Made by a program: the position numbers and the translations under genes
Shown here: positions 1 through 64,000 of the stretch, in pieces
How the letters are laid out: the number at the start of each line of letters is the position of its first letter
Position numbering within the stretch: the first letter of the stretch is position 1
Origin: Prevotella sp.
GTDB lineage: Bacteria > Bacteroidota > Bacteroidia > Bacteroidales > Bacteroidaceae
Assembly: GCA_017458125.1 (NCBI GenBank)
Contig: JAFTGB010000041.1
Location: 98,469 to 162,468 of the forward strand
Reading direction: 5' to 3'
DNA length: 64,000 nucleotides
Notes under the pieces: generated by a model
What the model saw: the letters and a program-made list of their open reading frames with translations, nothing else
Told to the model about the DNA's origin: nothing
The model's database searches: none

Positions 1-1716
1 GCCCATGCCGTGGAGGCCCGGCTGATGAAGGATGAGCGCGAGGTGGGGCTGCTGACCGGTACCTATTATAATAAGGATAAGGGCGTCTTCGATGCCAAGC
101 TGTTTCTGGAGCGCCTGCCGTTGTCCATTGTCAACGGCTTCGTTCCCGACAGGCTGTTGGGCCTGCAGGGCTATGGCGACGGCGAGCTGACAGTCAAGGG
201 CTCGCTCAACAAACTTGACGTTGACGGTGAGGTATATCTCGACTCAGCCTACATGGAGAGCATCCCCTACGGTGTCACGTTACGCTTCGACAACGACCCC
301 GTGCGCATCATCAACTCCCGGTTGCTTTTTGAAAACTTCACGCTCTATGCCTACAACGAGAACCCCCTCAACGTGCAGGGCGATGTCAATTTCGAGAATC
401 TGGACGACGTCAGGCTTAATGTGCGCATGCGTGCCCAGAACTTCCAGCTCATCGGAGCCGACGAGAACCCTGAGAGTATAGCCTACGGCAAGGCCTTTGT
501 CAATGTCTTTGCCACGATGAACGGCCCGCTCAGCAACCTGTCCATGCGTGGCCGTCTCAGCGTGTTGGGCTCTACCGACATGAACTACGTGCTGCGTGAC
601 ACGCCGCTGGCCAACGACAACCATTTGTCCGAACTGGTCAAGTTCACCGACTTTGCCGACACGGCGCAGGTCGTCGTGCAGCGTCCTTCATTGGACGGTT
701 TCCGCATGGACATGACGGTGGACGTGTCAAAGGGCGCACACGTGATGGCCTACCTCAATACCGACCACTCCAACTACGTCGACCTGATGGGCGGCGGAAC
801 GTTGCGCATGCAGTATTCGCCAGCCGACAACTTGCAGCTGCATGGCCGCTACACCCTCTCCGACGGCGAGATGAAGTATTCGCTGCCCGTCATTCCGCTG
901 AAGACCTTCACCATTCAGGACGGTGGCTACATCGAGTTTACCGGCGACCCCATGAATCCCACGCTCAACATCAAGGCTACGGAGCGTACCCGTGCCGCAG
1001 TGGCTGATAGCAACGGGGCTGGTCGCAGCGTGCTGTTCGACTGCGGCATCCACATCACCAAGACCCTCAACGACATGGGACTGGAGTTCACCTTAGACGC
1101 CCCGGAGGATATGCAGATGCGCAGCGAGCTGCAGGCCATGGGCATCGAGCAGCGAGGCAAGCTGGCCGTCACCATGCTGACCACAGGCATGTATCTGGCC
1201 GACGGCAACACCGGAGCCGTCTCCATGAATGCCGCTCTCAGCTCGTTCCTCAATTCCGAAATCAACCAGATTACGGGCAATGCCCTGCGCAGCCTCGACC
1301 TCTCCTTCGGCATGGACAACTCTGCCGATGCCTACGGCCGCATGCATACCGACTATTCGTTCAAGTTCGCCAAGCGCTTCATGAACAACCGCCTGAAGAT
1401 AGCCGTGGGCGGCAAGGTGTCGACGGGTGCCGAGTTGCAGCAGCGCAACAACTCGTTCTTCGACAATGTCACCCTGGAGTATCGCTTGGACGACACCGCC
1501 AACAAGTTCGTCACCCTGTTCTACCAGAACAACAGCTACGACTGGCTCGACGGCTATACGCAGAAGTATGGCGGAGGCTTCATCTGGCGGCGCACGCTGC
1601 AGTCCTTCTGGGACATTTTCCGCTTCAAGGAACCGGCTCGTACCCTGCCGGGCAGCCTCCGTCCCTCCGCAATCCGCACCGACTCCCTAAACACGAAAGC
1701 CCATGACCCGAAATAG
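1..1716 (+). CDS. tamB: TamB-like translocation/assembly module protein, C-terminal part
   Basis: The reading frame is open to the left window edge, so only the C-terminal 571 or so residues are present and the true start lies outside. The product is rich in short beta-strand repeats with alternating polar and hydrophobic residues, as in the TamB/DUF490 family. Near the middle is the segment MQYSPADNLQLHGRYTLSDG, followed by an IPLKTFTIQDGGYIEFTGDP segment typical of the family's conserved C-terminal domain. TamB proteins span the periplasm and work with an Omp85 protein in outer-membrane protein or lipid transport. The next gene, an Omp85 lipoprotein, overlaps it by 14 bp, which supports the pairing and suggests coupled translation. 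Confidence 0.88.
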   Translation, partial: AHAVEARLMKDEREVGLLTGTYYNKDKGVFDAKLFLERLPLSIVNGFVPDRLLGLQGYGDGELTVKGSLNKLDVDGEVYLDSAYMESIPYGVTLRFDNDPVRIINSRLLFENFTLYAYNENPLNVQGDVNFENLDDVRLNVRMRAQNFQLIGADENPESIAYGKAFVNVFATMNGPLSNLSMRGRLSVLGSTDMNYVLRDTPLANDNHLSELVKFTDFADTAQVVVQRPSLDGFRMDMTVDVSKGAHVMAYLNTDHSNYVDLMGGGTLRMQYSPADNLQLHGRYTLSDGEMKYSLPVIPLKTFTIQDGGYIEFTGDPMNPTLNIKATERTRAAVADSNGAGRSVLFDCGIHITKTLNDMGLEFTLDAPEDMQMRSELQAMGIEQRGKLAVTMLTTGMYLADGNTGAVSMNAALSSFLNSEINQITGNALRSLDLSFGMDNSADAYGRMHTDYSFKFAKRFMNNRLKIAVGGKVSTGAELQQRNNSFFDNVTLEYRLDDTANKFVTLFYQNNSYDWLDGYTQKYGGGFIWRRTLQSFWDIFRFKEPARTLPGSLRPSAIRTDSLNTKAHDPK

Positions 1717-4054
1717 TATCCTCCTGCTGACGGCTGCCCTCCTGTTAGCCTCCTGCTCCATGACCAAGGACATCCCCGCTGGCGACCAGCTCTTTACGGG
1801 GCTGAAGAAGATAGCCTACGAGGACAGCGAGCCCAGCGACAATCTCACGGCCGCCAAAGAGGAGGTGGAGGCTGCGTTAGCCACGGCCCCCAACGGTGCC
1901 ATCTTCGGCAGCAGCTACTACCGCGTGCCTTTCTCGTGGGGCGTCACCGTGTGGAACAAGTATCACGACAAGGACAGCGGCTTTGCCCGCTGGATGACGC
2001 GCACCTTCGGCAAGCAGCCCGTGCTCATGTCGTGGGTCAACCCCGAGCTGCGCGCGTCGGTGGCCCAGTCGGTGCTCCACAATCATGGCTATTTCAATGG
2101 CACAGTACGCTATGAGACCGTTCAGCAGCGCAATCCCAAGACGGCCAAGATAGCCTACACCGTCAGTCCCGGCCGCCTCTACACCCTCGACAGCATCGGC
2201 TACTTTGGCTTCCCCGCCGAGGCCGACAGCCTCATTCGCAGCACATTGTCAGACGCACGCATACACAAGGGCGACCCCTTTGTGGTCAGCAACATGGAGG
2301 CCGAGCGCCAGCGCATAGGACTGCTGCTGCGCAACAACGGCTACTATTACTACCAGCCCGGCTATGCCTCCTATCTGGCCGACACCTTTGCCGTCGACGG
2401 CAAGGCCCAGCTGCAGTTGCGCATGGCTGAGGGCCTGCCCGACGTGTCGCGCCGTCCGTGGTACATCGGCCGTGTCAGCATCAACATGAAGAAGTCGTTC
2501 ATGGAGCAGCCCACCGACTCCTTCCGTGGCCGCTTCTTCACCATCCGTTTCTCCGGCCAGAAGCCCCCCATCCGTCCCCGCGTGCTCATGGCCGACCTGA
2601 AGCTGCGCCCCCGCCAGCGCTACAGCTACGACAACTACCAGCAGTCCGTCAGCAAGATTAACGCCATGGGCCTGTTCTCCATGACCGACTTCCTGTTTAC
2701 GCCCCGCGACACGACGGCAGCCTGCGACACCCTTGACCTCACGCTGAACTGCGTGTTCGACAAACCGTGGGACTTCTACGTCGAGACCGTCGTCAACGCC
2801 CGCACCATAGGACGCGTAGGCCCAGAGCTGCGCATGGGTGTCACCCGTCGCAATGCCTTCCGTGGCGGCGAGAAGATTGACGTCAACCTGCACGGCTCCT
2901 ACGAGTGGGCTACCAGCGGCGGCTCGTCGATGAGCAACTACGAGTACGGTGCCGACGCTTCCATCGAGTTCCCCCGCCTCATAGCCCCCTTCTTTGGTGG
3001 CAACCGTGTGCGCCGCGACAAGCAGGGCCGCATCATCCGCCCGCGCCGCTTCTACACCACGCCCACCACGCTGGCCAAGGTGTCTACCAACATCATCAAC
3101 CGTCCGAAATACTATAAGATGCATGTGGTCAGCGGCGAGTGGACTTACCGCTGGCGCATGTCAGCGCAGAGCAGCCACGAGCTGTCGCCGCTGACGGTGA
3201 AGTACCAGTTTATGAACAGCCACACCGCCGACTACGAGGCATTACTGGAAATAAACCCCTACCTGCAGGTCAGCATGCAGAACTACTTCATACCCGAGAT
3301 GCGCTACACCTACACCTACACCAGTCCTGCCGACTTGCAGAACCCCATACGCTGGGAGACCACCGTGGCTGAGTCGGGCAACCTGGTGTCGGTGGGCTAT
3401 CTGATGGCCGGCCGCCGCTGGAACGAGCGTGACAAGAAACTCTTCAAGAACCCCTACTCACAGTTTCTGAAGATAGAGACCGACTTCACCAAGACGTGGC
3501 GCACCGGCAGCGCGTCGAGTCTGGTGGCTCATGTCAACGCAGGCTACATCTGGAATTACGGCAACAGCGACTGGCTGCCCAACAGCGAGATGTTCTATGT
3601 CGGCGGTGCCAACAGCATCCGTGCCTTCTCCGTCAGAGGTCTCGGACCGGGAGCCGTCCAGAGTTTCGGCAACCGCTCTATGGACTACCTGATGCGCAAC
3701 GGCTCCATCAAGTTTGTGTCGAACCTCGAATTCCGCACCCAGCTCTTCGGCAACCTGCACGGCGCCCTGTTCCTCGATGCCGGTAACGTGTGGACATCGC
3801 CTGGCAACCGCTACGACGACCCCGATGCCGACAGCATGTTTTCGCCGGGCAATTTCAAGCTGCGCAACTTCTTCCGCGAGTTAGGTGTCGGCACGGGTGT
3901 CGGCCTGCGCTACGACCTCAGCTTCCTCGTGCTGCGACTCGACTGGGGCATCGGCTTGCACGTGCCGTACGACACGGGTAAGTCCGGCTTCTACAATGTC
4001 GACGGCTTCGGCAAGAACCAAACCCTCCACTTTGCCATTGGCTATCCCTTCTAA
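1703..4054 (+). CDS. tamL: TamL, Omp85-family outer-membrane lipoprotein
   Basis: This 783-residue protein starts with a lipoprotein signal whose lipobox reads LLAS-C at Cys17, so the mature N-terminus should be lipidated. POTRA-like repeats fill the first half, and the last 350 or so residues look like a 16-strand Omp85 barrel. The VRGLGPGAVQSFG stretch near residue 650 matches the conserved VRGF/Y loop of barrel strand 6 in BamA and TamA. Bacteroidota carry a lipidated TamA variant called TamL next to tamB, and that is the arrangement here. It probably forms the outer-membrane part of the TamB-TamL system. A strong hairpin follows the stop codon. A BamA-type role is less likely because of the tamB neighbour and the lipobox. 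Confidence 0.9.
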   Translation: MTRNSILLLTAALLLASCSMTKDIPAGDQLFTGLKKIAYEDSEPSDNLTAAKEEVEAALATAPNGAIFGSSYYRVPFSWGVTVWNKYHDKDSGFARWMTRTFGKQPVLMSWVNPELRASVAQSVLHNHGYFNGTVRYETVQQRNPKTAKIAYTVSPGRLYTLDSIGYFGFPAEADSLIRSTLSDARIHKGDPFVVSNMEAERQRIGLLLRNNGYYYYQPGYASYLADTFAVDGKAQLQLRMAEGLPDVSRRPWYIGRVSINMKKSFMEQPTDSFRGRFFTIRFSGQKPPIRPRVLMADLKLRPRQRYSYDNYQQSVSKINAMGLFSMTDFLFTPRDTTAACDTLDLTLNCVFDKPWDFYVETVVNARTIGRVGPELRMGVTRRNAFRGGEKIDVNLHGSYEWATSGGSSMSNYEYGADASIEFPRLIAPFFGGNRVRRDKQGRIIRPRRFYTTPTTLAKVSTNIINRPKYYKMHVVSGEWTYRWRMSAQSSHELSPLTVKYQFMNSHTADYEALLEINPYLQVSMQNYFIPEMRYTYTYTSPADLQNPIRWETTVAESGNLVSVGYLMAGRRWNERDKKLFKNPYSQFLKIETDFTKTWRTGSASSLVAHVNAGYIWNYGNSDWLPNSEMFYVGGANSIRAFSVRGLGPGAVQSFGNRSMDYLMRNGSIKFVSNLEFRTQLFGNLHGALFLDAGNVWTSPGNRYDDPDADSMFSPGNFKLRNFFRELGVGTGVGLRYDLSFLVLRLDWGIGLHVPYDTGKSGFYNVDGFGKNQTLHFAIGYPF

Positions 4055-4061
4055 CCCATCG

Positions 4062-4096
4062 CAGGAAAAATTCCCACGATGGGAATTTTTTTCCTG
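4062..4096 (+). terminator. Intrinsic terminator after tamL
   Basis: A 10-bp perfect stem (AAAAATTCCC with GGGAATTTTT) around the loop ACGAT ends in a run of seven T. It starts 8 bp after the tamL stop. Confidence 0.85.
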
Positions 4097-4130
4097 ACCA
4101 TCAGAATTTTTGTAATCAGCATCACTGTGG

Positions 4131-4235
4131 AGTTTGAAGTGTGAAATGTGAAGTTTGGAGTTTAAAGTTTATGATTATTGTCATTTCTACATTTTTCATT
4201 TACATTTCTCATTTCTCATTCCTCATTCCTCATTT
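4131..4235. repeat. AT-rich simple repeat tract
   Basis: The tract has many near-copies of two short words, GTGAAGTTTGGAGTTTAAAG-like on the left and CATTTCTCATTTCTCATTCC-like on the right. The same words recur between other genes in this window, for example at 8441-8475 and 14150-14181. No coding potential is seen. Confidence 0.75.
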
Positions 4236-4265
4236 TATATATATGTATAGTTGAATGTTTTTTCT

Positions 4266-4326
4266 GCCTGCACCCACAACACCCACAACACTGAAGTCCA
4301 GTGTTGTGGGTGTTGTGGGTGCAGGC
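4266..4326. repeat. 61-bp perfect hairpin element, copy 1
   Basis: Two 28-nt arms (4266-4293 and 4299-4326) are exact reverse complements around the 5-nt loop AAGTC. The arms contain two ACCCACAAC units. A run of eight T follows on the plus strand and six T precede it. It lies between the convergent tamL and aroB genes and could act as a terminator. The inner 29 nt are the exact reverse complement of the inner 29 nt of the hairpin at 57544-57604, so it is also a dispersed repeat. Confidence 0.9.
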
Positions 4327-4345
4327 ATTTTTTTTGTTTCACATA

Positions 4346-5392
4346 CTATCCTTCGCGGTAGAAGTCGAGTGCTTCCTTGATTTCCTCCTCGGTGGCTGTC
4401 TGGTTGATGCGGATGTCGCCGATGTCGCCTAACAGGGTGAAGTTGATGGTGCTGCCCTGGTTTTTCTTGTCGTGGTGCATCAGCTCCAACAGGCGCGGGT
4501 AGTCGTCGCAGGTGATGGCCATGCGGCCGTAGTGTTCGCGGATGAAGTTCACCGTCTGCCGCATCTTGTCGGTGGGGAATGCCGTCTTCACGCAGCACAG
4601 GTACAGCTCCACGATGAGTCCCCAGGCTACGGCATAGCCGTGCAGCACGGGCTTACGCTCCAGTGCCAGCGACTCGAAGGCGTGTCCTGCGGTGTGTCCC
4701 AAGTTCAGTGCCTTGCGCAATCCCTGCTCGGTGGGGTCTTCGGTGACGATGCGCTGTTTCACGGCGACGCTCTGCTCTAAGGCAGCAGCAAATTTTTCAC
4801 TCTTCACTATTAACTCTTCACTTAAAAGTTCCGCCCATGTGGCGTCGTCGCTGATGAGTCCGTGCTTCAGCATTTCGGCATAGCCCGAGAGGATGTTCGC
4901 GCTGTCTAAGGTGCTGAGGAATGTCGTGTCGAGGATGACGCTGCGGGCATTGTTGAAGACGCCGATTTCGTTTTTCAGTCCTCCGAAGTTGATGCCCGTC
5001 TTGCCGCCCACGCTGGCATCGACCATGGCCAGCAGGGTGGTGGGTATATTAATATAAGGTATGCCGCGCTTGAATGTCGATGCGGCAAATCCGCCCAGGT
5101 CGGTCACCATGCCGCCGCCCACGTTGACCATCAGCGAGTGGCGTGTGGCCCCCATGCGCTGCAGTTCGCTCCATACGTGGCTCAGCGACGCTAAGGTCTT
5201 GTTGGCGTCGGTGGCCCCGATGGTGATGGGCTGTGCCTGCCGCATGCAGTCGAAGCCGGCCACGACGGGCAGGCATAGCTGGCGCGTGGTGTCGTCGGTG
5301 AGTACGAACAGGCGGTCGTGGCTTACCTCGCCGATGGCGGTGGTCAGTGCCTGTTCTAAGTCGGTCGATATGACTACTTTCTGCTTTTCCAT
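4346..5392 (-). CDS. aroB: 3-dehydroquinate synthase
   Basis: The product is a 348-residue AroB, which makes 3-dehydroquinate from DAHP in the shikimate pathway using NAD and a divalent metal. The glycine-rich NAD-binding segment VGGGMVTDLGGF lies near residue 90. The substrate loop VDASVGGKTGIN is near 123, and the metal site LNLGHTAGHAFE is near 225. I chose the ATG at 5392 because the frame upstream offers only a TTG that overlaps the promoter. Residues about 188-201 (ELIVKSEKF) are coded by an AT-rich simple repeat of the kind usually found between genes, which suggests an in-frame insertion or replacement in a variable surface segment. The catalytic regions look intact. Confidence 0.95.
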   Translation of the reverse strand: MEKQKVVISTDLEQALTTAIGEVSHDRLFVLTDDTTRQLCLPVVAGFDCMRQAQPITIGATDANKTLASLSHVWSELQRMGATRHSLMVNVGGGMVTDLGGFAASTFKRGIPYINIPTTLLAMVDASVGGKTGINFGGLKNEIGVFNNARSVILDTTFLSTLDSANILSGYAEMLKHGLISDDATWAELLSEELIVKSEKFAAALEQSVAVKQRIVTEDPTEQGLRKALNLGHTAGHAFESLALERKPVLHGYAVAWGLIVELYLCCVKTAFPTDKMRQTVNFIREHYGRMAITCDDYPRLLELMHHDKKNQGSTINFTLLGDIGDIRINQTATEEEIKEALDFYREG

Positions 5393-5416
5393 AAGTCGTT
5401 GTTTGGTTTTCGCGCA

Positions 5417-5447
5417 CAAAATTACGATTATTTTTTAAACCTTCAAA
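5417..5447 (-). promoter_or_regulatory. aroB promoter
   Basis: On the minus strand a TAATTTTG -7 box (5417-5424) lies 19 bp from a TTTG -33 box (5444-5447). The start codon follows about 25 bp downstream. Confidence 0.55.
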
Positions 5448-5489
5448 ACTTCCGTGCGTCTTAATGACCGTAATACACAAAAATTTTTT

Positions 5490-8438
5490 ATGAACTTCAG
5501 ACGACTTCTTTTTTTGCTGCTCCTGCCCCTGGCGGCCGTGACGGCCCTGGCGCAGCGCAGTGTGACGGGCACGGTGTACGAAAGCGACTCGCAGGAGCCT
5601 GTTCCGCAGACCACGGTACGCCTGCTGAAGACCGACAGCACGCTGGTGACTGGCGCGCTGACCGGTTTCGACGGTAAATTCAGTGTCAAGGCGCCGTCCA
5701 ACGGCAAGTATATCGTGCAGGTGACCTGTGTGGGTTTCAAGCCCTACACCAAGAACGTCACCGTCAGCGGCGACAAGGACGTGCCTTTAGGCACCATAGC
5801 CCTCAAGCCTGACGCCATCATGCTGAAGGGAGCCACCGTCACCGGCCAGGCCGCCAAGGTGACGCTGAAGGCCGACACCTTTGTCTATAACGCCTCTGCC
5901 TACCGTACGCCGGAAGGCTCGGTGGTCGAGGAGCTGGTGAAGCGTCTGCCCGGAGCGCAGGTCGACGACGACGGCAAGATAACCATCAACGGCAAGGAAG
6001 TCAAGAAAATCATGGTTGACGGCAAGGAGTTCATGACCGGCGACACCAAGACGGCCATGAAGAACCTGCCCACCTCCATCATAGAGCGCGTGAAAGCCTA
6101 CGACCAGAAGAGCGACCTGGCCCGCGTGTCGGGTATCGACGACGGCGAGGAGGAGACGGTGCTCGACTTCGGCATCAAGCGCGGCATGAACAAGGGTACC
6201 ATGGTCAATGCCGACCTGGCAGCAGGCACCAAGAAGCGTTACAGCGGACGCCTCTTCGGAGGCTGGATGAAGGACGACCTGAAGGTGTTCCTCATGGGAA
6301 GTGCCAACAACGTCAACGACATGGGCTTCTCCGGCGCTGGCGGCGGACGTTTCGGCGGCGGACGCCAGGGGCTGACGGCCACCAAGATGACCGGTGTCAA
6401 CCTGAACTACGAGAAGAAAGACCGGCTGAAGCTCGACGGCAGCATTCGCTGGAACCACAGCGACGGCGACGCCACCGTGCGCCGCTCCACCGAGGACTTC
6501 ATGAGTAGCACGTCGTCGTCCTTCGGCAACAGCTTGAACAGCAACCTGACGCGCTCCAACAGCTGGGATGCCCGTCTGCGTCTGGAGTGGATGCCCGACT
6601 CGATGACCAACATCATGTTCCGCCCCCAGTTCCGCTACAACTCCAACGACGGACTGAGCGAGGGCGTCAGTGCCACCTTCAGTGACGACCCCTACACCAA
6701 CAGCGGCATCACCAATCCCCTCGCGCAGCTTGACGAGCTGGTGGACGCCGGCATCGTCAAGAACAGCAACATGAGCAATTCGACCACCTACAGCGACTCC
6801 AAGAGCGTGGGCGGCAACCTGCAGCTCAACCGCAAGCTCAACAGCACTGGGCGCAACATCACCCTGCGCCTCGGCGGCAACTACAGCGAGGGCATAAGCC
6901 GCTCCTTCAGCAACGACTCCGTCAACTACTACCAGTTTGACCGCGACTCCACGTACCAGGCCAACCGCTACGCCGTCACGCCCACCAAGAACTGGGACTA
7001 CAGCGTGCGCACCACCTACAGCGAGCCCATCTTCCCCCGCACCTACCTGCAGTTCTCCTACCAGTTCCAGTACAAGTACACCAAGAGCGACCGCAGCACC
7101 TACGACTTCAGCCGTCTGGGACTGCCCTTCTTCAGCCTCGTGCCCGAGTACCGCCAGTGGGACCAGTACCTGTCGCTGTTAGGCTCAACACCCCTTGACA
7201 CCTACCTCAACGACGACCTGAGCCGCTTCTCCGAATACAAAAACTATATACATACTGCCGAGGTGGCCCTGCGCGTCACCCGTAAGGCCTACAACTTCAA
7301 CGTCGGTGTGCAGCTCATCCCCCAGAAGTCGCACTTCACGCAAGACTACCAGGGACTGCACACCGACACCACGCGCACCGTCACCAACTTTTCGCCGACT
7401 GCCGACTTCCGCTGGAAAATCAGTGACGTCTCGCAGCTGCGCCTCACCTACCGCGCCAACAGCAGCCAGCCCTCCATGACCGACCTGCTCGACATCACCG
7501 ACGACTCCAACCCGCTGAACATACGCAAGGGTAACCCGGGACTGAAGCCGTCGTTCACGCAGAACCTGCGCGTCTTCTACAACAACTACATCCAGAACCA
7601 CCAGCGCAGCATCATGGCACACCTTAACTTCCAGACCACGCGCAACAGCATCTCCAACATGGTGACCTACAACGAGGCCACCGGCGGACGCACCACGAGG
7701 CCCGAGAACATCAACGGCAACTGGAACGCCTTCGGTATGTTCATGTTCAACACCGCCATCGACTCCACCGGCTACTTCAACGTCAACACGTTCACCACCC
7801 TGCGCTATGCCAACAGCGTGGGCTACGTCAGCGTCGACCGACAGTCCAACTCCGTGGAGTCTACCACGCGCAGCACCACCGTCAGCGAACGACTGGCCGG
7901 TAGCTACCGCAACGACTGGTTGGAGTTCGAGCTTAACGGCTCCTTGCAGTACATGCACGCCCGCAGCCAGTTGCAGGAGAACAACAACCTCGACACGTGG
8001 ACCTTCTCCTACGGAGCCAGCGCCATGCTCACCGCGCCGTGGGGCACGCAGCTGTCGACGGGTATCAACATGAACTCGCGCCGTGGCTACAACGATGCCG
8101 CCATGAATACCAATGAACTCATCTGGAACGCCCAGCTGTCGCAGTCCTTCCTGCGCGGCAATGCCCTGACGCTCTCGCTGCAGTTCTACGACATCCTGCA
8201 CCAGCAGTCCACCTTCAGCCGTGCCGTCAACGCCATGCAGCGCAGCGACACGGAGTACAACGCCATTACCAGCTATGCCATGGTGCACGTCATCTACCGG
8301 CTCAACCTCTTCGGCGGCATGTCCAACATGCGCGGTCCCGGCGGTCCCGGCGGACGTGACGGCGGACGCGGAGGCCGTGGCGGCTTCGGCGGTGGGGGCC
8401 GCAATGGCGGCGGCTTCGGCCGTCCCGGGCGGTTCTGA
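5490..8438 (+). CDS. Outer-membrane beta-barrel protein with carboxypeptidase-like N-terminal domain
   Basis: From the ATG at 5490 the product is 982 residues with a signal peptide (MNFRRLLFLLLLPLAAVTALA). An earlier GTG in frame would add 12 residues in front of the signal peptide and is less likely. Residues about 24-110 form a CarboxypepD_reg-like beta sandwich beginning SVTGTVYESDSQEPVP. A plug-like region with KEFMTGD follows, and then a long barrel domain of the TonB-dependent-receptor relatives called outer-membrane beta-barrel family in Bacteroidota. The last 40 residues are almost all Gly, Arg, Asn and Phe, an unusual low-complexity tail. No SusD partner adjoins it, so the substrate is unknown. 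It may be a transporter or a surface structural protein. Confidence 0.8.
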   Translation: MNFRRLLFLLLLPLAAVTALAQRSVTGTVYESDSQEPVPQTTVRLLKTDSTLVTGALTGFDGKFSVKAPSNGKYIVQVTCVGFKPYTKNVTVSGDKDVPLGTIALKPDAIMLKGATVTGQAAKVTLKADTFVYNASAYRTPEGSVVEELVKRLPGAQVDDDGKITINGKEVKKIMVDGKEFMTGDTKTAMKNLPTSIIERVKAYDQKSDLARVSGIDDGEEETVLDFGIKRGMNKGTMVNADLAAGTKKRYSGRLFGGWMKDDLKVFLMGSANNVNDMGFSGAGGGRFGGGRQGLTATKMTGVNLNYEKKDRLKLDGSIRWNHSDGDATVRRSTEDFMSSTSSSFGNSLNSNLTRSNSWDARLRLEWMPDSMTNIMFRPQFRYNSNDGLSEGVSATFSDDPYTNSGITNPLAQLDELVDAGIVKNSNMSNSTTYSDSKSVGGNLQLNRKLNSTGRNITLRLGGNYSEGISRSFSNDSVNYYQFDRDSTYQANRYAVTPTKNWDYSVRTTYSEPIFPRTYLQFSYQFQYKYTKSDRSTYDFSRLGLPFFSLVPEYRQWDQYLSLLGSTPLDTYLNDDLSRFSEYKNYIHTAEVALRVTRKAYNFNVGVQLIPQKSHFTQDYQGLHTDTTRTVTNFSPTADFRWKISDVSQLRLTYRANSSQPSMTDLLDITDDSNPLNIRKGNPGLKPSFTQNLRVFYNNYIQNHQRSIMAHLNFQTTRNSISNMVTYNEATGGRTTRPENINGNWNAFGMFMFNTAIDSTGYFNVNTFTTLRYANSVGYVSVDRQSNSVESTTRSTTVSERLAGSYRNDWLEFELNGSLQYMHARSQLQENNNLDTWTFSYGASAMLTAPWGTQLSTGINMNSRRGYNDAAMNTNELIWNAQLSQSFLRGNALTLSLQFYDILHQQSTFSRAVNAMQRSDTEYNAITSYAMVHVIYRLNLFGGMSNMRGPGGPGGRDGGRGGRGGFGGGGRNGGGFGRPGRF

Positions 8439-8464
8439 ATTCAAATGAGAAATGAGTAATGTAA

Positions 8465-8881
8465 ATGAGAAATGAAGAAATAGCCCTCCTTGAGCAACAC
8501 GGCGTGAAGCCTACGGCTAACCGCATCGTCGTGGTCAAAGCATTGGCCGCCGCCGGGCGGCCCATGTCGCTCACCGAACTGGAATATAACATACTGACCA
8601 TCGACAAGTCTGGCATCTTCCGTGCCCTGACGCTCTTCCGCGACCACCACCTTGTGCACGTCATCGAGGACGGTGGCGACGGCGTGCGCTATGAACTGTG
8701 CCACAGCCATGCCACCGACGTCGACGACGACCTCCACGTCCACTTCTACTGCGAGCGTTGCCGCCGCACCTTCTGCTTGGAGCAGGTCGCCGTGCCCGCC
8801 GTGCCCCTGCCTCCCGGTTTCACCATGACGTCCGTCAACTACATGGTTAAGGGCATCTGTCCGGATTGCGGAAAGGAGTAA
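8465..8881 (+). CDS. Fur-family transcriptional regulator
   Basis: The product is 138 residues with a winged helix in the first 80 (GVKPTANRIVVVKALAAAG, then TIDKSGIFRALTLF) and a C-terminal half with CERC and CPDC pairs that fit the structural zinc site of Fur proteins. The HVHFYC segment supplies the usual metal-binding histidines. Fur proteins repress metal or peroxide genes, and the branch (Fur, Zur or PerR) cannot be decided from this sequence alone. It starts 27 bp after the barrel gene. The spacer contains the AAATGAGAAATGA simple repeat, so the two may or may not share a transcript. Confidence 0.88.
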   Translation: MRNEEIALLEQHGVKPTANRIVVVKALAAAGRPMSLTELEYNILTIDKSGIFRALTLFRDHHLVHVIEDGGDGVRYELCHSHATDVDDDLHVHFYCERCRRTFCLEQVAVPAVPLPPGFTMTSVNYMVKGICPDCGKE

Positions 8882-8897
8882 AAAGTATCAGCTATTT

Positions 8898-9036
8898 TGG
8901 TAAAAAACATCAGCGACCGTGGCAAATTTCATTGCCGGCGGTCGCTGATTTTATTACCCGATTTACCACTGCGGATGATGTTTTTTACCATGACGGGGTA
9001 TAAAATTCACTACCGTCAGGCATAAAATTTCATGCC
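8898..9036 (+). other. Structured intergenic region with nested inverted repeats, including a terminator
   Basis: A 14-bp outer arm TGGTAAAAAACATC (8898-8911) pairs exactly with 8977-8990. Inside it, ATCAGCGACCG (8909-8919) pairs with 8939-8949, extended by GGCAA/TTGCC, and is followed by T-rich sequence, which would terminate the fur transcript. Two further small hairpins of the same design lie at 8992-9017 (GGTA...TACC) and 9019-9036 (GGCAT...ATGCC). All three share an AAATTTCA-like loop. The parts overlap, so alternative folds are possible. Confidence 0.65.
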
Positions 9037-9061
9037 GGTGATAATCAGAAGGTTACAAATG

Positions 9062-9508
9062 CTATTCTTTCTCTTGCCTGTCGTCGATGTTGTCGCCCTC
9101 GGTGGGTGCAAGGTCTTCCTCAAAGTCGGTGATGCCGGCGGCAACGAGGATGTTGTACCACTGGATGAGCTTCTTGATGTGGCTGCTCTGCACGCGGTCC
9201 TGGTCCCACTCGGGGAGCACGCGGGTGAAGTATTCCTTCAGCTCCTCGGGCGTAGCCTTCTTGTAGTTGAGCGACGACGGCTTGCCGCCCTCCAGGTCGC
9301 GCAGCGAGGCCATGACCTGCATGAGGGGTACGTCGTCGGTCTCGGTGAACATGGCGATGTCGGCCAGCGACGTGATGCGGTCGGTACCGAAGGCGGGCAT
9401 GCGCTTGTGAGTGCTGTCGAGTGCCTCCACGATGAGGCTGTTCTTGGCGCGTGAGACGAGTTTGTAAAGTCCGGGCTTACCGGAGATGGCTAAAATGGTT
9501 TGTTTCAT
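9062..9508 (-). CDS. DUF5606 domain-containing protein
   Basis: This 148-residue protein begins MKQTILAISGKPGLYKLVSR, which matches the conserved start of the Bacteroidota DUF5606 family. An SH3-like N-terminal part and a helical region containing LKEYFTRVLPEWDQDRV follow, and the tail is acidic (DNIDDRQEKE). The function is not known. There is no signal peptide, so it should be cytosolic. It is convergent with the fur gene and divergent from the fimbrial-type lipoprotein gene. Confidence 0.8.
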   Translation of the reverse strand: MKQTILAISGKPGLYKLVSRAKNSLIVEALDSTHKRMPAFGTDRITSLADIAMFTETDDVPLMQVMASLRDLEGGKPSSLNYKKATPEELKEYFTRVLPEWDQDRVQSSHIKKLIQWYNILVAAGITDFEEDLAPTEGDNIDDRQEKE

Positions 9509-9541
9509 TGTCTTCTTCGTTCTTTTTGGGTTTTAGGGTTG

Positions 9542-9600
9542 CAAAGGTACGCATTTTTATCCGTAATCTATTGTCTTTTCGGGAAAAAGTGTTATCTTTG
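9542..9600. promoter_or_regulatory. Divergent promoters for the DUF5606 and FimB-like genes
   Basis: A minus-strand -7 box TACCTTTG lies at 9542-9549 and a plus-strand -7 box TATCTTTG at 9593-9600. Each is about 25-35 bp upstream of its gene. Confidence 0.7.
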
Positions 9601-9622
9601 CATGACTAAAAACTGTTAAGCT

Positions 9623-10489
9623 ATGGTGAAAAAGTGGTTGCCTGTGTTGCTGCTGACGGTTGTGGCCTTGTTGTCGGCAGGATGTGAGAAGACGCTGTTA
9701 GAGGAGTCAGCGTCGGAGTCTGCGAGTAAGGGAAATGTGGTGCTGAGGCTGTCGGCCTACGAACAGATGGACTTCAGCACGCGCGGCGTACAGGACATTG
9801 CGCTGTTGTGCCGTCGGGTGAACGTGGCTTTCTTCCAGAACGGGACGAAGGTGCTGGCGGTGAGCCAGTCGGCAGGCGACGGAGCCTTTGGCACGGTGAG
9901 TGCGACGCTGCCCGAAGGCACATGTCAGGTGGTGGTGATGGCGCACAACAGTGACGGCTCGGCCACCATCAGCTCGGAACAGAAAGTCACATTCCCGAGC
10001 AATCAGGTCAGCGACACCTTTTATTATTATGGATCAGTGGAGGTGGGCGGCTCGCAGCGCGTCTACGACCTGGTGCTGAGGCGTGCCGTGTCGATGTTCA
10101 GGCTGGACGTGGTGAACGCACTGCCTGCTACTGCGGCGAAGATACGCTTCTACTACACGGGAGGCTCGTCGACGTTCAGTCCCTCGGCGGGCTACGGCTG
10201 TGTGAACTCGCGGCAGACGGTGATGATGCCGGTGGAGGCGGGGCAGACGGTGTTTGACGTCTACACGTTTCCGCATGAGGAGAGTGACGTGCTGAAGATG
10301 CTGGTGACGGTGTATACGGCTGAAGACAACATTCTGAAGGAACAGACGTTTGAGGAAGTGCCGGTGACGCGCAACCGGATTACGAAATATACGGGTGACT
10401 TCTTCAGCAGCTCGGCCAGCATGTCGGGCACGCAGTTCCGGCTGTCGGGCAATGGCGACTGGGACGGAACGGACGCCTACTCGTTCTGA
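9623..10489 (+). CDS. FimB/Mfa2-family fimbrial-type lipoprotein
   Basis: The product is 288 residues. A lipoprotein signal ends LLSAG-C at Cys21. The body resembles the FimB/Mfa2 family, which anchor or cap the major and minor fimbriae of Bacteroidales. Features seen are an early VVLRLSAYEQM strand, the VVVMAHNS segment, a DLVLRRAVSMFRLDV segment around residue 155 and a beta-rich second transthyretin-like half. No major fimbrillin gene adjoins it, so it is either a stand-alone surface lipoprotein or a partner of a fimbrillin coded elsewhere. It has its own promoter. Its 3' end overlaps the convergent coaE gene by 13 bp. Confidence 0.72.
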   Translation: MVKKWLPVLLLTVVALLSAGCEKTLLEESASESASKGNVVLRLSAYEQMDFSTRGVQDIALLCRRVNVAFFQNGTKVLAVSQSAGDGAFGTVSATLPEGTCQVVVMAHNSDGSATISSEQKVTFPSNQVSDTFYYYGSVEVGGSQRVYDLVLRRAVSMFRLDVVNALPATAAKIRFYYTGGSSTFSPSAGYGCVNSRQTVMMPVEAGQTVFDVYTFPHEESDVLKMLVTVYTAEDNILKEQTFEEVPVTRNRITKYTGDFFSSSASMSGTQFRLSGNGDWDGTDAYSF

Positions 10490-11019
10490 GCCAGAAGGCT
10501 AAGCAGCTGCTCCACCTGGCTGTCGACGTCGGCGGTGCCGTCGTTGACGATGACGTAGTGGGCGCGGCGGCTGACTTCGTCCTGCGGCCACTGGCGGCTG
10601 ATCCACTGCAGTGCCTTGTCGCGGCTGATGCCGTCGCGCTGCTGTATGCGGCTGATACGCACCTCTAAGGGAGCGACGACGGCAACGACGCGGTCTACCA
10701 GCTTGTCGGCTCCCGACTCGTACATGATGGCGCTCTCCATCCACTGCATGCCGCTCTGCTGAAAGTCGCGGAAGACGGCGGGGTGGATGATGGCGTTCAT
10801 GGCCTGCTGGTTGGCACTGCTGGCCAGCAGGAAACGGCTCATGGCGGCCTTGTCCAATGAACCGACGAGGGCGATGAGCTGCTGCTGCAAGTCGGGTGAG
10901 GTGCGGATGAGGCGCTTGGCGGCGGCGTCGCAGTCGTAGACGCTGATGCCGTGGGCGGCTAAGCGCTGGCATACGTAGCTCTTGCCGGCTCCGATGCCTC
11001 CGGCTATTCCTACTTTCAT
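10477..11019 (-). CDS. coaE: Dephospho-CoA kinase
   Basis: This 180-residue kinase phosphorylates dephospho-CoA in the last step of CoA synthesis. The P-loop GGIGAGKS is at residues 8-15, right after the ATG at 11019. A longer frame upstream has no conserved residues and is rejected. The YDCDAAAKRL segment near 33 is the conserved substrate-binding DAD/DCD motif, and a lid-like segment containing RISRIQQRD occurs near 125. The start overlaps the preceding gene's stop by 4 bp (ATGA type), so translation is probably coupled in the nusB-yajC-cdaR-coaE run. Confidence 0.93.
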   Translation of the reverse strand: MKVGIAGGIGAGKSYVCQRLAAHGISVYDCDAAAKRLIRTSPDLQQQLIALVGSLDKAAMSRFLLASSANQQAMNAIIHPAVFRDFQQSGMQWMESAIMYESGADKLVDRVVAVVAPLEVRISRIQQRDGISRDKALQWISRQWPQDEVSRRAHYVIVNDGTADVDSQVEQLLSLLAQNE

Positions 11020-11996
11020 TCTTCTTCTATCAGGTAGTCGACCTGCTTGGCACTGAGCGTGGCGCGGCTGATGCCGGGCGGCGTCTGACGCAGGTAGAGG
11101 TTGCACTTCTCGGAAGGTTTCTGGTCAATCTCGGCGTAGTCGGCCACGACGGTGAAGTCCTCGGGGCGCAGGAGGCGTATGCGGCTGGCTCCAGTGACGA
11201 AGTGTACCCTGACTTTGGCGGGGAACGTGCGCAGCACCTTGCCCGCAGGCAGGTTGATGCAGCCGATGGGTACGTTGATACTCTCCTCAGTGAGCACGTC
11301 GGTGAAGAAGCGGACCTTAATCTGCTCAGGCACCACCTTGACGTTGGCGGGGTGGGAGAGCTGGCAGGTGACGCGCAGCGTGTCGCGGAAGCCTACGTGG
11401 TTGAGGGGCTCGGTCTCGATGTAGCGGATGCTGTCGAGTTTCTCCTTCGAGGCGTAGACATCGACGCTGTCGGGCTCGTACTCGGTGTGGTCGATGAAGA
11501 AGAGCTGGTCGGGCATGACGCGTCCTGTCCAGCGCACGGGCACACGCTTGTATTCACCGTTGTTGTAGGAGAACTCCAGTTTGTCGGGCTTGACGGAGAT
11601 AATCTTCGACGAACTCTCTAACTGCTGGTCGATGAGTCGTTTGAGTTCGGAGGCCGATGCCGTGCCTGTGCCGTTGCCCTTGTCGTAGTTCTTGTAGTTA
11701 AGGCGCAGCTCGAACTGGAGGTCGCCGTAGAGGTAGGAGAAAATCATCCAGCCCTTGTCGCGCACGGTGAGGCGCACGGTGTCCACCTCGGTGGAGGTGA
11801 GCACGACGTTCTTGGGCACGTTGACGATGTGCACGGGTATCTTTATCTCCTTCTCGTACGTCTCGTTGAAGGTCTGGATAATCCAGAAGATGGCAGAGAG
11901 CACGACAAAGAACAAGAACACCAGGAACTGCCTGTTGATAATGCGTGACAGAAAGTTCCTGATGGTATCGAAGGTGCTGTTGTCGTCGGTGTGCAC
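11016..11996 (-). CDS. CdaR/YbbR-like domain protein
   Basis: The product is 326 residues. One membrane segment near residues 23-42 (FLVFLFFVVLSAIFWIIQ) is followed by extracytoplasmic beta-rich repeats typical of YbbR domains, such as KIPVHIVNVP and VTCQLSHPANVKV. In Firmicutes, CdaR proteins with such domains control a c-di-AMP cyclase. In Bacteroidota the gene commonly sits with yajC and coaE, as here, and its role is uncertain. The gene lies 21 bp after yajC and overlaps coaE by 4 bp. Confidence 0.8.
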   Translation of the reverse strand: MHTDDNSTFDTIRNFLSRIINRQFLVFLFFVVLSAIFWIIQTFNETYEKEIKIPVHIVNVPKNVVLTSTEVDTVRLTVRDKGWMIFSYLYGDLQFELRLNYKNYDKGNGTGTASASELKRLIDQQLESSSKIISVKPDKLEFSYNNGEYKRVPVRWTGRVMPDQLFFIDHTEYEPDSVDVYASKEKLDSIRYIETEPLNHVGFRDTLRVTCQLSHPANVKVVPEQIKVRFFTDVLTEESINVPIGCINLPAGKVLRTFPAKVRVHFVTGASRIRLLRPEDFTVVADYAEIDQKPSEKCNLYLRQTPPGISRATLSAKQVDYLIEEE

Positions 11997-12017
11997 AGGC
12001 CTTGACGTCGTTTCTTC

Positions 12018-12341
12018 TTACTTCTGCATGGGGGTGCTGGTGGTGTCTTTGAAGACGTAGCTCTTGTCCACCTTGATGACCACGCCGTCGGCAATCTTGA
12101 CATCAACAGTGCCGTTGGCCAGGTCAATCTTCTTCACTGTGCCGTAAATGCCGCCTCCGGTGATGACCTCGGAGCCTTCGGCCAGCGAGTTCTGGAAGTT
12201 CTGGATTTCCTTCTGGCGCTTCTGTTGCGGACGGATCATAAAGAAATACATGATGGCGAAGATGGCTACCATCATAATGATGAAACTCATGCTGCCGCCT
12301 CCCTGTGCGGCACCTTGTGCTGCTAAAAACAACTCTTTCAT
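12018..12341 (-). CDS. yajC: Sec translocase accessory subunit YajC
   Basis: The product is 107 residues with one N-terminal membrane helix (SFIIMMVAIFAIMYFFMIRP) followed at once by the family motif RPQQKRQKE. The conserved EVITGGGIYGTVKKID segment comes next. YajC associates with SecDF and YidC at the inner membrane. It lies downstream of nusB and upstream of the YbbR-domain gene, the usual Bacteroidota order. Confidence 0.95.
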   Translation of the reverse strand: MKELFLAAQGAAQGGGSMSFIIMMVAIFAIMYFFMIRPQQKRQKEIQNFQNSLAEGSEVITGGGIYGTVKKIDLANGTVDVKIADGVVIKVDKSYVFKDTTSTPMQK

Positions 12342-12392
12342 TTGACAATTTTACTATTTTACTATTTTACAATTTTACTATTTGACTATTAT
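12342..12392. repeat. AT-rich simple repeat between nusB and yajC
   Basis: Five near-copies of the word TTTTACTATT or TTTTACAATT fill the spacer. Similar words occur at 22190-22268 and inside the GH3 gene. Confidence 0.75.
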
Positions 12393-12417
12393 AAAGAGGC
12401 AAGAGTAATCATAATTC

Positions 12418-13356
12418 TCAACTCTCAACTTTCATTTGTTTCAGCATCTTTCCCGTTTGGATGAGGTGACGGGCTATGGTGTCAAGCATGCCGTTGATGT
12501 AGCCGCCGGACTGTGGGGTGGAGTAGAGCTTGGCGATGTCCACAAACTCGTTGATGGTAACGCTGACGGGAATGCTGGGGAAGTTGAGCATCTCGGCAAT
12601 GGCAATCTGCATGACGACGATGTCCATGTAGGCCAGACGCGAGAAGTCCCAGTTGCGCGAGGCCTCGCTCATGTAGTGCTGGTACTCGTCGCCGTTGAGG
12701 ATGGTGGCACGGAACAGCTTGCGGGCGTACTCCTTGTCGTCTTCGCTGTCGTACTCGGGCAGCAGCTGCTGACTCTGGCGGTTCGTCTCGTCGAAACGCT
12801 TGATGGTCTTCAGCACGAAGGTGTCCACCACCTCCTTGTCGTCGTTCCAGTAGAGGCTCTTCTCCTCTAACAGGGCGTCCAGGTCGCTGTTGTCCTGGAT
12901 AAGCGTGCGGTACACCTTGCGCCACAGCTCACGGTCGGCCTGGTAGTTGTCTTCCGGGTCGTCCATGTAGTCCTTGTAGATTTGGCTCTCGCTGATTTGG
13001 GTGTAGATTTTCTTCAGAAATTCGGGCTCGTCGTCCCAGTTCAGCTTCTGCGTCTCCATAAAGTCGTTGAGCATCTTGTTACCCTCCAACTGAAGGGCAA
13101 AACGGTTGTAGACGAACTTCGTAGACGGCATGGGCGTGCCCTCGCGCTTGGCTCTTGACTCAGCCACCTCCAAGTGGCGGCGGGCTTCCTTGGTGATGCC
13201 CACGATGAGTGCCAGCAGGTAGTTATATAGGTCGTATGCTTTCGACAGGCTGAACAGGAGTTCCTTTTCCGCCGTCTCTATATTCTTGTTGCCGTTCTGA
13301 TAGTACGCATAGGTCAACTGTACTATCTTTATTCTGATGAGTTCTCTGTTAATCAT
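12418..13356 (-). CDS. nusB: Transcription antitermination factor NusB
   Basis: The product is 312 residues, about twice the length of enterobacterial NusB, which is usual in Bacteroidota because of a long N-terminal and middle extension. The NusB fold is clearest in the last 110 residues: YARKLFRATILNGDEYQHY, then LDIVVMQIAIAEMLNFPSIP-like sequence (here MDIVVMQIAIAEM), then VTINEFVDIAKLYSTP and GYINGMLDTI. NusB binds boxA RNA with NusE during rRNA transcription. It is first in the minus-strand run and has its own promoter. The last codons (KVES) run into a simple repeat (CTCAACTCTCAACTTTCA), so the extreme C-terminus may be repeat-derived. Confidence 0.93.
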   Translation of the reverse strand: MINRELIRIKIVQLTYAYYQNGNKNIETAEKELLFSLSKAYDLYNYLLALIVGITKEARRHLEVAESRAKREGTPMPSTKFVYNRFALQLEGNKMLNDFMETQKLNWDDEPEFLKKIYTQISESQIYKDYMDDPEDNYQADRELWRKVYRTLIQDNSDLDALLEEKSLYWNDDKEVVDTFVLKTIKRFDETNRQSQQLLPEYDSEDDKEYARKLFRATILNGDEYQHYMSEASRNWDFSRLAYMDIVVMQIAIAEMLNFPSIPVSVTINEFVDIAKLYSTPQSGGYINGMLDTIARHLIQTGKMLKQMKVES

Positions 13357-13391
13357 ATTTTTTACTTGCGCTTGATACTCTTATCGGAGTG

Positions 13392-13470
13392 CAAAGGTAA
13401 ACAAAAATAGGGAGAAAAACAAGATAAAAGGGAAAAAGTTTGCTGGTGTCGCAGGAAATTACTACCTTTG
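13392..13470. promoter_or_regulatory. Divergent promoters for nusB and rplY
   Basis: For nusB, a minus-strand TACCTTTG lies at 13392-13399. For rplY, TTTG (13439-13442) and TACCTTTG (13463-13470) are spaced exactly 20 bp apart. Confidence 0.75.
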
Positions 13471-13543
13471 CACCCGCTTTTCGCATCGTGTGATGGTGGA
13501 TTAAGCAAAGAGAACTTAATTTTAGAGTAACACATTATTAATT

Positions 13544-14146
13544 ATGTTAGAGATTAATGTAAGCGGTAAGAAGCGCACCGAGACAGGCAAGAAGGCCTCG
13601 AAGATGCTTCGCAAGGAGGGCCTGGTGCCCTGCAATCTGTATGGTGAGAAGAAGGGGGAGAACGGTCTGCCCGAGGCTCTGGCTTTCTGTGCTTCGGCCG
13701 CCGAGCTGCGCAAGGCTGTCTACACGCCCCACGTCTACGTGGTGAACCTCGACATTGACGGCACTGCCCACAAGGCTATCATCAAGGAGCTGCAGTTCCA
13801 CCCCACGACGGACGCACTGCTGCACGCCGACTTCTTCGAGATCAACGAGACCAAGGCCATTACCGTCGGTATCCCCGTCAACCTGACCGGTCACGCTCAG
13901 GGTGTGCGCGATGGTGGTCGTCTGAACCTCTCCATTCGCAAAATCAACGTCACCGCTCCTTACAAGAATATTCCCGAGAAGCTGGACATCGACGTCACCG
14001 AGCTGCAGTTGGGCAAGGCCATCAAGGTGGGCCAGCTGAGCTTCGAGGGCTTGGAGATTGCCACTCCGAAGGAGGTTATCGTCTGCTCCGTCAAGGCTAC
14101 CCGTGCTTCGCGCTCGGCTGCTGCTGAGGCTGCTGCAAATAGCTAA
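13544..14146 (+). CDS. rplY: 50S ribosomal protein L25/Ctc family
   Basis: The product is 200 residues, the long CTC form of bL25. The N-terminal L25 fold starts EINVSGKKRTETGKKASKML and includes VPCNLYG and the HADFFEIN segment. A C-terminal beta domain follows, and the tail is alanine-rich (SRSAAAEAAANS). L25 binds 5S rRNA. The pairing with pth downstream is widespread in bacteria. Confidence 0.95.
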   Translation: MLEINVSGKKRTETGKKASKMLRKEGLVPCNLYGEKKGENGLPEALAFCASAAELRKAVYTPHVYVVNLDIDGTAHKAIIKELQFHPTTDALLHADFFEINETKAITVGIPVNLTGHAQGVRDGGRLNLSIRKINVTAPYKNIPEKLDIDVTELQLGKAIKVGQLSFEGLEIATPKEVIVCSVKATRASRSAAAEAAANS

Positions 14147-14157
14147 TGCTAAATGAG

Positions 14158-14181
14158 AAATGAGGAATGCATTCCTCATTT
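14158..14181. repeat. 24-bp perfect palindrome between rplY and pth
   Basis: AAATGAGGAATG is directly followed by its exact reverse complement. It is built from the AAATGAGAAATGA simple repeat word and ends 8 bp before the pth start. There is no T-run, so it is not a typical terminator. Confidence 0.7.
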
Positions 14182-14189
14182 ACGGAGGA

Positions 14190-14792
14190 ATGGATAAGTA
14201 TTTAATTGTAGGACTGGGCAACCCCGGCGACGAGTACGCCGAGACCCGCCACAACACTGGATTTATGGTATTGGACGCTTTTGCTAAGGCGTCCAATATC
14301 GTTTTTGAGGACAAACGCTACGGCTTCGTGGCCGAGACCACAGTGAAGGGACGCAAGGTGGTATTGCTGAAGCCCACCACGTTCATGAACCTCAGCGGCA
14401 ATGCCGTGCGCTACTGGCTGAGCAAGGAGAACATAGACCAGCAGCGGCTGCTCGTGGTCAGCGACGACGTGGCGCTGCCCTTGGGAGCCTTCCGGCTGAA
14501 GGGCAACGGCAGCAATGGCGGCCACAACGGCTTGGGGCATATCCAGCAGCTCATAGGGCAGCAGTACGCCCGCCTGCGCATGGGCATCGGCAACGACTAT
14601 CCCGTAGGCGCACAGATTGACCATGTGCTTGGCCGCTTCAGCAGTGAGGAGCGCGAGCACCTGCAGCCAAGCATCGACATGGCCGTCGACATCATCCGCA
14701 GCTTCGTGCTGGCTGGCATCGACGTGACCATGAACCAGTATAACAAATTTGGGAAACGACCATTATGGCAGCAACAACAGAAGCCAGAATAG
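14190..14792 (+). CDS. pth: Peptidyl-tRNA hydrolase
   Basis: This 200-residue enzyme frees tRNA from stalled peptidyl-tRNA. The N-terminal [20 protein letters not shown] contains the catalytic His of the RHN motif at about residue 23. PTTFMNLSG is near 68, and the SDDVALPLG plus GSNGGHNGL segments supply the catalytic Asp and the conserved loop. The ATG at 14190 gives the normal N-terminus; a start 30 bp upstream lies in the palindrome and is rejected. It overlaps the next gene by 28 bp. Confidence 0.95.
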
Positions 14793-15199
14793 ACAAATGG
14801 CTGTGGGCGGCGCGCATCTTCAAGACGCGCTCCATTGCCGCCGACGCTATCAAGAACGGACGCGTCACCATACAGGGTGTCAACGTCAAACCCTCGCGCA
14901 TGGTGAAGGCCGGCGAGGTGGTCAGCGTGCGCAAGCCGCCCGTCACCTACTCGTTCAAAATCCTGAAGACCATTGAACAGCGGGTGGGCGCCAAGCTCAT
15001 CCCCGAGGTTTACGAGAACGTGACTGCGCCCGACCAGTACGAGCTGCTGGAGATGAACCGCATCAGCGGCTTCGTCAACCGTCAGCGCGGTACGGGCCGT
15101 CCCACCAAGAAGGAGCGCCGCGCCCTGGACGAGTTTGTCGGTCCGTCGTTGGAGGGCGACTTCTTCGACTGGGACGATGGTGATGATGAAGAAGAATAA
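14765..15199 (+). CDS. S4-domain RNA-binding protein, Hsp15/HslR type
   Basis: The product is 144 residues. The S4 domain begins [18 protein letters not shown], which is the signature of Hsp15-like proteins, followed by [14 protein letters not shown]. Hsp15 binds 50S subunits carrying nascent chains in E. coli, and this role is assumed by family only. A basic KKERR stretch and an acidic tail (DDGDDEEE) follow. It begins inside the pth gene, so the two are probably co-translated. Confidence 0.87.
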
Positions 15200-15224
15200 C
15201 GGTATTCCGAAAATAGATCAGACA

Positions 15225-16157
15225 ATGCTATTAGAAGTCATTTTTATTGTAGTCGGCGTAGCCATGGTGCTCGTCGGAGCCGACCGGCTGACCGAGGGTG
15301 CCTCGGCATTGGCGCGTCGTATGGATGTACCCGAGATTATTATCGGCCTGACCATCGTTGCCGCAGGAACGTCGGCACCCGAACTGTTTGTCAGTCTGGT
15401 GTCGGCACTGAAGGGCACACCCGACATGGCTGTGGGTAACGTGGTGGGTTCTAACACCATGAACGCCATGCTCATCGTGGGCTGTGCAGCCATGGTGGCT
15501 CCCATGACCATCAGCCGTTCCACGGTGAAGAAGGACATCCCCTTCTCCGTGGGTGCCTCCGTGCTGCTCATGCTGCTGGCCCTCAACAACTTCTTGGGGC
15601 GCTGGGACGGCATTGTGCTGCTGGCGGGCTTTGCCATCTTCATGACCTACACGCTGATGCAGGCCAAGAAGGGACAGGCTGAAGCCACGGAGCAGAAGAC
15701 CGAGCGGCGCAGCCCGTGGCTCAGTGCTGCAATGGTGGTGATAGGCTTGGCCGCCCTCGTGGTGGGCAGCAACCTGTTTGTCGACTCGGCCTCTACCGTA
15801 GCTGCTGCGTTAGGCATCAGCGAGGGTGTCATTGGACTCACCGTGGTGGCCGGCGGCACCAGTCTGCCTGAGTTGGCCACCAGCGTCGTTGCTGCCCGCA
15901 AGGGGCAGTCGGCTATTGCCATTGGCAACGTCATAGGTTCCAACGTCTTCAACATCCTTATGATATTAGGACTGACGGCCACCATCAGTCCCTTGCAAAT
16001 AGAAGGCATCACCACCATCGACATGGCAGTGATGCTTGTCTCTGTGGCCTTGGTGTGGTTCTTCTCCTTTACCAAGTTCACCGTGGAGAGATGGGAGGGG
16101 GCATTGCTCGTCATTGGCTACCTGGTCTACCTGTGGTGGCTGATAAGCAGTTTGTAG
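15225..16157 (+). CDS. Calcium/sodium antiporter, YrbG type
   Basis: The product is 310 residues with about ten membrane segments in two inverted halves. Each half has the ion-binding alpha repeat of the CaCA superfamily: AAGTSAPELFVSLVSA in the first half and AGGTSLPELATSVVAA in the second. GNVVGSN and GNVIGSN follow in turn. The ATG at 15225 is chosen because it leads straight into the first membrane helix; earlier starts overlap the S4 gene by up to 65 bp. It is the last gene of the rplY run and is followed by a clear terminator. Confidence 0.93.
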   Translation: MLLEVIFIVVGVAMVLVGADRLTEGASALARRMDVPEIIIGLTIVAAGTSAPELFVSLVSALKGTPDMAVGNVVGSNTMNAMLIVGCAAMVAPMTISRSTVKKDIPFSVGASVLLMLLALNNFLGRWDGIVLLAGFAIFMTYTLMQAKKGQAEATEQKTERRSPWLSAAMVVIGLAALVVGSNLFVDSASTVAAALGISEGVIGLTVVAGGTSLPELATSVVAARKGQSAIAIGNVIGSNVFNILMILGLTATISPLQIEGITTIDMAVMLVSVALVWFFSFTKFTVERWEGALLVIGYLVYLWWLISSL

Positions 16158-16177
16158 ACCGTTTTCCCGTATAGAAT

Positions 16178-16230
16178 AATATTCTTTCCAGGCGAATATC
16201 GAAAGGTCTGGAAAGAATATTTTGTTTTCG
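16178..16230 (+). terminator. Terminator after the antiporter gene
   Basis: A 14-bp perfect stem (16178-16191 with 16208-16221) around a 16-nt loop is followed by TTTGTTTTCG. Confidence 0.8.
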
Positions 16231-16272
16231 TGATAGTCCTTTTTGGCGAAATGTTCTGAATATGGACGATGT

Positions 16273-16304
16273 TTTGGCGGATTGTTCCAAACGTCGTACC
16301 TTTG
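16273..16304 (+). promoter_or_regulatory. Promoter of the LuxR gene and probably of the sulfur cluster
   Basis: TTTG at 16273-16276 and TACCTTTG at 16297-16304 are spaced 20 bp apart. No terminator is seen between here and 23479. Confidence 0.7.
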
Positions 16305-16355
16305 CCGTCGGAAAGTTGCTTACGAGCAAAGGTAAATACAAACAACACAAGGACT

Positions 16356-16997
16356 ATGGCAAACTATATATTGGCAGATAATCAAGACCTGACGTGCTTC
16401 GCGGTGGAAAGCCTGTTGCGGAGTGACGAGCGGAACGTAGTGTACAGGGCTTCGGACAGGGCTGGTCTCATGCAGTTGCTGAAGGAGCATGAGAGCGCTA
16501 CGGTGGTGCTGGACTACACGCTGTTCGACTTTGCTGATGTGGAGCAGCTGGTGATAGTGAGCGAACGGTTTGCGCTGTCGCAGTGGCTGCTGGTGAGCGA
16601 TATGCTGTCGCCAGCCTTTCTGCGGAAGGTGGTGTATGCGACACATCAGTTCAGCATTATCTTTAAGGACTGTGGGCTGGGTGAGCTGCGCGAAGCCCTG
16701 CAGACCTTGTCGCACCACGGGCGTCACATCAGCCAGCGTGCGCTGGAGGTCGTCATCAGCCAGCAGCATGAGAATGAGGCTATGGACATTTTGACGGAGA
16801 CGGAGCGCGAGATAGTGCATGCCATCGCACAGGGCAAGACGACGAAGGAGATAGCCGCCGAGCGCTATTCGAGTGTTCACACAGTGACGACGCACCGCAA
16901 GAACATCTTCCGCAAACTCGGAGTGAATACGGCTCACGAGGTGGTGAAATACGCGCTGCGGGCAGGGCTGATAGACCAGGCAGAATTTTATATTTAA
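16356..16997 (+). CDS. LuxR/NarL-type response regulator
   Basis: The product is 213 residues from the ATG at 16356. An upstream frame contains the promoter and is rejected. The receiver domain is reduced: the probable phosphoacceptor is the Asp in VVLDYTLFDF near residue 53, and the Lys in IIFKDCGLGEL is near 109. The C-terminal domain is a clear LuxR HTH starting LTETEREIVHAIAQGKTTKE and ending with FRKLGVNTAHEVV. No histidine kinase gene adjoins it. It ends 15 bp before the sulfhydrylase-like gene, so it is probably the first gene of the sulfur operon and may regulate it. Confidence 0.85.
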   Translation: MANYILADNQDLTCFAVESLLRSDERNVVYRASDRAGLMQLLKEHESATVVLDYTLFDFADVEQLVIVSERFALSQWLLVSDMLSPAFLRKVVYATHQFSIIFKDCGLGELREALQTLSHHGRHISQRALEVVISQQHENEAMDILTETEREIVHAIAQGKTTKEIAAERYSSVHTVTTHRKNIFRKLGVNTAHEVVKYALRAGLIDQAEFYI

Positions 16998-17012
16998 ACG
17001 GTAAAAATCAAT

Positions 17013-18194
17013 ATGAAGAAACAGACGATAGCCATACATACGCCTTACGTGAGGCCTGACGCCTACGGGTCGCTGGCCGTACCCATATATCCGAACGTGG
17101 CGTTTGAGTTCGGCGATGCCCAGCAGATGGCCGATGCCTTCTGCAACCGCATCAAGGCTCCCGACTATGCGCGCATAGCCAATCCCACGGTGACGAATCT
17201 GGAACAGCGCGTCCGTGCGCTGACGGGTGCTGCCCATGTGACGGCCTTCAACTCGGGCATGGCAGCCATCAGCAACACGCTGCTGGCGGTCGCCGCACAA
17301 GGCAAGAACATCGTGACCTCGCGACACCTCTTCGGTAACACGCTGGCGCTGATCAGCGGCACGCTGCTGCGTCTGGGCATCAAGCCGCGACTGCGCGACC
17401 TGACAGACCTGGAGGCGGTGGAGCAGGCGGTGGACAACGAGACGGCTTGCATCTACCTGGAGACGGTGACGAACCCCCAGCTGGAGGTAGCCGATCTCGG
17501 AGCACTGGCAGAGATAGCCCACCGGAAGGGTGTGCCCCTGATAGTTGACAGCACCATCATCCCCTTCACCGAGACGTCGCTCAGCGTGCTGGGCGTGGAC
17601 GTGGAGGTGATATCGAGCACGAAGTACCTGTCAGGGGGCGGCACATCGCTGGGCGGACTGGTGATAGACTACGGCACCTTCCCGCAGATTAACCAACGCA
17701 TCAAGTACGACCTGCTGATCAACCTGGGGGCGTATATGGCTCCGCAGGTAGCCTACCAGCAGACCTTAGGACTGGAGACGCTCGATGTGCGCTACCAGCG
17801 GCAGGCGGCGAACGCGCTTTATCTGGCAGAGTCGCTGCGCGAGTGGGGCAACATCCGCAGGGTGAACTACATCGGGCTGAAGGACAATCCCTACTACGAG
17901 CTGGCACAGCGGCAGTTCGGCCCTACGGCAGGTGCCATGCTCACTATTGACTTGCAGTCGAAGGAGCATTGCTTCCGTATGCTGAACCGTCTGAGGCTCA
18001 TCCACCGCGCCACCAACCTGTTCGACTCGCGCACGCTGGCCATCCACCCGGCGAGCACCATCTTCGGACTATTTCCAGAGCGGCAACTGGAACAGATGGA
18101 CGTGCGGCAGACCACCATCCGGCTGTCGGTTGGGCTGGAAGATGCCGACGACTTGCTGGCCGACATCCAGCAGGCGCTGCAAGACGACTTGTGA
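17013..18194 (+). CDS. O-acetylhomoserine sulfhydrylase-like PLP enzyme (MetY/MetB family)
   Basis: This 393-residue Cys/Met metabolism PLP enzyme has the phosphate- and substrate-site segment DYARIANPTVTNLE near residue 50. FNSGMAA lies near 88, and LIVDSTIIPFTET supplies the PLP Asp. The PLP lysine is in SSTKYLSGGG near 207. C-terminal substrate residues occur in RLSVGLEDADDL. MetY-type members make homocysteine from O-acetylhomoserine and a sulfur donor, and MetB/MetC members cannot be told apart by eye. The downstream ThiS-, ThiF- and JAMM-type genes match the Wolinella thiocarboxylate route, in which MetY takes sulfur from a carrier protein. That context favours the MetY role here. Confidence 0.82.
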   Translation: MKKQTIAIHTPYVRPDAYGSLAVPIYPNVAFEFGDAQQMADAFCNRIKAPDYARIANPTVTNLEQRVRALTGAAHVTAFNSGMAAISNTLLAVAAQGKNIVTSRHLFGNTLALISGTLLRLGIKPRLRDLTDLEAVEQAVDNETACIYLETVTNPQLEVADLGALAEIAHRKGVPLIVDSTIIPFTETSLSVLGVDVEVISSTKYLSGGGTSLGGLVIDYGTFPQINQRIKYDLLINLGAYMAPQVAYQQTLGLETLDVRYQRQAANALYLAESLREWGNIRRVNYIGLKDNPYYELAQRQFGPTAGAMLTIDLQSKEHCFRMLNRLRLIHRATNLFDSRTLAIHPASTIFGLFPERQLEQMDVRQTTIRLSVGLEDADDLLADIQQALQDDL

Positions 18195-18221
18195 TGATTT
18201 ACGATTTACAGATTTACCATT

Positions 18222-18701
18222 ATGCAAGACACAAAGAAACTAAGCATCATCGCCTTCTCTGGCGACTTTGACAAGCTGACGGCTGTATTCACGCTGGCCA
18301 CAGGGGCTGCAGCAGTAGGCTACGAAGTGAACATCTTCTTCACCTTCTGGGGTCTTGACGCCATCAAGCACAAGCAGGGCAGAGCATTCATAGGCTCCAA
18401 CTGGCTCACCAAGACCTTCGGCTTCATGATGGGCGGGCTGAAGGTGACCCCCACCTCGCGTTTCAACTTCTGCGGTGCCGGCCCCAGAATATTCCGCTCG
18501 CTGATGCGCAAGAACAATGTCGCCACGCTGGAGGAACTGGTGGACGCCGCCAAGGCGCTGGATGTTAACCTCTACGCCTGCGAGATGGCTATGCACGTGC
18601 TGGGACTCAAGCGCGAGGACTTCATCCCTGAGGTGAAGGACGTGCTGGGCGTGGCATCGTTCCTGAAGTTTGCTGACGGCGGACAGACCTTATTTATTTA
18701 A
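18222..18701 (+). CDS. DsrE/DsrF-like sulfur-relay protein
   Basis: The product is 159 residues. It opens with KKLSIIAFSGDFDKLTAVF, has a hydrophobic helix with GAAAVGYEVNIFFTFWG, and carries a Cys in LYACEMAMHVLGL near residue 125. That is the position of the active Cys in DsrE/YrkE-like proteins, which accept and pass persulfide sulfur. It is followed directly by TusA, a classical partner. The upstream spacer holds a short TTTACGATTTACAGATTTACC repeat in place of a clear promoter. Confidence 0.82.
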   Translation: MQDTKKLSIIAFSGDFDKLTAVFTLATGAAAVGYEVNIFFTFWGLDAIKHKQGRAFIGSNWLTKTFGFMMGGLKVTPTSRFNFCGAGPRIFRSLMRKNNVATLEELVDAAKALDVNLYACEMAMHVLGLKREDFIPEVKDVLGVASFLKFADGGQTLFI

Positions 18702-18720
18702 CAAAAGATAAATTGAAGTT

Positions 18721-18945
18721 ATGGCAACAAAAACACTGGACATCACGAAGGAGCATTGCCCGATGACCTTCGTCAAGACAAAGATTGAACTGTCACGGCT
18801 ACAGCCGGGTGACACCTTGGAAGTGCTGCTCTCTGAGGGCGAACCGCTGGACAATGTGCCCCGCAATGCGGTGGAGCAGGGATACGACGTGCTCTCGGTG
18901 GAGCATGTGGAAGGCACCACGCACAAGGTCGTCATCAGAAAATAG
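18721..18945 (+). CDS. TusA-family sulfurtransferase
   Basis: This 74-residue protein has the TusA motif with Cys in EHCPMTFVKTKIEL near residue 13, the carrier of persulfide sulfur. The beta-alpha-beta-alpha pattern and the QPGDTLEVLLSEG segment fit the family. TusA proteins accept sulfur from a cysteine desulfurase and hand it on. Here the desulfurase is two genes downstream, which supports that flow. Confidence 0.9.
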   Translation: MATKTLDITKEHCPMTFVKTKIELSRLQPGDTLEVLLSEGEPLDNVPRNAVEQGYDVLSVEHVEGTTHKVVIRK

Positions 18946-19009
18946 CGGAATATGCAGACTAATAAGATAACCAGAGTTATTAACAATTAAAACAAGAGAA
19001 AACTGAACT

Positions 19010-20449
19010 ATGGCAGATTCAAATCTTCAACGCAGTGTGACCACTGCTACGGCCAGAAGACTGGCCACCACCACCAAGACCGCCCCGCAGATGGGCTCCA
19101 TCACCCCTCGTTTGCTCCTCAAGCTCCTGCCCTGGGTGCAGGTCAGCGGCGGCACGTTCCGCGTGAACCGCACGAAGGTAGAACTCCGCAAGAACGACCG
19201 CTTGCCCATCCAGTACGTCAACGGCCAGCCCTCGTTCACGGCCAAGGACCTGAAAGCGATACCCCTGTTCTCGGAGTTTGACGACGAAATTCTCGCCCGA
19301 CTCGTGAGCTCGTTCGAGGCCAAGGAGGTCGATGTCGACAAACTCTTTGTCGAGGAGGGCAAGGACAAGCAGCGCTTCTTCATCGTTGCCAGTGGCCAGG
19401 CCGAGGTCATCAGCAAGGGCCCCCACGGCGAGGACCTGCGGATAGCCCTCCTGGGCGACGGCGAATACTTCGGCGAGGCCGACCTGCTGGACGAGCAGGA
19501 GTCGACGGTCTCCGTGCGCGCCATCACGCCTACCGTCTTCCTCGGCCTGAAGCTCAAGGAGCTCATCAAGTTCATCAAGGAGGTGCCCGACTTCCGCGAG
19601 ACCTTCAACAAAGCCGTCGACAAGCAGCTGCGCCTCAAGGCATCGGTCAATGACAACGGCGAGAAGCACATCGACCTCGTCTCGGGCCACGAGGAGGACA
19701 ACATCATCCCCGAGACCTACATCGACTACGAGGAGAACCCCACCGAGTACTCGCTCAACACGCTGCAGACCGTCGTCCGCGTGCACACCCGCGTCAGCGA
19801 CCTCTACAACAATCCCTATAACCAGCTCGAAGAGCAGTTGCGTCTCAGCATCGAGAGTATTAAGGAACGCCAGGAGTGGGAGCTCATCAATAACCGTAAG
19901 TTCGGTCTCTTGGCCGCCGCCAACCCCGCCTACCGCATCACCACGCGCTACGGTGCCCCGACGCCCGACGACCTCGACGAACTGCTGTCATTAGTATGGA
20001 AGGAGCCGGCCTTCTTCATCGCCCATCCGCGAGCCATCGCTGCCTTCGAGCGCGAATGCACCTGGCGCGGCGTACCGCCCGTGACCACCGACCTCTTTGG
20101 CACCAAGGTCATCCTGTGGCGCGGTGTGCCTCTGATTCCCAGCGACAAGGTGGAGGTGGAAGGCCAGTATCTGACCGGCCGCGGTGTAGGCACCACCAAG
20201 ATTATCCTCGTCCGTGTCGGCGAGAAGAGTCAGGGTGTCGTCGGCCTCCACCAGAGCGGTATTCCCGGCGAGATAGCCCCGTCGCTCTCCGCCCGCCTGA
20301 TGGGCCTCGACAAGTTTGGCGTGGCTTCCTATCTGCTCACCAAGTATTTCTCATTAGCCTCGCTGACTGACGATGCTATCGCAGTGCTGGAAAATGTGGA
20401 GGTGGGCTACTATCACGACTATCAGCACCGCAACAAAGTAGAGAAATAA
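19010..20449 (+). CDS. Family 2B encapsulin shell protein with cNMP-binding domain
   Basis: The product is 479 residues. Residues about 1-75 form an extended N-terminal arm. Residues about 76-200 are a cyclic-nucleotide-binding fold: AIPLFSEFDDEILARLVSSF, then a GDGEYFGEADLLDEQ phosphate cassette with Glu but without the usual Arg-Ala after it, then STVSVRAITP. From about 225 on there is an HK97-type shell segment (VRVHTRVSDLYNNPYNQLEE, later IAHPRAIAAFERECTWRGVP, GTKVILWRGVPLIPSDKV and KSQGVVGLHQSGIPGE). This order is that of family 2B encapsulins and excludes a Crp regulator, because no HTH is present. Shell subunits self-assemble around cargo. The next gene, 3 bp away, is a cysteine desulfurase, the known cargo type of family 2A. 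Whether the cNMP domain binds a ligand is unknown. Confidence 0.9.
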   Translation: MADSNLQRSVTTATARRLATTTKTAPQMGSITPRLLLKLLPWVQVSGGTFRVNRTKVELRKNDRLPIQYVNGQPSFTAKDLKAIPLFSEFDDEILARLVSSFEAKEVDVDKLFVEEGKDKQRFFIVASGQAEVISKGPHGEDLRIALLGDGEYFGEADLLDEQESTVSVRAITPTVFLGLKLKELIKFIKEVPDFRETFNKAVDKQLRLKASVNDNGEKHIDLVSGHEEDNIIPETYIDYEENPTEYSLNTLQTVVRVHTRVSDLYNNPYNQLEEQLRLSIESIKERQEWELINNRKFGLLAAANPAYRITTRYGAPTPDDLDELLSLVWKEPAFFIAHPRAIAAFERECTWRGVPPVTTDLFGTKVILWRGVPLIPSDKVEVEGQYLTGRGVGTTKIILVRVGEKSQGVVGLHQSGIPGEIAPSLSARLMGLDKFGVASYLLTKYFSLASLTDDAIAVLENVEVGYYHDYQHRNKVEK

Positions 20450-20452
20450 ACC

Positions 20453-21925
20453 ATGATGACAGAACTACAGAATCTTTCCGGCTACGGACTGGAAGACCCC
20501 GGGTTTGAGCTTTTGCGCCAAGTGGCGCAAAAGTACTGCCCCGAGGAGTTGCAGTCAGAGCGCCGAGCCGTCATCCCCGACGAGGTGCTGAATATAGAGG
20601 CCCTCGCCGCCCTCGTCCCGTCTGAAGCTGTGTCACAGCATCCCCAGGAGCCCTCCTCCATCCGCCCCTTCGGCGAGACCGAGCTCAGCCACCTCCACTA
20701 CGAAGAGACCGACACGCTCTCGACGGACGAGATCAAGAAGGACTTCCCCGTGTTGCAGCAGCGTGTGAACGGCCACCCGTTAGTATGGCTCGACAACGGT
20801 GCCACGACGCAGAAGCCCCTGCAGGTGATAGACAAGATTTCGGACTACTACCGCAACTACAACTCCAACATCCATCGCGGTGCCCACACGCTGGCTGCTC
20901 GCGCTACCGATGCCTACGAGGCTGCCCGCGAGAAGGTGCGCCGCTTCATCAACGCCCCGTCGGCTGACGACATCATCTTCGTGCGGGGTACCACCGAGGG
21001 CATCAACCTCGTGGCACAGACCTACGGTCGGCAGTATCTGACCCCTGGCGACAATGTCATCGTCTCCGAGCTCGACCATCACGCTAATATCGTTCCCTGG
21101 CAGCAGGTGGCCAACGAGCGGGGTGCTGAGCTGCGCGCCATTCCTACCGACAAGAACGGCGACCTCATCCTCTCCGAGCTGGAGCGACTCATCACACCGC
21201 GCACACGCTTCGTCTCCGTGGGCCACGTGAACAACACCTTTGGCACCATCAACGACGTGCAGCGCATCATCGACATCGCCCATTCGCACAACATCCCCGT
21301 GCTCATCGACGGCGCTCAGTCGATAGCCCACACGCCTGTCGACGTGCAGCAACTCGGTGCCGACTTCTTCGTGTTCAGCGGTCATAAGATTTATGGCCCC
21401 AACGGCATTGGCGTGGTCTATGGCCGCAAGGATATATTAGAGAAGATGCAGCCTTGGCAGGGCGGCGGCAACATGATTAAGGATGTTACCATCGAGCGCA
21501 CGGAATATAACGTGCCGCCCGCCCGCTTTGAGGCCGGCACACCCAATGTGGCCGATGCTATCGGTTTGGGGGCAGCCCTCGACTACGTGAGCAGTATCGG
21601 CATCCGCAATATCGAGGCTCACGAGCACCAGCTCACGGAGTATGCCCGCGAGCAGCTGGCACAGGTGCCCGGGCTGCACCTCATCGGCAATCCCAAGCGT
21701 AGGGTCAGCGTGGTGTCGTTCTATCTCGACGGTATCCCCGTGCCCGAGACGGGCAAGCTGCTCGACCAGGAGGGCATCGCCGTCCGCGCCGGCCACCACT
21801 GTGCCCAGCCTGCCCTGCGTGCCCTGGGTCACGAGATGTCGGTGCGTCCCACCTTCGCCCTCTATAATTCGCGTGACGATGTAGACCGTCTGGTCATCGC
21901 CCTGCGGAAAATTGTTGGAAGTTGA
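20453..21925 (+). CDS. Cysteine desulfurase, probable encapsulin cargo
   Basis: The product is 490 residues. The catalytic domain starts near residue 88 (STDEIKKDFPVLQQRVNGHP) and is of the SufS/CsdA type. PLP sits on the Lys in VFSGHKIYGPNGIG. The persulfide Cys is in RAGHHCAQPALR near 442, and the PLP-site DGAQ is near 285. About 85 residues precede it that ordinary SufS lacks; they are rich in Pro, Ser, Glu and Leu and look mostly unstructured. Cargo desulfurases of family 2A encapsulins have such an N-terminal extension for loading. It lies 3 bp after the shell gene. It should release sulfur from cysteine as persulfide inside the shell for TusA or the ThiS-like carrier. Confidence 0.92.
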   Translation: MMTELQNLSGYGLEDPGFELLRQVAQKYCPEELQSERRAVIPDEVLNIEALAALVPSEAVSQHPQEPSSIRPFGETELSHLHYEETDTLSTDEIKKDFPVLQQRVNGHPLVWLDNGATTQKPLQVIDKISDYYRNYNSNIHRGAHTLAARATDAYEAAREKVRRFINAPSADDIIFVRGTTEGINLVAQTYGRQYLTPGDNVIVSELDHHANIVPWQQVANERGAELRAIPTDKNGDLILSELERLITPRTRFVSVGHVNNTFGTINDVQRIIDIAHSHNIPVLIDGAQSIAHTPVDVQQLGADFFVFSGHKIYGPNGIGVVYGRKDILEKMQPWQGGGNMIKDVTIERTEYNVPPARFEAGTPNVADAIGLGAALDYVSSIGIRNIEAHEHQLTEYAREQLAQVPGLHLIGNPKRRVSVVSFYLDGIPVPETGKLLDQEGIAVRAGHHCAQPALRALGHEMSVRPTFALYNSRDDVDRLVIALRKIVGS

Positions 21926-21978
21926 GAATTGAGCGTTGTCGGCTCACGGATTAAGCATTAAACATAGAAAAAAGAAAT

Positions 21979-22254
21979 ATGGCAAAGTTAACAGTTAACG
22001 GAGAAGTTCAGGAGGTGCAGTTGCCCCTGACGCTCACACAGCTTATCAAACAGAATAATGTGCTACAGCCCGAGATGGTCAGCGTCCAGGTGAACGAGGA
22101 CTTTGTGGACCGCAGCGAGTGGGACGCTATCCAAATTCAGGAGGGCGACTTGGTGGACTTCCTTTACTTCATGGGGGGCGGAAGCTATTGGACTATTGGA
22201 CGATTTACAATTAGACAATTACCAGCTGATACATACGGTAAAATAGTAAAATAG
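21979..22254 (+). CDS. ThiS-like sulfur carrier protein with C-terminal extension past Gly-Gly
   Basis: The product is 91 residues. The first 68 are a complete ubiquitin-like ThiS/HcyS fold (LTVNGEVQEVQLPLTLTQLI ... GDLVDFLYFMGGG). ThiS-type carriers must end in Gly-Gly for adenylation and thiocarboxylate formation. Here 23 more residues follow (SYWTIGRFTIRQLPADTYG and KIVK), and their codons lie in an AT-rich simple repeat. The stop seems to have been lost or displaced by the repeat. Carriers of the HcyS and QbsE types carry a shorter tail that a JAMM protease removes, and such a protease is coded 0.8 kb downstream. A role in homocysteine rather than thiamine synthesis is inferred from the neighbours. 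Confidence 0.82.
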   Translation: MAKLTVNGEVQEVQLPLTLTQLIKQNNVLQPEMVSVQVNEDFVDRSEWDAIQIQEGDLVDFLYFMGGGSYWTIGRFTIRQLPADTYGKIVK

Positions 22255-22268
22255 TGAAATAGTAAAAT
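22190..22268. repeat. AT-rich simple repeat covering the carrier's 3' end
   Basis: Words of the form ATTGGACTATTGGACGATTT, then three near-copies of GTAAAATA, run from inside the carrier gene to the start codon of the E1 gene. Confidence 0.75.
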
Positions 22269-23075
22269 ATGGTAGATTTCACAGAAGAACAGATACAACG
22301 CTACTCGCGGCATATCCTGTTGCAGGACGTTGGCGTCGAGGGGCAAGAGAAGATCATGAACGCCCGAGTATTGGTGGTCGGAGCAGGCGGCTTAGGTGCT
22401 CCTGTATCGCTCTACCTCGCTGCTGCGGGCATCGGGCGCATTGGCATCATCGATGCCGACGTGGTAGACCTCTCGAACCTGCAGCGTCAGGTCATCCACT
22501 TCACCAAGGACGTGGGGCGTCCGAAGGTGGAGAGCGCCAAGGAGAAAATACAGGCCATCAACCCCGATGTCGAGGTCGACACCTACCATGAATTCCTCTA
22601 TTCGGGCAATGCGCTGGATATTATCAGACAGTACGACTTCATCGTCGACGGCACAGACAACTTCCCAGTGAAGTTCCTCATCAATGATGCCTGCGTGATG
22701 GCCGGCAAACCCTTCTCGCACGGTGGTATCCTGCGTTTCAACGGCCAGACGTTCACTCATCTGCCCGGCACGGCGTGCTACCGTTGCTTCTTTAAGGAAC
22801 CGCCGCCCGCTGGAGCCGTACCCACCTGCTCGCAGGCCGGTGTGCTCGGAGCCATCGCGGGTATGCTGGGCACCATTCAGGCCGCCGAGACGCTTAAATA
22901 CTTCACAGGCGTAGGCGAACTGCTCACCAACCGCCTGCTGACCTTCGATGCCAAGACGATGCAATTCCGCACCATTCCTGTGCGCCAGCGTCCGTCGTGC
23001 GAGATATGCGGCGAGCATCCCACCATCACGCAGCTGATAGACTACGAGCAGGCCGCCTGCGACCTTCATAAGTGA
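22269..23075 (+). CDS. ThiF/MoeB/HesA-family E1-like adenylyltransferase
   Basis: The product is 268 residues. It begins with the E1 signature RYSRHILLQDVGVEGQEK, then the nucleotide loop VGAGGLGAP near residue 37. DADVVDLSNLQRQ and DGTDNF are the Mg/ATP residues. The catalytic Cys is probably the one in VPTCSQAGVLG near 180. Zinc-binding pairs are CYRC near 165 and CEIC near 244. There is no C-terminal rhodanese domain. It should adenylate the Gly-Gly end of the adjacent carrier so that sulfur can be added. It starts 14 bp after the carrier stop. Confidence 0.92.
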   Translation: MVDFTEEQIQRYSRHILLQDVGVEGQEKIMNARVLVVGAGGLGAPVSLYLAAAGIGRIGIIDADVVDLSNLQRQVIHFTKDVGRPKVESAKEKIQAINPDVEVDTYHEFLYSGNALDIIRQYDFIVDGTDNFPVKFLINDACVMAGKPFSHGGILRFNGQTFTHLPGTACYRCFFKEPPPAGAVPTCSQAGVLGAIAGMLGTIQAAETLKYFTGVGELLTNRLLTFDAKTMQFRTIPVRQRPSCEICGEHPTITQLIDYEQAACDLHK

Positions 23076-23092
23076 AAAATATGCATTAACCG

Positions 23093-23479
23093 ATGATTAT
23101 ACCACAGAGCATAATAAATGAATTGACAGTACAGGCTCAGAAGGATGCGCCCAATGAGACCTGTGGCTATCTCTTAGGAATCGATGATGTCGTCATCGAG
23201 AACTACTGGATGGAGAACATCGACCACTCGCCGGAGCACTTCAGCTTTGCTCCCAAGGATCAGTTTGCGGCACTGCGGTATGCGCGGTCAAAAGGACTGA
23301 AGATTCTTGCCAACTGGCACTCGCATCCCGCTTCGCCGTCGCGTCCCTCGCAGGAGGACTTGCGCCTGGCCAACGACCCCACCATCCGCTATGCCATCCT
23401 CTCGCTCTACGAGGGCATCCACCTGAATTCGTTCAGAATTTCTGGTGGCGAGGTCGTCGACAAGGAGGTACACCTCTGA
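23093..23479 (+). CDS. JAMM/MPN+ metalloprotease, M67-type
   Basis: The product is 128 residues. It has the complete JAMM zinc motif: Glu in NETCGYLLG near residue 21, then NWHSHP near 77, then Ser and Asp in SRPSQED near 84-90. Bacterial JAMM proteases of this size (Mec+, QbsD, HcyD) trim residues after the Gly-Gly of sulfur carriers so that the E1 can act. The carrier in this operon has an extra C-terminal stretch, which makes this role very plausible. It is the last gene of the cluster, 17 bp after the E1 gene. Confidence 0.9.
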   Translation: MIIPQSIINELTVQAQKDAPNETCGYLLGIDDVVIENYWMENIDHSPEHFSFAPKDQFAALRYARSKGLKILANWHSHPASPSRPSQEDLRLANDPTIRYAILSLYEGIHLNSFRISGGEVVDKEVHL

Positions 23480-23509
23480 GCCGACGAGCCGTAATGCCGT
23501 AGCCGACGT

Positions 23510-23671
23510 GAGGGTGTTTCAAAATGGGCTAATTAATTCCTCCCCTTGGAAAGGGGAGGTTAGGAGGGGTTGATTTCATCGACGAATATATTATATTTAC
23601 CTGCGAATTATCAACCACCCCCAGCCCCTCCTTGGAAAGGAGGGGAGTTAGTTACATTTTGACACACCCTC
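23510..23671. repeat. 162-bp imperfect inverted-repeat element (MITE- or REP-like)
   Basis: The two ends are near reverse complements over about 65 nt each: GAGGGTGTTTCAAAATG at the left matches GAGGGTGTGTCAAAATG read from the right. Inside are two CCTCCCCTTGGAAAGGGGAGG-like hairpins. The centre is an AT-rich spacer of about 35 nt. No protein fits it. The whole lies downstream of the JAMM gene, so it may also end that transcript. I recognise the CTCCCCTTGGAAAGG word as a common Bacteroidota intergenic repeat. Confidence 0.75.
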
Positions 23672-23727
23672 TCGTTTTTCTTTACACGATACCCCGTTTG
23701 TGGTATGCGAAATGCCATGCATGGGGT

Positions 23728-23759
23728 ATTGTAGGAACGGGAATTTCGCCGTACCTTTG
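23728..23759 (+). promoter_or_regulatory. Promoter of the PstS-like/SusCD locus
   Basis: An ATTG -33 box (23728-23731) and a TACCTTTG -7 box (23752-23759) are spaced 20 bp apart. ATACCCC (23689-23695) and GGGGTAT (23723-23729) form an inverted repeat next to the -33 box and could be an operator. Confidence 0.6.
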
Positions 23760-23793
23760 CAACCAGAAACATTAAACATTGAAAGCAAGAGTT

Positions 23794-23982
23794 ATGAAAA
23801 CAATGAACGTGAAGCGAATGCAATGCCACACTCTCAACGAGAGAATGCGATCCTGTTGCGGCATGCAGATGATGAGAAATGAAAAGGAGGGTAGTATACA
23901 CATTACTTATAAATATAAAGAACGGCAAACGTATGAAAAAGAACATTTTTACCATAGCATTGATTTTAGGGCTGCAGCTTAG
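23794..23982 (+). other. Short open frame upstream of and overlapping the PstS-like gene
   Basis: A 62-codon frame begins at the first ATG after the promoter and runs 50 bp into the next gene in another frame. It contains CHTLNERMRS, close to RHTLKER of the downstream protein, and the DNA behind both is similar. It may be a leader peptide or a remnant of a partial duplication. There is no signal peptide and no family is recognised. The 454 bp from 23480 to 23932 otherwise hold the inverted element and the promoter. Confidence 0.25.
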
Positions 23983-24877
23983 TCTGACAGCCGTTGCACA
24001 ACAGTCAGAAATTGCATTGCAACGCCACACGCTCAAAGAGAGAACGCCACACGCTCAAAGAGAGAAGGTAACCCTGCGCGTGCCAGACTTCGCACGTCCG
24101 TTGGTCGAGAAATGGGTTGAAGAGTATCAGAAGACCAATATGGAAGCCGATTTCCAGTTTATCTCAGGGAAATCGCAAAACACAGAAAATAGCCTCGCAC
24201 TTACTACCGGCAACTCCGCCGTACTTGTGGCACGCTATGCTGTGCTGCCAGTCACCACGCGCGGCTCCGAAGCCGAGCAGTTGGTTGGTGGGCATGCCTT
24301 GAATGCGAAAAAGCTGAAGCAGCTGTTCTTCGTCAACGACGACCTGGACGACGAACGTAAGGAAGGAAAGCTGGAGCAGCGATTGCACATCGTGACAGGT
24401 AACAGCCCACTGTCGGCTTCGCGCCTGTATGCAAAGAAATTCCATCAGGAGACAGTCAACTACAAAGGTAAAAAGATATCAGGAGACGATTCTTACCTCA
24501 ACCTTGCCATTAGCCGCGACCCGCTGAGCGTGACGGTCAACTCGCTGTCGAACATCTTCGACCTGGAGAGCCGCCAGCTGCGCCAGACGCTGGCCCTGTT
24601 GCCCCTGGATGTCGACAAGCAGGGACGACAGGTGCTCAGCGGGGGAAGTCTGGACGACATCCTGCAGTTGCTGGAGAACAAGCACTATGATGAGATTGCT
24701 GTTGGCGATATTGGATTCGAGTATAATCGTGCCAACTCCGTCCTGACCAGCTTTGTACAGTGGGTGCTGCAGAATGGTACACAGTATGTCCACCAGTATG
24801 GTCTGCTGCAATTGTCGCAGCAGGAACTGCTGGCGCAGTTGCGCCGTACGGTGCAGCATGAGCTGGCACAGAAATAG
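23933..24877 (+). CDS. PstS-like secreted substrate-binding protein
   Basis: The product is 314 residues with a signal peptide (KKNIFTIALILGLQLSLTAVA) cleaved before QQSE. The mature part resembles the PstS-like periplasmic-binding fold: VTLRVPDFARPLVEKWVEEY, then TGNSAVLVARYAVLPVTTRG, then HIVTGNSPLSASRLYAKKF. The closing IAVGDIGFEYNR segment is also typical. The ligand is unknown. Residues about 28-44 are coded by a perfect 22-bp tandem duplication, 24022-24066 region. Because 22 is not a multiple of 3, the two copies read in different frames (RHTLKER, then TPHAQRE). The following SusC, SusD and thioredoxin genes suggest one uptake locus. Confidence 0.7.
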   Translation: MKKNIFTIALILGLQLSLTAVAQQSEIALQRHTLKERTPHAQREKVTLRVPDFARPLVEKWVEEYQKTNMEADFQFISGKSQNTENSLALTTGNSAVLVARYAVLPVTTRGSEAEQLVGGHALNAKKLKQLFFVNDDLDDERKEGKLEQRLHIVTGNSPLSASRLYAKKFHQETVNYKGKKISGDDSYLNLAISRDPLSVTVNSLSNIFDLESRQLRQTLALLPLDVDKQGRQVLSGGSLDDILQLLENKHYDEIAVGDIGFEYNRANSVLTSFVQWVLQNGTQYVHQYGLLQLSQQELLAQLRRTVQHELAQK

Positions 24878-24931
24878 TAGCAATACGAGACTTTAGCCAT
24901 AATCAATTAGTAGTTTGTTTTTAGAAGAGGG

Positions 24932-24958
24932 GCGGACTCACATCAACCACGAGTCCGC
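24932..24958 (+). promoter_or_regulatory. Hairpin in the leader of the SusC gene
   Basis: GCGGACTC pairs with GAGTCCGC around an 11-nt loop, ending 22 bp before the SusC start codon. No T-run follows, so it is more likely a translation or RNA-stability element than a terminator. Confidence 0.5.
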
Positions 24959-24980
24959 ACCCTTAGGGAGAATTGTGTTT

Positions 24981-27900
24981 ATGAAGAAAAGATTGGTTTT
25001 AATTTTGATGGTGCTGGGCACGGTATTGCCGTCGGCCCTGGCACAGACCACGCTGACGGGCCGCATTGCGGATGCCCGTACAGGAGAACCGCTGGCTGGC
25101 GCCACACTGGTGCCCAAGTCGAGCAAGGAAGTAGGGACGGTGACGAACTATGACGGGCGCTTCCGGCTGCAGACCAAGCAACAGCTGCCGCTCACGCTGA
25201 TTGTCCAGTTTATAGGCTATCGCCCTCAGGAGGTGGATGTCTACGATGCTTCTGAGGAGATAGACATACAGCTCATTGAGGTGCCCAACTACCTGAGTGA
25301 GGTTGTGGTGACGGCCCTTGGCATCTCGCGCGAGAAGAAAGCCCTGGGATATTCGGCACAGGGCATCGATGCTGATGCGTTGAGCACGGGCAAGGACAAC
25401 AACCTGCTGAACTCGCTGGAGGGAAAACTGGCGGGTGTGCGCATCACCAACACCCAGGGAGATGTCGGATCGAGCCGTATCATCATTCGTGGCGAAACCT
25501 CGATAGCGGGCGAGAACCAGCCGCTGTTCATAGTCGATGGTATTCCCGTGGACAACTCGCAGCTCAATGCACAGACTCAGGGACGTGACCCTAAGAATGC
25601 CATTGCTGACCTGAACCCGGAGGACATCGAGAACATCACCGTGCTGAAGGGACCCAATGCCTCGGCGCTCTATGGCTCGCGAGCTGCACATGGCGCGATA
25701 GTGATTACCACCAAGACGGGGCGTGGCAGCAAGGGGCTGGGTATTACCGTACACTCGTCCACCCAACTGGCAACAGCCGCCAACCTGCCTGATTTCCAGA
25801 ATGTGTTTGGTCAGGGTGCCGGCGGACAGTTCAGCTATGTAAACGGTGCAGGAGCCGGCATCAACGACGGTGTGGACGAAAGCTGGGGCCCACGGCTCGA
25901 CATCGGTCTGCTGATACCGCAGTTCGACAGCCCGCTGGATGCCAACGGCAACCGCACGGCTACTCCGTGGGTGTCGCATCCAGATAATGTGAAGGACTAT
26001 TTCCGTACGGGACTCACCCAGAATACGGGCATCTCCATAGCGCGTTCGGCAGACAACTTCCAGTTCCGCTTGGCTTTCAACCATGAATATCAACGTAGCA
26101 TCGTTGAAGGCTCGTCGAACAACAAGAGCAATGTCAACCTGAATGTAGATTACGACTTGACCAAATGGCTCAGCGTGGGGGCTACCGCCAACTATATCAT
26201 CTATAAGGCCCCCAACATCCCAGGGTCTGCCGGTGCCACAGGTTCTAACTATCGTGCCAACTCGACGATGCTCCAGTATCTGTGGTTCGGGCGACAGGTG
26301 GACGACGCTTCCCTGCGTGACGACTATTCGCGCAACTGGAATGCCAGTTACTACTCAAACCCCTATTGGAGTGCCTACTACAACACCTATGAGCAGGAGC
26401 GTCACCGACTCATTGGCGACCTGCATGCTACATTCCATGTCATCAAGGGCCTTGACCTGCGCTTCCGCACCAGCACAGACTGGTATCAGGATCGCCGCAA
26501 GGCGAAGGTGAAGTGGGGAACGAGCGGCACGCCCTATGGCAAATATGAGGAGGATGCCTACACCGTCCAGGAGAATAATACGGAGCTGACGGCCGTCTAC
26601 AACAGAAAACTGTCGGACGACCTGACCCTCGATGCCCTGCTGGGATGGAACGTGCGCAACAAGCGCTATGAGAACAATTATCAGGCTGCTCCCGACTGGC
26701 TGTGGCTGACCTCTATACGCTGACCAACTCGCGCGACCAGCTCGTATCCAGCAACTATTTCTATCGCTTGCGCCAGTATGGTCTCTATGGTTCCGTGCAG
26801 GTAGGATATAAGGACTGGGCTTTCCTGAATGTCACCGGGCGCAACGACTGGTCGTCGACGCTGCCCAAGGATAACAACTCCTATTTCTACCCCTCGGTTA
26901 CGGCCAGCGTGCTGCTGACGGAGGCTCTGGGACTGAAGAGTAACACACTCAACTATCTGAAGTTGCGCGGTGGCTGGTCGCAGGTGGGCTCTGATGCCGA
27001 TCCCTACCAGCTGGCCACGGTGTTCACCTCGGAAACGGCGTTCAACGGCAATCCACTGCAGACCACCAGCGGACAAGGCAAGAACGCCAACTTAAAACCC
27101 GAACGCACCACCTCCTGGGAGGCTGGTCTTGAGGCTCGTCTGCTGGACGACCGCATCCGACTGGACTTCTCCTGGTATCAGACCGACTCGAAAGACCAGA
27201 TTCTTCAGCTGGCCACCACGGCAGCCAGCGGCTATAACACGCAGGTTCGCAATGCGGGCCATATCCGCAATCGCGGCTATGAAATACAGCTCGGAGTGAC
27301 CCCGGTGCTCACCAAGAAGTTCAGGTGGGATGTGGATGTGAACTACGGACACAACGACAGCAAGGTCATCAAGTTGGACGACGAGGGGCTGATTACCAGC
27401 TACCAGCTGTATTCGTCGGGCATCCAGATTCTGGCTACAGTCGGCGAGTCCTATGGCACACTCTTCGGTTCGGCCTATACTCGTGATGCGCAGGGTCGCA
27501 TCGTGGTCGATGCCAACGGACTGCCCAAGGTGTCGTCTTCGTCAAAGATATTGGGAAAGTTCTCGCCAAACTGGATAGGCAGCATTCAGAATACCTTCAA
27601 ATACAAGGACTTCACGCTGTCGTTCCTGATTGATGCCAGCTTCGGAGGCTCTATCTTCTCGAATACCAACAAGACGGGACGCTATACGGGTGTGCTGGAG
27701 AACACACTGTCAGGACGCGCAGCAGACTATGGCGGACTGTGGTACTATGTGGACAATGGCAACCGCATCCAGATCAGTCAGCCACAATATACCACTACGA
27801 GTGACGGACTCTATTATGCCGATGTTAACGGCCAGAATACCCGCGTCTATCAGGACGGTATCATCGTCGACGGAGTGACCGAGGACGGACAGCCCAACAC

Positions 27901-28210
27901 CACCGTCGTGTCGGCAGAGAACTATTATCACCGTCTGTATAATATAGCTGAGGCTAACGTCTATGACGCTTCGTTCGTGAAACTGCGCGAACTGTCCATT
28001 GGATACAACCTGCCGAAGTCCGTCTATAGTCGGCTCGGATTGCAGGGCGCTTCTGTCACGCTGACGGCCCGCAACCTGTGGACTATCTACAAGAAAGCCG
28101 ACAACATCGACCCGGAGGCTGCCATCACGGCAGGTAATGCACAGGGAGTGGAGGCGTATACGCTGCCCACCGCCCGTACCTACGGACTGAACATCAATGT
28201 AAAATTCTAA
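24981..28210 (+). pseudogene. SusC/RagA-family TonB-dependent transporter broken by a frameshift
   Basis: From ATG 24981 the frame codes a signal peptide (VLILMVLGTVLPSALA), a CarboxypepD_reg domain (TLTGRIADARTGEPLAGATL), a plug domain (RIIIRGETSIAGENQPLFIV, later VLKGPNASALYGSRAAHGAI) and the start of the barrel. It then stops at 26723. The rest of the barrel continues in another frame from about 26702 to 28210. The total is 3230 nt, and adding one base gives 1077 codons. The sequence at the join, CTGTGGCTGAC, looks like CTGGTGGCTGAC minus one G, giving WLVADLYTLT, as expected for the family. A matching SusD gene follows intact. Lost function, sequencing error and phase variation are all possible. 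Confidence 0.85.
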
Positions 28211-28231
28211 ATCTTGAGGAGGAATAACAAT

Positions 28232-29665
28232 ATGGATAAGACTATACACAACTACCTACTCACTGCCGCCCTGGCACTAACCGTCGTCAGCTGCGGCGAC
28301 CAACTGGCAGATATCAACGTGAACCCCAATGCAACGGAGAATCCGCAGCCTGCCTATCTGCTGTCTGCTGTCGAGCATCATGCCGCTGAACTGTATTGGG
28401 GACAGACAACCAACTATAACTCTACCTTGCTGTGGGTGCAGCACTGGGCAAAGATACAGTACACCGAACCCGACTGCTACAATGTGAGCAACAGCGACTA
28501 TGCGACAACGTGGAACACGGCCTATGCCTCGCTGCTCACCGACCTGAAGACCATCAGCCAGTCTGACCGGGCCAACGACAACTTCCGTGCTGTGGCCAGT
28601 GTGCTGCGCAGCTGGGTATTCTTGCAGCTGACCAATCTCTTTGGCGACGTGCCTTATAGTGAATTCTCGCAGAGCGTAACTCCCGCCTACGACTCGCAGG
28701 AGGACATCTTGCATGGCCTGTTGCGGGATCTTGAACAGGCAGAGGGTGGCCTCGCCGCTGCCAATGGTGCCATTGAGGGCGACTTGCTGTTTGACGGCGA
28801 TATCAGCAAGTGGCGAAAGTATGCTCGCTCCTTGCGACTGCGCATAGCACTGGAGATAGCCGACCGTGATGCTGCAACGGCCAAGACGGTAATCTCGGCA
28901 CTTTACAACGACCGAACTTCGCTGATAGCCGACAATACGGATAATGCCCAGTTTGTATTCACCACTTCCCCCCAGTGGAACCCATGGGCATCGGCGTTTG
29001 CCAGTCGTGACGACCAACGGGTGTCGAAGACACTCGTCGACAAGCTCACTGAGTTGAACGACCCGCGACTCAGCGTCTTTGCACAGCTTCCGCAGGACGA
29101 GAGTGTCGGCCATTACGCCGGGGCTGCCAACGGACTGAATGCCGATGCTGCCAACAATCAGGGATTCTACAAGCTGTCGCGACCGGGTAGCAGGTTCCTG
29201 CAGGACGATGCTCCTGCCGTGTTCTACTCCTACGCCGAGGTGCTCTTCAACTTCGCTGAGGCTGCTGCCAGAGGATTTATCAGTGCCGATGCCGAGGTGC
29301 TTTATAATCAAGCTGTGTCTGCCTCGCTCCAACAGTACGGAATAGCCGATGCCAGCGCCTATCTGGCACAGGATGCTGTGAGGTATGATGCCCGCAGGTG
29401 GGCTGAGAAGATTGGCTGGCAGAAGTGGATAGCTTTCTACGGACAGGGGCCTGATGCCTTTACCGACTGGCGTCGGCTGGGCTATCCGCAACTCACTCCT
29501 GGTCCCAACTCTGCTTTGTCTACAGGCTTGTTGCCTCGTCGTTTGTACTATCCTTCTACGGAGCAGACGCTTAATGGCGAGCACTATCGCCGTGCTGTGG
29601 CTCATCAGGGTGCTGACGAACTGACTACACGGCTATGGTTTGATGTGGAGCAAAAGAACCGCTGA
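28232..29665 (+). CDS. SusD/RagB-family nutrient-binding lipoprotein
   Basis: The product is 477 residues with a lipobox at LTVVS-C near residue 21, followed by GDQLADINVNPN. That start, and the length of under 500, match the shorter SusD-like_2 group in which NVNPN follows the signal. Helical TPR-like regions follow (AYASLLTDLKTI, SYAEVLFNFAEAA) and then the QKWIAFYGQGPDAFTDWRRLGYP end typical of the family. It should cap the SusC barrel coded 21 bp upstream. The ligand is not predictable. This group is often tied to peptide or other non-glycan uptake, which is only a tendency. Confidence 0.88.
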   Translation: MDKTIHNYLLTAALALTVVSCGDQLADINVNPNATENPQPAYLLSAVEHHAAELYWGQTTNYNSTLLWVQHWAKIQYTEPDCYNVSNSDYATTWNTAYASLLTDLKTISQSDRANDNFRAVASVLRSWVFLQLTNLFGDVPYSEFSQSVTPAYDSQEDILHGLLRDLEQAEGGLAAANGAIEGDLLFDGDISKWRKYARSLRLRIALEIADRDAATAKTVISALYNDRTSLIADNTDNAQFVFTTSPQWNPWASAFASRDDQRVSKTLVDKLTELNDPRLSVFAQLPQDESVGHYAGAANGLNADAANNQGFYKLSRPGSRFLQDDAPAVFYSYAEVLFNFAEAAARGFISADAEVLYNQAVSASLQQYGIADASAYLAQDAVRYDARRWAEKIGWQKWIAFYGQGPDAFTDWRRLGYPQLTPGPNSALSTGLLPRRLYYPSTEQTLNGEHYRRAVAHQGADELTTRLWFDVEQKNR

Positions 29666-29702
29666 ACACAATAAAGACAACGCGGCAAACGTTAATCATA
29701 AC

Positions 29703-30257
29703 ATGATGAAAACAGTAAAGACAATGATGGCAGCATGGCTGCTCGTGGCTGTGGGGCTGACTGCTCAGGCACAGACGGACAAGGGTGTCCAAGAGGATTT
29801 GGATGCCAAGTATGCAACAACGCTGGTGAAGGTTGGGAGCGTGGCTCCCGACTTCACGCTGAAGACTCCCGAGGGTGGGACGTTCCAGCTGAGCAGTCTG
29901 AAAGGCAAGACGTTGGTGATAGACTTCTGGGCATCGTGGTGTCCTGACTGCCGTAAGGATGCTCCGGAGCTGGTGCGCCTGTACGATGAATATCATCCGA
30001 AGGGCATCGAGTTTGTGGGCGTTTCGATGGATACTGACGTGGAGGCCTGGCAGAAGGCCATCAGGCAGTATGGCATCAGGTATCCGCAGGCCAGCGAACT
30101 GAGGAAGTTCAAAGAGACGGATATTGCCAAGACGTATGGCGTAAAGTGGATTCCCTCACTGGTCGTTGTGGGTGCCGACGGCAAGGTGCTGCTGTCAACG
30201 GTTCTGTCTGAGAAGGTGGGGTTGCTGCTACAGCAGCTGACAGTGGTTAAGGATTGA
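29703..30257 (+). CDS. TlpA-like thioredoxin-fold protein
   Basis: The product is 184 residues with a signal peptide (TMMAAWLLVAVGLTAQA) cleaved before QTDKG. The AhpC/TSA-thioredoxin fold includes VGSVAPDFTLKTPEGGTFQL and the redox motif FWASWCPDCRKDAPE, so it has both cysteines (WCPDC). Two adjacent ATG codons are possible starts, and I took the first. TlpA-like proteins reduce disulfides in the periplasm. As the last gene of the PstS-like/SusCD locus it may act on an imported ligand or on the locus proteins. A terminator shared with the convergent GH3 gene follows. Confidence 0.85.
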   Translation: MMKTVKTMMAAWLLVAVGLTAQAQTDKGVQEDLDAKYATTLVKVGSVAPDFTLKTPEGGTFQLSSLKGKTLVIDFWASWCPDCRKDAPELVRLYDEYHPKGIEFVGVSMDTDVEAWQKAIRQYGIRYPQASELRKFKETDIAKTYGVKWIPSLVVVGADGKVLLSTVLSEKVGLLLQQLTVVKD

Positions 30258-30262
30258 GGGAA

Positions 30263-30301
30263 AAGAAGAAAGGCTGTCCACGACGGACAGCCTTTCTTCT
30301 T
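30263..30301. terminator. Bidirectional terminator between tlpA-like and GH3 genes
   Basis: A 17-bp perfect stem (30263-30279 with 30285-30301) surrounds the loop ACGAC. The right arm overlaps the GH3 stop codon, so the GH3 gene ends inside its own terminator. Confidence 0.85.
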
Positions 30302-32888
30302 ATTTCACGTTGACCATGATTTTCTTTAGGTCTTTGTCTGCACTTGACGCGCCGACCATCAGCTCGTAGCGGCCGGGCACGACGCGGATGGTATTGGTCT
30401 TGGCATCCCAGCCTTCGAAGCGCTGGCGCGGGAAGTCGATGTCCACCACGCGGCTCTCGCCAGCCTTCAGCGTCACGCGGCTGTAGGCGCGCAGCGACTT
30501 CAGCGGCCCTTCCTTGTCGGCGGTGTTGCGCATGTAGACCTGCACGACCTCGGTGCCGTCGCACTTGCCGGTGTTTTTGACCGTCACGCGTACCTTGTGG
30601 TTCCTGTAAACGGGCTTCGAGATGTCGAACGTGGTGTACGACAGGCCGTGGCCGAAGGGGAACAGCGGCTCGCCGCGGAAGTAGCGGTAGGTACGGTTGC
30701 GCATGGTGTAGTCCAGGAAGTCGGGCAGATCGCTGACGCTGCGGTAGAACGTCATGGGCAGCTTGCCGCTGGGGTTGACGCGACCCGTCAGCACCTCGGC
30801 CACGGCCTCGCCGCCGCGCTCGCCGCCATACCAGGCCTGCACGATGGCGTCGCACGTCTCCAGCTCAGGCACCAGTGCCATGGCACCGCCCGAACAGTTG
30901 ACGAAGACCACCCGCTTGCCGGCCTCATGCAGCATCTTGAGCAGGTCGCGCTGTACCTGAGGCAACTCGATGTCGGTACGGTCGCCACCCTTGAAGCCAG
31001 GGTCGCTGACCTTCATCTCCTCACCCTCGACACGGGGTGAGATGCCTCCCACGAAGATGACGGTCTCGGCATCGCCTATCTGGGCGAGCAGCTGTGCCGG
31101 GGTGGGGGTGAGCTTCTTGCACACGTCGAACTGCATGGCAGCCATACCGCCCTCCTGCACGTAGTCAATATGGATGCGATAGCTGCCGCCCTTCTTGACC
31201 TTCAGCTCGGGGGCAGCCTCCTGTATGCGCTGGCGCACCTTCCAGATGTCGACGATGGTGTCGCCGTTGACGATGACGCGCACCTTGTCGTCAGCACCCA
31301 CGCGCAGCGTCAGCGTCTCGTCCTCGGTGGGGATGAGCGTGGCGTCGTAGCGTGCCGAGAAGTGTTCGAGGTTGACACCGGGGGCAAAGACGGTGTTGCC
31401 GCCGTTGCTCAGGTTGAGGGGGCTGGCCATGGTGACGGTGGTCACGGGGGCGCCCTTCATCTCGGTGTTGTTCCAGTAGACGGCCTGCATGCCGGGATTG
31501 CCCAACGGGGCGCGCAGCAGGTTGAAACGGCTCTCGTACACCTCGTTGCGCGTCAGCCCGCAGCCCTGCACGTAGGGCACGTCACCTAACAGCTGGCGCA
31601 GGCCGTCCAGCACGGTGACGGTCTTGGTGGCGTAGCCGCTGTAGTTGCCCCACTGCATGATGCTGTCGTTGGCGTTGGGACCCATCACGACTAATTTACT
31701 ATTTACGGATTTACTATTTACAATTGGGAGCACGCCGTTGTTCTTCAGCAGGACGGTGCCTTCGCGGGCGGCCTGCAGCGCCAGGTCCTTGTGTGCCTGA
31801 CAGGCGATGACGGACGACGGTATGCGGGTCCACTCCACCAGCTCGTCCTTGTCGAAGTCGCCTAACTGGAAGCGGGCCACTAACAGACGGCGCAGGCTGA
31901 CGTCCATCTGCTTCTCCGAGATGTCGCCGCGGCGGACGGCGGCGGGCAGGTTCTTGTATACCGAGCCGCACTCCAAGTCGGTGCCGCTGAGCACGGCCTT
32001 CGAGGCAGCGGCCTCGTTGTCCTTCGACACGTTGTGCCACTGCGGCAGGAAGTCGCGGATGGCTCCGCAGTCGCTGGTGATGAGTCCCTTGAAGCCCCAC
32101 TCGTCGCGCAGGATGTGCTGCTCGTAGCGGGCGTTGCCGCAGCAGGGGTCGCCGTCGATGCGCTGGTAGGCGCACATCACCTCGGCCACGTTGCCCTTCT
32201 GCACCAGTGCCTTGAAGGCTGGCAGGTAGGTCTCCCACAGATCGCGCTCAGGCAACTGCTGCACGTCGAAGACGTGGCGGTTCCACTCCGGTCCGCTGTG
32301 CACGGCGAAGTGCTTGGCGCAGGCCAAAAGTTTTTTATGAGTACCATTTAAGGGCTTGCCGTCCATGGTCTGTCCCTGCAGTCCGTTGACTACGGCCAGT
32401 CCCATGCACTCCGTCAGGTACGGGTCTTCGCCGTAGGTCTCCTGGCCGCGTCCCCAGCGAGGGTCGCGGAAGATGTTGATGTTGGGCGTCCAGAACGACA
32501 GTCCCTGGTAGCGCTGCACGTTACCCGTCCGCTTGGCCTCCTGGTTCTTGGCGCGGGCCTCGTCGCTGGTGGCCGTGAAGATGCGGTACACCAGCTCGTC
32601 GTTCCACGTGGCGGCCATCTCAGTGGTGATGGGGAACACGGTGGTAAAACCGTTGCGCCCCACGCCGTGCAGGGCCTCGTTCCACCACTGGAAGGCGGGG
32701 ATGCCCAGTCGCTCAATGGCTGGCGACACGTCCATCATCAGTTTGGCTTTCTCTTCCAATGTCAGCCGTCCTAACAGGTCGTCGGCGCGCTGCTCGGCGC
32801 TGAGGGTGGGGTTCTGGTAGGGCAGCATCTGCGCCTGCAGTGCCGTTGCCCCTAATGCGATGAATGCGGTTAGCAGTAGTTTTCTCAT
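30300..32888 (-). CDS. GH3 glycoside hydrolase, beta-xylosidase/beta-glucosidase type
   Basis: The product is 862 residues with a signal peptide cleaved near ATALQA-QM. The GH3 N-terminal barrel holds FQWWNEALHGVGRNG, DPRWGRGQETYGEDP, AKHFAVHSGPEWNRH and the nucleophile Asp in GLITSDCGAI near 282. A PA14-like insert with LRVGADDKVRVIVNGDTIV follows near 500. The C-terminal part ends in an Fn3-like domain (VRVTVKNTGKCDGTEVVQVY). The arrangement matches Bacteroidota xylosidase-like GH3 enzymes, and the exact sugar is uncertain. Residues about 388-400 are coded by an AT-rich simple repeat (31691-31728) inserted in frame between VLPI and VVMGPN. It follows a PL1 gene by 3 bp. Confidence 0.9.
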   Translation of the reverse strand: MRKLLLTAFIALGATALQAQMLPYQNPTLSAEQRADDLLGRLTLEEKAKLMMDVSPAIERLGIPAFQWWNEALHGVGRNGFTTVFPITTEMAATWNDELVYRIFTATSDEARAKNQEAKRTGNVQRYQGLSFWTPNINIFRDPRWGRGQETYGEDPYLTECMGLAVVNGLQGQTMDGKPLNGTHKKLLACAKHFAVHSGPEWNRHVFDVQQLPERDLWETYLPAFKALVQKGNVAEVMCAYQRIDGDPCCGNARYEQHILRDEWGFKGLITSDCGAIRDFLPQWHNVSKDNEAAASKAVLSGTDLECGSVYKNLPAAVRRGDISEKQMDVSLRRLLVARFQLGDFDKDELVEWTRIPSSVIACQAHKDLALQAAREGTVLLKNNGVLPIVNSKSVNSKLVVMGPNANDSIMQWGNYSGYATKTVTVLDGLRQLLGDVPYVQGCGLTRNEVYESRFNLLRAPLGNPGMQAVYWNNTEMKGAPVTTVTMASPLNLSNGGNTVFAPGVNLEHFSARYDATLIPTEDETLTLRVGADDKVRVIVNGDTIVDIWKVRQRIQEAAPELKVKKGGSYRIHIDYVQEGGMAAMQFDVCKKLTPTPAQLLAQIGDAETVIFVGGISPRVEGEEMKVSDPGFKGGDRTDIELPQVQRDLLKMLHEAGKRVVFVNCSGGAMALVPELETCDAIVQAWYGGERGGEAVAEVLTGRVNPSGKLPMTFYRSVSDLPDFLDYTMRNRTYRYFRGEPLFPFGHGLSYTTFDISKPVYRNHKVRVTVKNTGKCDGTEVVQVYMRNTADKEGPLKSLRAYSRVTLKAGESRVVDIDFPRQRFEGWDAKTNTIRVVPGRYELMVGASSADKDLKKIMVNVK

Positions 32889-32891
32889 AGC

Positions 32892-35480
32892 TTACTTGAT
32901 GATGATTTTTTTGCCGTTATGGATGTAGATGCCCTTTGCCATTTGACCATTTGCCGGTTTCACTATCTTACGTCCGCTGAGGTCGTAGTAATCGTCAGAT
33001 GGTAAAAGGTCTAATTGTTTGATGGTGTTGATGCCCGTAGTGCCGCTGAATAGCGTGATGACGGCTGTGGCCTGCTGACCGCCGAACTGGATGACCATGG
33101 TGCCTTTGGCCGGGGTGCCCAGCGTGTAGGTGTGGGTGGCGGTGATGCCCTCGGTGCGCAGCGGGAAGGTGCCGTAGTTGGCGTCGAAGTCGTTGTTGCC
33201 CAACTTCGAGACGTAGGCCAGGTCGCCGCTGTCGACGTTGGTATAGCCCTTCACCTCGACGCTGACGATGTTGGCGTCGTCGGGTAGGGTGACGGTGTAG
33301 GCCGTGTTGCGCGAGAACTTGATGCCGGTGAAGTCGCTGTTCACCTTACCCTCGGCGTAGTCCTTGCCCACGCTGATGCTGACGTCGGTGAAGTTCCAGC
33401 CCTCGGTGTGGGTCTGAGGCGAGATGACGTACTCGGCTGTCGTGCCGCCGCCCTGTTCGGGGTCGCCGGGGGTGGGGGGTGTCACGCCGCCGCCGTCCTT
33501 CACGCCGTAGAGTGTCATACATACGCGGTTGCGTTTGCTGCCGGTCACCTTGAAGGTCAGCGTGCCCTTGGCTGCCGTGGCCAGCGTGATGTTGTAGGTC
33601 TTGGCCCCGTTGCTGCGGTTAGGGAAGTTGTAGTTCATGCCGGTGACGTCGACACCGTTGAGCATGGCCAGCTTCGACGTGCCCGAGGCCGTGTTGCAGA
33701 AGCCGGTGACGGCCACGGAGGCGATGGTGATGCCCTCGGGGATGTGGATGGTGTAGGTGACGTCGCCCTCCACGTTGATGCCGCTGACGTCGTAGTCCTC
33801 GCCGCCCGAGTAGATGCCGCCGCCCGTGATGCTCACACCGTCGGCAAACAGCCAGTTGCCGCTGGTGCTGCTCTCAGTCAGGCAGGTGTTGTTGGCTATG
33901 GTGTAGGTCACGGGGATGGACTCGCCGGGCAGTGTCTCGCCCGTCATCACGCCGCCCTCGTTCTGGGCGTTGGTGATGTCCTCAACCAATGAGTTCAGGT
34001 ACACCTCGACATTGGTGTAGCCGCTGCCCTCAGCATACTTGGCACCGTCGCTGATATCGTTCTTGTTCAGACCGTGGGCGTCCTCCCATGCGTCGGGCAT
34101 GCCGTCTTGGTCGGTGTCGGTGGGTGCTGCCGTGCTGTTCAGCGTGGGCCATGCGCTCCAGTCGCTGCCGGCACCGGCGGGCTTCAGGTCCTCCTGCGAG
34201 TTGATGATGCCACCGGCCAGCTTGCTGCCGGTCTTGTTGCCGTTGTTGTCGTAGGCGTCGGCATAGACACGGGCCGTGCCATTGGCGGCGTCGTTCACCA
34301 TCTCGGTGTCGTACGAGTCGCGGTGCAGGCTGGCACCGGCATACTTCAGCACCTTCTCGTAAGCCTTCTCGGCCGAGTGGGTGGTGACGGCGACGTAGGG
34401 GATAGGCTCGTCAATCCGGATGGTGTCCTTGGTCTTGGCGGTATAGGTGCCGTCGTTGTCGGAACTGCTGATTTGCTCGTAGATACCCATGTTCCACTGG
34501 TTTTCGTCCAGTATCAGCTCGGGGTACTTCGTGTTGTAGTTGCCCGTCACGTAGTATTTGCCCCAGATGTGCCACGCCGGCTTGTAGGCCGGGCTGTTGG
34601 TCACGTATTCCGTGGTGCGTATGCCGGGGGCGGCAATGCGGTACTCGTAGTTCTTCGTCTTTGTGGCCGGACCGGGCTTGTAGTAGTTGTTGACGATGTT
34701 CACCTTCATGGCCTCGCCGCCGTAGCAGCCGTTGCCTCCGAAGTTATACATCACGTTGTTGCGCATGTCCATGCGCTCGTCTAACTGCGTGGTGGGACGC
34801 GGGCCGAGGCGCGGTGTGCGGCTGCCGTGGTGCGCCAGCAGGTTGTGGTGGTACGACGCACCGCTGCCGCCCCAGTTGCCGCCGTAGCCGTGGTTGCCCT
34901 TGGTGTGTCCTGAGTAGGTCATGCTCTGGGTGGCCATGCACCACTGTACGGTGATGTCGGAGCATCCGCTCATCGACAGGCACTCGTCGGCGCTCCAGCT
35001 CACCGAGCAGTGGTCGATGATGATGTTGCTGCAGTCCAGCGACCCGAAACCGTCCCATCCGTCGGCACCGTTCTTGGTGATGTTCTTGTTGCCTAAGCGG
35101 AAGCGCATGTAGCGCACGATGACGTTGTTGCCCTTGATGTCGCAGGGATAGTCGGCAATGCAGATGCCGTCGCCGGGAGCCGACTGTCCGGCAATGGTGG
35201 TGTTGCTGGTGATGTGCAGCTCGCTCTTCAGGTGGATGGTGCCGCTGACGTCGAAGACGATGATCTTCTTGGCCGTGCCGTTCAGGGCGGCGCGCAGCGA
35301 ACCGGTGCCGCTGTCCTCCAGGTTGGTGACGTGTCTGACTACGCCACCACGTCCGCCGGTGGCATAGCGCCCGAAGCCTTCTGCCCCGGGGAATGCGAAA
35401 TACTTATCCTGAGCCATGACGGCGGTGCTGGCAGTCAGCAACAGGCCCATGACCATAAGGATTTTTTGGATTAGTCTCAT
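32892..35480 (-). CDS. PL1 pectate lyase with C-terminal modules
   Basis: The product is 862 residues from the ATG at 35480, with a signal peptide ending AVMA-QDK. The PL1 beta-helix occupies residues about 20-430 (FAFPGAEGFGRYATGGRGG, IIDHCSVSWSADECLS, GNHGYGGNWGGSGASYHHNL, HHGSRTPRLGPRP), including the basic and Asp residues of the family's Ca and substrate sites. A DTDQDGMPDAWEDAHGLN calcium-binding repeat follows. Two beta-sandwich modules with related sequences (about 540-690 and 700-820) come next. The last residues, GIYIHNGKKIIIK, are a motif shared by several secreted proteins here. It cleaves polygalacturonate by elimination. It follows a second PL1 gene by 14 bp. Confidence 0.9.
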   Translation of the reverse strand: MRLIQKILMVMGLLLTASTAVMAQDKYFAFPGAEGFGRYATGGRGGVVRHVTNLEDSGTGSLRAALNGTAKKIIVFDVSGTIHLKSELHITSNTTIAGQSAPGDGICIADYPCDIKGNNVIVRYMRFRLGNKNITKNGADGWDGFGSLDCSNIIIDHCSVSWSADECLSMSGCSDITVQWCMATQSMTYSGHTKGNHGYGGNWGGSGASYHHNLLAHHGSRTPRLGPRPTTQLDERMDMRNNVMYNFGGNGCYGGEAMKVNIVNNYYKPGPATKTKNYEYRIAAPGIRTTEYVTNSPAYKPAWHIWGKYYVTGNYNTKYPELILDENQWNMGIYEQISSSDNDGTYTAKTKDTIRIDEPIPYVAVTTHSAEKAYEKVLKYAGASLHRDSYDTEMVNDAANGTARVYADAYDNNGNKTGSKLAGGIINSQEDLKPAGAGSDWSAWPTLNSTAAPTDTDQDGMPDAWEDAHGLNKNDISDGAKYAEGSGYTNVEVYLNSLVEDITNAQNEGGVMTGETLPGESIPVTYTIANNTCLTESSTSGNWLFADGVSITGGGIYSGGEDYDVSGINVEGDVTYTIHIPEGITIASVAVTGFCNTASGTSKLAMLNGVDVTGMNYNFPNRSNGAKTYNITLATAAKGTLTFKVTGSKRNRVCMTLYGVKDGGGVTPPTPGDPEQGGGTTAEYVISPQTHTEGWNFTDVSISVGKDYAEGKVNSDFTGIKFSRNTAYTVTLPDDANIVSVEVKGYTNVDSGDLAYVSKLGNNDFDANYGTFPLRTEGITATHTYTLGTPAKGTMVIQFGGQQATAVITLFSGTTGINTIKQLDLLPSDDYYDLSGRKIVKPANGQMAKGIYIHNGKKIIIK

Positions 35481-35494
35481 GTCTATCAATAGTT

Positions 35495-36940
35495 TTAAAG
35501 TTTGATGATGCTGTTCAGGTATTGTTCCAAGCGCGTGTAGCCGTCCGTGCCCACGGCGTTGCCGTCGGCGGCATCGCGCGGGTTCAGACCGTGGCGCTGC
35601 TCCCATTGGTCGGGCATGCCGTCGCCGTCAGTGTCCTTGGGGGCGGGCTTGCTGCGCAGCACGGGCCACGGACTGCTGCCGTTGCCTAAGCGCACGTCGT
35701 CCTGTGTGTTGATGATGCCGGGGGCGCAACCCTCGCCGGTGAACGTCGCCGTGCCCTGACGCACGTCACGCACTATCAGCGCGTCCAAGGCGTCGCGGTG
35801 CAGGCTGGCTCCGGCCTGCTGCAGCACCAGATGGTAGGCCTCGTCGGCACTGTGCGTGGTGACGGCTTCGCAGACCATGGGTTCGCGCAGCCGCATGGTG
35901 TCGCGCGTGGTGGCTGTATAGGTGCCGTCGTTCAGCGCAGGGTCTATCTGGTTGTAGACACCGTAGTCCCAGTTGTGGCGCGTCACCTCCGGGTAGCGGC
36001 TGTTGACGTTGCCGCTGACGTAGTATTTTCCCCAGACGTGCCACATCTTGTCCCACACATTGGGGTGGTGACTGTCGTGGTGAGTGTACTGCGACGTGCG
36101 GATGTTGGGGGCCGCAATGCGCATGCCCCGTACGTCGGTGGGCGTGCCGGGACCGGGCTTGTAGTAGTTGTTGACAATGTTCACCGTCATGGCCTCGCCG
36201 CCGTAGCAGCCGTTGGCCGTCCAGTTGTAGATGACGTTGCAGCGCAGGTCCATGCGCTCGTCCTCCTGCGTGAATGGGCTGGGGCCGAGGCGTGGCGTGC
36301 GCGACGTGTGGTGGGCCAGCAGGTTGTGGTGGTACGACGCTCCGCTGCCGCCCCAGTTGCCGCCGTAGCCGTGGCTGCCTTTCTGGTGACCGGCGTTGTT
36401 CAGACTTTGGCTGATGATGCACCACTGCACGGTGAAGTCGCGGTTGCCGTAGACTGACAGGCACTCGTCGATGCTCCACGACACGGAGCAGTGGTCGATG
36501 ATGATGTCGTGGCAGCGGCTGCCGCCCAGACCGTCGCCCTCGTGATGAGCCACCTGGCGGTTGCCTAAGCGGAAGCGCAGGTAGCGGATGATGTTGTTGG
36601 AGCTGACCATGACGGGGTAGTCGGCAATGCAGATGCCGTCGCCCGGCGCCGTCTGACCTGCTACTGTGGTATGCTCGGTGAAGCGTAGCGGCGACTTCAG
36701 GAAGATGGTGCCTGAGACGTCGAAGACAATGGTCTTAGCTCCCTCGTGGGCGTTGGCCCACCGCAGCGTGCCGGGCTGGTCGCCGTCATCTAACGTCGTG
36801 ACGTGGAACACCTGTCCGCCGCGTCCTCCCGTAGCGTAGCGGCCGAAGCCCTCGGCTCCGGGGAAGGCAATAGGCTTGTTAGCGCCGTTGGTGCTGATGG
36901 TGATGCAGGCCAATAGTAGAGATAATATTGTTCGTGTCAT
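35495..36940 (-). CDS. PL1 pectate lyase
   Basis: The product is 481 residues with a short signal peptide (RTILSLLLACITISTNGA). It is a single-domain PL1 with the same landmarks as its neighbour: AFPGAEGFGRYATGGRGGQV, IIDHCSVSWSIDECLS, HGYGGNWGGSGASYHHNL and HHTSRTPRLGP. It ends with DTDGDGMPDQWEQRHGLN and a short helix. It lacks the extra modules and the C-terminal sorting-like motif of the next gene, so the pair looks like a duplication followed by gain or loss of modules. The start overlaps the four-helix-bundle gene's stop by 4 bp. Confidence 0.92.
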   Translation of the reverse strand: MTRTILSLLLACITISTNGANKPIAFPGAEGFGRYATGGRGGQVFHVTTLDDGDQPGTLRWANAHEGAKTIVFDVSGTIFLKSPLRFTEHTTVAGQTAPGDGICIADYPVMVSSNNIIRYLRFRLGNRQVAHHEGDGLGGSRCHDIIIDHCSVSWSIDECLSVYGNRDFTVQWCIISQSLNNAGHQKGSHGYGGNWGGSGASYHHNLLAHHTSRTPRLGPSPFTQEDERMDLRCNVIYNWTANGCYGGEAMTVNIVNNYYKPGPGTPTDVRGMRIAAPNIRTSQYTHHDSHHPNVWDKMWHVWGKYYVSGNVNSRYPEVTRHNWDYGVYNQIDPALNDGTYTATTRDTMRLREPMVCEAVTTHSADEAYHLVLQQAGASLHRDALDALIVRDVRQGTATFTGEGCAPGIINTQDDVRLGNGSSPWPVLRSKPAPKDTDGDGMPDQWEQRHGLNPRDAADGNAVGTDGYTRLEQYLNSIIKL

Positions 36941-37341
36941 TCTTTTCTGGGTGTTGAGGGTGTTGTGGGTGTTGTCGGTGTTGTGGGCGTTGTGGGTGTT
37001 GTGGGCGTTGTGGGCCTTTGCCCACTGTGCCCACCAAACCCACTATGCCCACCAAACCCCAGATAGCCATTTCGTCGCTGCCATTCCTTGCGCGCCTGGT
37101 ACATCTGCACCTTGATGCCGCCCTTCTCGATGAAGTCTTTCTTCAGCCACTCAATAAGCCCGACTATCAGGGCATCGCACTGGTGTATAAGGGTAATGGC
37201 GATGTTAGCGATGGTCTCGTCACTGCGCTCCTGTATCTTCTTACGATAGACAGCGGAGTCTATGTGCTCACGGCAGAAACGGGCAGTCAGCGTTCGGTAG
37301 CAGCGGTCTTGCGGGAGGAAAGAGTCATCGGCTTTTGGCAT
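36937..37341 (-). CDS. Four-helix-bundle suffix-type small protein with repeat-coded tail
   Basis: The product is 134 residues from ATG 37341. A start 57 bp upstream lies before the promoter and is rejected. The core resembles the four-helix-bundle suffix domain: TIANIAITLIHQCDALIVGL, then a WLKKDFIEKGGIKVQMYQAR segment. From about residue 90 the tail becomes repetitive: GFGGHSG twice, then seven PTT or PST units, coded by tandem 21-bp and 9-bp DNA repeats. The first four-helix part found in longer members is not obvious. The stop overlaps the PL1 start (ATGA), so translation may be coupled. Function unknown. Some four-helix-bundle relatives are coded in rRNA intervening sequences or near dispersed repeats. 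Confidence 0.68.
   Translation of the reverse strand: MPKADDSFLPQDRCYRTLTARFCREHIDSAVYRKKIQERSDETIANIAITLIHQCDALIVGLIEWLKKDFIEKGGIKVQMYQARKEWQRRNGYLGFGGHSGFGGHSGQRPTTPTTPTTPTTPTTPTTPSTPRKE
36950..37058. repeat. Tandem repeat array: 9-bp and 21-bp units
   Basis: Seven consecutive 9-bp units of GTGTTGTGG form occur at about 36950-37012 (plus-strand reading), followed by two near-copies of a 21-bp unit containing CCCACCAAACCCACT. The 9-mer ACCCACAAC, read on the other strand, also builds the arms of the hairpins at 4266 and 57544. Confidence 0.85.
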
Positions 37342-37367
37342 GTTGGCAGTAGTGAGTTTATTGCTTG

Positions 37368-37399
37368 CAAAGTTACTAAGATAATTTGAAACATCCAAA
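37368..37399 (-). promoter_or_regulatory. Promoter of the four-helix-bundle/PL1/PL1/GH3 run
   Basis: On the minus strand TAACTTTG (37368-37375) and TTTG (37396-37399) are spaced exactly 20 bp apart. No full CGTAAACGTTTACG palindrome accompanies it; only AAACGTTT overlaps the -33 box. Confidence 0.7.
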
Positions 37400-37405
37400 C
37401 GTTTT

Positions 37406-37443
37406 TCATAAAAAGAAAAGAGCGAAACCTGTCGGTTCCGCTC
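37406..37443 (-). terminator. Terminator of the secreted hypothetical gene
   Basis: The minus-strand stem GAGCGGAACC with GGTTTCGCTC and a 4-nt loop is followed by TTTTCTTTTT. Confidence 0.8.
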
Positions 37444-37469
37444 CTTGTCAGTATGATGTCAGTAGCTGT

Positions 37470-38288
37470 TTACTTCTGAATCATCTTCTTGCCGTTCTTG
37501 ATGACAACACCCTTGAAGCTGTTGTCAACCTTCTGACCAGCCAGGTTGTAGATGACAGCATTCTCAGCGTCAGCAGCCTTCACGGTCTCGATAGCGGTCT
37601 CACCACTGGCGGCAGCGTCAATCTCAGCCTTGATGGCAGCGGTAGTAGCGGGGTCGATGGTAGCAGCGGTCTCGTTGAAGATGAAACCGTAGAGACCCAG
37701 TTTGGAACCAGTGCAGAAGACGTAGTAAGTCTTTTCCTTTTCTACGTTGAAGGTGACGTAGCCGTAAACCTTCTCAGCAGCGCTGGCGAACGTTGATGCA
37801 TCCTGTTCAAAAACACGCAGTGCAACAGTGGTACCCTCCTTGTCCTTAATGTCGAAGTCGGAAATGGCAGTACCATCCTCTTTCACAACATAGAAAGACT
37901 TGTTGCCGTTAAGCATGATACCAATCTTCAGTGAACCATCCTTGGTGGGCTTGAAGGTGTAGTAGCAACCACTCTTGGGCAGGTTCTTGCCTGTAATAGA
38001 GTAACCGCCACCAGCACTGGAAGTTCCATTCAGCTCACCGTCCTTGGGGTTGTTGCCACCAGAGATGTATGCAGTGAACTCGGAGAGGCTGCCCTCTGCC
38101 TTTGCAGCAGCCCACTTACCGTCGGCACCGAAAGTAATGGCAACAGAGGTGGCGTTCTTACGGCTGTTGGCCTCTAACGTCTGACCGTCAGAGACTTCTT
38201 GACCTTCCTCAATGGCGAATTTCTCGTCCTGAGCGTTAACACTGATAGCCATGGCGGCTAACATTACTAAAGTAAAAATCTTTTTCAT
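37470..38288 (-). CDS. Secreted protein of unknown function with sorting-like C-terminus
   Basis: The product is 272 residues with a signal peptide (KKIFTLVMLAAMAISVNA) cut before QDEK. The mature part is beta-rich and Gly/Lys/Thr-rich (SVAITFGADGKW, GCYYTFKPTKDGSLKIGIML). It resembles the beta-sandwich modules attached to pectate lyases in Prevotella. An alanine-rich stretch with DPATTAAIKAEIDAA leads to the end VIYNLAGQKVDNSFKG and IKNGKKMIQK, the C-terminal motif seen in other secreted proteins here. It may bind pectin or related glycans. It has its own promoter with a CGTAAAGGTTTACG operator, linking it to the pectin regulon. Confidence 0.6.
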   Translation of the reverse strand: MKKIFTLVMLAAMAISVNAQDEKFAIEEGQEVSDGQTLEANSRKNATSVAITFGADGKWAAAKAEGSLSEFTAYISGGNNPKDGELNGTSSAGGGYSITGKNLPKSGCYYTFKPTKDGSLKIGIMLNGNKSFYVVKEDGTAISDFDIKDKEGTTVALRVFEQDASTFASAAEKVYGYVTFNVEKEKTYYVFCTGSKLGLYGFIFNETAATIDPATTAAIKAEIDAAASGETAIETVKAADAENAVIYNLAGQKVDNSFKGVVIKNGKKMIQK

Positions 38289-38338
38289 ACGCTTTTTTGT
38301 TTGTTAATTGTTAGTAAATAAAAAGAACTTATTTGGTG

Positions 38339-38416
38339 CAAAGTTAGACAATTTCCGTGAAACAGCCAAACTTTTAACTAAAATATACGTAAAAAGTCGG
38401 AGCGTAAAGGTTTACG
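38339..38416 (-). promoter_or_regulatory. Promoter and LacI-type operator of the secreted hypothetical gene
   Basis: On the minus strand -7 TAACTTTG (38339-38346) and -33 TTTG (38367-38370) are spaced 20 bp apart. The palindrome CGTAAAGGTTTACG (38403-38416) is centred 63.5 bp upstream of the -7 box. Confidence 0.75.
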
Positions 38417-38442
38417 TGGCGGGTAGGGGAGTGGTAACGAGG

Positions 38443-38477
38443 AAAAAAAAGGGCGGACACTTGGTGGGTGTCCGTCC
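38443..38477 (-). terminator. Terminator of the SusC1 operon
   Basis: A 10-bp stem (38451-38460 with 38468-38477, one G-U pair) is followed on the minus strand by eight T (38443-38450). It starts 21 bp after the lipoprotein stop. Confidence 0.85.
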
Positions 38478-38498
38478 TTGGTTATAGAAGATGTGGGG

Positions 38499-39014
38499 TT
38501 ACTCGCTGACGGTAGCCAGCATCTGAGCGGCGTTCCATGTGTAGGTGTTCAGGGCGTTACGGAACTCCACGTCGTCACCTACATGCACAGTGTCGCTGTA
38601 GAGCACCATGGACACGGAGAAGTCCTTGACACCATTGCCGGCCTCGGAGGTCAGCTTAATGATTTCGCGGATGTCGCCGTCGGAACTGCTGTTTTCCGAC
38701 TCAACCACCTTCTGGAAGTTGCTCTGGACGTACGACAGGGTGTTGTAGATGGCCTGGTCGTAGATTTTGATGTCCTTGTTCTGGTAGACCACGGTACCAA
38801 CAATCTGCGGGAACAGAGCCTGGGCTTCAGCGCTGAGGCTGCCGGCGTTGCTGAGCTCAAAGTTAATCCAGTAGTCCTTCTCACCCTTGGCGTTGGGCTT
38901 GCTGTGGTCAGCAAAGGGGTCGCCGGTGATGTCGTTGTCCCTGTTGCAGCTGACGGTAGTGGCAGCCATGGCTACCACGGCCAGAAGCACGGTTACATAT
39001 TTGTTAATCTTCAT
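38499..39014 (-). CDS. Small lipoprotein of unknown function
   Basis: The product is 171 residues with a lipobox at AATTVS-C near residue 23 followed by NRDND, so it is an exported, probably surface-exposed lipoprotein. The rest is mixed (YWINFELSNAGSLSAEAQAL, SYVQSNFQKVVES, FSVSMVLYSDTV) and no family is recognised. It is the last gene of the SusC1-SusD1-surface lipoprotein operon and stops just before a terminator. By position it may be an accessory glycan-binding protein. The ATG at 39014 is preferred over one 24 bp upstream that lies in an AT-rich repeat. Confidence 0.6.
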   Translation of the reverse strand: MKINKYVTVLLAVVAMAATTVSCNRDNDITGDPFADHSKPNAKGEKDYWINFELSNAGSLSAEAQALFPQIVGTVVYQNKDIKIYDQAIYNTLSYVQSNFQKVVESENSSSDGDIREIIKLTSEAGNGVKDFSVSMVLYSDTVHVGDDVEFRNALNTYTWNAAQMLATVSE

Positions 39015-39053
39015 AATCATTAAATTTTCAATATTCAATATTCAATTTACAAT

Positions 39054-41450
39054 TTACTTACCGTTGATGAGGCGCTGGGCACCGGCACCGCTCTTGTAGA
39101 TAGCCGAGTTCTTCACCTTGTCGGTCTGCTGATAGTACAGGCCGTCGATACCGTTGTCGGTATGGAAGTCAAGATGCGTGTAGGCATCGGTCTTCATGAA
39201 ATACTTGGGGTTCGGGCTGACCATCAGGTCGGTAGCGCGCAGGCTCTCGTCCAAGTGTACCTTCAGCTCGGACTCGCCAGCGGGATAGTAGGTGCTGGTG
39301 ACACCCTCTTCCTTCCATGCCGAGAACCACTTCTTAGGAGCGTTGCTCGTAGCGTCGAAGGCGTTCGATGCGAAAGGCTGTCCGTTGGTCAGGTACTCCT
39401 CGTCGTTGGTAGTCCAGTTGTTGTAGATGTTGAACGTGACGTGCATGCTGCCGTCGCCGCCCTGGATTTCGCGCGTGTCCCAACCGGCACCGTTCATGGC
39501 ACGGTTGACGTCGGCGGCATCCTTGGTCAGGATGATGACGTTGTCGTGGAACTCCAACAGCGAGCCGCCGGGATTGTAGCGCGTGTTGATGATGCTGACA
39601 CCAGCGGCGATGGTCGAGAAGTTGACGATGGTGTTGTGGTGTACGTTGATGTGCCAGCGTACGGAGGGATCCCATGTCAGGTTGCGATTGTTGTCGGTGA
39701 TGATGGAGCGCTTCGGGTTGTTGTAGAACACGCAGCCGGCCACCTCGACATCCTGCAGGATGTTCGACTTCGTCTTGCCGTTATGGTCGCCGAAGATGTA
39801 GGCGTAGTCACCGGCATTGTTCGAGTAGTATCCGCAGTTGTAGAAGTCGCAGTCCATCAGACGGATGTGCTGGATGTAGAAGTCGTTGGAGCCCTGGATA
39901 CGGAAGAATCCGCGGATGAGGCCCTGGAACGAGCAACGGTGCCACTCTAACGTGGTGACGTTGATACCCATACCGTTGGAATACATGTTCATGAAGTAGT
40001 TACCCGAGGCGGAGCCGAGGCCCTCCTGAGCGTGACCGTAGTTGTAAGCCAGCGGGCAGTCGACGTCGAGATCCATGAAGCGGATGGAGTCGATGTCGAG
40101 GGTGATGGCACCGTTCTCACCGCTCACCGGGGTACGTCCCAGCATGAAGTTCGAGGTGTTGGGGGTGTTACCCGTCATGGTCAGACCGCTCATGTAGAGT
40201 TTGGCGCGGCCCTTGCCGGCAGCGATGTCAGCAGGGTTGGTCATCAGGGTGAAGCCCTTGTAAATCTGTACGTTGCCCGTGCAGTGGTAGGCCTTTCCGC
40301 CCTCTAAGTAGAACACCTGGTTCTCAGCGGTGGTGTTGTCGGCGCAGTAGCCGTCCAGTACCCAGTCGAGCTTGCAGGAGTTGTACTTCGAGATGTCGTA
40401 CACGACCTCGGAGCTGGTACCCTTGTTCAGCGTGTCGGTAGTCCATGCCTTGTGTTCGATGATGACGGGAGCGGCGGGCGTACCCTTGGTGCGCTTCATC
40501 GTGGTGTTGTAGCAGGCGTCAACGGGAACCTTGATGTCCTTGTCCCACACGTCGATGTTGTAGCAGGAGTTCTCAGACAGTCCGTCGATGTCCAGTTCGC
40601 AGATGCCGTTCTCGTCCCAAGCGCTCTCGGGGATGTCGTAGTGCACGTACTTCTGGTTCAGTGAGGCGTTGGGTGTAGAGGCGTTGGCCGTGATGGTCAG
40701 GTAGTCTACCTTCAGGATGTTCTCGTCGGCGTCCAACGTGTTGAAGTGCTCGCGGAACTCAGCCTTCTCGTCGTCCTTGTAGCTGGAGATGTTGCGCTTC
40801 AGGGTCAGGTGCATGCTGGTCTTGGTGATGTCGGACACCTGGATGACGTAGGGCACGTTGTAGCGGGGATCGGTCTCGATGCCGAAATACTCGGCCCACT
40901 CGCGGCCCTCGCCGTAGCCGTACCACAGCGAGTTCTTGGGGTCGTTCTTCCACGAGGCGTCGCCGCTGCCCAAGATGTCATAGACACCGGACTGGCCGTT
41001 GAACAGCGAGTAGCCGCTGGCGTCGAACGAGTTCAGGGCGCGGATGGCGAAACGGTAGGGCGTCTGGTAGTTCATGTTCTCGATGATGAGGTCGAACTTG
41101 GCGGGGTCGCTGATGACGACGTGGCCGTTCAGCTCCTTGCCGTCGACACCGTTCTCGGCGTCAATCCATGCCTGCTCGCCGTTGGCTACGGCAGCCTGAG
41201 TAGACCACTTCAGCTCATAGGCCTTGGCGTCCTTGACCAGGTACCAGTAGAGGTGGACGTTGTTACGGTCGAAGCTGACCGAGTTGTAGGCGTCGGTAGA
41301 GCCCTTGCCCGTATTGTTGTCCGTACGGAACATGGGTCGGAACAAACGGTCGGCATCGGCTGCTGAGCCGCCCTTGTTGTCGTCGTCCTTACAGGAGTAG
41401 AACGACACGGTGGCCAGCAGTGCTAACGAAAATAATAATATCTTTTTCAT
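39054..41450 (-). CDS. Surface lipoprotein with DUF4957/DUF5123-type pectate-lyase-like fold
   Basis: The product is 798 residues with a lipobox at TVSFYS-C near residue 20. Two Fn3-like modules (VHLYWYLVKDAKAYELKWS and a following one) occupy about 60-340. From about 380 on comes a beta-helix-like part with repeated strands (FYIQHIRLMDCDFYN, VEVAGCVFYNNPKRSI, INVHHNTIVNFS), matching DUF4957 followed by DUF5123. Such proteins occur in pectin loci. They may be catalytically inactive binding proteins or lyases of a distant type; no clear lyase residues could be assigned. It lies directly after SusD1, the usual place of a surface glycan-binding protein. The stop is in a simple repeat tract (39015-39058). 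Confidence 0.75.
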   Translation of the reverse strand: MKKILLFSLALLATVSFYSCKDDDNKGGSAADADRLFRPMFRTDNNTGKGSTDAYNSVSFDRNNVHLYWYLVKDAKAYELKWSTQAAVANGEQAWIDAENGVDGKELNGHVVISDPAKFDLIIENMNYQTPYRFAIRALNSFDASGYSLFNGQSGVYDILGSGDASWKNDPKNSLWYGYGEGREWAEYFGIETDPRYNVPYVIQVSDITKTSMHLTLKRNISSYKDDEKAEFREHFNTLDADENILKVDYLTITANASTPNASLNQKYVHYDIPESAWDENGICELDIDGLSENSCYNIDVWDKDIKVPVDACYNTTMKRTKGTPAAPVIIEHKAWTTDTLNKGTSSEVVYDISKYNSCKLDWVLDGYCADNTTAENQVFYLEGGKAYHCTGNVQIYKGFTLMTNPADIAAGKGRAKLYMSGLTMTGNTPNTSNFMLGRTPVSGENGAITLDIDSIRFMDLDVDCPLAYNYGHAQEGLGSASGNYFMNMYSNGMGINVTTLEWHRCSFQGLIRGFFRIQGSNDFYIQHIRLMDCDFYNCGYYSNNAGDYAYIFGDHNGKTKSNILQDVEVAGCVFYNNPKRSIITDNNRNLTWDPSVRWHINVHHNTIVNFSTIAAGVSIINTRYNPGGSLLEFHDNVIILTKDAADVNRAMNGAGWDTREIQGGDGSMHVTFNIYNNWTTNDEEYLTNGQPFASNAFDATSNAPKKWFSAWKEEGVTSTYYPAGESELKVHLDESLRATDLMVSPNPKYFMKTDAYTHLDFHTDNGIDGLYYQQTDKVKNSAIYKSGAGAQRLINGK

Positions 41451-41480
41451 TGCTGTAATGTCTTATTTGTTTAGGTTATA

Positions 41481-43646
41481 TTAATATCCGTAGTAGTTCT
41501 TGTAGACACCGTTTGAACGGGCAATAGCCTCCTCCGGGTAGGGCAGCATGTAGCGCACGGGAGGCAGCTTGCTGAAGTTGGCCTTGGCTGACGTGCTGAT
41601 GACGTTGAAGCGGTTGACCGCACCGTTGTCCACCACGACGATGTTGTTGCGCTGGTCTACACGGATGTAGCCGTAGAGCGAGTAGAGCACCTGGTTCTTG
41701 ATGGAGCCGTCGCTGTTCACCCACTCGATGTTGGCGGTGTTCCAGTCGGTGCCGGTGGCACCGCTGCCGGTGATGTCCTTGACAGAGAGCACCTTCAGCA
41801 TGTAGAGGTTGTCGTCAGCGTCGAAGTAGGCTGCGGGCTTCTTGGAGTCCTTGGAGGCTGCCTTGTACGGGTTGTAGACGTAGAGCATGGGCAGCGACGT
41901 GTTGGGGAAGTAGGTGCAGTTCTTGTCCTGGATACCGTCCACGTTGTAGTTCTGCACGTAGCAGTAGTAGACACTGCTGGGGAACAGCGAGCTGTAGGCC
42001 AGTCCGTCCTCTTCCTCCACCATGTCGAGGTACGACGAGGTACCGCTCTGGTTCTCGGCCACGGCGTAGTAGGTCATGAAGGTCATGAACACCTTCTCGG
42101 CGTACTTGTTGTTGCGCACGAGGTCCTTCCAGCGCATGTTCTCGCCGGCGAACTCCCACTTGCGCTCGTCGAGCACGGCGTTGAGGAAGGTCTCCTTCGA
42201 GGCGGCGGCTTCGGCCACGTAGGCGTCCACCATGTCGGCACGGTCGGCGCTGTCGAAAGCGCGGCGGCGAACCTGCTTCAGGGCTTCCTGAGCGTCGGCG
42301 GTCGGGCCGTTGAGCTCGTTCTCGGCCTCGGCGAACATCAGCAGCACGTCAGCATAGCGGATGTAGGGGAAGTTGATGCCTGTAGCGGAGGTTGTGCTCT
42401 TGCCGAACTTCGGACCCCACAGCTTGGACCACTTGTTGTTGTGCATGGCGTAGTCGAAGCGCAGCGTGGGCAGACCCTGGTTGGAGTAGTACCACATGCC
42501 GCAGACGTAGTCACGGCGCAGGTCGCTCTCGTCGAACGAGTAGCGGTAGAAGGCCGATGTGCGTACACCGCCGTTGGTGGCACCCCAGTCGGAGTTGGAG
42601 TAGTTGGTCTCGTCGCCGGTGTTGACGTCGCTCGTCGGACCCTGGGCATAGCCCCAGTAGCCGTTGGTGGTCTGGGCGAAGGGTATCTCGAAGATGGGGT
42701 CGTCGCCCTGGTTGACGATGAAGTTACACTCGTCGATGAACACCTGCGAGAAGCGGTTGTTGAGCGAGTGGCCTCCGGCGTCGATGATGCGCTTGGTGTA
42801 GTCGCGGGCCGTCTGGTAATACTTCTGGTAGTCGGACGGGCGCTTCATGTAGTAGTTGGTCGTGTTGCCCTCGTCGTGGTTCAGCGAGTAGCCACCGGCC
42901 TGCAGGGCCAGACGGGCTATCATGGCGTAGGCGGCCTCCTTCGAGATGCGCTCGGGAGCGTTGGCTGCCGACTCCTTGTCGGAGTACATGTACTCGGCGG
43001 CATTCTCAAGGTCGGCAATCAGGGCGTCGCTGATTTCCTGACGGGCCTTGACCTCGGGCACGAAGTTGTCGGTCTCGTAGGTTGCACTCATGGTGAAGGG
43101 CACGTCGCCGAAGTAGCTCAGCAGCTCATGGTAGAACATGGCGCGCATTACCTTGGCCTCGCCCATCATCTGGGTCAGGTTGGTGACCACGGGGACATTC
43201 TTGGTGGTAATGGTGCCGTCGCCGTTGTCGATACCTTCTTCCTTGGTCTCTTCCTTGTAGATGGAACTCTTGTTGAGGTTGTAGATGAACTCGTTGGCGG
43301 TCTCGATGCCGGCATAGAGGTTGTTCCACAGCTTTTCAACATCACCGGCATCCGAGCGGACATCGAAGCGACGGGGCTGTGTGCCTGAAGCGGCTTCATT
43401 TGAATTGGCATAGAAGTCAACATCGCTGTTCAGCTGGAACGTATTGTACAGCTTGTTGCCAAACAGTTCGTCAGAACAGATTTTGGCGTAGACACCATAC
43501 AGGGCCGTGCGCGTCTCGCCCTCCGAACCGAACACCAGCTCAGGAACGGCAGCGTTCGTTGCCGGGTCGGTCTCCAGGTAGTCGCTGCACGATGTTGTCA
43601 ACGACAGCATGGCCAGTCCACTGATAAATATCTTATTAAGTTTCAT
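41481..43646 (-). CDS. SusD/RagB-family glycan-binding lipoprotein (pair 1)
   Basis: The product is 721 residues with a lipobox at LSLTTS-C near residue 20, followed by SDYLETDPATNAAVPELVF, the standard SusD start. SusD landmarks are NEFIYNLNKS near 115, AKVMRAMFYHELLSYFGDVP near 170 (RA..Y..L...YGDVP type) and FPYIRYADVLLMFAEAENEL near 430. ERKWEFAGENMRWKDLVRNN occurs near 490. It is longer than usual. It binds oligosaccharides at the cell surface and caps the SusC coded 34 bp upstream. In this context pectin fragments are the likely ligand (inference). Confidence 0.93.
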   Translation of the reverse strand: MKLNKIFISGLAMLSLTTSCSDYLETDPATNAAVPELVFGSEGETRTALYGVYAKICSDELFGNKLYNTFQLNSDVDFYANSNEAASGTQPRRFDVRSDAGDVEKLWNNLYAGIETANEFIYNLNKSSIYKEETKEEGIDNGDGTITTKNVPVVTNLTQMMGEAKVMRAMFYHELLSYFGDVPFTMSATYETDNFVPEVKARQEISDALIADLENAAEYMYSDKESAANAPERISKEAAYAMIARLALQAGGYSLNHDEGNTTNYYMKRPSDYQKYYQTARDYTKRIIDAGGHSLNNRFSQVFIDECNFIVNQGDDPIFEIPFAQTTNGYWGYAQGPTSDVNTGDETNYSNSDWGATNGGVRTSAFYRYSFDESDLRRDYVCGMWYYSNQGLPTLRFDYAMHNNKWSKLWGPKFGKSTTSATGINFPYIRYADVLLMFAEAENELNGPTADAQEALKQVRRRAFDSADRADMVDAYVAEAAASKETFLNAVLDERKWEFAGENMRWKDLVRNNKYAEKVFMTFMTYYAVAENQSGTSSYLDMVEEEDGLAYSSLFPSSVYYCYVQNYNVDGIQDKNCTYFPNTSLPMLYVYNPYKAASKDSKKPAAYFDADDNLYMLKVLSVKDITGSGATGTDWNTANIEWVNSDGSIKNQVLYSLYGYIRVDQRNNIVVVDNGAVNRFNVISTSAKANFSKLPPVRYMLPYPEEAIARSNGVYKNYYGY

Positions 43647-43680
43647 AATATTTTCGATTTACAATATTTTCGATTTTCAA

Positions 43681-46600
43681 TTAGAATGTAACGTTAAGAC
43701 CGAATGAGAAGGTACGGGCACGCGGGTAGCGGTTGTAGTCCATAGAGGGCGTCAGACCAGACTGCACGTCAACCTCGGGGTCGTAACCGGAATACTTGGT
43801 TAGGATGAAGAGGTTGGAGGCAGAGACATACGCGCGAACCTTATTAAGGTAGATAGCCTTCGTGATTTTCTTCGGCAGAGTGTAGCCGATGGTGATGTCG
43901 GAGCAGCGGATGAACGAGCCGTCCTCGACGAAGGCATCGAGCATGATGTTGGTGGTCAGGTCGGCAGGGCTCCACCTGTTGGCACCGGCGTTCAGGTCGC
44001 GGTAGATGCCGGGCTGGCCGTCCAGGTAGTACGACTTGTAGATGGTCTCACCGGTTTCCTTGTTGGAGTAGCGCCAGCGGTTGTTGGCGTACTTGGCATA
44101 GACGTTGGTGAAGTTGTTCTGGCTGCCGGAGGTGCTGGACAGGGCGTAAGCCGTGGCGTTGTAGACGTCGAAGTCGAGCATGTAGGTGAAGTTGGCCGTG
44201 AAGTCGAAGTCCTTCCACTGTCCGCTCAGACCGAAACCGCCCTGCCACTTCGGGGTGGTGCGTCCGATGACGGTCTTGTCGTTGGTGTCAATCTGGCCGT
44301 CGCCGTTCAGGTCCTTAATCTTGATCTTGCCGGGGAGGGTAGAGTAGCCCGAGTTGGTGGATGCCAGCACACCGTTGCCGCTGTTGCCCTCATAGCCGTC
44401 GGTAGCGGTACCGCCGACCAGGATGCCGTTGACGGTACCCTTGGCGCGGGGGTTGGCTAAGTAGTTGTCACCGGCAGAGTAGGTGAACTCGTCCCAGGTG
44501 TAGAGGCCGTCGTAGACGTAGCCGTACATCAGACCGAGCTCGTTGCCCACCTCAAGGATGTAGTCGTTTTCGTCTTTCGACTTCCAGGCGCTGGCGTAGT
44601 TGTAGATACGGGTGTCGGTGGCGTTCAACTCCTTGATGGTCATCTTGTTGTGGCCTAAGGTGAAGTTGGCGCTCAGCACGTAGTCCTTACCGCGCAGGAT
44701 GTCGCCGTTGACGGTGAGTTCCCAACCGTTGTTCTGCACCTTACCGATGTTCTGCATCTGACGGGTGTAACCGGAGACGCTGGGGATAACGGACTGGTAG
44801 AGCAGGTCGCGGGTGGTGTTCCAGTAGAACTCCGGCGTGATGGTCAGACGGCCGCCGAAGAGCGAGATGTCTGCTGCCACGTTGCGGGTGATGGTGGTCT
44901 CCCACTTGATGTCCTTGTTGCCGTAGGGGCTGGGGATGGCGTAGTACAGCTCGCCGTTGGCACCGGTGGTCGACGAGAACTGGGGACCGCCCGAGTTGTT
45001 GGAGCTGTAGAGGAAGCGCCACAGGTCGTCGTTGATGTTGTTGTTACCGGCCAGACCGAAGGCGGCGCGGATTTTCAGCTGGTCAATCCATTTGACGTCC
45101 TTCAGGAATTTCTCCTTGTTGACGACCCAGGCACCGGAGATAGAGGGGAAGTAGCCCCACTGCTTGCCGGGAGCGAACTTCGAGCTGCCGTCGGCGCGGA
45201 ACGTGGCGCTGAGCAGGTAGCGGTGATCCCAGTTGTAGCTGACCTGACCGAAGAACGATGCGGTGCGGTTAGCGGTGGAGCGCAGGGTGTAGGTATCCTG
45301 AGCGTAGGGCTGGCCGAGGGCCATGTTGTTGATGGCGGTCTCAGCGTCGATGCCCTTGTCGAACAGGTGGGCAGCCTGCTGGCTCTCCTTGTACTGGGTG
45401 TGGTAGATTTCCTGACCGAGCAGGAACGAGAAGTTATGCTTGTCCTTCAGCGTCATGTCGTAGCTGGCAGTGTTGGTCCAGGTGTACGACTCGGTGGTAC
45501 GCTTGGTCAGGCGTGCCACGGGTAGCTGCTGGTGGACGGCCTTCTGACCTTCGGAGGTCAGCCAGCCCCAGTAGCGACCGGTGTCGCGGAACGAGATGTT
45601 GTAGTTACCCTCAGAGCGCAGCACGAGGCCGTCGATGGGGTTCCACTTCAGCGAGAACTGCTGCGAGATGGCGTAGCTGTGCTTCTTCTGTGTGTTGGTG
45701 CCGATGTCGGTCACAGGGTTGGTCAGGTTGAAGCGCTCTGCGTCGGCGGCATTCTCCATGATGTCGTACGAACCCCAGCCACGCAGACCGCTGGTGGGCT
45801 GGAAGCGCAGCACGCGGTCGACGAGACCGCCGGAACCGATGTTGGCACCACCGGCACCCTCGTCACGACGGTAGGTCAGCTTGGGATTGTAGGTGAAGTC
45901 TAAGTTCTTGGTAATCTTGGTGTTGAGCTTGAAGTTGATGTTGGTACGGCGTACGCCCGAGCCGAGGATGATACCCTTGTCTTCCGACTGTGTCAGCGAC
46001 AGGTTGAACTTGGTCGACTCGTTACCGCCGCCGATGGTGACGTTGGCCTGGTAGCTCCAAGGGTGGTTGCCTAACACCTGGTCCTGCCAGTCCTCGGTGA
46101 GCAGCTGGTAGTACAGGTCGTTGTCGCGCGGGTTACCGAAGTCGCCGCGGAAAGCCTTGGCCCACGACGAGCGGGTACCGTTGGCGGCGGCGCGGTCGTA
46201 CATCAGGTCAACGAACTGACCGGTGTTCATCAGGTCCATCGAGCGGGTCAGCGACGACACGCTGAGACGGCCGTTGAACGATACCTGCACCTTACCGGCC
46301 TGTGCGCTCTTGGTGGTCACCACGACAACGCCGTTACCACCCTTGGCACCGTAGATGGCGGTCAGGGAGGCATCCTTCAGCACGTCGATGGAGGCGATAT
46401 CCGAGGGAGGAATATCGTTGATGTTGGCCACCTGGAAGCCGTCGACGATATACAGCGGCTCGTTGGACTGGGTCACTGACGTCGCACCACGCACGCGGAT
46501 GTTGATGTCGGCACCGGGCTGACCGTCGGTGGTGGTAATCTGCACACCGGCAATCTTACCAGCCAGGGCCTCGGCGGCTGACGATACAGGCACTACGGCC

Positions 46601-46995
46601 AGTTTGGCACCACTGACGGAACCGACCGAACCGGTCAGGTCTTTACGGGCCTTGCTGGTGTAACCGACGACCACGATTTCCTCCAGAGAGGCGTTGTCGT
46701 CCTGCAGCGTGACCTTCATGTTCTCGCTGGCTGTCACTTCCTGGGTCACCATGCCGATGTATGAAATGACAACAGTCTTCGACTTCTGCGTCTTCAAGGT
46801 GAAGTTACCGTCAAAGTCGGTGACTGCTGCATTCTTGGCATTGCCCTTTTCTACTACGGTTGCGCCGATGACAGGTTCGCCCGTCGCGTCGACAACCGTA
46901 CCCTTGGCCGTGGTCTGGGCCGAAACCTGACCGCACACCAAGAGTAGACACAATAAGAGTGTCGTTCGGAAAATACTCTTAATTTTAACAGACAT
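43681..46995 (-). CDS. SusC/RagA-family TonB-dependent transporter (pair 1)
   Basis: The product is 1104 residues with a signal peptide (FRTTLLLCLLLVCGQVSA). The CarboxypepD_reg domain holds AKGTVVDATGEPVIGATVVE and the plug domain holds SLEEIVVVGYTSKARKDLTG, INIRVRGATSVTQSNEPLYI and the conserved VDGFQVANIND. The 22-strand barrel ends YPRARTFSFGLNVTF with the terminal Phe. It imports glycan fragments across the outer membrane with energy from TonB. It heads the operon SusC1-SusD1-surface lipoprotein-small lipoprotein under a promoter with a CGTAAACGTTTACG-like operator. Confidence 0.95.
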   Translation of the reverse strand: MSVKIKSIFRTTLLLCLLLVCGQVSAQTTAKGTVVDATGEPVIGATVVEKGNAKNAAVTDFDGNFTLKTQKSKTVVISYIGMVTQEVTASENMKVTLQDDNASLEEIVVVGYTSKARKDLTGSVGSVSGAKLAVVPVSSAAEALAGKIAGVQITTTDGQPGADINIRVRGATSVTQSNEPLYIVDGFQVANINDIPPSDIASIDVLKDASLTAIYGAKGGNGVVVVTTKSAQAGKVQVSFNGRLSVSSLTRSMDLMNTGQFVDLMYDRAAANGTRSSWAKAFRGDFGNPRDNDLYYQLLTEDWQDQVLGNHPWSYQANVTIGGGNESTKFNLSLTQSEDKGIILGSGVRRTNINFKLNTKITKNLDFTYNPKLTYRRDEGAGGANIGSGGLVDRVLRFQPTSGLRGWGSYDIMENAADAERFNLTNPVTDIGTNTQKKHSYAISQQFSLKWNPIDGLVLRSEGNYNISFRDTGRYWGWLTSEGQKAVHQQLPVARLTKRTTESYTWTNTASYDMTLKDKHNFSFLLGQEIYHTQYKESQQAAHLFDKGIDAETAINNMALGQPYAQDTYTLRSTANRTASFFGQVSYNWDHRYLLSATFRADGSSKFAPGKQWGYFPSISGAWVVNKEKFLKDVKWIDQLKIRAAFGLAGNNNINDDLWRFLYSSNNSGGPQFSSTTGANGELYYAIPSPYGNKDIKWETTITRNVAADISLFGGRLTITPEFYWNTTRDLLYQSVIPSVSGYTRQMQNIGKVQNNGWELTVNGDILRGKDYVLSANFTLGHNKMTIKELNATDTRIYNYASAWKSKDENDYILEVGNELGLMYGYVYDGLYTWDEFTYSAGDNYLANPRAKGTVNGILVGGTATDGYEGNSGNGVLASTNSGYSTLPGKIKIKDLNGDGQIDTNDKTVIGRTTPKWQGGFGLSGQWKDFDFTANFTYMLDFDVYNATAYALSSTSGSQNNFTNVYAKYANNRWRYSNKETGETIYKSYYLDGQPGIYRDLNAGANRWSPADLTTNIMLDAFVEDGSFIRCSDITIGYTLPKKITKAIYLNKVRAYVSASNLFILTKYSGYDPEVDVQSGLTPSMDYNRYPRARTFSFGLNVTF

Positions 46996-47040
46996 AAATT
47001 AGTAGTTTTTAAATTTAACAAAAAATATATATTTTGCCTG

Positions 47041-47105
47041 CAAAAATACAAAGAATATTTAAGATAGCCAAATAATCACTTTGCTTTTTTTTGCAAACGT
47101 TTACG
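47041..47105 (-). promoter_or_regulatory. Promoter and LacI-type operator of SusC1
   Basis: On the minus strand -7 TATTTTTG (47041-47048) and -33 TTTG (47069-47072) are spaced 20 bp apart. The operator-like TGCAAACGTTTACG (47092-47105) is centred 50.5 bp upstream of the -7 box, exactly as at SusC2. Confidence 0.8.
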
Positions 47106-47132
47106 TTCGTTGAAATGTTTTTATAGACAGCA

Positions 47133-47169
47133 AAGAGGACGGAAGGCTTGCAGTGCCTTCCGTCCTCTT
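47133..47169 (-). terminator. Terminator of the SusC2-SusD2 operon
   Basis: A 15-bp perfect stem (47133-47147 with 47155-47169) and 7-nt loop lie 31 bp after the SusD2 stop. The following U-tract is short. Confidence 0.8.
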
Positions 47170-47199
47170 GATAGTCATGCAGTTAGCCCTGCTGGCTCA

Positions 47200-49275
47200 T
47201 CAGTCGTTGACGAAACCGTAGCCGTTGGTAAATCCGCCCGTAGCCATGGTGTTGGGCGAGAATGGGAACAGGTAGATGGGTGCCTTGCTGGAGTCGAACT
47301 GGTAGAACAGGTAGGTCTCGTACTCCTGGCGGTTGTCAAGCAGTTGCTTGCCCCAGTCCACCTTGGTGTAGCCGTCGGCCACGAGGGCGGCCTCCTCGGC
47401 AGCGCTCAGACGGGTGAACAGTCCCTGAATGGCCACGTTGGTATTGAAGTTCTTCTTGTAGTCCAGGCCGTACGACTCCCAGTCGTTGTTCACGCCACGC
47501 CAGCCGGGAGCCAGCACGGGGTCGTTCTCCTTGCCGGCAGGAGTAGCCTCGGTGAGGCGCTTGCCGTAATGGGTCTTGGCGTCGACCATCTTGGTGTAGA
47601 TGTAGTTGGAGATGACGTTGCCGTTCTCAAACTCGTAGTAGCCGTTGGCGGCCAGACCGTCCATCATCTTGGTGGTCAGGGCCTTGATTTCGTCTATCTT
47701 CTCGCCAATCAGACCGGTACGGATGAGCGTGAAGCGACGATCGCCCTCGCCGGCGAACTCGAAGCCGCGCTCGTCGATGACAGCCTTGAGCACGGAGCCC
47801 TCCTTGGCAATGAAGGCGTCCACGTTGCCGTTGCCGCCGAAGGCACGGTCGCGGATGAGCTTCAGGTTCTGCTTGGCGGTCACGTCGTCGCCCAAGGCGG
47901 CAGCGGCTTCAGCCAGACCTAAGTAGACCTCCGACATACGCATGTAGGGAGCGTTGATGCCCGAGCGGCGCTGGTTCTTGGTCCACACGGTGGCCTGACG
48001 GTTCTCGTCGAACTTGTTGCAGGTGATGCCGCCGCCGTTGGCCTGCGAGCCGGGGGTGAAGGGAATCAGCTTCTCGTAACCTTTGTTGCCGCCCGTCACG
48101 CTGGCTGCCAGGTCGCGGCGCAGGTCCTTCGGGTCGAACACGCCATAGTAGAAGGCGGGGTTGATGCGGCCCTGGCCGTAGTTCTTGCAGGGATAGTCGT
48201 TGGAGCCTGCGCCCGTCGAGGCGCGTCCCAAGGAGTAGGGGCGGGGGTCGTTGCCTGCGGCACCCTGCTGGAACGGCTCCTCGTAGATGGTCTCGTCAGC
48301 AAAGCTGGCATCGTCGCCGTGCAGCTGTACGAAGAGGTCGCTGTAGTTCGGCGACAACTTGGCAGCACCCTTGTGGTCGATGGCCAGCTGGAAATACTGC
48401 TTAGCCACGGCATATAGTTCGCGCCAGTCGTTGCGGCGGCCGTAGGTGGCACCGTTGTTCTGGCTGCCCTTGGTCTCGAAGGTCAGCGCCTCGCCGGCAC
48501 CGTCCACGTAGGTGATGTCGCCGCGGCGTGTCTGGTAGCCGCCGGCCTCCAGAGCTAAGCGTCCGATGAGGGCGTCGACGTAGGTCTGCGAGAAGTAGTT
48601 CTTGTTGTTGGCAGCCACGGGGCGCATCAGCGGCTCCACCAGGATGAGCTGGCCAATCAGGATGTCGTAGATGGAGTCGCGGGGCGACAGACCTGTGGCG
48701 GCCTGTCCCATCTTGGTCTGGAAGGGCACGTCGCCGTAGTATTTGATGAGCTCGCGGTAGGCGGTGGCACGCAGGGCGACAGCCTCGCCGTACAGCTGGC
48801 TCAGGTCGCTGGGCTCGTCGACAAGCAGCATCTCGTCATAGCCGCTCATCTCCTCGATGGCCGAGGTGATGGCGTTGGCCTTACCCACTACCGAGAACAG
48901 CACGCTGTAGGGGCTGTTCGGTGCCTCCTTACCGTAGGTCACGGGGTCGTAGCTGCCGGCCTCGGTACCGTTGATGTAGAAAGCCTCGGGTATGTGGCGT
49001 GCGGGCTGTGCGCTGTACTTCTCCGGGTGGCGCATGATGTCCGAACCGGCAATGTCGAGCGCGTAGAACAGGCCGTCGCCGTAGACGTGTGAGCTGACGG
49101 CTCCGTGCCACTCGGCGTATGCACCGTCCATGGCGGCGCGTGCAGTGGTCATATTAGAGAATACGAACTCTGCGTTGGCCTCGGAATAGGACTTTGTGTC
49201 AAAGTAGTCGCTGCAAGCGGCGAGGCCCATGGCTCCTGCTGCACAAAGTGCAAGGGATAATATCTTGTTTTTCAT
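47200..49275 (-). CDS. SusD/RagB-family glycan-binding lipoprotein (pair 2)
   Basis: The product is 691 residues with a lipobox at AMGLAA-C near residue 21, followed by SDYFDTKSYSEANAEFVFSN. SusD landmarks are AVALRATAYRELIKYYGDVP near 165, YVDALIGRLALEAGGYQTRR near 225, INAPYMRMSEVYLGLAEAAA near 440 and FEFAGEGDRRFTLIRTG near 510. It lies 21 bp after SusC2 and should cap it. The sequence differs enough from pair 1 that the two pairs probably take different pectin fragments, for example differing in size or branching (inference). Confidence 0.93.
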   Translation of the reverse strand: MKNKILSLALCAAGAMGLAACSDYFDTKSYSEANAEFVFSNMTTARAAMDGAYAEWHGAVSSHVYGDGLFYALDIAGSDIMRHPEKYSAQPARHIPEAFYINGTEAGSYDPVTYGKEAPNSPYSVLFSVVGKANAITSAIEEMSGYDEMLLVDEPSDLSQLYGEAVALRATAYRELIKYYGDVPFQTKMGQAATGLSPRDSIYDILIGQLILVEPLMRPVAANNKNYFSQTYVDALIGRLALEAGGYQTRRGDITYVDGAGEALTFETKGSQNNGATYGRRNDWRELYAVAKQYFQLAIDHKGAAKLSPNYSDLFVQLHGDDASFADETIYEEPFQQGAAGNDPRPYSLGRASTGAGSNDYPCKNYGQGRINPAFYYGVFDPKDLRRDLAASVTGGNKGYEKLIPFTPGSQANGGGITCNKFDENRQATVWTKNQRRSGINAPYMRMSEVYLGLAEAAAALGDDVTAKQNLKLIRDRAFGGNGNVDAFIAKEGSVLKAVIDERGFEFAGEGDRRFTLIRTGLIGEKIDEIKALTTKMMDGLAANGYYEFENGNVISNYIYTKMVDAKTHYGKRLTEATPAGKENDPVLAPGWRGVNNDWESYGLDYKKNFNTNVAIQGLFTRLSAAEEAALVADGYTKVDWGKQLLDNRQEYETYLFYQFDSSKAPIYLFPFSPNTMATGGFTNGYGFVND

Positions 49276-49296
49276 TGTTTGTTCTCCTTATAATTA

Positions 49297-52200
49297 TTAG
49301 AATGCAACATTAAGACCGAAGGTGAAGGTGCGCGACTTCGGGTACGAGCGGTAGTCGTAGTTCGGCGTGGGGAAGCCGGCGTACGCGCTGTCGGCGTTGG
49401 GGCTGACGTTGACGTCGGGGTCCAGTCCGCTGTACTTCTTCCAGCAGAACAGGTTGCCGCCGGTGAAGTAGACGCGCAGGTTGCTGATGCCGACCTTCTT
49501 GGTCCATACCTTCGGGAAGGTGTAGCCTACGGTCAGTGTCTGCAGGCGCAGGAACGAGGCGTCCTCGATGAACTTGGAGCTGGTGATACCGTACTCGTGG
49601 GTGACGGGGTAGAGGGTGTTGGCATTCAGTGCGGCCAGTTCGGTGGGGTCGGTGACGATGTAGATGTCGCCGTTGGCGTCGGTGTTATACATCTTCCATG
49701 TGTTGCTGACTTCCGACAGACGGCTGTAGCCCAGACCGGTGTCCTTGTCGCCCTTCATGTCGCTCATGACGTTGGCGTTGTAAACGTCGCCGCCCAACTG
49801 GTAGGTGAAGTTGGCCGAGAAGTCGAGGTTCTTCCAGCGGCCGGACAGGTTGAAGCCGCCGGTGTGCTTAGGCATGGTGTGGCCGATGATGGTGGCGTCG
49901 TCGGCATCGACGGTGCCGCTCTCGTCCACGTCTTTGAACTTAGCCATGCCGGGGTAGGCCACCTGACCCTCGGGACGGTTGTACGGGCCTCCGTAGTCGC
50001 CGCCTAAGTCCAGCTTGTTGTCGGGCACGCCGGGTTTCAGCGTCCACACGCCGTCCACCACGTTGAAGTCGTTGACGGTGTAGAAGCCTTCAGACAGGAA
50101 GCCCTGCACCAGACCGACGGGCTCGCCCTCCTTGACGATGTAGTCGTAGTTAGGCTTGCGCATGGTGGAACCCCAGTTGGTGTGAGCCGAGGCCAGCACG
50201 CCGTCCTGCAGCTTGTCCACCTTATTCTTGTTGTAGTTGTAGGTCAGGCCGAAGCTCAGGTGCCAGTCCTTCTGGCGTACTATCTCGTAGTTCAGCGACA
50301 GCTCGATACCTCGGTTCGACGTCTTGGCCACGTTCTGCATCTGGAAGCTGAAGCCCGATGTCGGGTCGCAAGGCACGAGCATCAGCACGTCTTTCGTCGA
50401 GTTGTGGTAGTAGTCCAACGAACCGCGCAGCTTGCCGTTCCAGAAGCTGAAGTCCAGACCGATGTTGCGCGACGTGGTGGTCTCCCACTTCAGGTCGGGG
50501 TTACCTAACGTCTTGGCGGGCACGTAGGTGGTGATGTTCTCGCCGTTGACCACGGCGGTGCCGGTGGTCCACAGCGTCTCGGTCAGGCCCGATGCTATCT
50601 GGTCGTTACCCGACGTACCTAACGACAGACGCAGCTTCAGGTTGTCGAGCCACGACTGTGCGTTCTTCATGAACGGCTCGTCGCTGATGCGCCAAGCCAC
50701 GGCGGCAGCGGGGAAGTAGCCCCAGCGATTGCCCTCTGCAAACTTCGACGAGCCGTCGGCACGCAGCGTAGCCGTCAGCAGGTAGCGGCCCAAGTAGTTG
50801 TAGTTGACGCGTCCGAACCACGACGTGGAGTGGCTGGGGTGGCCGTCGGTATAGGTGTATTTGTCGTTGGTCTTGTTGGTCATGTTGATGAAGCCGAAGC
50901 CGTAGTTCATGTCCCACTCGTCGGGGTAGTTGGTACCGTAGATTTGTGAGTTGTTGGAGCGGCTCGACAGCACCTCGTTACCGGCCATGACGGTCAGCGA
51001 GTGGTCTTCGCCCAGTCCCTGCACCTCGTAGCTCAGCGTGGTGTCCCAGCGCGTGTTGTATCCGTCGCCGTTGGTCAGCGTGGCCGAGTTGTAGGGCTCG
51101 CCCTGCGTGTGTCCGCCCACCCAGTTCTGGGTCTTGCTCCAGTTGCGGCTCAGGTAGATTTCGCTCTTGGCCGTCAGTCCCTTGATGATGTTCCACGTCA
51201 GTCCCGTGTTCACGCCGATGCGGTAGCGGTTGCGCAGGTTCTCGTAGTCCTTGACGGTGGTCAGCGGGTTGTACGTCGGGTCGGCGCTGGCGCTACCCAT
51301 GCCCAGGTCGGAGGGTTCGCCCGAGCCTAAGGGGTTGTCGATGGGCTTGTAACGGTAGGCCTGTGTGGCAAACTCGTAGCGGTTGCCCTTGAACTGCATC
51401 TCGCTGTAGCGTGCGTCGACGTCCCAGCGCAGGTTCTTGGTAATCTGCTGCGACAGCTTGAAGTTGGCACCCCAGCGGCGGAAGGCCGAGTTGATGAGCG
51501 AGCCTTCGTTGTTGGAGTAGTTGATGGAGGCGTAATACTTCGTCGTCTTCGTACCGCCGCTGATGCTGGCGTCGTGGTTCCAGGCGTGAGTGGTGCGCAG
51601 CACGTCGTCCATGTAGTTGTGCACCGACATGTTCTTGTACTCGTTCAGGTGGTTGCCGTTGGCCGAGCCCAAGCCGTAGTATTTGGCTATGCCGTCGGCG
51701 TAGGTGTCACCCTGCATCTTGGCGTAGCCCCAGTTGTAGTAGACGTTGTCGTAGGCGCTCTGCGTGTCGAGGAAGGTGGGCTTGGCCTTGATCTGGTAGT
51801 ACATGTTGTACTTGACGGTGACCTTGCCTTCCTGACCGCCCTTGGTGGTGATGAGGATGACACCGTTGGCACCGCGTGCACCGTAGATGGCCGTCGAGGC
51901 GGCATCCTTCAGCACGTCGATGCTCTCGATGTTGTCGGCAGAGATGTCGTCAATGCTCGACACCTGCACGCCGTCCACCACGTAGAGGGGCTCGTTGGAC
52001 TGCGTGATGGAGCCGCCGCCGCGCACGCGAATCGACATTGTGCCGCCGGGACGTCCGTCCTGCGAGATGACGTTCACACCGGGCAGCTGGCCCTGCAGGG
52101 CCTCGGCCACGGTGGCCACGGGGTTGGAGGCCAGCTTGTCGCCGCTCACCGATGCCACGGCACCGGTCAGGTCGCGGCGCTTCATCGTGCCGTAACCCAC

Positions 52201-52506
52201 GACCACCACGTCTTCCAGCGTGGTGTTGTCTTCCTCCATGGTCACGTTCATGTTGGCACCGGCCTTCAGCGTCTGTGCCTTGTAGCCGATGTACGACACC
52301 TTGATAGGCGTGCCGACCGGTGCGTTGACGCTGAACTTGCCGTCCACGTCGGTTACCGTGCCCTGGCCTTGGCCATAGGTGATACTCACTCCAATCAGCG
52401 GGTCGCCGTTCTTATCCTTCACGGTACCCTTGACTGCATTCTGGGCAAAGCCCGTTAGCCATAGCATACACAGCGTCATGGCTAAGAGTAGTCTTCTTGT
52501 TTGCAT
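49297..52506 (-). CDS. SusC/RagA-family TonB-dependent transporter (pair 2)
   Basis: The product is 1069 residues with a signal peptide (RLLLAMTLCMLWLTGFA). The order is the same as in pair 1: AVKGTVKDKNGDPLIGVSIT, then TLEDVVVVGYGTMKRRDLTG, then MSIRVRGGGSITQSNEPLYV, then a barrel ending YPKSRTFTFGLNVAF. It imports glycan fragments with TonB. It has its own promoter and a perfect CGTAAACGTTTACG operator. The shared SITQSNEPLYVVDG-like plug segment in both pairs points to a fairly recent common origin of this part. Confidence 0.95.
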   Translation of the reverse strand: MQTRRLLLAMTLCMLWLTGFAQNAVKGTVKDKNGDPLIGVSITYGQGQGTVTDVDGKFSVNAPVGTPIKVSYIGYKAQTLKAGANMNVTMEEDNTTLEDVVVVGYGTMKRRDLTGAVASVSGDKLASNPVATVAEALQGQLPGVNVISQDGRPGGTMSIRVRGGGSITQSNEPLYVVDGVQVSSIDDISADNIESIDVLKDAASTAIYGARGANGVILITTKGGQEGKVTVKYNMYYQIKAKPTFLDTQSAYDNVYYNWGYAKMQGDTYADGIAKYYGLGSANGNHLNEYKNMSVHNYMDDVLRTTHAWNHDASISGGTKTTKYYASINYSNNEGSLINSAFRRWGANFKLSQQITKNLRWDVDARYSEMQFKGNRYEFATQAYRYKPIDNPLGSGEPSDLGMGSASADPTYNPLTTVKDYENLRNRYRIGVNTGLTWNIIKGLTAKSEIYLSRNWSKTQNWVGGHTQGEPYNSATLTNGDGYNTRWDTTLSYEVQGLGEDHSLTVMAGNEVLSSRSNNSQIYGTNYPDEWDMNYGFGFINMTNKTNDKYTYTDGHPSHSTSWFGRVNYNYLGRYLLTATLRADGSSKFAEGNRWGYFPAAAVAWRISDEPFMKNAQSWLDNLKLRLSLGTSGNDQIASGLTETLWTTGTAVVNGENITTYVPAKTLGNPDLKWETTTSRNIGLDFSFWNGKLRGSLDYYHNSTKDVLMLVPCDPTSGFSFQMQNVAKTSNRGIELSLNYEIVRQKDWHLSFGLTYNYNKNKVDKLQDGVLASAHTNWGSTMRKPNYDYIVKEGEPVGLVQGFLSEGFYTVNDFNVVDGVWTLKPGVPDNKLDLGGDYGGPYNRPEGQVAYPGMAKFKDVDESGTVDADDATIIGHTMPKHTGGFNLSGRWKNLDFSANFTYQLGGDVYNANVMSDMKGDKDTGLGYSRLSEVSNTWKMYNTDANGDIYIVTDPTELAALNANTLYPVTHEYGITSSKFIEDASFLRLQTLTVGYTFPKVWTKKVGISNLRVYFTGGNLFCWKKYSGLDPDVNVSPNADSAYAGFPTPNYDYRSYPKSRTFTFGLNVAF

Positions 52507-52568
52507 GTTAGTTGTTTTTTAATAGATATTTGTTTTGTTTAATATGTAGTAGCTTGTTTTTAGTTTTG

Positions 52569-52633
52569 CAAAAATACGAATAAATGTCAATTCTTCCAAA
52601 TTTGTGACACTATTTATTCCGTAAACGTTTACG
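52569..52633 (-). promoter_or_regulatory. Promoter and perfect LacI-type operator of SusC2
   Basis: On the minus strand -7 TATTTTTG (52569-52576) and -33 TTTG (52597-52600) are spaced 20 bp apart. CGTAAACGTTTACG (52620-52633) is a perfect 14-bp palindrome centred 50.5 bp upstream of the -7 box. Confidence 0.85.
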
Positions 52634-52642
52634 TGGAAAATA

Positions 52643-52678
52643 GTCCGGGACGGCAAGCCAGTGCTTGCCGTCCCGGAC
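52643..52678 (-). terminator. Terminator of the pectin methylesterase gene
   Basis: A 16-bp perfect stem (52643-52658 with 52663-52678) surrounds the loop CAGT, 23 bp after the stop codon and 9 bp from the SusC2 operator. Confidence 0.8.
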
Positions 52679-52701
52679 GTGATGATATAAACGGTGTGTC
52701 G

Positions 52702-55700
52702 TTATCTGACGATGACTTTCTTGCCGTTGATGATGTAGATGCCCTTCGTGGCCTTTGCGACGCGCACGCCCTGCAGGGTGTAGATGGCACCGTCGTCAGC
52801 GGTGCTGTCCTTCTTGACGCTCTCGATGGCTGTCGTCGGGTCTTCGCCCACCTTGACGGCCTGGTTCAGACCGCCCATCTCGTTGGCGGCGCGGATGCTC
52901 CAGACGTCGGTGTCAGTCGTGCCCACGGTGCTGACGTCGAAGCTCTCGGCCGTGGTGAAGGCCACCACGCTGCCGTTCTTGCAGACGGCGTAGTTCAGTG
53001 CGTAGTCGTTGCCCTTCCACGTCAGCGTGCTGCCGCTCAGTTCGACGTTGGTCACCTGCGGAGCCTGCTCGGTGAGCAGCGTGGGAACCCAGTCGCCGAA
53101 CATCTTCGACATGTCGCTGTACTCGGCAGCCTCGGCGGCCGTCAGCACGGGGTTGTTGGCGTGGTTGTCGCCGAAGACGGTCTTGCGGCCGGTCAAGTCG
53201 ACGGTGCTGCCAGTAGCCGTCATCGAGTTGTACTCGGCGAAGCGCTTGGGCCAGCCGCCGCTCATCTCGTTCCAGCCGTCGCCCGAAGGCACGACGTTCA
53301 TCTTGGTGTCGATGAATACGGCCACGGGAGTACCCTTGCCCCACGGGCGGCCTAAGGTGTAGTTGCCGTCGACACCGCTGCCCTCGCCGTTGATGACGCA
53401 GTCCTTATAGACCCAGCCGATGGCCTTCGGCGTGGACGGCACGGCGGCGTAACCGCCAGCCATCTGGCGCAGCTCCACCTTGTTGAAGTAGGCGTCGCCC
53501 TTGCCGCACATGTAGTCGGTACGTCCGCGCACGGCACCGCCCTCGAAGTAGAACAGGCCGTTGTTGTTCGACGTCCATGTGTCCTGATAGCCGTAGAGCA
53601 GGGTGTTCTTGTAGATGGTCTTCGACGACTTGTCGTGCACGGCCAGGTTACGTCCCAGCGCGTCGTTGATGCCGCTCTTGATGGTGACGTCCTGGAAGTA
53701 GATGCCCGTGGCGCTGCCCTCTAACTGCAGCACGCCGCTGTTGCCAATCTCCTCGTACTTGTGCACCTTGCCGAACTGGCCCTGGAACAGCATGTCATCG
53801 TCGTTGGTGATGTCCTGAGTGATGATGGTGGCGTCGCGGTCTTCACCGATGAACGAGATGTTGGCTGCCGTCACGTAGGTGATGGGGTCGGGCAGGTCGC
53901 CCTCCCAGTAGGTCACGCTGCCGTCGTTGTTGGTGTGCTTGTAGTGCTTCATGGCTCCGGTGGGCAGCTTGTAGGTGCCCTTCTTCAGGAATATGCGGTA
54001 GCGCGCGGCCTTGTCGGCACGCGTGTTGGCGGCCTTGATGGCTGCCGACAGCTGCTCCACGTTCTCCACCACGGCGTCGAAGTCGGCCTTGCTGACGGTC
54101 GGGCGTGTCATGGTGGTGAAGTTGAAGGTGATGGCCTCGCTGATGTAGTTGTCCGTCAGGTCGCTCACCGTGTTGGCGGGCAGGGTGAAGGTGTAGGCGG
54201 TGCCGTACTGCAGACCCTTGTACTCGAAGGTGACTACCTTGCCGCTGACCACGGGTGTCAGCTCGGCGGTGCCTAAGGTGGCCTTGGTGTCGGCCTTCAC
54301 CTTGACGCGCTCGTCGAAGGTCAGCACCACCTTGCCGTTGCCTGAGGCCCCTGTAGCGTCCTTGGCCGGTACGCTCGACACGAGGACGGGCGCCTTGCCG
54401 TCGTCGATGAGCTTTGGCGTGCCGGTGATGAAGAACATGGCCAGCGTGTTGCCGTCGTTGGCCGAGGACGAGCCGTCCACCTTCGACGTCTTGTCGGCCT
54501 TCATGCGGATGTAGAGTTCCTGCTGGTTGTTGCAGGCTGCGGGCAGCTTGCCGCTGTACGAGGCTGCGTTCTTGGCGCCCTCCATGGTGATGCTGCCCAC
54601 CTTGGTCCACTCGCTGCCGTTCAGCGAGTATTCCACGTCGTAGGTCTGGTAGGCGTTGTAGTTATACATCATGTCGAACTGCACGTTGATGTTCTCGAAG
54701 GCCCCGGCGTTCACCTTGGTCTGCCAGTGCCAGTAGCCCACGTCGCCTTCCTTCGCTCCCGTGCGCCAGTTGACGGCGGCACCCTTGAAGCTCTCGTAGC
54801 CGCCGGCAGCCTCTGCCGACTTGTCCAACCAGCCGCTGGTCTCGCCCGTCTCGGTGTTCGTCAGCATCAGCACGTCGGCGTCGTTGTCCTGGGCGGCAAA
54901 GTCGGCCTTGCGGCCGTTGCTGCCTTTCAGGTAGAAGTCCCAGCCGGCTATGATGTCGGCCTCGGTGTAGTGGGCCGTCAGGCTGATGTCCTGCGTCATC
55001 TTGACGGTCATCTCGCTGTTCGTCGTGTTGTCGCTCCAGTTGGTGAACGTCACCAGGTCGGTGTACTGGTTGGCCGTGAGCACCACGGTGGCGCCCTCCT
55101 CGTACATCCACTTGCCGTCCACCACGTCAGGCTGCGGGCTGACGGCGACCATGTAGTCGTTGGTGCCGTCGACGGTCACGTTCAGGGCGTAGGTGTTGAC
55201 CTTCTTGAAGTTGGCGGTCAGCACGCTGTTGGCGTTGACCGTGTACTTGAACTTAGGCTCGGTGGACAGCTCGGCACCCGTGGCGTCGGTCCAGTTCACA
55301 AAGTCGTAGCCGAAGTTCTCGGTGGCCGTCAGCGTGACCTCGCTGCCTGCCTCGTAGTCGTCGGACTGCGGGTAGATGTTGACGCTGCCACCCTCGGCAG
55401 GCGAAGCAGTGGCGGTCAGCGTGTACTTGGCTACGGCTGCTGCCGTACCATTGACGACACCCTCGATGGACACCTGGGCGATGCCGCCGGCTTTGCCGTT
55501 GCCCACACCGATGGTTCCCATCACCGACAGGGTCTCGCCCGACGTCAGTGCCTGCTGCTGGGCCTCGGTCAGCGTAATCTCCACAAGGCCGTTCACGGCG
55601 TAGTCAGTGCTGCTGCCGAATTTGTCGTCAGCCTGCGTCTTGTTGTTGCGCGGGGCGGTATAGGTGCCCAGCTTCATGGCCTCGCCGTCGCCGACCTTGG

Positions 55701-57222
55701 CCGATATGTTGACACCGCTCTGCGCGTCGGTGCCGAAGCGCACGATGTAGGCACTGATTTTCTTCGGGGTGAAGGTCAGTCCGGCAGCGGGTTTCAGGGT
55801 CCACGTCACGTAGTCGTTGCCGTCGTTGGTGGGACGCATCTGCGGGAAGACGATGCCCGGCGACACCGTGCTGGTACCCGTGGCGTTCTCGTTGCCGTTC
55901 TGGTCCATCAGCCTGACGGCTCCCAGCTCCACGCCCTTGGCCGAGAAGACACCGTCCGGTGTGGCGGTGGCGGTGGAGTAGTTGGCGGGGTCGGACATCG
56001 GCCATGTCACCGTTGCTGCCTCGTTGGTGTACGTCTTGCCGCCTTGGCTCTGCACTACGGGCAGCACGGTCCGGATGTAGCGGTAGTAGCTGCCGTCGCC
56101 GATGACGATGTCGATGGTCTCAGCCTTGTTGGCCACCTCGTAGCTGATGGTGGTGCCGCTGGCCGTATAGTCGGTCTGGCCGTCGATGGTCGTTGTCGTG
56201 GGTGCGCTGAAGGCCTCCATCGAGACGGTGGCTCCCTTGCAGGACGGTATGGTCCACTTGGTGCCGCTGTTCAGCTGTGCCCAGTCATTCCAGTTGCCGT
56301 TGGCGAATTTGCCGCCGTTGTTGGTGTCGAAGTCGGCCTTCACGTCGATGATCTTGCCGTTGACGGTGGCCTGTGTCACCCAGATGCCCGTGGCGTTCTG
56401 GTAGGCCACGGTGGGCGCGCCCTGGTCGCGGCGCAGCGTCCATGTCAGGGTCACGGGCTCCGTGCGGTCGCTGAGGCTCACCTCGTTGGCGGAGAACTTA
56501 GCCGTCAGCGTGACGTCCTTGTCGGGCACGGTGTACTCCGTGCCGGGGGCGTAGTCTTTAGTGCCGTCGGTCCAGGCGGTCAGCGTCTTGCCCTCCACAT
56601 ATAAGGTGAAGTTCTTGGGCAGTGTCAGCTTGCTGCCTACCTCCTGCTTGACGGCGGCGGGCACGGCACCCGTGGCTTCGCCCGAGGCGAAGGTGACGGT
56701 GGCGTCGCTGGCTAATTGCGAGGGGTCTACACTCTCGACCGAGATGAACGGGCAGTAGCCGTTGTAGGTGACGGTCAGCGTGGTGGCTGCCGTACCCTTG
56801 TAGACGGTGTAGCTGATGTTTTCCTCCATGTTGTTGTGCCAGCAGTTGGCGTTGCCTGCGGTCAGCGCGGTGCTGTTGCCGGCAGCGTCGACGATGGTGC
56901 CGTCCTGGGCGCCAAACTGGCAGTTGCCCAGGCCCACCTTGACAGGGCCGTCGACGGGAATGGTGAATACGCAGTTCACCCAGCCGTGGTCTTTGTCGTT
57001 CCAGCGTGCCGCCTTGACGGTGAAGGTGGCCGTGGCGTCGTCTGCTGCCGTGGCGGTGTAGGTGCCGTCGGCTGCTACCTTGACACCGAAGTTGTTGGTG
57101 TTGCTGTCAAACACGTCGGTGTTCGTCAGCTGCACCTTGAAGCTGGTGGCGGTAGCACTCGTGGCCATTCCTAACAGAGTCAGGAACAGCCAGGCGAAAT
57201 GTCTGATTTTTTTGTTAACCAT
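52702..57222 (-). CDS. Large multidomain pectin methylesterase (CE8)
   Basis: The product is 1506 residues with a signal peptide (HFAWLFLTLLGMATSATA). Beta-rich modules fill the first 950 residues, including InlB-like B repeats near 640 (AEGGSVNIYPQSDDYEAGSE, then FGYDFVNWTDATG) and a second one near 720. A Big_5-like domain is near 985 (PVLVSSVPAKDATGASGNGK). The CE8 beta-helix fills the rest up to the C-terminal motif. Catalytic landmarks are LLYGYQDTWTS, GRTDYMCGKGDAYF with its Asp in place of the usual DFIFG, and YTLGRPWGKG. It ends KGIYIINGKKVIVR. It should remove methyl groups from pectin before PL1 and GH28 attack. It has its own operator-bearing promoter. Confidence 0.87.
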   Translation of the reverse strand: MVNKKIRHFAWLFLTLLGMATSATATSFKVQLTNTDVFDSNTNNFGVKVAADGTYTATAADDATATFTVKAARWNDKDHGWVNCVFTIPVDGPVKVGLGNCQFGAQDGTIVDAAGNSTALTAGNANCWHNNMEENISYTVYKGTAATTLTVTYNGYCPFISVESVDPSQLASDATVTFASGEATGAVPAAVKQEVGSKLTLPKNFTLYVEGKTLTAWTDGTKDYAPGTEYTVPDKDVTLTAKFSANEVSLSDRTEPVTLTWTLRRDQGAPTVAYQNATGIWVTQATVNGKIIDVKADFDTNNGGKFANGNWNDWAQLNSGTKWTIPSCKGATVSMEAFSAPTTTTIDGQTDYTASGTTISYEVANKAETIDIVIGDGSYYRYIRTVLPVVQSQGGKTYTNEAATVTWPMSDPANYSTATATPDGVFSAKGVELGAVRLMDQNGNENATGTSTVSPGIVFPQMRPTNDGNDYVTWTLKPAAGLTFTPKKISAYIVRFGTDAQSGVNISAKVGDGEAMKLGTYTAPRNNKTQADDKFGSSTDYAVNGLVEITLTEAQQQALTSGETLSVMGTIGVGNGKAGGIAQVSIEGVVNGTAAAVAKYTLTATASPAEGGSVNIYPQSDDYEAGSEVTLTATENFGYDFVNWTDATGAELSTEPKFKYTVNANSVLTANFKKVNTYALNVTVDGTNDYMVAVSPQPDVVDGKWMYEEGATVVLTANQYTDLVTFTNWSDNTTNSEMTVKMTQDISLTAHYTEADIIAGWDFYLKGSNGRKADFAAQDNDADVLMLTNTETGETSGWLDKSAEAAGGYESFKGAAVNWRTGAKEGDVGYWHWQTKVNAGAFENINVQFDMMYNYNAYQTYDVEYSLNGSEWTKVGSITMEGAKNAASYSGKLPAACNNQQELYIRMKADKTSKVDGSSSANDGNTLAMFFITGTPKLIDDGKAPVLVSSVPAKDATGASGNGKVVLTFDERVKVKADTKATLGTAELTPVVSGKVVTFEYKGLQYGTAYTFTLPANTVSDLTDNYISEAITFNFTTMTRPTVSKADFDAVVENVEQLSAAIKAANTRADKAARYRIFLKKGTYKLPTGAMKHYKHTNNDGSVTYWEGDLPDPITYVTAANISFIGEDRDATIITQDITNDDDMLFQGQFGKVHKYEEIGNSGVLQLEGSATGIYFQDVTIKSGINDALGRNLAVHDKSSKTIYKNTLLYGYQDTWTSNNNGLFYFEGGAVRGRTDYMCGKGDAYFNKVELRQMAGGYAAVPSTPKAIGWVYKDCVINGEGSGVDGNYTLGRPWGKGTPVAVFIDTKMNVVPSGDGWNEMSGGWPKRFAEYNSMTATGSTVDLTGRKTVFGDNHANNPVLTAAEAAEYSDMSKMFGDWVPTLLTEQAPQVTNVELSGSTLTWKGNDYALNYAVCKNGSVVAFTTAESFDVSTVGTTDTDVWSIRAANEMGGLNQAVKVGEDPTTAIESVKKDSTADDGAIYTLQGVRVAKATKGIYIINGKKVIVR

Positions 57223-57284
57223 AAATGTTGTTTTTTAGTTATTGAATAATGTGTTGTCGGTCGCAGTGATTTGTTTTAGTGCTG

Positions 57285-57361
57285 CAAAGATAACGAAAAA
57301 AAGTGAAAGGGTCGAATGGCTGTAGTTCAAAATTCTGTTAAATTTCCCGTAAACGTTTACG
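57285..57361 (-). promoter_or_regulatory. Promoter and perfect LacI-type operator of the methylesterase gene
   Basis: On the minus strand -7 is TATCTTTG (57285-57292) and a -33-like TTCG (57313-57316) lies 20 bp away. CGTAAACGTTTACG (57348-57361) is a perfect palindrome centred 62.5 bp upstream of the -7 box. Confidence 0.8.
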
Positions 57362-57403
57362 GACATCCTACCCGTCAGCAGCTCCGTCATGAGCCTCACC
57401 AGC

Positions 57404-57450
57404 AAAATTCTGACCATCAGCATGAAAATTCTGACCATCAGAATTTTCGT
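57404..57450. repeat. Direct repeat AAAATTCTGACCATCAG, two copies
   Basis: Two copies lie 22 bp apart, and the second runs into GAATTTTCGTGCTGA. The word CTGACCATCAGAATTTT also occurs at 4094-4110, upstream of the other 61-bp hairpin, so the two loci share more than the hairpin. Confidence 0.75.
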
Positions 57451-57543
57451 GCTGAACGTAGTAACTTTTAGTAACCTGTCCACCACGTTTCTGTATGTCT
57501 CGTTTCATACGCGCGCGTGTGTATATTGCTGGAAATTTTTTTT

Positions 57544-57604
57544 ACCCTCACCCACTGCACCCACAACACTGGACTTCAGTGTTGTGGGTGCAGTGGGTGA
57601 GGGT
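57544..57604. repeat. 61-bp perfect hairpin element, copy 2
   Basis: Arms of 28 nt (57544-57571 and 57577-57604) are exact reverse complements around GACTT, the reverse complement of copy 1's loop. Runs of eight T flank it on both sides in plus-strand reading. It sits between the PL1 stop and the methylesterase promoter region. Because the T-run is on the plus strand and both neighbours are on the minus strand, simple terminator function is doubtful here. Confidence 0.9.
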
Positions 57605-57633
57605 GTTTTTTTTGTTTAGCTATCCAGCGTTTT

Positions 57634-59364
57634 TTACCTGACGAAGGTCTTGCGGCTCTTCTTGGTGCCGTCCTGATAGCGGGTGGTCTCGATGACGACG
57701 CCCTGGCGCGGCTGGTCAATGCGGATGCCCTGCAGCGTGGTGTACTCGACAGACTCCACCTCTGCCGTGGCGGCGATGGTGCTGATGGCCGTGGGGGTAA
57801 ATGCCGGGTAGTATTCGTCCACGCTCGTCAGTGCGTCTTTGTTGCCATTTTTCATAATCTCTTCCACCAGCGAGTTGGCATAGACCTCTATGTTGGTGTA
57901 CCAGCCACGTGGGTCAATGGTGTAGCTGTTGCCGTCGCTCTTATCGTTAGGGTTCAGCCCGTTGGCCAGTTCCCAGGCGTCGGGGATGCCGTCGCCGTCA
58001 GAATCGTAGTCGGCAGGATGCTGCCCCGTGGGGAAGGTCTCCTCCGTATAGCCGTTGGCATCGGAAACCCTGTCGATGAGTCCCTTCTTCTTGGTGACGC
58101 TACCCGTGTAGGTGGCTGTGCCGTCGTGGGCTTCCGTCATGTAACGGGCGTCGACCTCGTCACGATGGAGCGAGGCACCGGCGTATGCCAGCACCTTGTC
58201 GAAAGCCGTTGCGGCTACATGGGTCGTTATCTCGCCAATGGGAGCCATCGGACTGTCCAGTTTGATGGGCAGGCAGTCGACACCGTTGATGTTGGTGTAT
58301 TCCAGGTTCTCGCCGTAGTAGTGGTTGGGGTCTTTCGTGTACTTGAGGCCGTTGTACGTCACCACGCCAGTGTCATAGCTGACGTTCGTCCAGTCGTAGT
58401 TTTCACTGTTGTTCATCCGATTGCCGTTGATGTAGTAGCGGCTGGTCATGTCCCAGTACTTCTTGTTGTCGCTCGACGACGTGCTGTTGGCTATCGACAC
58501 CGTCGTGACGCGGCTCGTGGTGCCTGCCGGACCCGTCTTGTAGTAGTTGTTCACCATGTTGACATAGCCGCCGCCAGGTCCGCCATAGCAGCCGTTGCTG
58601 CAGTTGTAAACGACGCAGTTGCGGAAGTCGACGTTCTCGGACTGGACGGCATTCTGCCACTGGTACTGGCTGTACAGCTTGTTGCTGGTATATCCTGTCC
58701 AGTCGTAGCGTGCACCGTTGAAGCGCGGTGCGCGGTTGGCCACGTGGGCTATCAGGTTGTGGTGGAACGAGGCAAGCTTGCCACCCCAGATGCCGCCATA
58801 GCCGTGGGCGCCCTTGCCGTGTCCGGCATTCACCAGACTCTCGGCAACGGTACACCACTGCATGGTGAAATTGTTGTTGTCGTAGAACGAGGCCACCTCG
58901 TCAATGCTCCACGAGAACGAGCAGTGGTCGAGGATGATGCCCGTCTTGTTGCGCTGCCATGAGGCGTCGGCACCCTCGTTGACGTCCTTCTCCTCGCCGC
59001 GGCGGAAGCGGATGAAGCGGACGATGTTGTTGGCGCCGGGCTGTACGGTATAGTATCGGACAGTGATGCCGGGGTAGGGGGCCGTCTGGCCGAGGATGGT
59101 GATGTTGTCCTTGAACTTGAGGTCGCTACGGAGTGCGATGACTCCCGCCACGTCGAAGACGACGGTGCGGTTGGCGGAACTCACGGCCTGTCGCAACGAC
59201 CCCGTGCCGGAGTCGTTCAGGTTGGTAACATGGACGACGGTCTTGCCGCGCCCGCCGGTGACATAGCGTCCGTGTCCCTCGGCGCCGGGGAAGGCAGGTA
59301 CGCCGTCAGCCATGGCCGTCACAGAGATGGCCAGTGCGGCTAATGTGAACAGTTGTTTCTTCAT
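57634..59364 (-). CDS. PL1 pectate lyase
   Basis: The product is 576 residues from ATG 59364, with a signal peptide (KKQLFTLAALAISVTAMA). The beta-helix landmarks are AFPGAEGHGRYVTGGRGKTV, ILDHCSFSWSIDEVASFYD, GHGKGAHGYGGIWGGKLASF and ANRAPRFNGARYDW, then a DSDGDGIPDAWELANGLN repeat. It is a different branch from the two PL1 genes at 32892-36940 (HGRYV and APRFNG in place of FGRYA and TPRLGP), close to PL1 forms often found with GH28-GH105 or GH43 partners. The end reads LQGIRIDQPRQGVVIE with extra basic residues. It follows the GH28-GH105 gene by 40 bp and probably shares its promoter. Confidence 0.9.
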   Translation of the reverse strand: MKKQLFTLAALAISVTAMADGVPAFPGAEGHGRYVTGGRGKTVVHVTNLNDSGTGSLRQAVSSANRTVVFDVAGVIALRSDLKFKDNITILGQTAPYPGITVRYYTVQPGANNIVRFIRFRRGEEKDVNEGADASWQRNKTGIILDHCSFSWSIDEVASFYDNNNFTMQWCTVAESLVNAGHGKGAHGYGGIWGGKLASFHHNLIAHVANRAPRFNGARYDWTGYTSNKLYSQYQWQNAVQSENVDFRNCVVYNCSNGCYGGPGGGYVNMVNNYYKTGPAGTTSRVTTVSIANSTSSSDNKKYWDMTSRYYINGNRMNNSENYDWTNVSYDTGVVTYNGLKYTKDPNHYYGENLEYTNINGVDCLPIKLDSPMAPIGEITTHVAATAFDKVLAYAGASLHRDEVDARYMTEAHDGTATYTGSVTKKKGLIDRVSDANGYTEETFPTGQHPADYDSDGDGIPDAWELANGLNPNDKSDGNSYTIDPRGWYTNIEVYANSLVEEIMKNGNKDALTSVDEYYPAFTPTAISTIAATAEVESVEYTTLQGIRIDQPRQGVVIETTRYQDGTKKSRKTFVR

Positions 59365-59404
59365 TATACCTTCTCTGCAATTTTCTACTATCAATTATCA
59401 CTTA

Positions 59405-62068
59405 TCAATTACAAATGTTCTCGGTAGTGTAGCCCAGCATCTCCATTTCCAACGAGGCCCAGATGAACGGACCCACGCCCTTGGCGTCGTTGTCGCGGAT
59501 GGGCTCTGACAGGTAGTAGGCGAAGGAGCCGTCGCGGCGCTTGTTCTCCTTGACGCTGCCCTTGGGGTTAATCTTTTTCATGGCGGCCACCACCTCCGGC
59601 GTCTCGGCCGGGCCGAGGCCGGCCACCGAACAGCACTCGGTGAGCGAGATGGTCTTGTCGGCATTCACCTTGATGAAGTTCTTCACCATGCCCTTGTAGG
59701 CACGGATGCCGGCATCGCGGTACTTCTCGCCGACGTAGCCCTTGCGGTAGGCCTTCAGCAGGGCGTAGGTGAACATGGCCGAGCAGGTGCTTTCCAAGTA
59801 GTTGCCCTCGCGCTCGGGGCTGTCCATCACCTGGTACCACACGCCCGACTGCTTGTCCTGCCACTTCAGAATGGCGTCGAAGTCCTTCGTCAGCAAGTCG
59901 ATGACTTCAGCACGGCGGCTGTACGACTCGGGCAGGGCGTCGAGCACCTCGATGAGGGCCATGGTGTACCACCCTTGGGCGCGGCCCCAGCAGTGCTGGC
60001 TGAGTCCCGTCTTCGTGTCGGCCCAGAAGGTCTTGCGCGTCTCGTCGTAGGCGTGGCGGTTCAGGCCGGTCTTGGGGTCTAAGGTGCGGTTGTAGGTAAT
60101 CTTCAGCTGGTTGACGGCGTCGTCGTAGATGGCGGTGACAGCGTTCTTGGCTTTCTTGCCCTTGCCCGTGGTAGTGATAGGAGCGGTCAGACAGCGGAAG
60201 GGCAAGCCCATGAAGATGCCGTCGAGCCACACCTGGTAGGCATAGATGGCCTTGTGCCAGTACACCTTGTCGGCAATGGTGCGCGGCTGGTCCTGCAGCT
60301 GTTTCATCATGAGCTGCATGGCCTTCAGGTTCTTGGCCTCGGGCCAGTGCTGGTACATGCGGGTGACGAAGTGGCCGGTGCGGATGTTGTCGAGGTTGTA
60401 GTCTAAGATGTTGAAGCCGCGGATGTTGCCGTCGGCATAAATCATCGTGTCGGTGTACTCCTTGCAGTATTTCAGGATGTCGTCGCCGCCATATTTAAGA
60501 TAGGTGTCGAGCATGCCTTCCAGCTCGATGCCCATGACGTAGCTCCACTTGGGCTTCGTTGAGAAGTCAAGCAGGTACGAACGGGGCACGCGCTTCATCT
60601 CCGAGTAGGTGAGCCACTCCGAGTAGTGCTTGTAGGGCAGCTCGCTGAGCACTAACGAACCGTTGACCGTCAGGTTGTCGTAGGTGATGTTCTGGGCCAG
60701 ACCTTTCTGGAATACGGGCTTGTCGTGAACGCCGTTGAACTGGCAGTTCTTGACCGTGATGTCGCTGACGGTGTAGGCCAGCTTCGGGTCGTCGTAGCCT
60801 ACAATCATGACACCGTACTTCGACCGCTGACACGTCACGTTCTCCATCGTCACGTTGCGCACCGTGGGGTAGAAGCCGCGGCAGCACACCTCGCGCGGCT
60901 CGTAGTCGGTGTTCACCTTCAGCACGGCCTCCTTGCACTGGCCGACGGTGATGTTGCGCATGTTGATGTTCTCTATCACGCCGCCACGGCACGAGTTGGT
61001 CTTTATGCGTAGCACGCGGTCCAGCGAGGGAGAGTCCATCTCGCAGTTCTCGGCAAACACGTTCTGGCAGCCGCCGCTGATTTCAGAACCGATGACCACG
61101 CCGCCGTGGCCGTTCTGGAACTTGCAGTTGCGGATGATGATGTTCTTCGACGCACGGCCGGCAAAACGGCCCTGACCGCCTTGGCGGCCGTCGTTGTTGC
61201 GACCGCTCTTGATGGCTATGCAGTCGTCGCCGGTGTTGAAGAAACAGTTCTCTATCAACACCCTGTCGCACGACTCGGGGTCGCAGCCGTCGCCGTTGGG
61301 ACCGTCGTTGTTGATGTGTACGCCACGCACGGTGATGTCCGTCGACAGCAGCGGGTGGATGACCCAGAAGGGCGAACGCAGCAGGGTGACGTCCTCGATG
61401 AGGATGCCCTCGCACTGGTTCAGGTTAATCATCTGCGGACGCAGGCCGTCCTTGGGACCAAACTGGCGCTGGTCCATGTCCACGCCGTCCTCGGCATATT
61501 TCAGTAGCTTGGCGCGGGCACCCATGTTCTGGGCTATGCCGCCCTCCTTCATGCCGAACTTCTTGCTGCCGCACCACGGCCACCATGTCTCGTTGCTGCC
61601 GCCACCGTCAATGGTACCCTTGCCCGTGATGGCGATGTCCTTGGCCTGGTAGGCGTAGATGAGCGGCGACAGGTTCCAGCAGTCCAGTCCCTCCCAGCGC
61701 GTGGGCACAATGGGGTACAGCTCGGGCTCGAAGGCGAACTCCAGGACAGCACCCTCCTCGACGACGAGGTTGACACCGCTCTTCAGCTGGATGGCAGCTG
61801 TCAGAAACTTCTGCCCGGCGGGTACCACCACGCGGCCGCCGCCTTTCTTCGAGCATTTGTCGATGGCTTTCTGGATGGCCTTCTGGTTCTTGGCAGCAGG
61901 GTTAGTGGTCTTCGCCCCATACTTCGTGATGTCGTAGGTCTTGTCGGCAAACTGCGGCATGCGAATGCTCTGCTCAATCTGTTTGTACTGCTGGTCGTCC
62001 CAGCCACTGGCTTGCACACCCATGGTCACGAGCGCGCACAGTAACAGCGTCTGAATAAGTCTTTTCAT
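59405..62068 (-). CDS. GH28 polygalacturonase fused to GH105 unsaturated-galacturonyl hydrolase
   Basis: The product is 887 residues with a signal peptide (LIQTLLLCALVTMGVQA). The N-terminal GH28 beta-helix (about 35-480) holds NNDGPNGDGCDPESC, CFFNTGDDCIAIKSG, NGHGGVVIGSEISGG and RVLRIKTNSCRGG, which give the catalytic Asp residues, the His and the Arg-Lys of the family. The GH105 (alpha/alpha)6 barrel (about 510-870) holds the catalytic Asp in YQVWLDGIFMG and also HCWGRAQGWYTMALIEVL. GH28 hydrolyses galacturonan. GH105 removes the unsaturated end sugar left by lyases such as the PL1 enzymes here. Fusing both in one chain is efficient and less common. The C-terminal codons run into an AT-rich simple repeat. 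Confidence 0.93.
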   Translation of the reverse strand: MKRLIQTLLLCALVTMGVQASGWDDQQYKQIEQSIRMPQFADKTYDITKYGAKTTNPAAKNQKAIQKAIDKCSKKGGGRVVVPAGQKFLTAAIQLKSGVNLVVEEGAVLEFAFEPELYPIVPTRWEGLDCWNLSPLIYAYQAKDIAITGKGTIDGGGSNETWWPWCGSKKFGMKEGGIAQNMGARAKLLKYAEDGVDMDQRQFGPKDGLRPQMINLNQCEGILIEDVTLLRSPFWVIHPLLSTDITVRGVHINNDGPNGDGCDPESCDRVLIENCFFNTGDDCIAIKSGRNNDGRQGGQGRFAGRASKNIIIRNCKFQNGHGGVVIGSEISGGCQNVFAENCEMDSPSLDRVLRIKTNSCRGGVIENINMRNITVGQCKEAVLKVNTDYEPREVCCRGFYPTVRNVTMENVTCQRSKYGVMIVGYDDPKLAYTVSDITVKNCQFNGVHDKPVFQKGLAQNITYDNLTVNGSLVLSELPYKHYSEWLTYSEMKRVPRSYLLDFSTKPKWSYVMGIELEGMLDTYLKYGGDDILKYCKEYTDTMIYADGNIRGFNILDYNLDNIRTGHFVTRMYQHWPEAKNLKAMQLMMKQLQDQPRTIADKVYWHKAIYAYQVWLDGIFMGLPFRCLTAPITTTGKGKKAKNAVTAIYDDAVNQLKITYNRTLDPKTGLNRHAYDETRKTFWADTKTGLSQHCWGRAQGWYTMALIEVLDALPESYSRRAEVIDLLTKDFDAILKWQDKQSGVWYQVMDSPEREGNYLESTCSAMFTYALLKAYRKGYVGEKYRDAGIRAYKGMVKNFIKVNADKTISLTECCSVAGLGPAETPEVVAAMKKINPKGSVKENKRRDGSFAYYLSEPIRDNDAKGVGPFIWASLEMEMLGYTTENICN

Positions 62069-62104
62069 AATCTCGTCTTTGTATTTGTTTTAGTAGATTG
62101 GCTG

Positions 62105-62152
62105 CAAAGTTACGAAAAGTCGAGCGCAAAACAAAGAAACTTGTTTCTTTTT
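62105..62152 (-). promoter_or_regulatory. Promoter of the GH28-GH105/PL1 operon with nearby inverted repeat
   Basis: On the minus strand -7 TAACTTTG (62105-62112) and -33 TTTG (62132-62135) are spaced 19 bp apart. AAAGAAAC-TT-GTTTCTTT overlaps the -33 region. A weak CGTAAAGTTACG (62185-62196) resembles the pectin operator but is shorter and further away. Confidence 0.6.
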
Positions 62153-62370
62153 TTGCAGAGACGGAGTAAATTCGCGACTTTTGTCGTAAAGTTACGAAAA
62201 AAAGTTGTTGTAACGAAGCGATTTTGGAAGATTAACGCTAACCGTTTCTAAGAAACGCTTGCCAAAGCAAGAATTCGGCCTGAAATAGAGGCAATACGGG
62301 GATTTAGAGCCCCTTGATAAGGGGCGGCTATAATGCAGGGATATGCAAATTGGGAGGATTGTATAAGTAG

Positions 62371-62507
62371 TTAGGTTTCCAAACTCCAGTTAGCCATCTC
62401 CTTCATCTTTGTGACGAAACTGTTGAAGTTCGTCAGCAGTTCTTCGACAAGCGAAGCGGCAAGCCGATTACCTCGTAGGTACTGCGCTCAATTGATACAA
62501 CTTCCAT
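62371..62507 (-). pseudogene. Frameshifted fragment resembling a mobile-element HTH protein N-terminus
   Basis: From ATG 62507 the frame reads MEVVSIERSTYEVIG, like the start of small Bacteroidota excisionase-type HTH proteins, but stops after 24 codons. In another frame the DNA continues with SLVEELLTNFNSFVTKMKEM and stops at 62371. No HTH part remains. A promoter (-7 TACCTTTG at 62536-62543) lies upstream. The surrounding 62113-62853 holds small hairpins (62309-62325, 62753-62768) and nothing else recognisable. Confidence 0.4.
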
Positions 62508-62853
62508 GTCTTGTTTGGTTTTTGTAATTTTGGGGCAAAGGTACATTATGATTTCCAGAGAGACCGATTCTGAAAATTCCCTATTGTGAAATAACAATTC
62601 AGGTAAACAAAAGCCTAATGTCTGCCGAGCTTGCTCATCAGAAAGCAGACAAGCATCTTTGTGTGGCACTCCACAGAAAAGTGCGTATTAGGCTACGCCC
62701 TTCTATAGAACATAATTGTGGCATCAGATTGCAGAAATGGTGAGAGAATAAAGTGTCTGACACTTCATAATTACAAACGCCAGCCCCTTTGTCTGGGACT
62801 AGCGATTTACTGTAACAATCCTTTCGAAGACGAAGACTTATGACTCAAACAAC

Positions 62854-63066
62854 TCATTCAAACGAAACCAACTCTGTGCCACACTCATTGCAGAGCAAGG
62901 GCGGATTTTGGTTTTCTGTTGCGAGTTTCTTGTCGAAACATGATTTTATGTCAAGTACATTTTCATAAACGCAGCCGCAGTTAGGGCACCTGAATTGTGG
63001 ATTCTTAGGCGTGAGGTGAACGCTTTTGCAGCTTACCTTGTAGCCATTTGATGAAGTAACTATCAT
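62854..63066 (-). CDS. Small zinc-ribbon protein
   Basis: The product is 70 residues with two CxxC pairs, FRCPNCGCVYENV near 28 and LLCNECGTELVSF near 61, which together can bind one zinc. No signal peptide or membrane segment is seen. The family is not recognised; such ribbons occur in many small proteins of mobile regions. It lies 18 bp downstream of the BspA remnant on the same strand and is AT-richer than the rest of the window. Confidence 0.6.
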   Translation of the reverse strand: MIVTSSNGYKVSCKSVHLTPKNPQFRCPNCGCVYENVLDIKSCFDKKLATENQNPPLLCNECGTELVSFE

Positions 63067-63084
63067 AACTTTTTTTATTTATTG

Positions 63085-63507
63085 TTAATGTATCAATACC
63101 TTCTTTCCGCCTATGATGTTAATACCCTTTTGTGGCTCTGTTAATCTTCTGCCATTGAGGTCATAGATAGGAGCGTTTGTGGTTTCTTTATCCGAGGTAA
63201 CGCTTGTAATACCTGTTGGATCAAACTCGACTATATATTTAAAATCCTTCCATCCGGCAGTTGATTTATACTTGTCAATTGTACCTGTTGGTACATATAA
63301 CGTAACGCCCTTATTTTGTGATGGGAGAAGTTCATAAACGGCAAAAGGATTTTTAATCATTGAATAAATAGATTTAAGACACTTACAATCATCGAATACC
63401 CATTTTCCAATGCTCGTGACACTACTGCCAATAATCACTGACTCGAGATCAAAGCAATAAGAGAAAGCATGAGTTCCTATCGTTGTTACGGGGGAAATTA
63501 TAACTCT
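63085..63507 (-). pseudogene. 3' remnant of a BspA-type leucine-rich-repeat surface protein
   Basis: The frame is open from just after a TAA at 63508-63510, with no start codon before the repeat begins. It codes one and a half BspA-type repeats (TTIGTHAFSYCFDLESVIIG, then SSVTSIGKWVFDDCKCLKSI), then LYVPTGTIDKYKSTAGWKDF, which ends such repeat domains. The sorting-like end IYDLNGRRLTEPQKG and INIIGGKKVLIH follows. The N-terminal signal peptide and most repeats are absent, so the gene is a truncated remnant. Confidence 0.8.
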
Positions 63508-63625
63508 TTAGAAATCATTTCGTTACCTCGTTTTGAATGGTAATTAGGTAACGATTTAGAAACGAGCTGAATTACATATTCTGTCTCGTTATACACATTT
63601 CCAAAGAACGCTTCTTTTGTGAGTG

Positions 63626-63657
63626 CAAAGATAATCATTTATTCTGTTACCACCAAA
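63626..63657 (-). promoter_or_regulatory. Orphan promoter upstream of the BspA remnant
   Basis: On the minus strand TATCTTTG (63626-63633) and TTTG (63654-63657) are spaced exactly 20 bp apart. It lies about 120 bp upstream of the remnant; the leader has only very short frames. Confidence 0.6.
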
Positions 63658-63815
63658 GAAATGGGCAGAAACTTAATATTTTTATAGGTTTTTGTTACCT
63701 TTTCCTTGGCTATTTTATGTCTTTTAGTTACCTGTTTCCATTTGGTAACGATTTCCTTTTTTCTTACGATAGGTTCATTGTCCGCCCACGATTCCCACGG
63801 CTGACTGCTTCGTTA
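63639..63815 (-). other. Short open frame, possibly a gene fragment
   Basis: About 58 codons are open without a clear start. The product is lysine-rich (VRKKEIVTKWKQVTKRHKIA) and ends with ISLVVTE at a TAA overlapping the promoter region. No family is recognised. GTTACC/GGTAAC words recur about six times across 63511-63770, which may matter more than coding here. Confidence 0.2.
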
Positions 63816-63916
63816 TTGGGCTGTCCTTTTATTGCCGTAGTATACTCTTGGGCAAGCCTAAGAGAATGCTATGGCAATGGAGTGACGAGAAGACAGCACG
63901 CTAACTTCTCCCTATG

Positions 63917-64000
63917 TCACTCCTTCCGGACGGCCTCAATGACGGCAGTCTGTCGTGGGGATAAAGGCGGATTAGTGGAAAAGCAATCAGGCATACAACA
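63917..64000 (-). CDS. C-terminal end of a gene entering from the right edge
   Basis: A minus-strand frame open at the window edge ends SPRQTAVIEAVRKE and a TGA at 63917-63919. The end resembles C-termini of mobilization-type proteins in Bacteroidota conjugative elements, but 27 residues are too few to be sure. From 63816 to 63916 nothing else is seen. Confidence 0.25.
   Translation of the reverse strand, partial: CCMPDCFSTNPPLSPRQTAVIEAVRKE

Follow-up and report, generated by a model that had tools for sequence, protein, structure and literature searches.

A gene cluster of Prevotella suggests an encapsulated cysteine desulfurase as an exchangeable sulfur source for thiocarboxylate-dependent homocysteine synthesis

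Introduction

Protein thiocarboxylate-dependent methionine biosynthesis was reportedly described in Wolinella succinogenes by Krishnamoorthy and Begley in 2011, and is said to proceed via HcyS, HcyF, HcyD and MetY. The DNA analysed here, a 64,000-nucleotide stretch from Prevotella that we call the window, likewise encodes a carrier with a C-terminal tail, together with an E1 and a JAMM protease, and its MetY falls in one group with PDB entry 3ri6. In E. coli, the IscS-TusA routes to MoaD and to tRNA pass sulfur from a desulfurase to TusA and on to a thiocarboxylate carrier. The same logic is proposed for the window, but IscS is unpackaged and serves a product other than homocysteine, whereas the window encodes a candidate packaged cysteine desulfurase (CD) and homocysteine is the proposed product.

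Operons with such carriers were listed by Iyer, Burroughs and Aravind in 2006 (PMC1779556, Table 1). Row 4e of that table, which includes W. succinogenes, combines a ThiS/MoaD-like protein, a JAB protease, an E1 without rhodanese, SirA (TusA), an O-acetylhomoserine (OAH) sulfhydrylase, and sulfite reductase. These operons match a form found in Prevotella that lack the encapsulin shell; the shell and the CD, both present in the window, are absent from the row. By the same row (PMC1779556), the Wolinella neighbours are sulfate assimilation genes, while the proposed sulfur source in the window is an encapsulin with a CD and DsrE2.

A family 2 encapsulin with CD cargo, SrpI of Synechococcus, is described in PMC8049743, and PMC8346489 is a survey of encapsulins. 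Like that system, the window has a SufS-type CD beside the shell, and its CD has an N-terminal extension with a conserved block that may correspond to the family 2A motif, although the extension is ~90 aa long compared with 225 in the SrpI cargo (PMC8049743). Encapsulated CDs have been proposed to supply Fe-S clusters or thio-cofactors or, alternatively, to serve a polysulfide store (PMC8049743), and are elsewhere stated to be involved in sulfur storage (PMC12407261). In the encapsulin survey, the most enriched accessory genes encode serine O-acetyltransferase and rhodanese (PMC8346489); the accessories in the window are instead a carrier, E1, JAMM, MetY, TusA, and DsrE.

Our literature search found no description of an encapsulin-CD system combined with thiocarboxylate-dependent homocysteine synthesis. 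The gene content of the window suggests that these two known systems are joined in one cluster, a methionine pathway of rumen Prevotella in which sulfur would be handed from protein to protein. The gene set thereby puts forward a candidate series of acceptors, and a candidate end product, for the sulfur of an encapsulated CD.

Results and Discussion

Eight genes for MetY, DsrE, TusA, shell, CD, carrier, E1, and JAMM had been named in that order in a preliminary description of this DNA, and the open reading frames together with family profile matches bear out their identity, order, strand and short spacing. They occupy positions 17013-23479 of the + strand, with gaps of 27, 19, 64, 3, 53, 14, and 17 bases from MetY to JAMM (a range of 3-64 bases). 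The catalytic motifs are present: SSTKY in MetY, CPMT in TusA, SGHK and GHHCA in the CD, and ETCGY and HSHP..PSQED in the JAMM protease. Missing from the earlier list is a LuxR-type regulator (GerE HTH, PF00196, 53.8 bits) encoded at 16269-16997 on the + strand, whose gene ends 15 bases before the start of metY.

To judge conservation, we took those named Prevotella shell loci that are flanked by 5 kb or more on each side, 45 in all (well-flanked loci). MetY, DsrE, TusA, and CD genes accompany the shell in 45/45, and the trio of carrier, E1, and JAMM genes in 41/45. No trio is in view at the remaining 4/45; for one of these (L078), a longer stretch (L217) has the trio ~10 kb away. Gene orders and motifs were counted over 120 Prevotella loci minus 7 that repeat a named locus. 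Six gene orders occur, and in each the set stays together, with the trio mostly kept near. In one locus (L231) the genes are interleaved: MetY, carrier, E1, DsrE, TusA, JAMM, shell, CD. All eight genes are found in Prevotella sp. khp7 (L044), Prevotella aff. ruminicola Tc2-24 (L047), and Xylanibacter ruminicola D31d (L068), which are isolates by their genome titles, so the proposal is directly testable.

Across a genus sample of 249 genomes, 59 have the shell, 73 have a strong JAMM match, and 55 have both. Strong JAMM matches are thus found in 55/59 shell genomes vs 18/190 others, a co-occurrence that ignores shared ancestry. Strong was taken as E 3.4e-22 or better; the Pfam cut-off gives a tally of 88, and the 15 genomes with only weaker or partial matches were left out. 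Shell fragments (G536, G477, and an extra one in G426) stand outside the main count, which becomes 56/61 with them. The claim that the two systems are joined is therefore well supported at the level of a conserved gene set, given 41/45 loci, six gene orders, and 55/59 vs 18/190 genomes; passage of persulfide from within the shell to TusA and DsrE, with reactive sulfur kept out of the cytosol as had been suggested, would be a further step.

A relative of the LuxR-type gene is in view at 24/45 of the well-flanked loci, and such a relative also adjoins the carrier trio in three loci with sulfite reductase (L197, L207, and L214). The regulator gene is probably the first of the operon. By the co-occurrence and gene-order results, the association of genes is more than chance. 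No riboswitch was found over the operon, where one sub-threshold miRNA match is attributed to chance. A scan for promoters and terminators was uninformative, with 9 promoter-like matches vs 4.1 expected and 2 terminator-like matches vs 6.3 expected.

The shell (19010-20449, + strand) passes the family 2B encapsulin profile (NF041163, 565.1 bits vs a cut-off of 400), also matches PF19307 (374.8), and has 9bje as its best PDB match (394.3 bits). A cyclic-nucleotide-binding-like insert (PF00027, 52 bits) spans residues 113-190. The CD (20453-21925, + strand) exceeds the SufS cut-off (TIGR01979, 554.8 vs 475.1), and its catalytic Lys and Cys motifs are each kept at 86/87 loci. It scores below the cut-off of the cargo model NF041166 (720.5 vs 800) and matches model positions 213-623 only; that model describes family 2A cargo, and a longer cargo of another lineage (L140) also falls under the cut-off, at 794.8. 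A conserved N-terminal block of the CD, LLRQVAQKYCPEE in the window and a candidate targeting signal, falls at the same alignment position as LANELF..LPNE in the 2A cargo; the CDs of L226 and L233 show no alignment there. The CD is a probable cargo of the shell. TusA, at ~8 kDa, may be too large for the shell pores, which counts against the proposed passage of sulfur out of the shell.

TusA (18721-18945, + strand; PF01206, 73.7 bits) retains the cysteine of CPxT at 90/90 loci. The DsrE2-like sulfur-transfer protein (18222-18701, + strand; PF13686, DrsE_2, 138.8 bits) scores 75 bits against NF047629, under the cut-off of 210, and its cysteine motif YACEM is found at 84/86 loci.

The window encodes a trio of the Wolinella type, that is, a tailed carrier, an E1, and a JAMM with metal motifs, side by side. 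The HcyS-like carrier (21979-22254, + strand; ThiS-like) ends in MGGG followed by a 23-residue tail, and residues beyond GGG occur in 87/87 carriers readable to a stop. As a control, 7 ThiG-linked ThiS proteins end at GGG, but the search pattern called for a GG no more than 3 residues from the C-terminus and so would miss long tails. The HcyF-like E1 adenylyltransferase (22269-23075, + strand; PF00899, ThiF, 279 bits) keeps its zinc pairs at 82/83 and 81/83 loci and its catalytic-Cys region at 82/83; it falls under the MoeB equivalog cut-off (TIGR02355, 218.2 vs 376.55) and exceeds that of the broader MoeB subfamily (NF004281, 280.9 vs 266). The HcyD-like JAMM metalloprotease (23093-23479, + strand; PF14464, Prok-JAB, 83.2 bits) has the motifs HSHPx(5-7)PSxxD and E[TS]CGY at 86/86 loci.

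Since the carrier exceeds the thiamine ThiS equivalog cut-off (TIGR01683, 61 bits vs 37.45), we considered whether it is a thiamine carrier. Only 7/59 shell genomes have a strong ThiG match, and ThiG gave no match in the genome of the window (G000, 88% complete), so this role was rejected for most shell genomes. A strong match here means E 4.9e-42 or better (39 genomes), while 140 genomes exceed the Pfam cut-off; the weaker matches were dropped, and those listed span profile positions ~116-232 in frames of ~270-550 aa. A ubiquitin-like conjugation system, such as archaeal SAMP with its desampylase, is another use for a ThiS-like protein, an E1, and a JAMM, in which case MetY would have another product. 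The E1 does score 338 bits against the model of the SAMP-activating E1 (UbaA) and the JAMM 55 bits against that of the desampylase, yet both fall under the curated cut-offs (450 and 130), there is no E2-like gene among the eight, and the flanking sulfur enzymes and 3ri6-type MetY point to sulfur transfer. We regard conjugation as very improbable.

The MetY-like PLP enzyme (17013-18194, + strand; PF01053, Cys_Met_Meta_PP, 312 bits) falls under the cut-off for classical OAH sulfhydrylases (TIGR01326, 321.7 vs 495.1). Its best PDB match is the OAH sulfhydrylase 3ri6, which we take to be the Wolinella MetY enzyme, at 323.9 bits, the next match scoring 244.6. In a tree of MetY sequences, 17 cluster rows, a row linked to sulfite reductase, and 3ri6 group together at 100/100, and the classical OAH sulfhydrylases lie apart from this group. 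The long branch joining 3ri6 to the cluster enzymes leaves room for a change of substrate. That the MetY, carrier, E1 and JAMM half follows the Wolinella pathway, as had been proposed, is in keeping with the 3ri6 grouping and with a carrier tail that would need trimming; this MetY may use the thiocarboxylate. MetA is encoded in the genome of the window. The same genome has a classical OAH sulfhydrylase (C61), which scores 620.3 against TIGR01326 (cut-off 495.1), and a further, truncated copy (C24) at 493.1. Because of these enzymes, the pathway would not be the sole possible route to homocysteine.

In five shell-less Prevotella genomes, the same carrier-E1-JAMM trio has as its neighbour a fusion of sulfite reductase with TusA (SiR-TusA). 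The fusion occurs in 17/249 genomes, and 17/17 of these have a strong JAMM match. In one such locus (L207), the trio and a MetY of the same group lie beside the fusion, together with CysDN-like genes. The fusion beside the same trio gives independent support to TusA as the link from sulfur source to carrier, and the natural swap, the strongest of the new evidence, offers a built-in comparison. Sulfite reductase is also present in 9/59 shell genomes, which shows that one genome can have both sources; in the other 50/59, the fusion search matched the TusA part only and left the reductase part unmatched.

These counts bear on whether the cluster might instead be a sulfur island of separate functions, with shell and CD serving Fe-S clusters or cysteine detoxification and the carrier, E1, JAMM, and MetY fed by sulfide or sulfite reductase. 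Such a division would fit the genomes with both sources (9/59), the presence of a classical OAH sulfhydrylase, and G579, where the sole strong JAMM is next to sulfite reductase and the shell lies 46 kb away. It sits poorly with the unmatched reductase part in 50/59 shell genomes, where the trio would often lack that source, as well as with the interleaved genes of L231 and the spacers of 3-64 bases in the window, and we consider it improbable.

Somewhat less improbable, but still unlikely in our view, is that storage is the main role of the shell. In this case, elemental sulfur would be deposited inside by the packaged CD and mobilised by DsrE2 and TusA for several uses, and MetY and carrier would be one user among several, linked only by shared regulation. 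A storage role is stated for encapsulated CDs in PMC12407261, and DsrE and TusA are in view at more of the well-flanked loci (45/45) than the carrier trio (41/45). MetY, however, is no less constant than these two (45/45), and both the rearrangements that keep the trio mostly near and the swap with sulfite reductase suggest that the sulfur leaves mainly through the carrier.

The best reading of the gene content, in our judgement, is that thiocarboxylate-dependent homocysteine synthesis draws on either of two exchangeable sulfur sources, of which the encapsulated CD is one. By family, the SufS-type CD inside the family 2B encapsulin would remove the sulfur of cysteine. This sulfur would pass to DsrE2 and TusA as persulfide or sulfane sulfur, a step that gains support from the SiR-TusA fusion of the sister system. 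JAMM would trim the carrier to its GG end, E1 would adenylate it, and sulfur derived from TusA would then form the thiocarboxylate, as supported by conservation of the tail and of the motifs. Finally, MetY would make homocysteine from the carrier thiocarboxylate and O-acylhomoserine, a step supported by the grouping with 3ri6. The source half would be swappable, given that other Prevotella pair the same trio with SiR-TusA.

With moderate confidence, we thus favour an operon, probably LuxR-controlled, for a cystathionine-free synthesis of homocysteine with cysteine as the sulfur donor and with a swappable source half. If true, rumen bacteria would have a third means of moving cysteine sulfur into methionine, beside those via cystathionine and free sulfide. 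More tentatively, and with rather less confidence than doubt, the cluster might form a protein-based transsulfuration organelle, in which cysteine sulfur stays protein-bound up to homocysteine, without cystathionine or free sulfide, and source cassettes (encapsulin-CD or SiR-TusA) are exchanged around one carrier core.

Most shells in a sample of the phylum come from f18, a family of another class, and for this reason we considered whether the contig of the window had been mis-binned. This was rejected: the NusB of the window is 71% identical to that of a genome of the same genus and 55-58% identical to those of three genomes of the same family, its matches in five f18 genomes are partial, and the contig fits its genome.

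The gene cluster and its candidate cargo

Profile searches matched all eight families that the preliminary description had read at 17013-23479 on the forward strand, in the order MetY, DsrE, TusA, family 2B encapsulin shell, cysteine desulfurase, ThiS-like carrier, E1 and JAMM protease. Successive genes are separated by 27, 19, 64, 3, 53, 14 and 17 bases, and the catalytic motifs are all intact. A LuxR-type regulator gene ends 15 bases before the start of the MetY gene and is probably the start of the operon. The window is part of contig C5 in a genome of 3.37 Mb that is 88% complete; its NusB shares 71% identity with the protein of one genome of the same genus and 55-58% with those of three genomes of the same family.

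Downstream of JAMM, an exported-looking protein of 332 aa (23879-24877) gave no Pfam or NCBIfam match; its relatives (about 35-67% identity) occur near the cluster at several Prevotella loci. A putative SusC/TonB-receptor-like gene, named by its look, occupies 24981-28207 in two overlapping frames (24981-26720 and 26702-28207), split as by a frameshift or an assembly error.

By curated score the shell belongs to encapsulin family 2B, and the solved structures nearest to it include 9bje, 6x8m and 9bhu. PMC12407261 reports that the inserted domain of the shell does not bind cyclic nucleotides, and cAMP control is therefore not claimed here. The desulfurase carries an N-terminal extension of ~90 residues. 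The first block of this extension, LLRQVAQKYCPEE, lines up at the corresponding position with LANELF..LPNE in family 2A cargo and with LASRLFNE.PE in the cargo of f18, a family of another class. For the SrpI cargo, PMC8049743 describes a 225-residue N-terminal domain with two motifs that is required for loading. Against the cargo model NF041166 the desulfurase scored 720.5, below the cut-off of 800. Judged from sequence, packaging of the desulfurase in the shell is likely.

Linkage of the shell and carrier genes

Among the 80 closest shell loci in named genomes, most were titled Prevotella, Prevotellaceae or Xylanibacter; a few were Bacteroidales or Bacteroidaceae and one was Alistipes, and many of these loci came from the rumen or other ruminant gut. 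On this basis we assign the window to Prevotella. At 45 of the 80, the shell was flanked on both sides by 5 kb or more (9 kb at most). MetY, DsrE, TusA and desulfurase were present at all 45 well-flanked loci, and ThiS, E1 and JAMM (the trio) at 41, so the neighbourhood of the shell with HcyS/HcyD-like genes, whose conservation the preliminary description had left to be checked, is conserved among these loci. The trio was out of view at the other four (L045, L055, L060 and L078); in a longer stretch of the last (L217), it lies ~10 kb from the shell. A LuxR relative was visible at 24 of the 45 and adjoins the trio both at shell loci and at loci with sulfite reductase.

Gene orders were counted over all Prevotella loci without repeats, comprising the 80 closest and others, some picked as odd-looking. 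Desulfurase was present at 95 of the 96 loci having a shell. The full trio was out of view at 26, many of them on short contigs, and the remaining 70 fell into six orders: a divergent upstream trio (38 loci, plus 8 where MetY is not visible), the order of the window (17), an in-line upstream trio (4, with the trio ~10-11 kb away at two of them), and three orders seen once each, at L216 (trio ~13 kb away), L220 and L231, which mixes the halves as MetY-ThiS-E1-DsrE-TusA-JAMM-shell-desulfurase. The genes have thus been reshuffled yet little separated, as predicted by selection for linkage.

Among 249 genomes of the genus sample, the shell exceeded its cut-off in 59 and a strong JAMM was found in 73; both were present in 55, shell alone in 4, JAMM alone in 18 and neither in 172 (Fisher p 2e-34, a figure that ignores shared ancestry and is not itself to be trusted). 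In the four shell-only genomes, contig ends cut all five shell places beside the cluster. When 62 shell places were considered (60 over the cut-off and two fragments), JAMM lay within 15 kb at 52, 46 kb away at one (G579), on another contig at four, and was cut off by a contig end at five. Two genomes have two shell places each, G466 (C99, C138) and G426 (C32, C63, the second a fragment), possibly because of strain mixture.

Motifs were counted over 113 Prevotella loci with repeats removed, the denominators taking in only genes that were present, uncut and of at least 50-60% identity. The desulfurase Lys and Cys motifs were each kept in 86/87 readable loci, TusA CPxT in 90/90, DsrE YACEM in 84/86, the JAMM motifs in 86/86, and the two E1 zinc pairs in 82/83 and 81/83.

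Shell-less loci with sulfite reductase

Regions were examined in 17 of the 18 JAMM-only genomes, omitting G536, whose shell is split over two contigs. A contig end lies within or beside the cluster in ten of the 18, G536 included, and three of these ten have shell-type DsrE, TusA or shell pieces. All eight uncut genomes contain a sulfite reductase with a C-terminal TusA domain. This fusion directly follows the trio in five (G405, G424, G432, G502 and G605), and likewise in G579, which has a shell elsewhere in its genome; in G402, G465 and G505 the reductase matches in pieces at 40-50% identity, and it is found ~17 kb from JAMM or on another contig. At the shell-less locus L197, the fusion (9462-11849) adjoins carrier, E1 and JAMM, and the downstream families, scanned at this locus only, are an NAD-binding siroheme-type protein, a tetrapyrrole methylase, a PAPS-reductase-family (CysD-like) protein and a GTPase (CysN-like). 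The fusion occurs in 17 of the 249 genomes, with a strong JAMM in all 17 and a shell too in nine.

Because the trio stands next to either the fusion or the shell locus, it has two TusA-linked neighbours, one comprising encapsulin and cysteine desulfurase and the other sulfite reduction. The two sulfur sources are not mutually exclusive. This swap leaves flux unproven, yet it is the best evidence for a hand-over of sulfur from TusA to the carrier and for the shell and desulfurase as a sulfur source of the carrier.

L197 also contains a SAM-I/IV riboswitch (6113-6215, minus strand; 62.5 bits, gathering threshold 41.1), ~1 kb upstream of the LuxR-carrier-sulfite reductase genes and pointing away from them. 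Close to the shell-less trio at L205, a 1243-aa protein is encoded at 1302-5030 (minus strand), and its start presumably resembles Cas12a.

Carrier, E1 and MetY

No carrier match was obtained at 26 of the 113 Prevotella loci. Carriers ending in YFMGGG and readable to the stop numbered 87 (81 distinct), all with 1-10 residues after GGG; the window carrier has a longer tail (22183-22254), of 23 residues. ThiS proteins with a nearby ThiG in another lineage ended exactly at GGG in 7/7 cases, by a pattern that is blind to long tails. The HcyS tail is trimmed by HcyD before activation. Here the residues behind GG vary freely in length and sequence and lie next to an intact JAMM, which would fit such trimming.

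The carrier scored above the thiamine ThiS equivalog cut-off. Thiazole synthesis as its general use was rejected, since a strong ThiG match was found in just 7 of 59 shell genomes and was absent from the genome of the window. The E1 passed the general MoeB model (280.9 vs 266) and missed the MoeB equivalog (218.2 vs 376.55).

The window MetY, at 321.7, fell below the classical O-acetylhomoserine (OAH) sulfhydrylase cut-off of 495.1. Its closest solved structure was 3ri6 (323.9 bits; next 244.6), which was also the top match (357 vs 268.4) of the MetY adjoining sulfite reductase at L207. In a 24-row tree with long branches and a midpoint root, its two PDB rows being aligned parts only, 17 cluster MetYs, the L207 MetY and 3ri6 formed one group (100/100). 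That group excluded 7kb0, two enzymes from another lineage and both remaining OAH sulfhydrylases of the window's genome. We take 3ri6 to be the enzyme from Wolinella that Tran et al. reported in 2011. Protein thiocarboxylate is given as the sulfur source of the W. succinogenes enzyme in PMC6271081.

The window's genome contains MetA (445.9 bits) and four PF01053 matches over the cut-off: the cluster MetY, a classical OAH sulfhydrylase on C61 (620.3), a truncated one on C24 (493.1) whose gene is cut by the contig end, and part of the cluster's own desulfurase. No cystathionine enzyme of the PF01053 family was among these matches from an incomplete genome. Given the classical enzyme, the carrier-MetY pathway is not the sole possible route to homocysteine.

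Sulfur supply and prior knowledge

We consider it fairly probable that the encapsulated cysteine desulfurase is one of two exchangeable sources for thiocarboxylate-dependent homocysteine synthesis, in which sulfur would pass through DsrE2 and TusA to the carrier and then to MetY. The weakest step would be sulfur exit from the shell: TusA, at 8 kDa, may not fit the pores, so that one must assume either a hand-over at the pore or a carrier that is a small molecule. The main rival, in which the shell chiefly stores sulfur, seems to us improbable, and storage could be part of the same mechanism.

Both halves, encapsulin-desulfurase and carrier-E1-JAMM-MetY, are already known. Table 1 of PMC1779556 (row 4e) places ThiS, JAB, E1, SirA, OAH sulfhydrylase and sulfite reductase together, and these operons cover the shell-less Prevotella form. 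The survey PMC8346489 gives 199 family 2B desulfurase operons and names serine O-acetyltransferase and rhodanese as the accessories with the strongest enrichment in desulfurase operons; neither TusA nor JAMM turned up when its main text was searched for these words. The first reading of the window knew of no description of the combination, and we likewise found none of the joined shell and carrier set among the open-licence papers listed by our searches, supplementary files aside. What appears to be new is the joining of two known systems in one gene set.

Shells of other lineages

We read 55 2B-shell places in f18; at 34 of them the sequence extended at least 5 kb ahead of the shell and 7 kb beyond it. 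All 34 had desulfurase and cysteine synthase, 22 a CysE-like gene, and 16 ThiG and ThiH; at least one Cys/Met-family enzyme was present at 23 and at least two at 21. About half of these f18 places have a thiazole-type ThiS carrier system near an encapsulin-linked desulfurase, which suggests, but does not prove, that such shells serve more widely to supply thiocarboxylate carriers. Desulfurase was also seen with five 2A shells from two further families, where no other gene of the cluster was visible.

The f18 family scan was done on L140, where a 2B shell and a desulfurase whose N-terminal extension is long share the stretch 2274-14342 with a cysteine synthase-like gene, a hexapeptide transferase, an OAH sulfhydrylase, ThiG, a radical SAM (ThiH-like) protein and ThiF.
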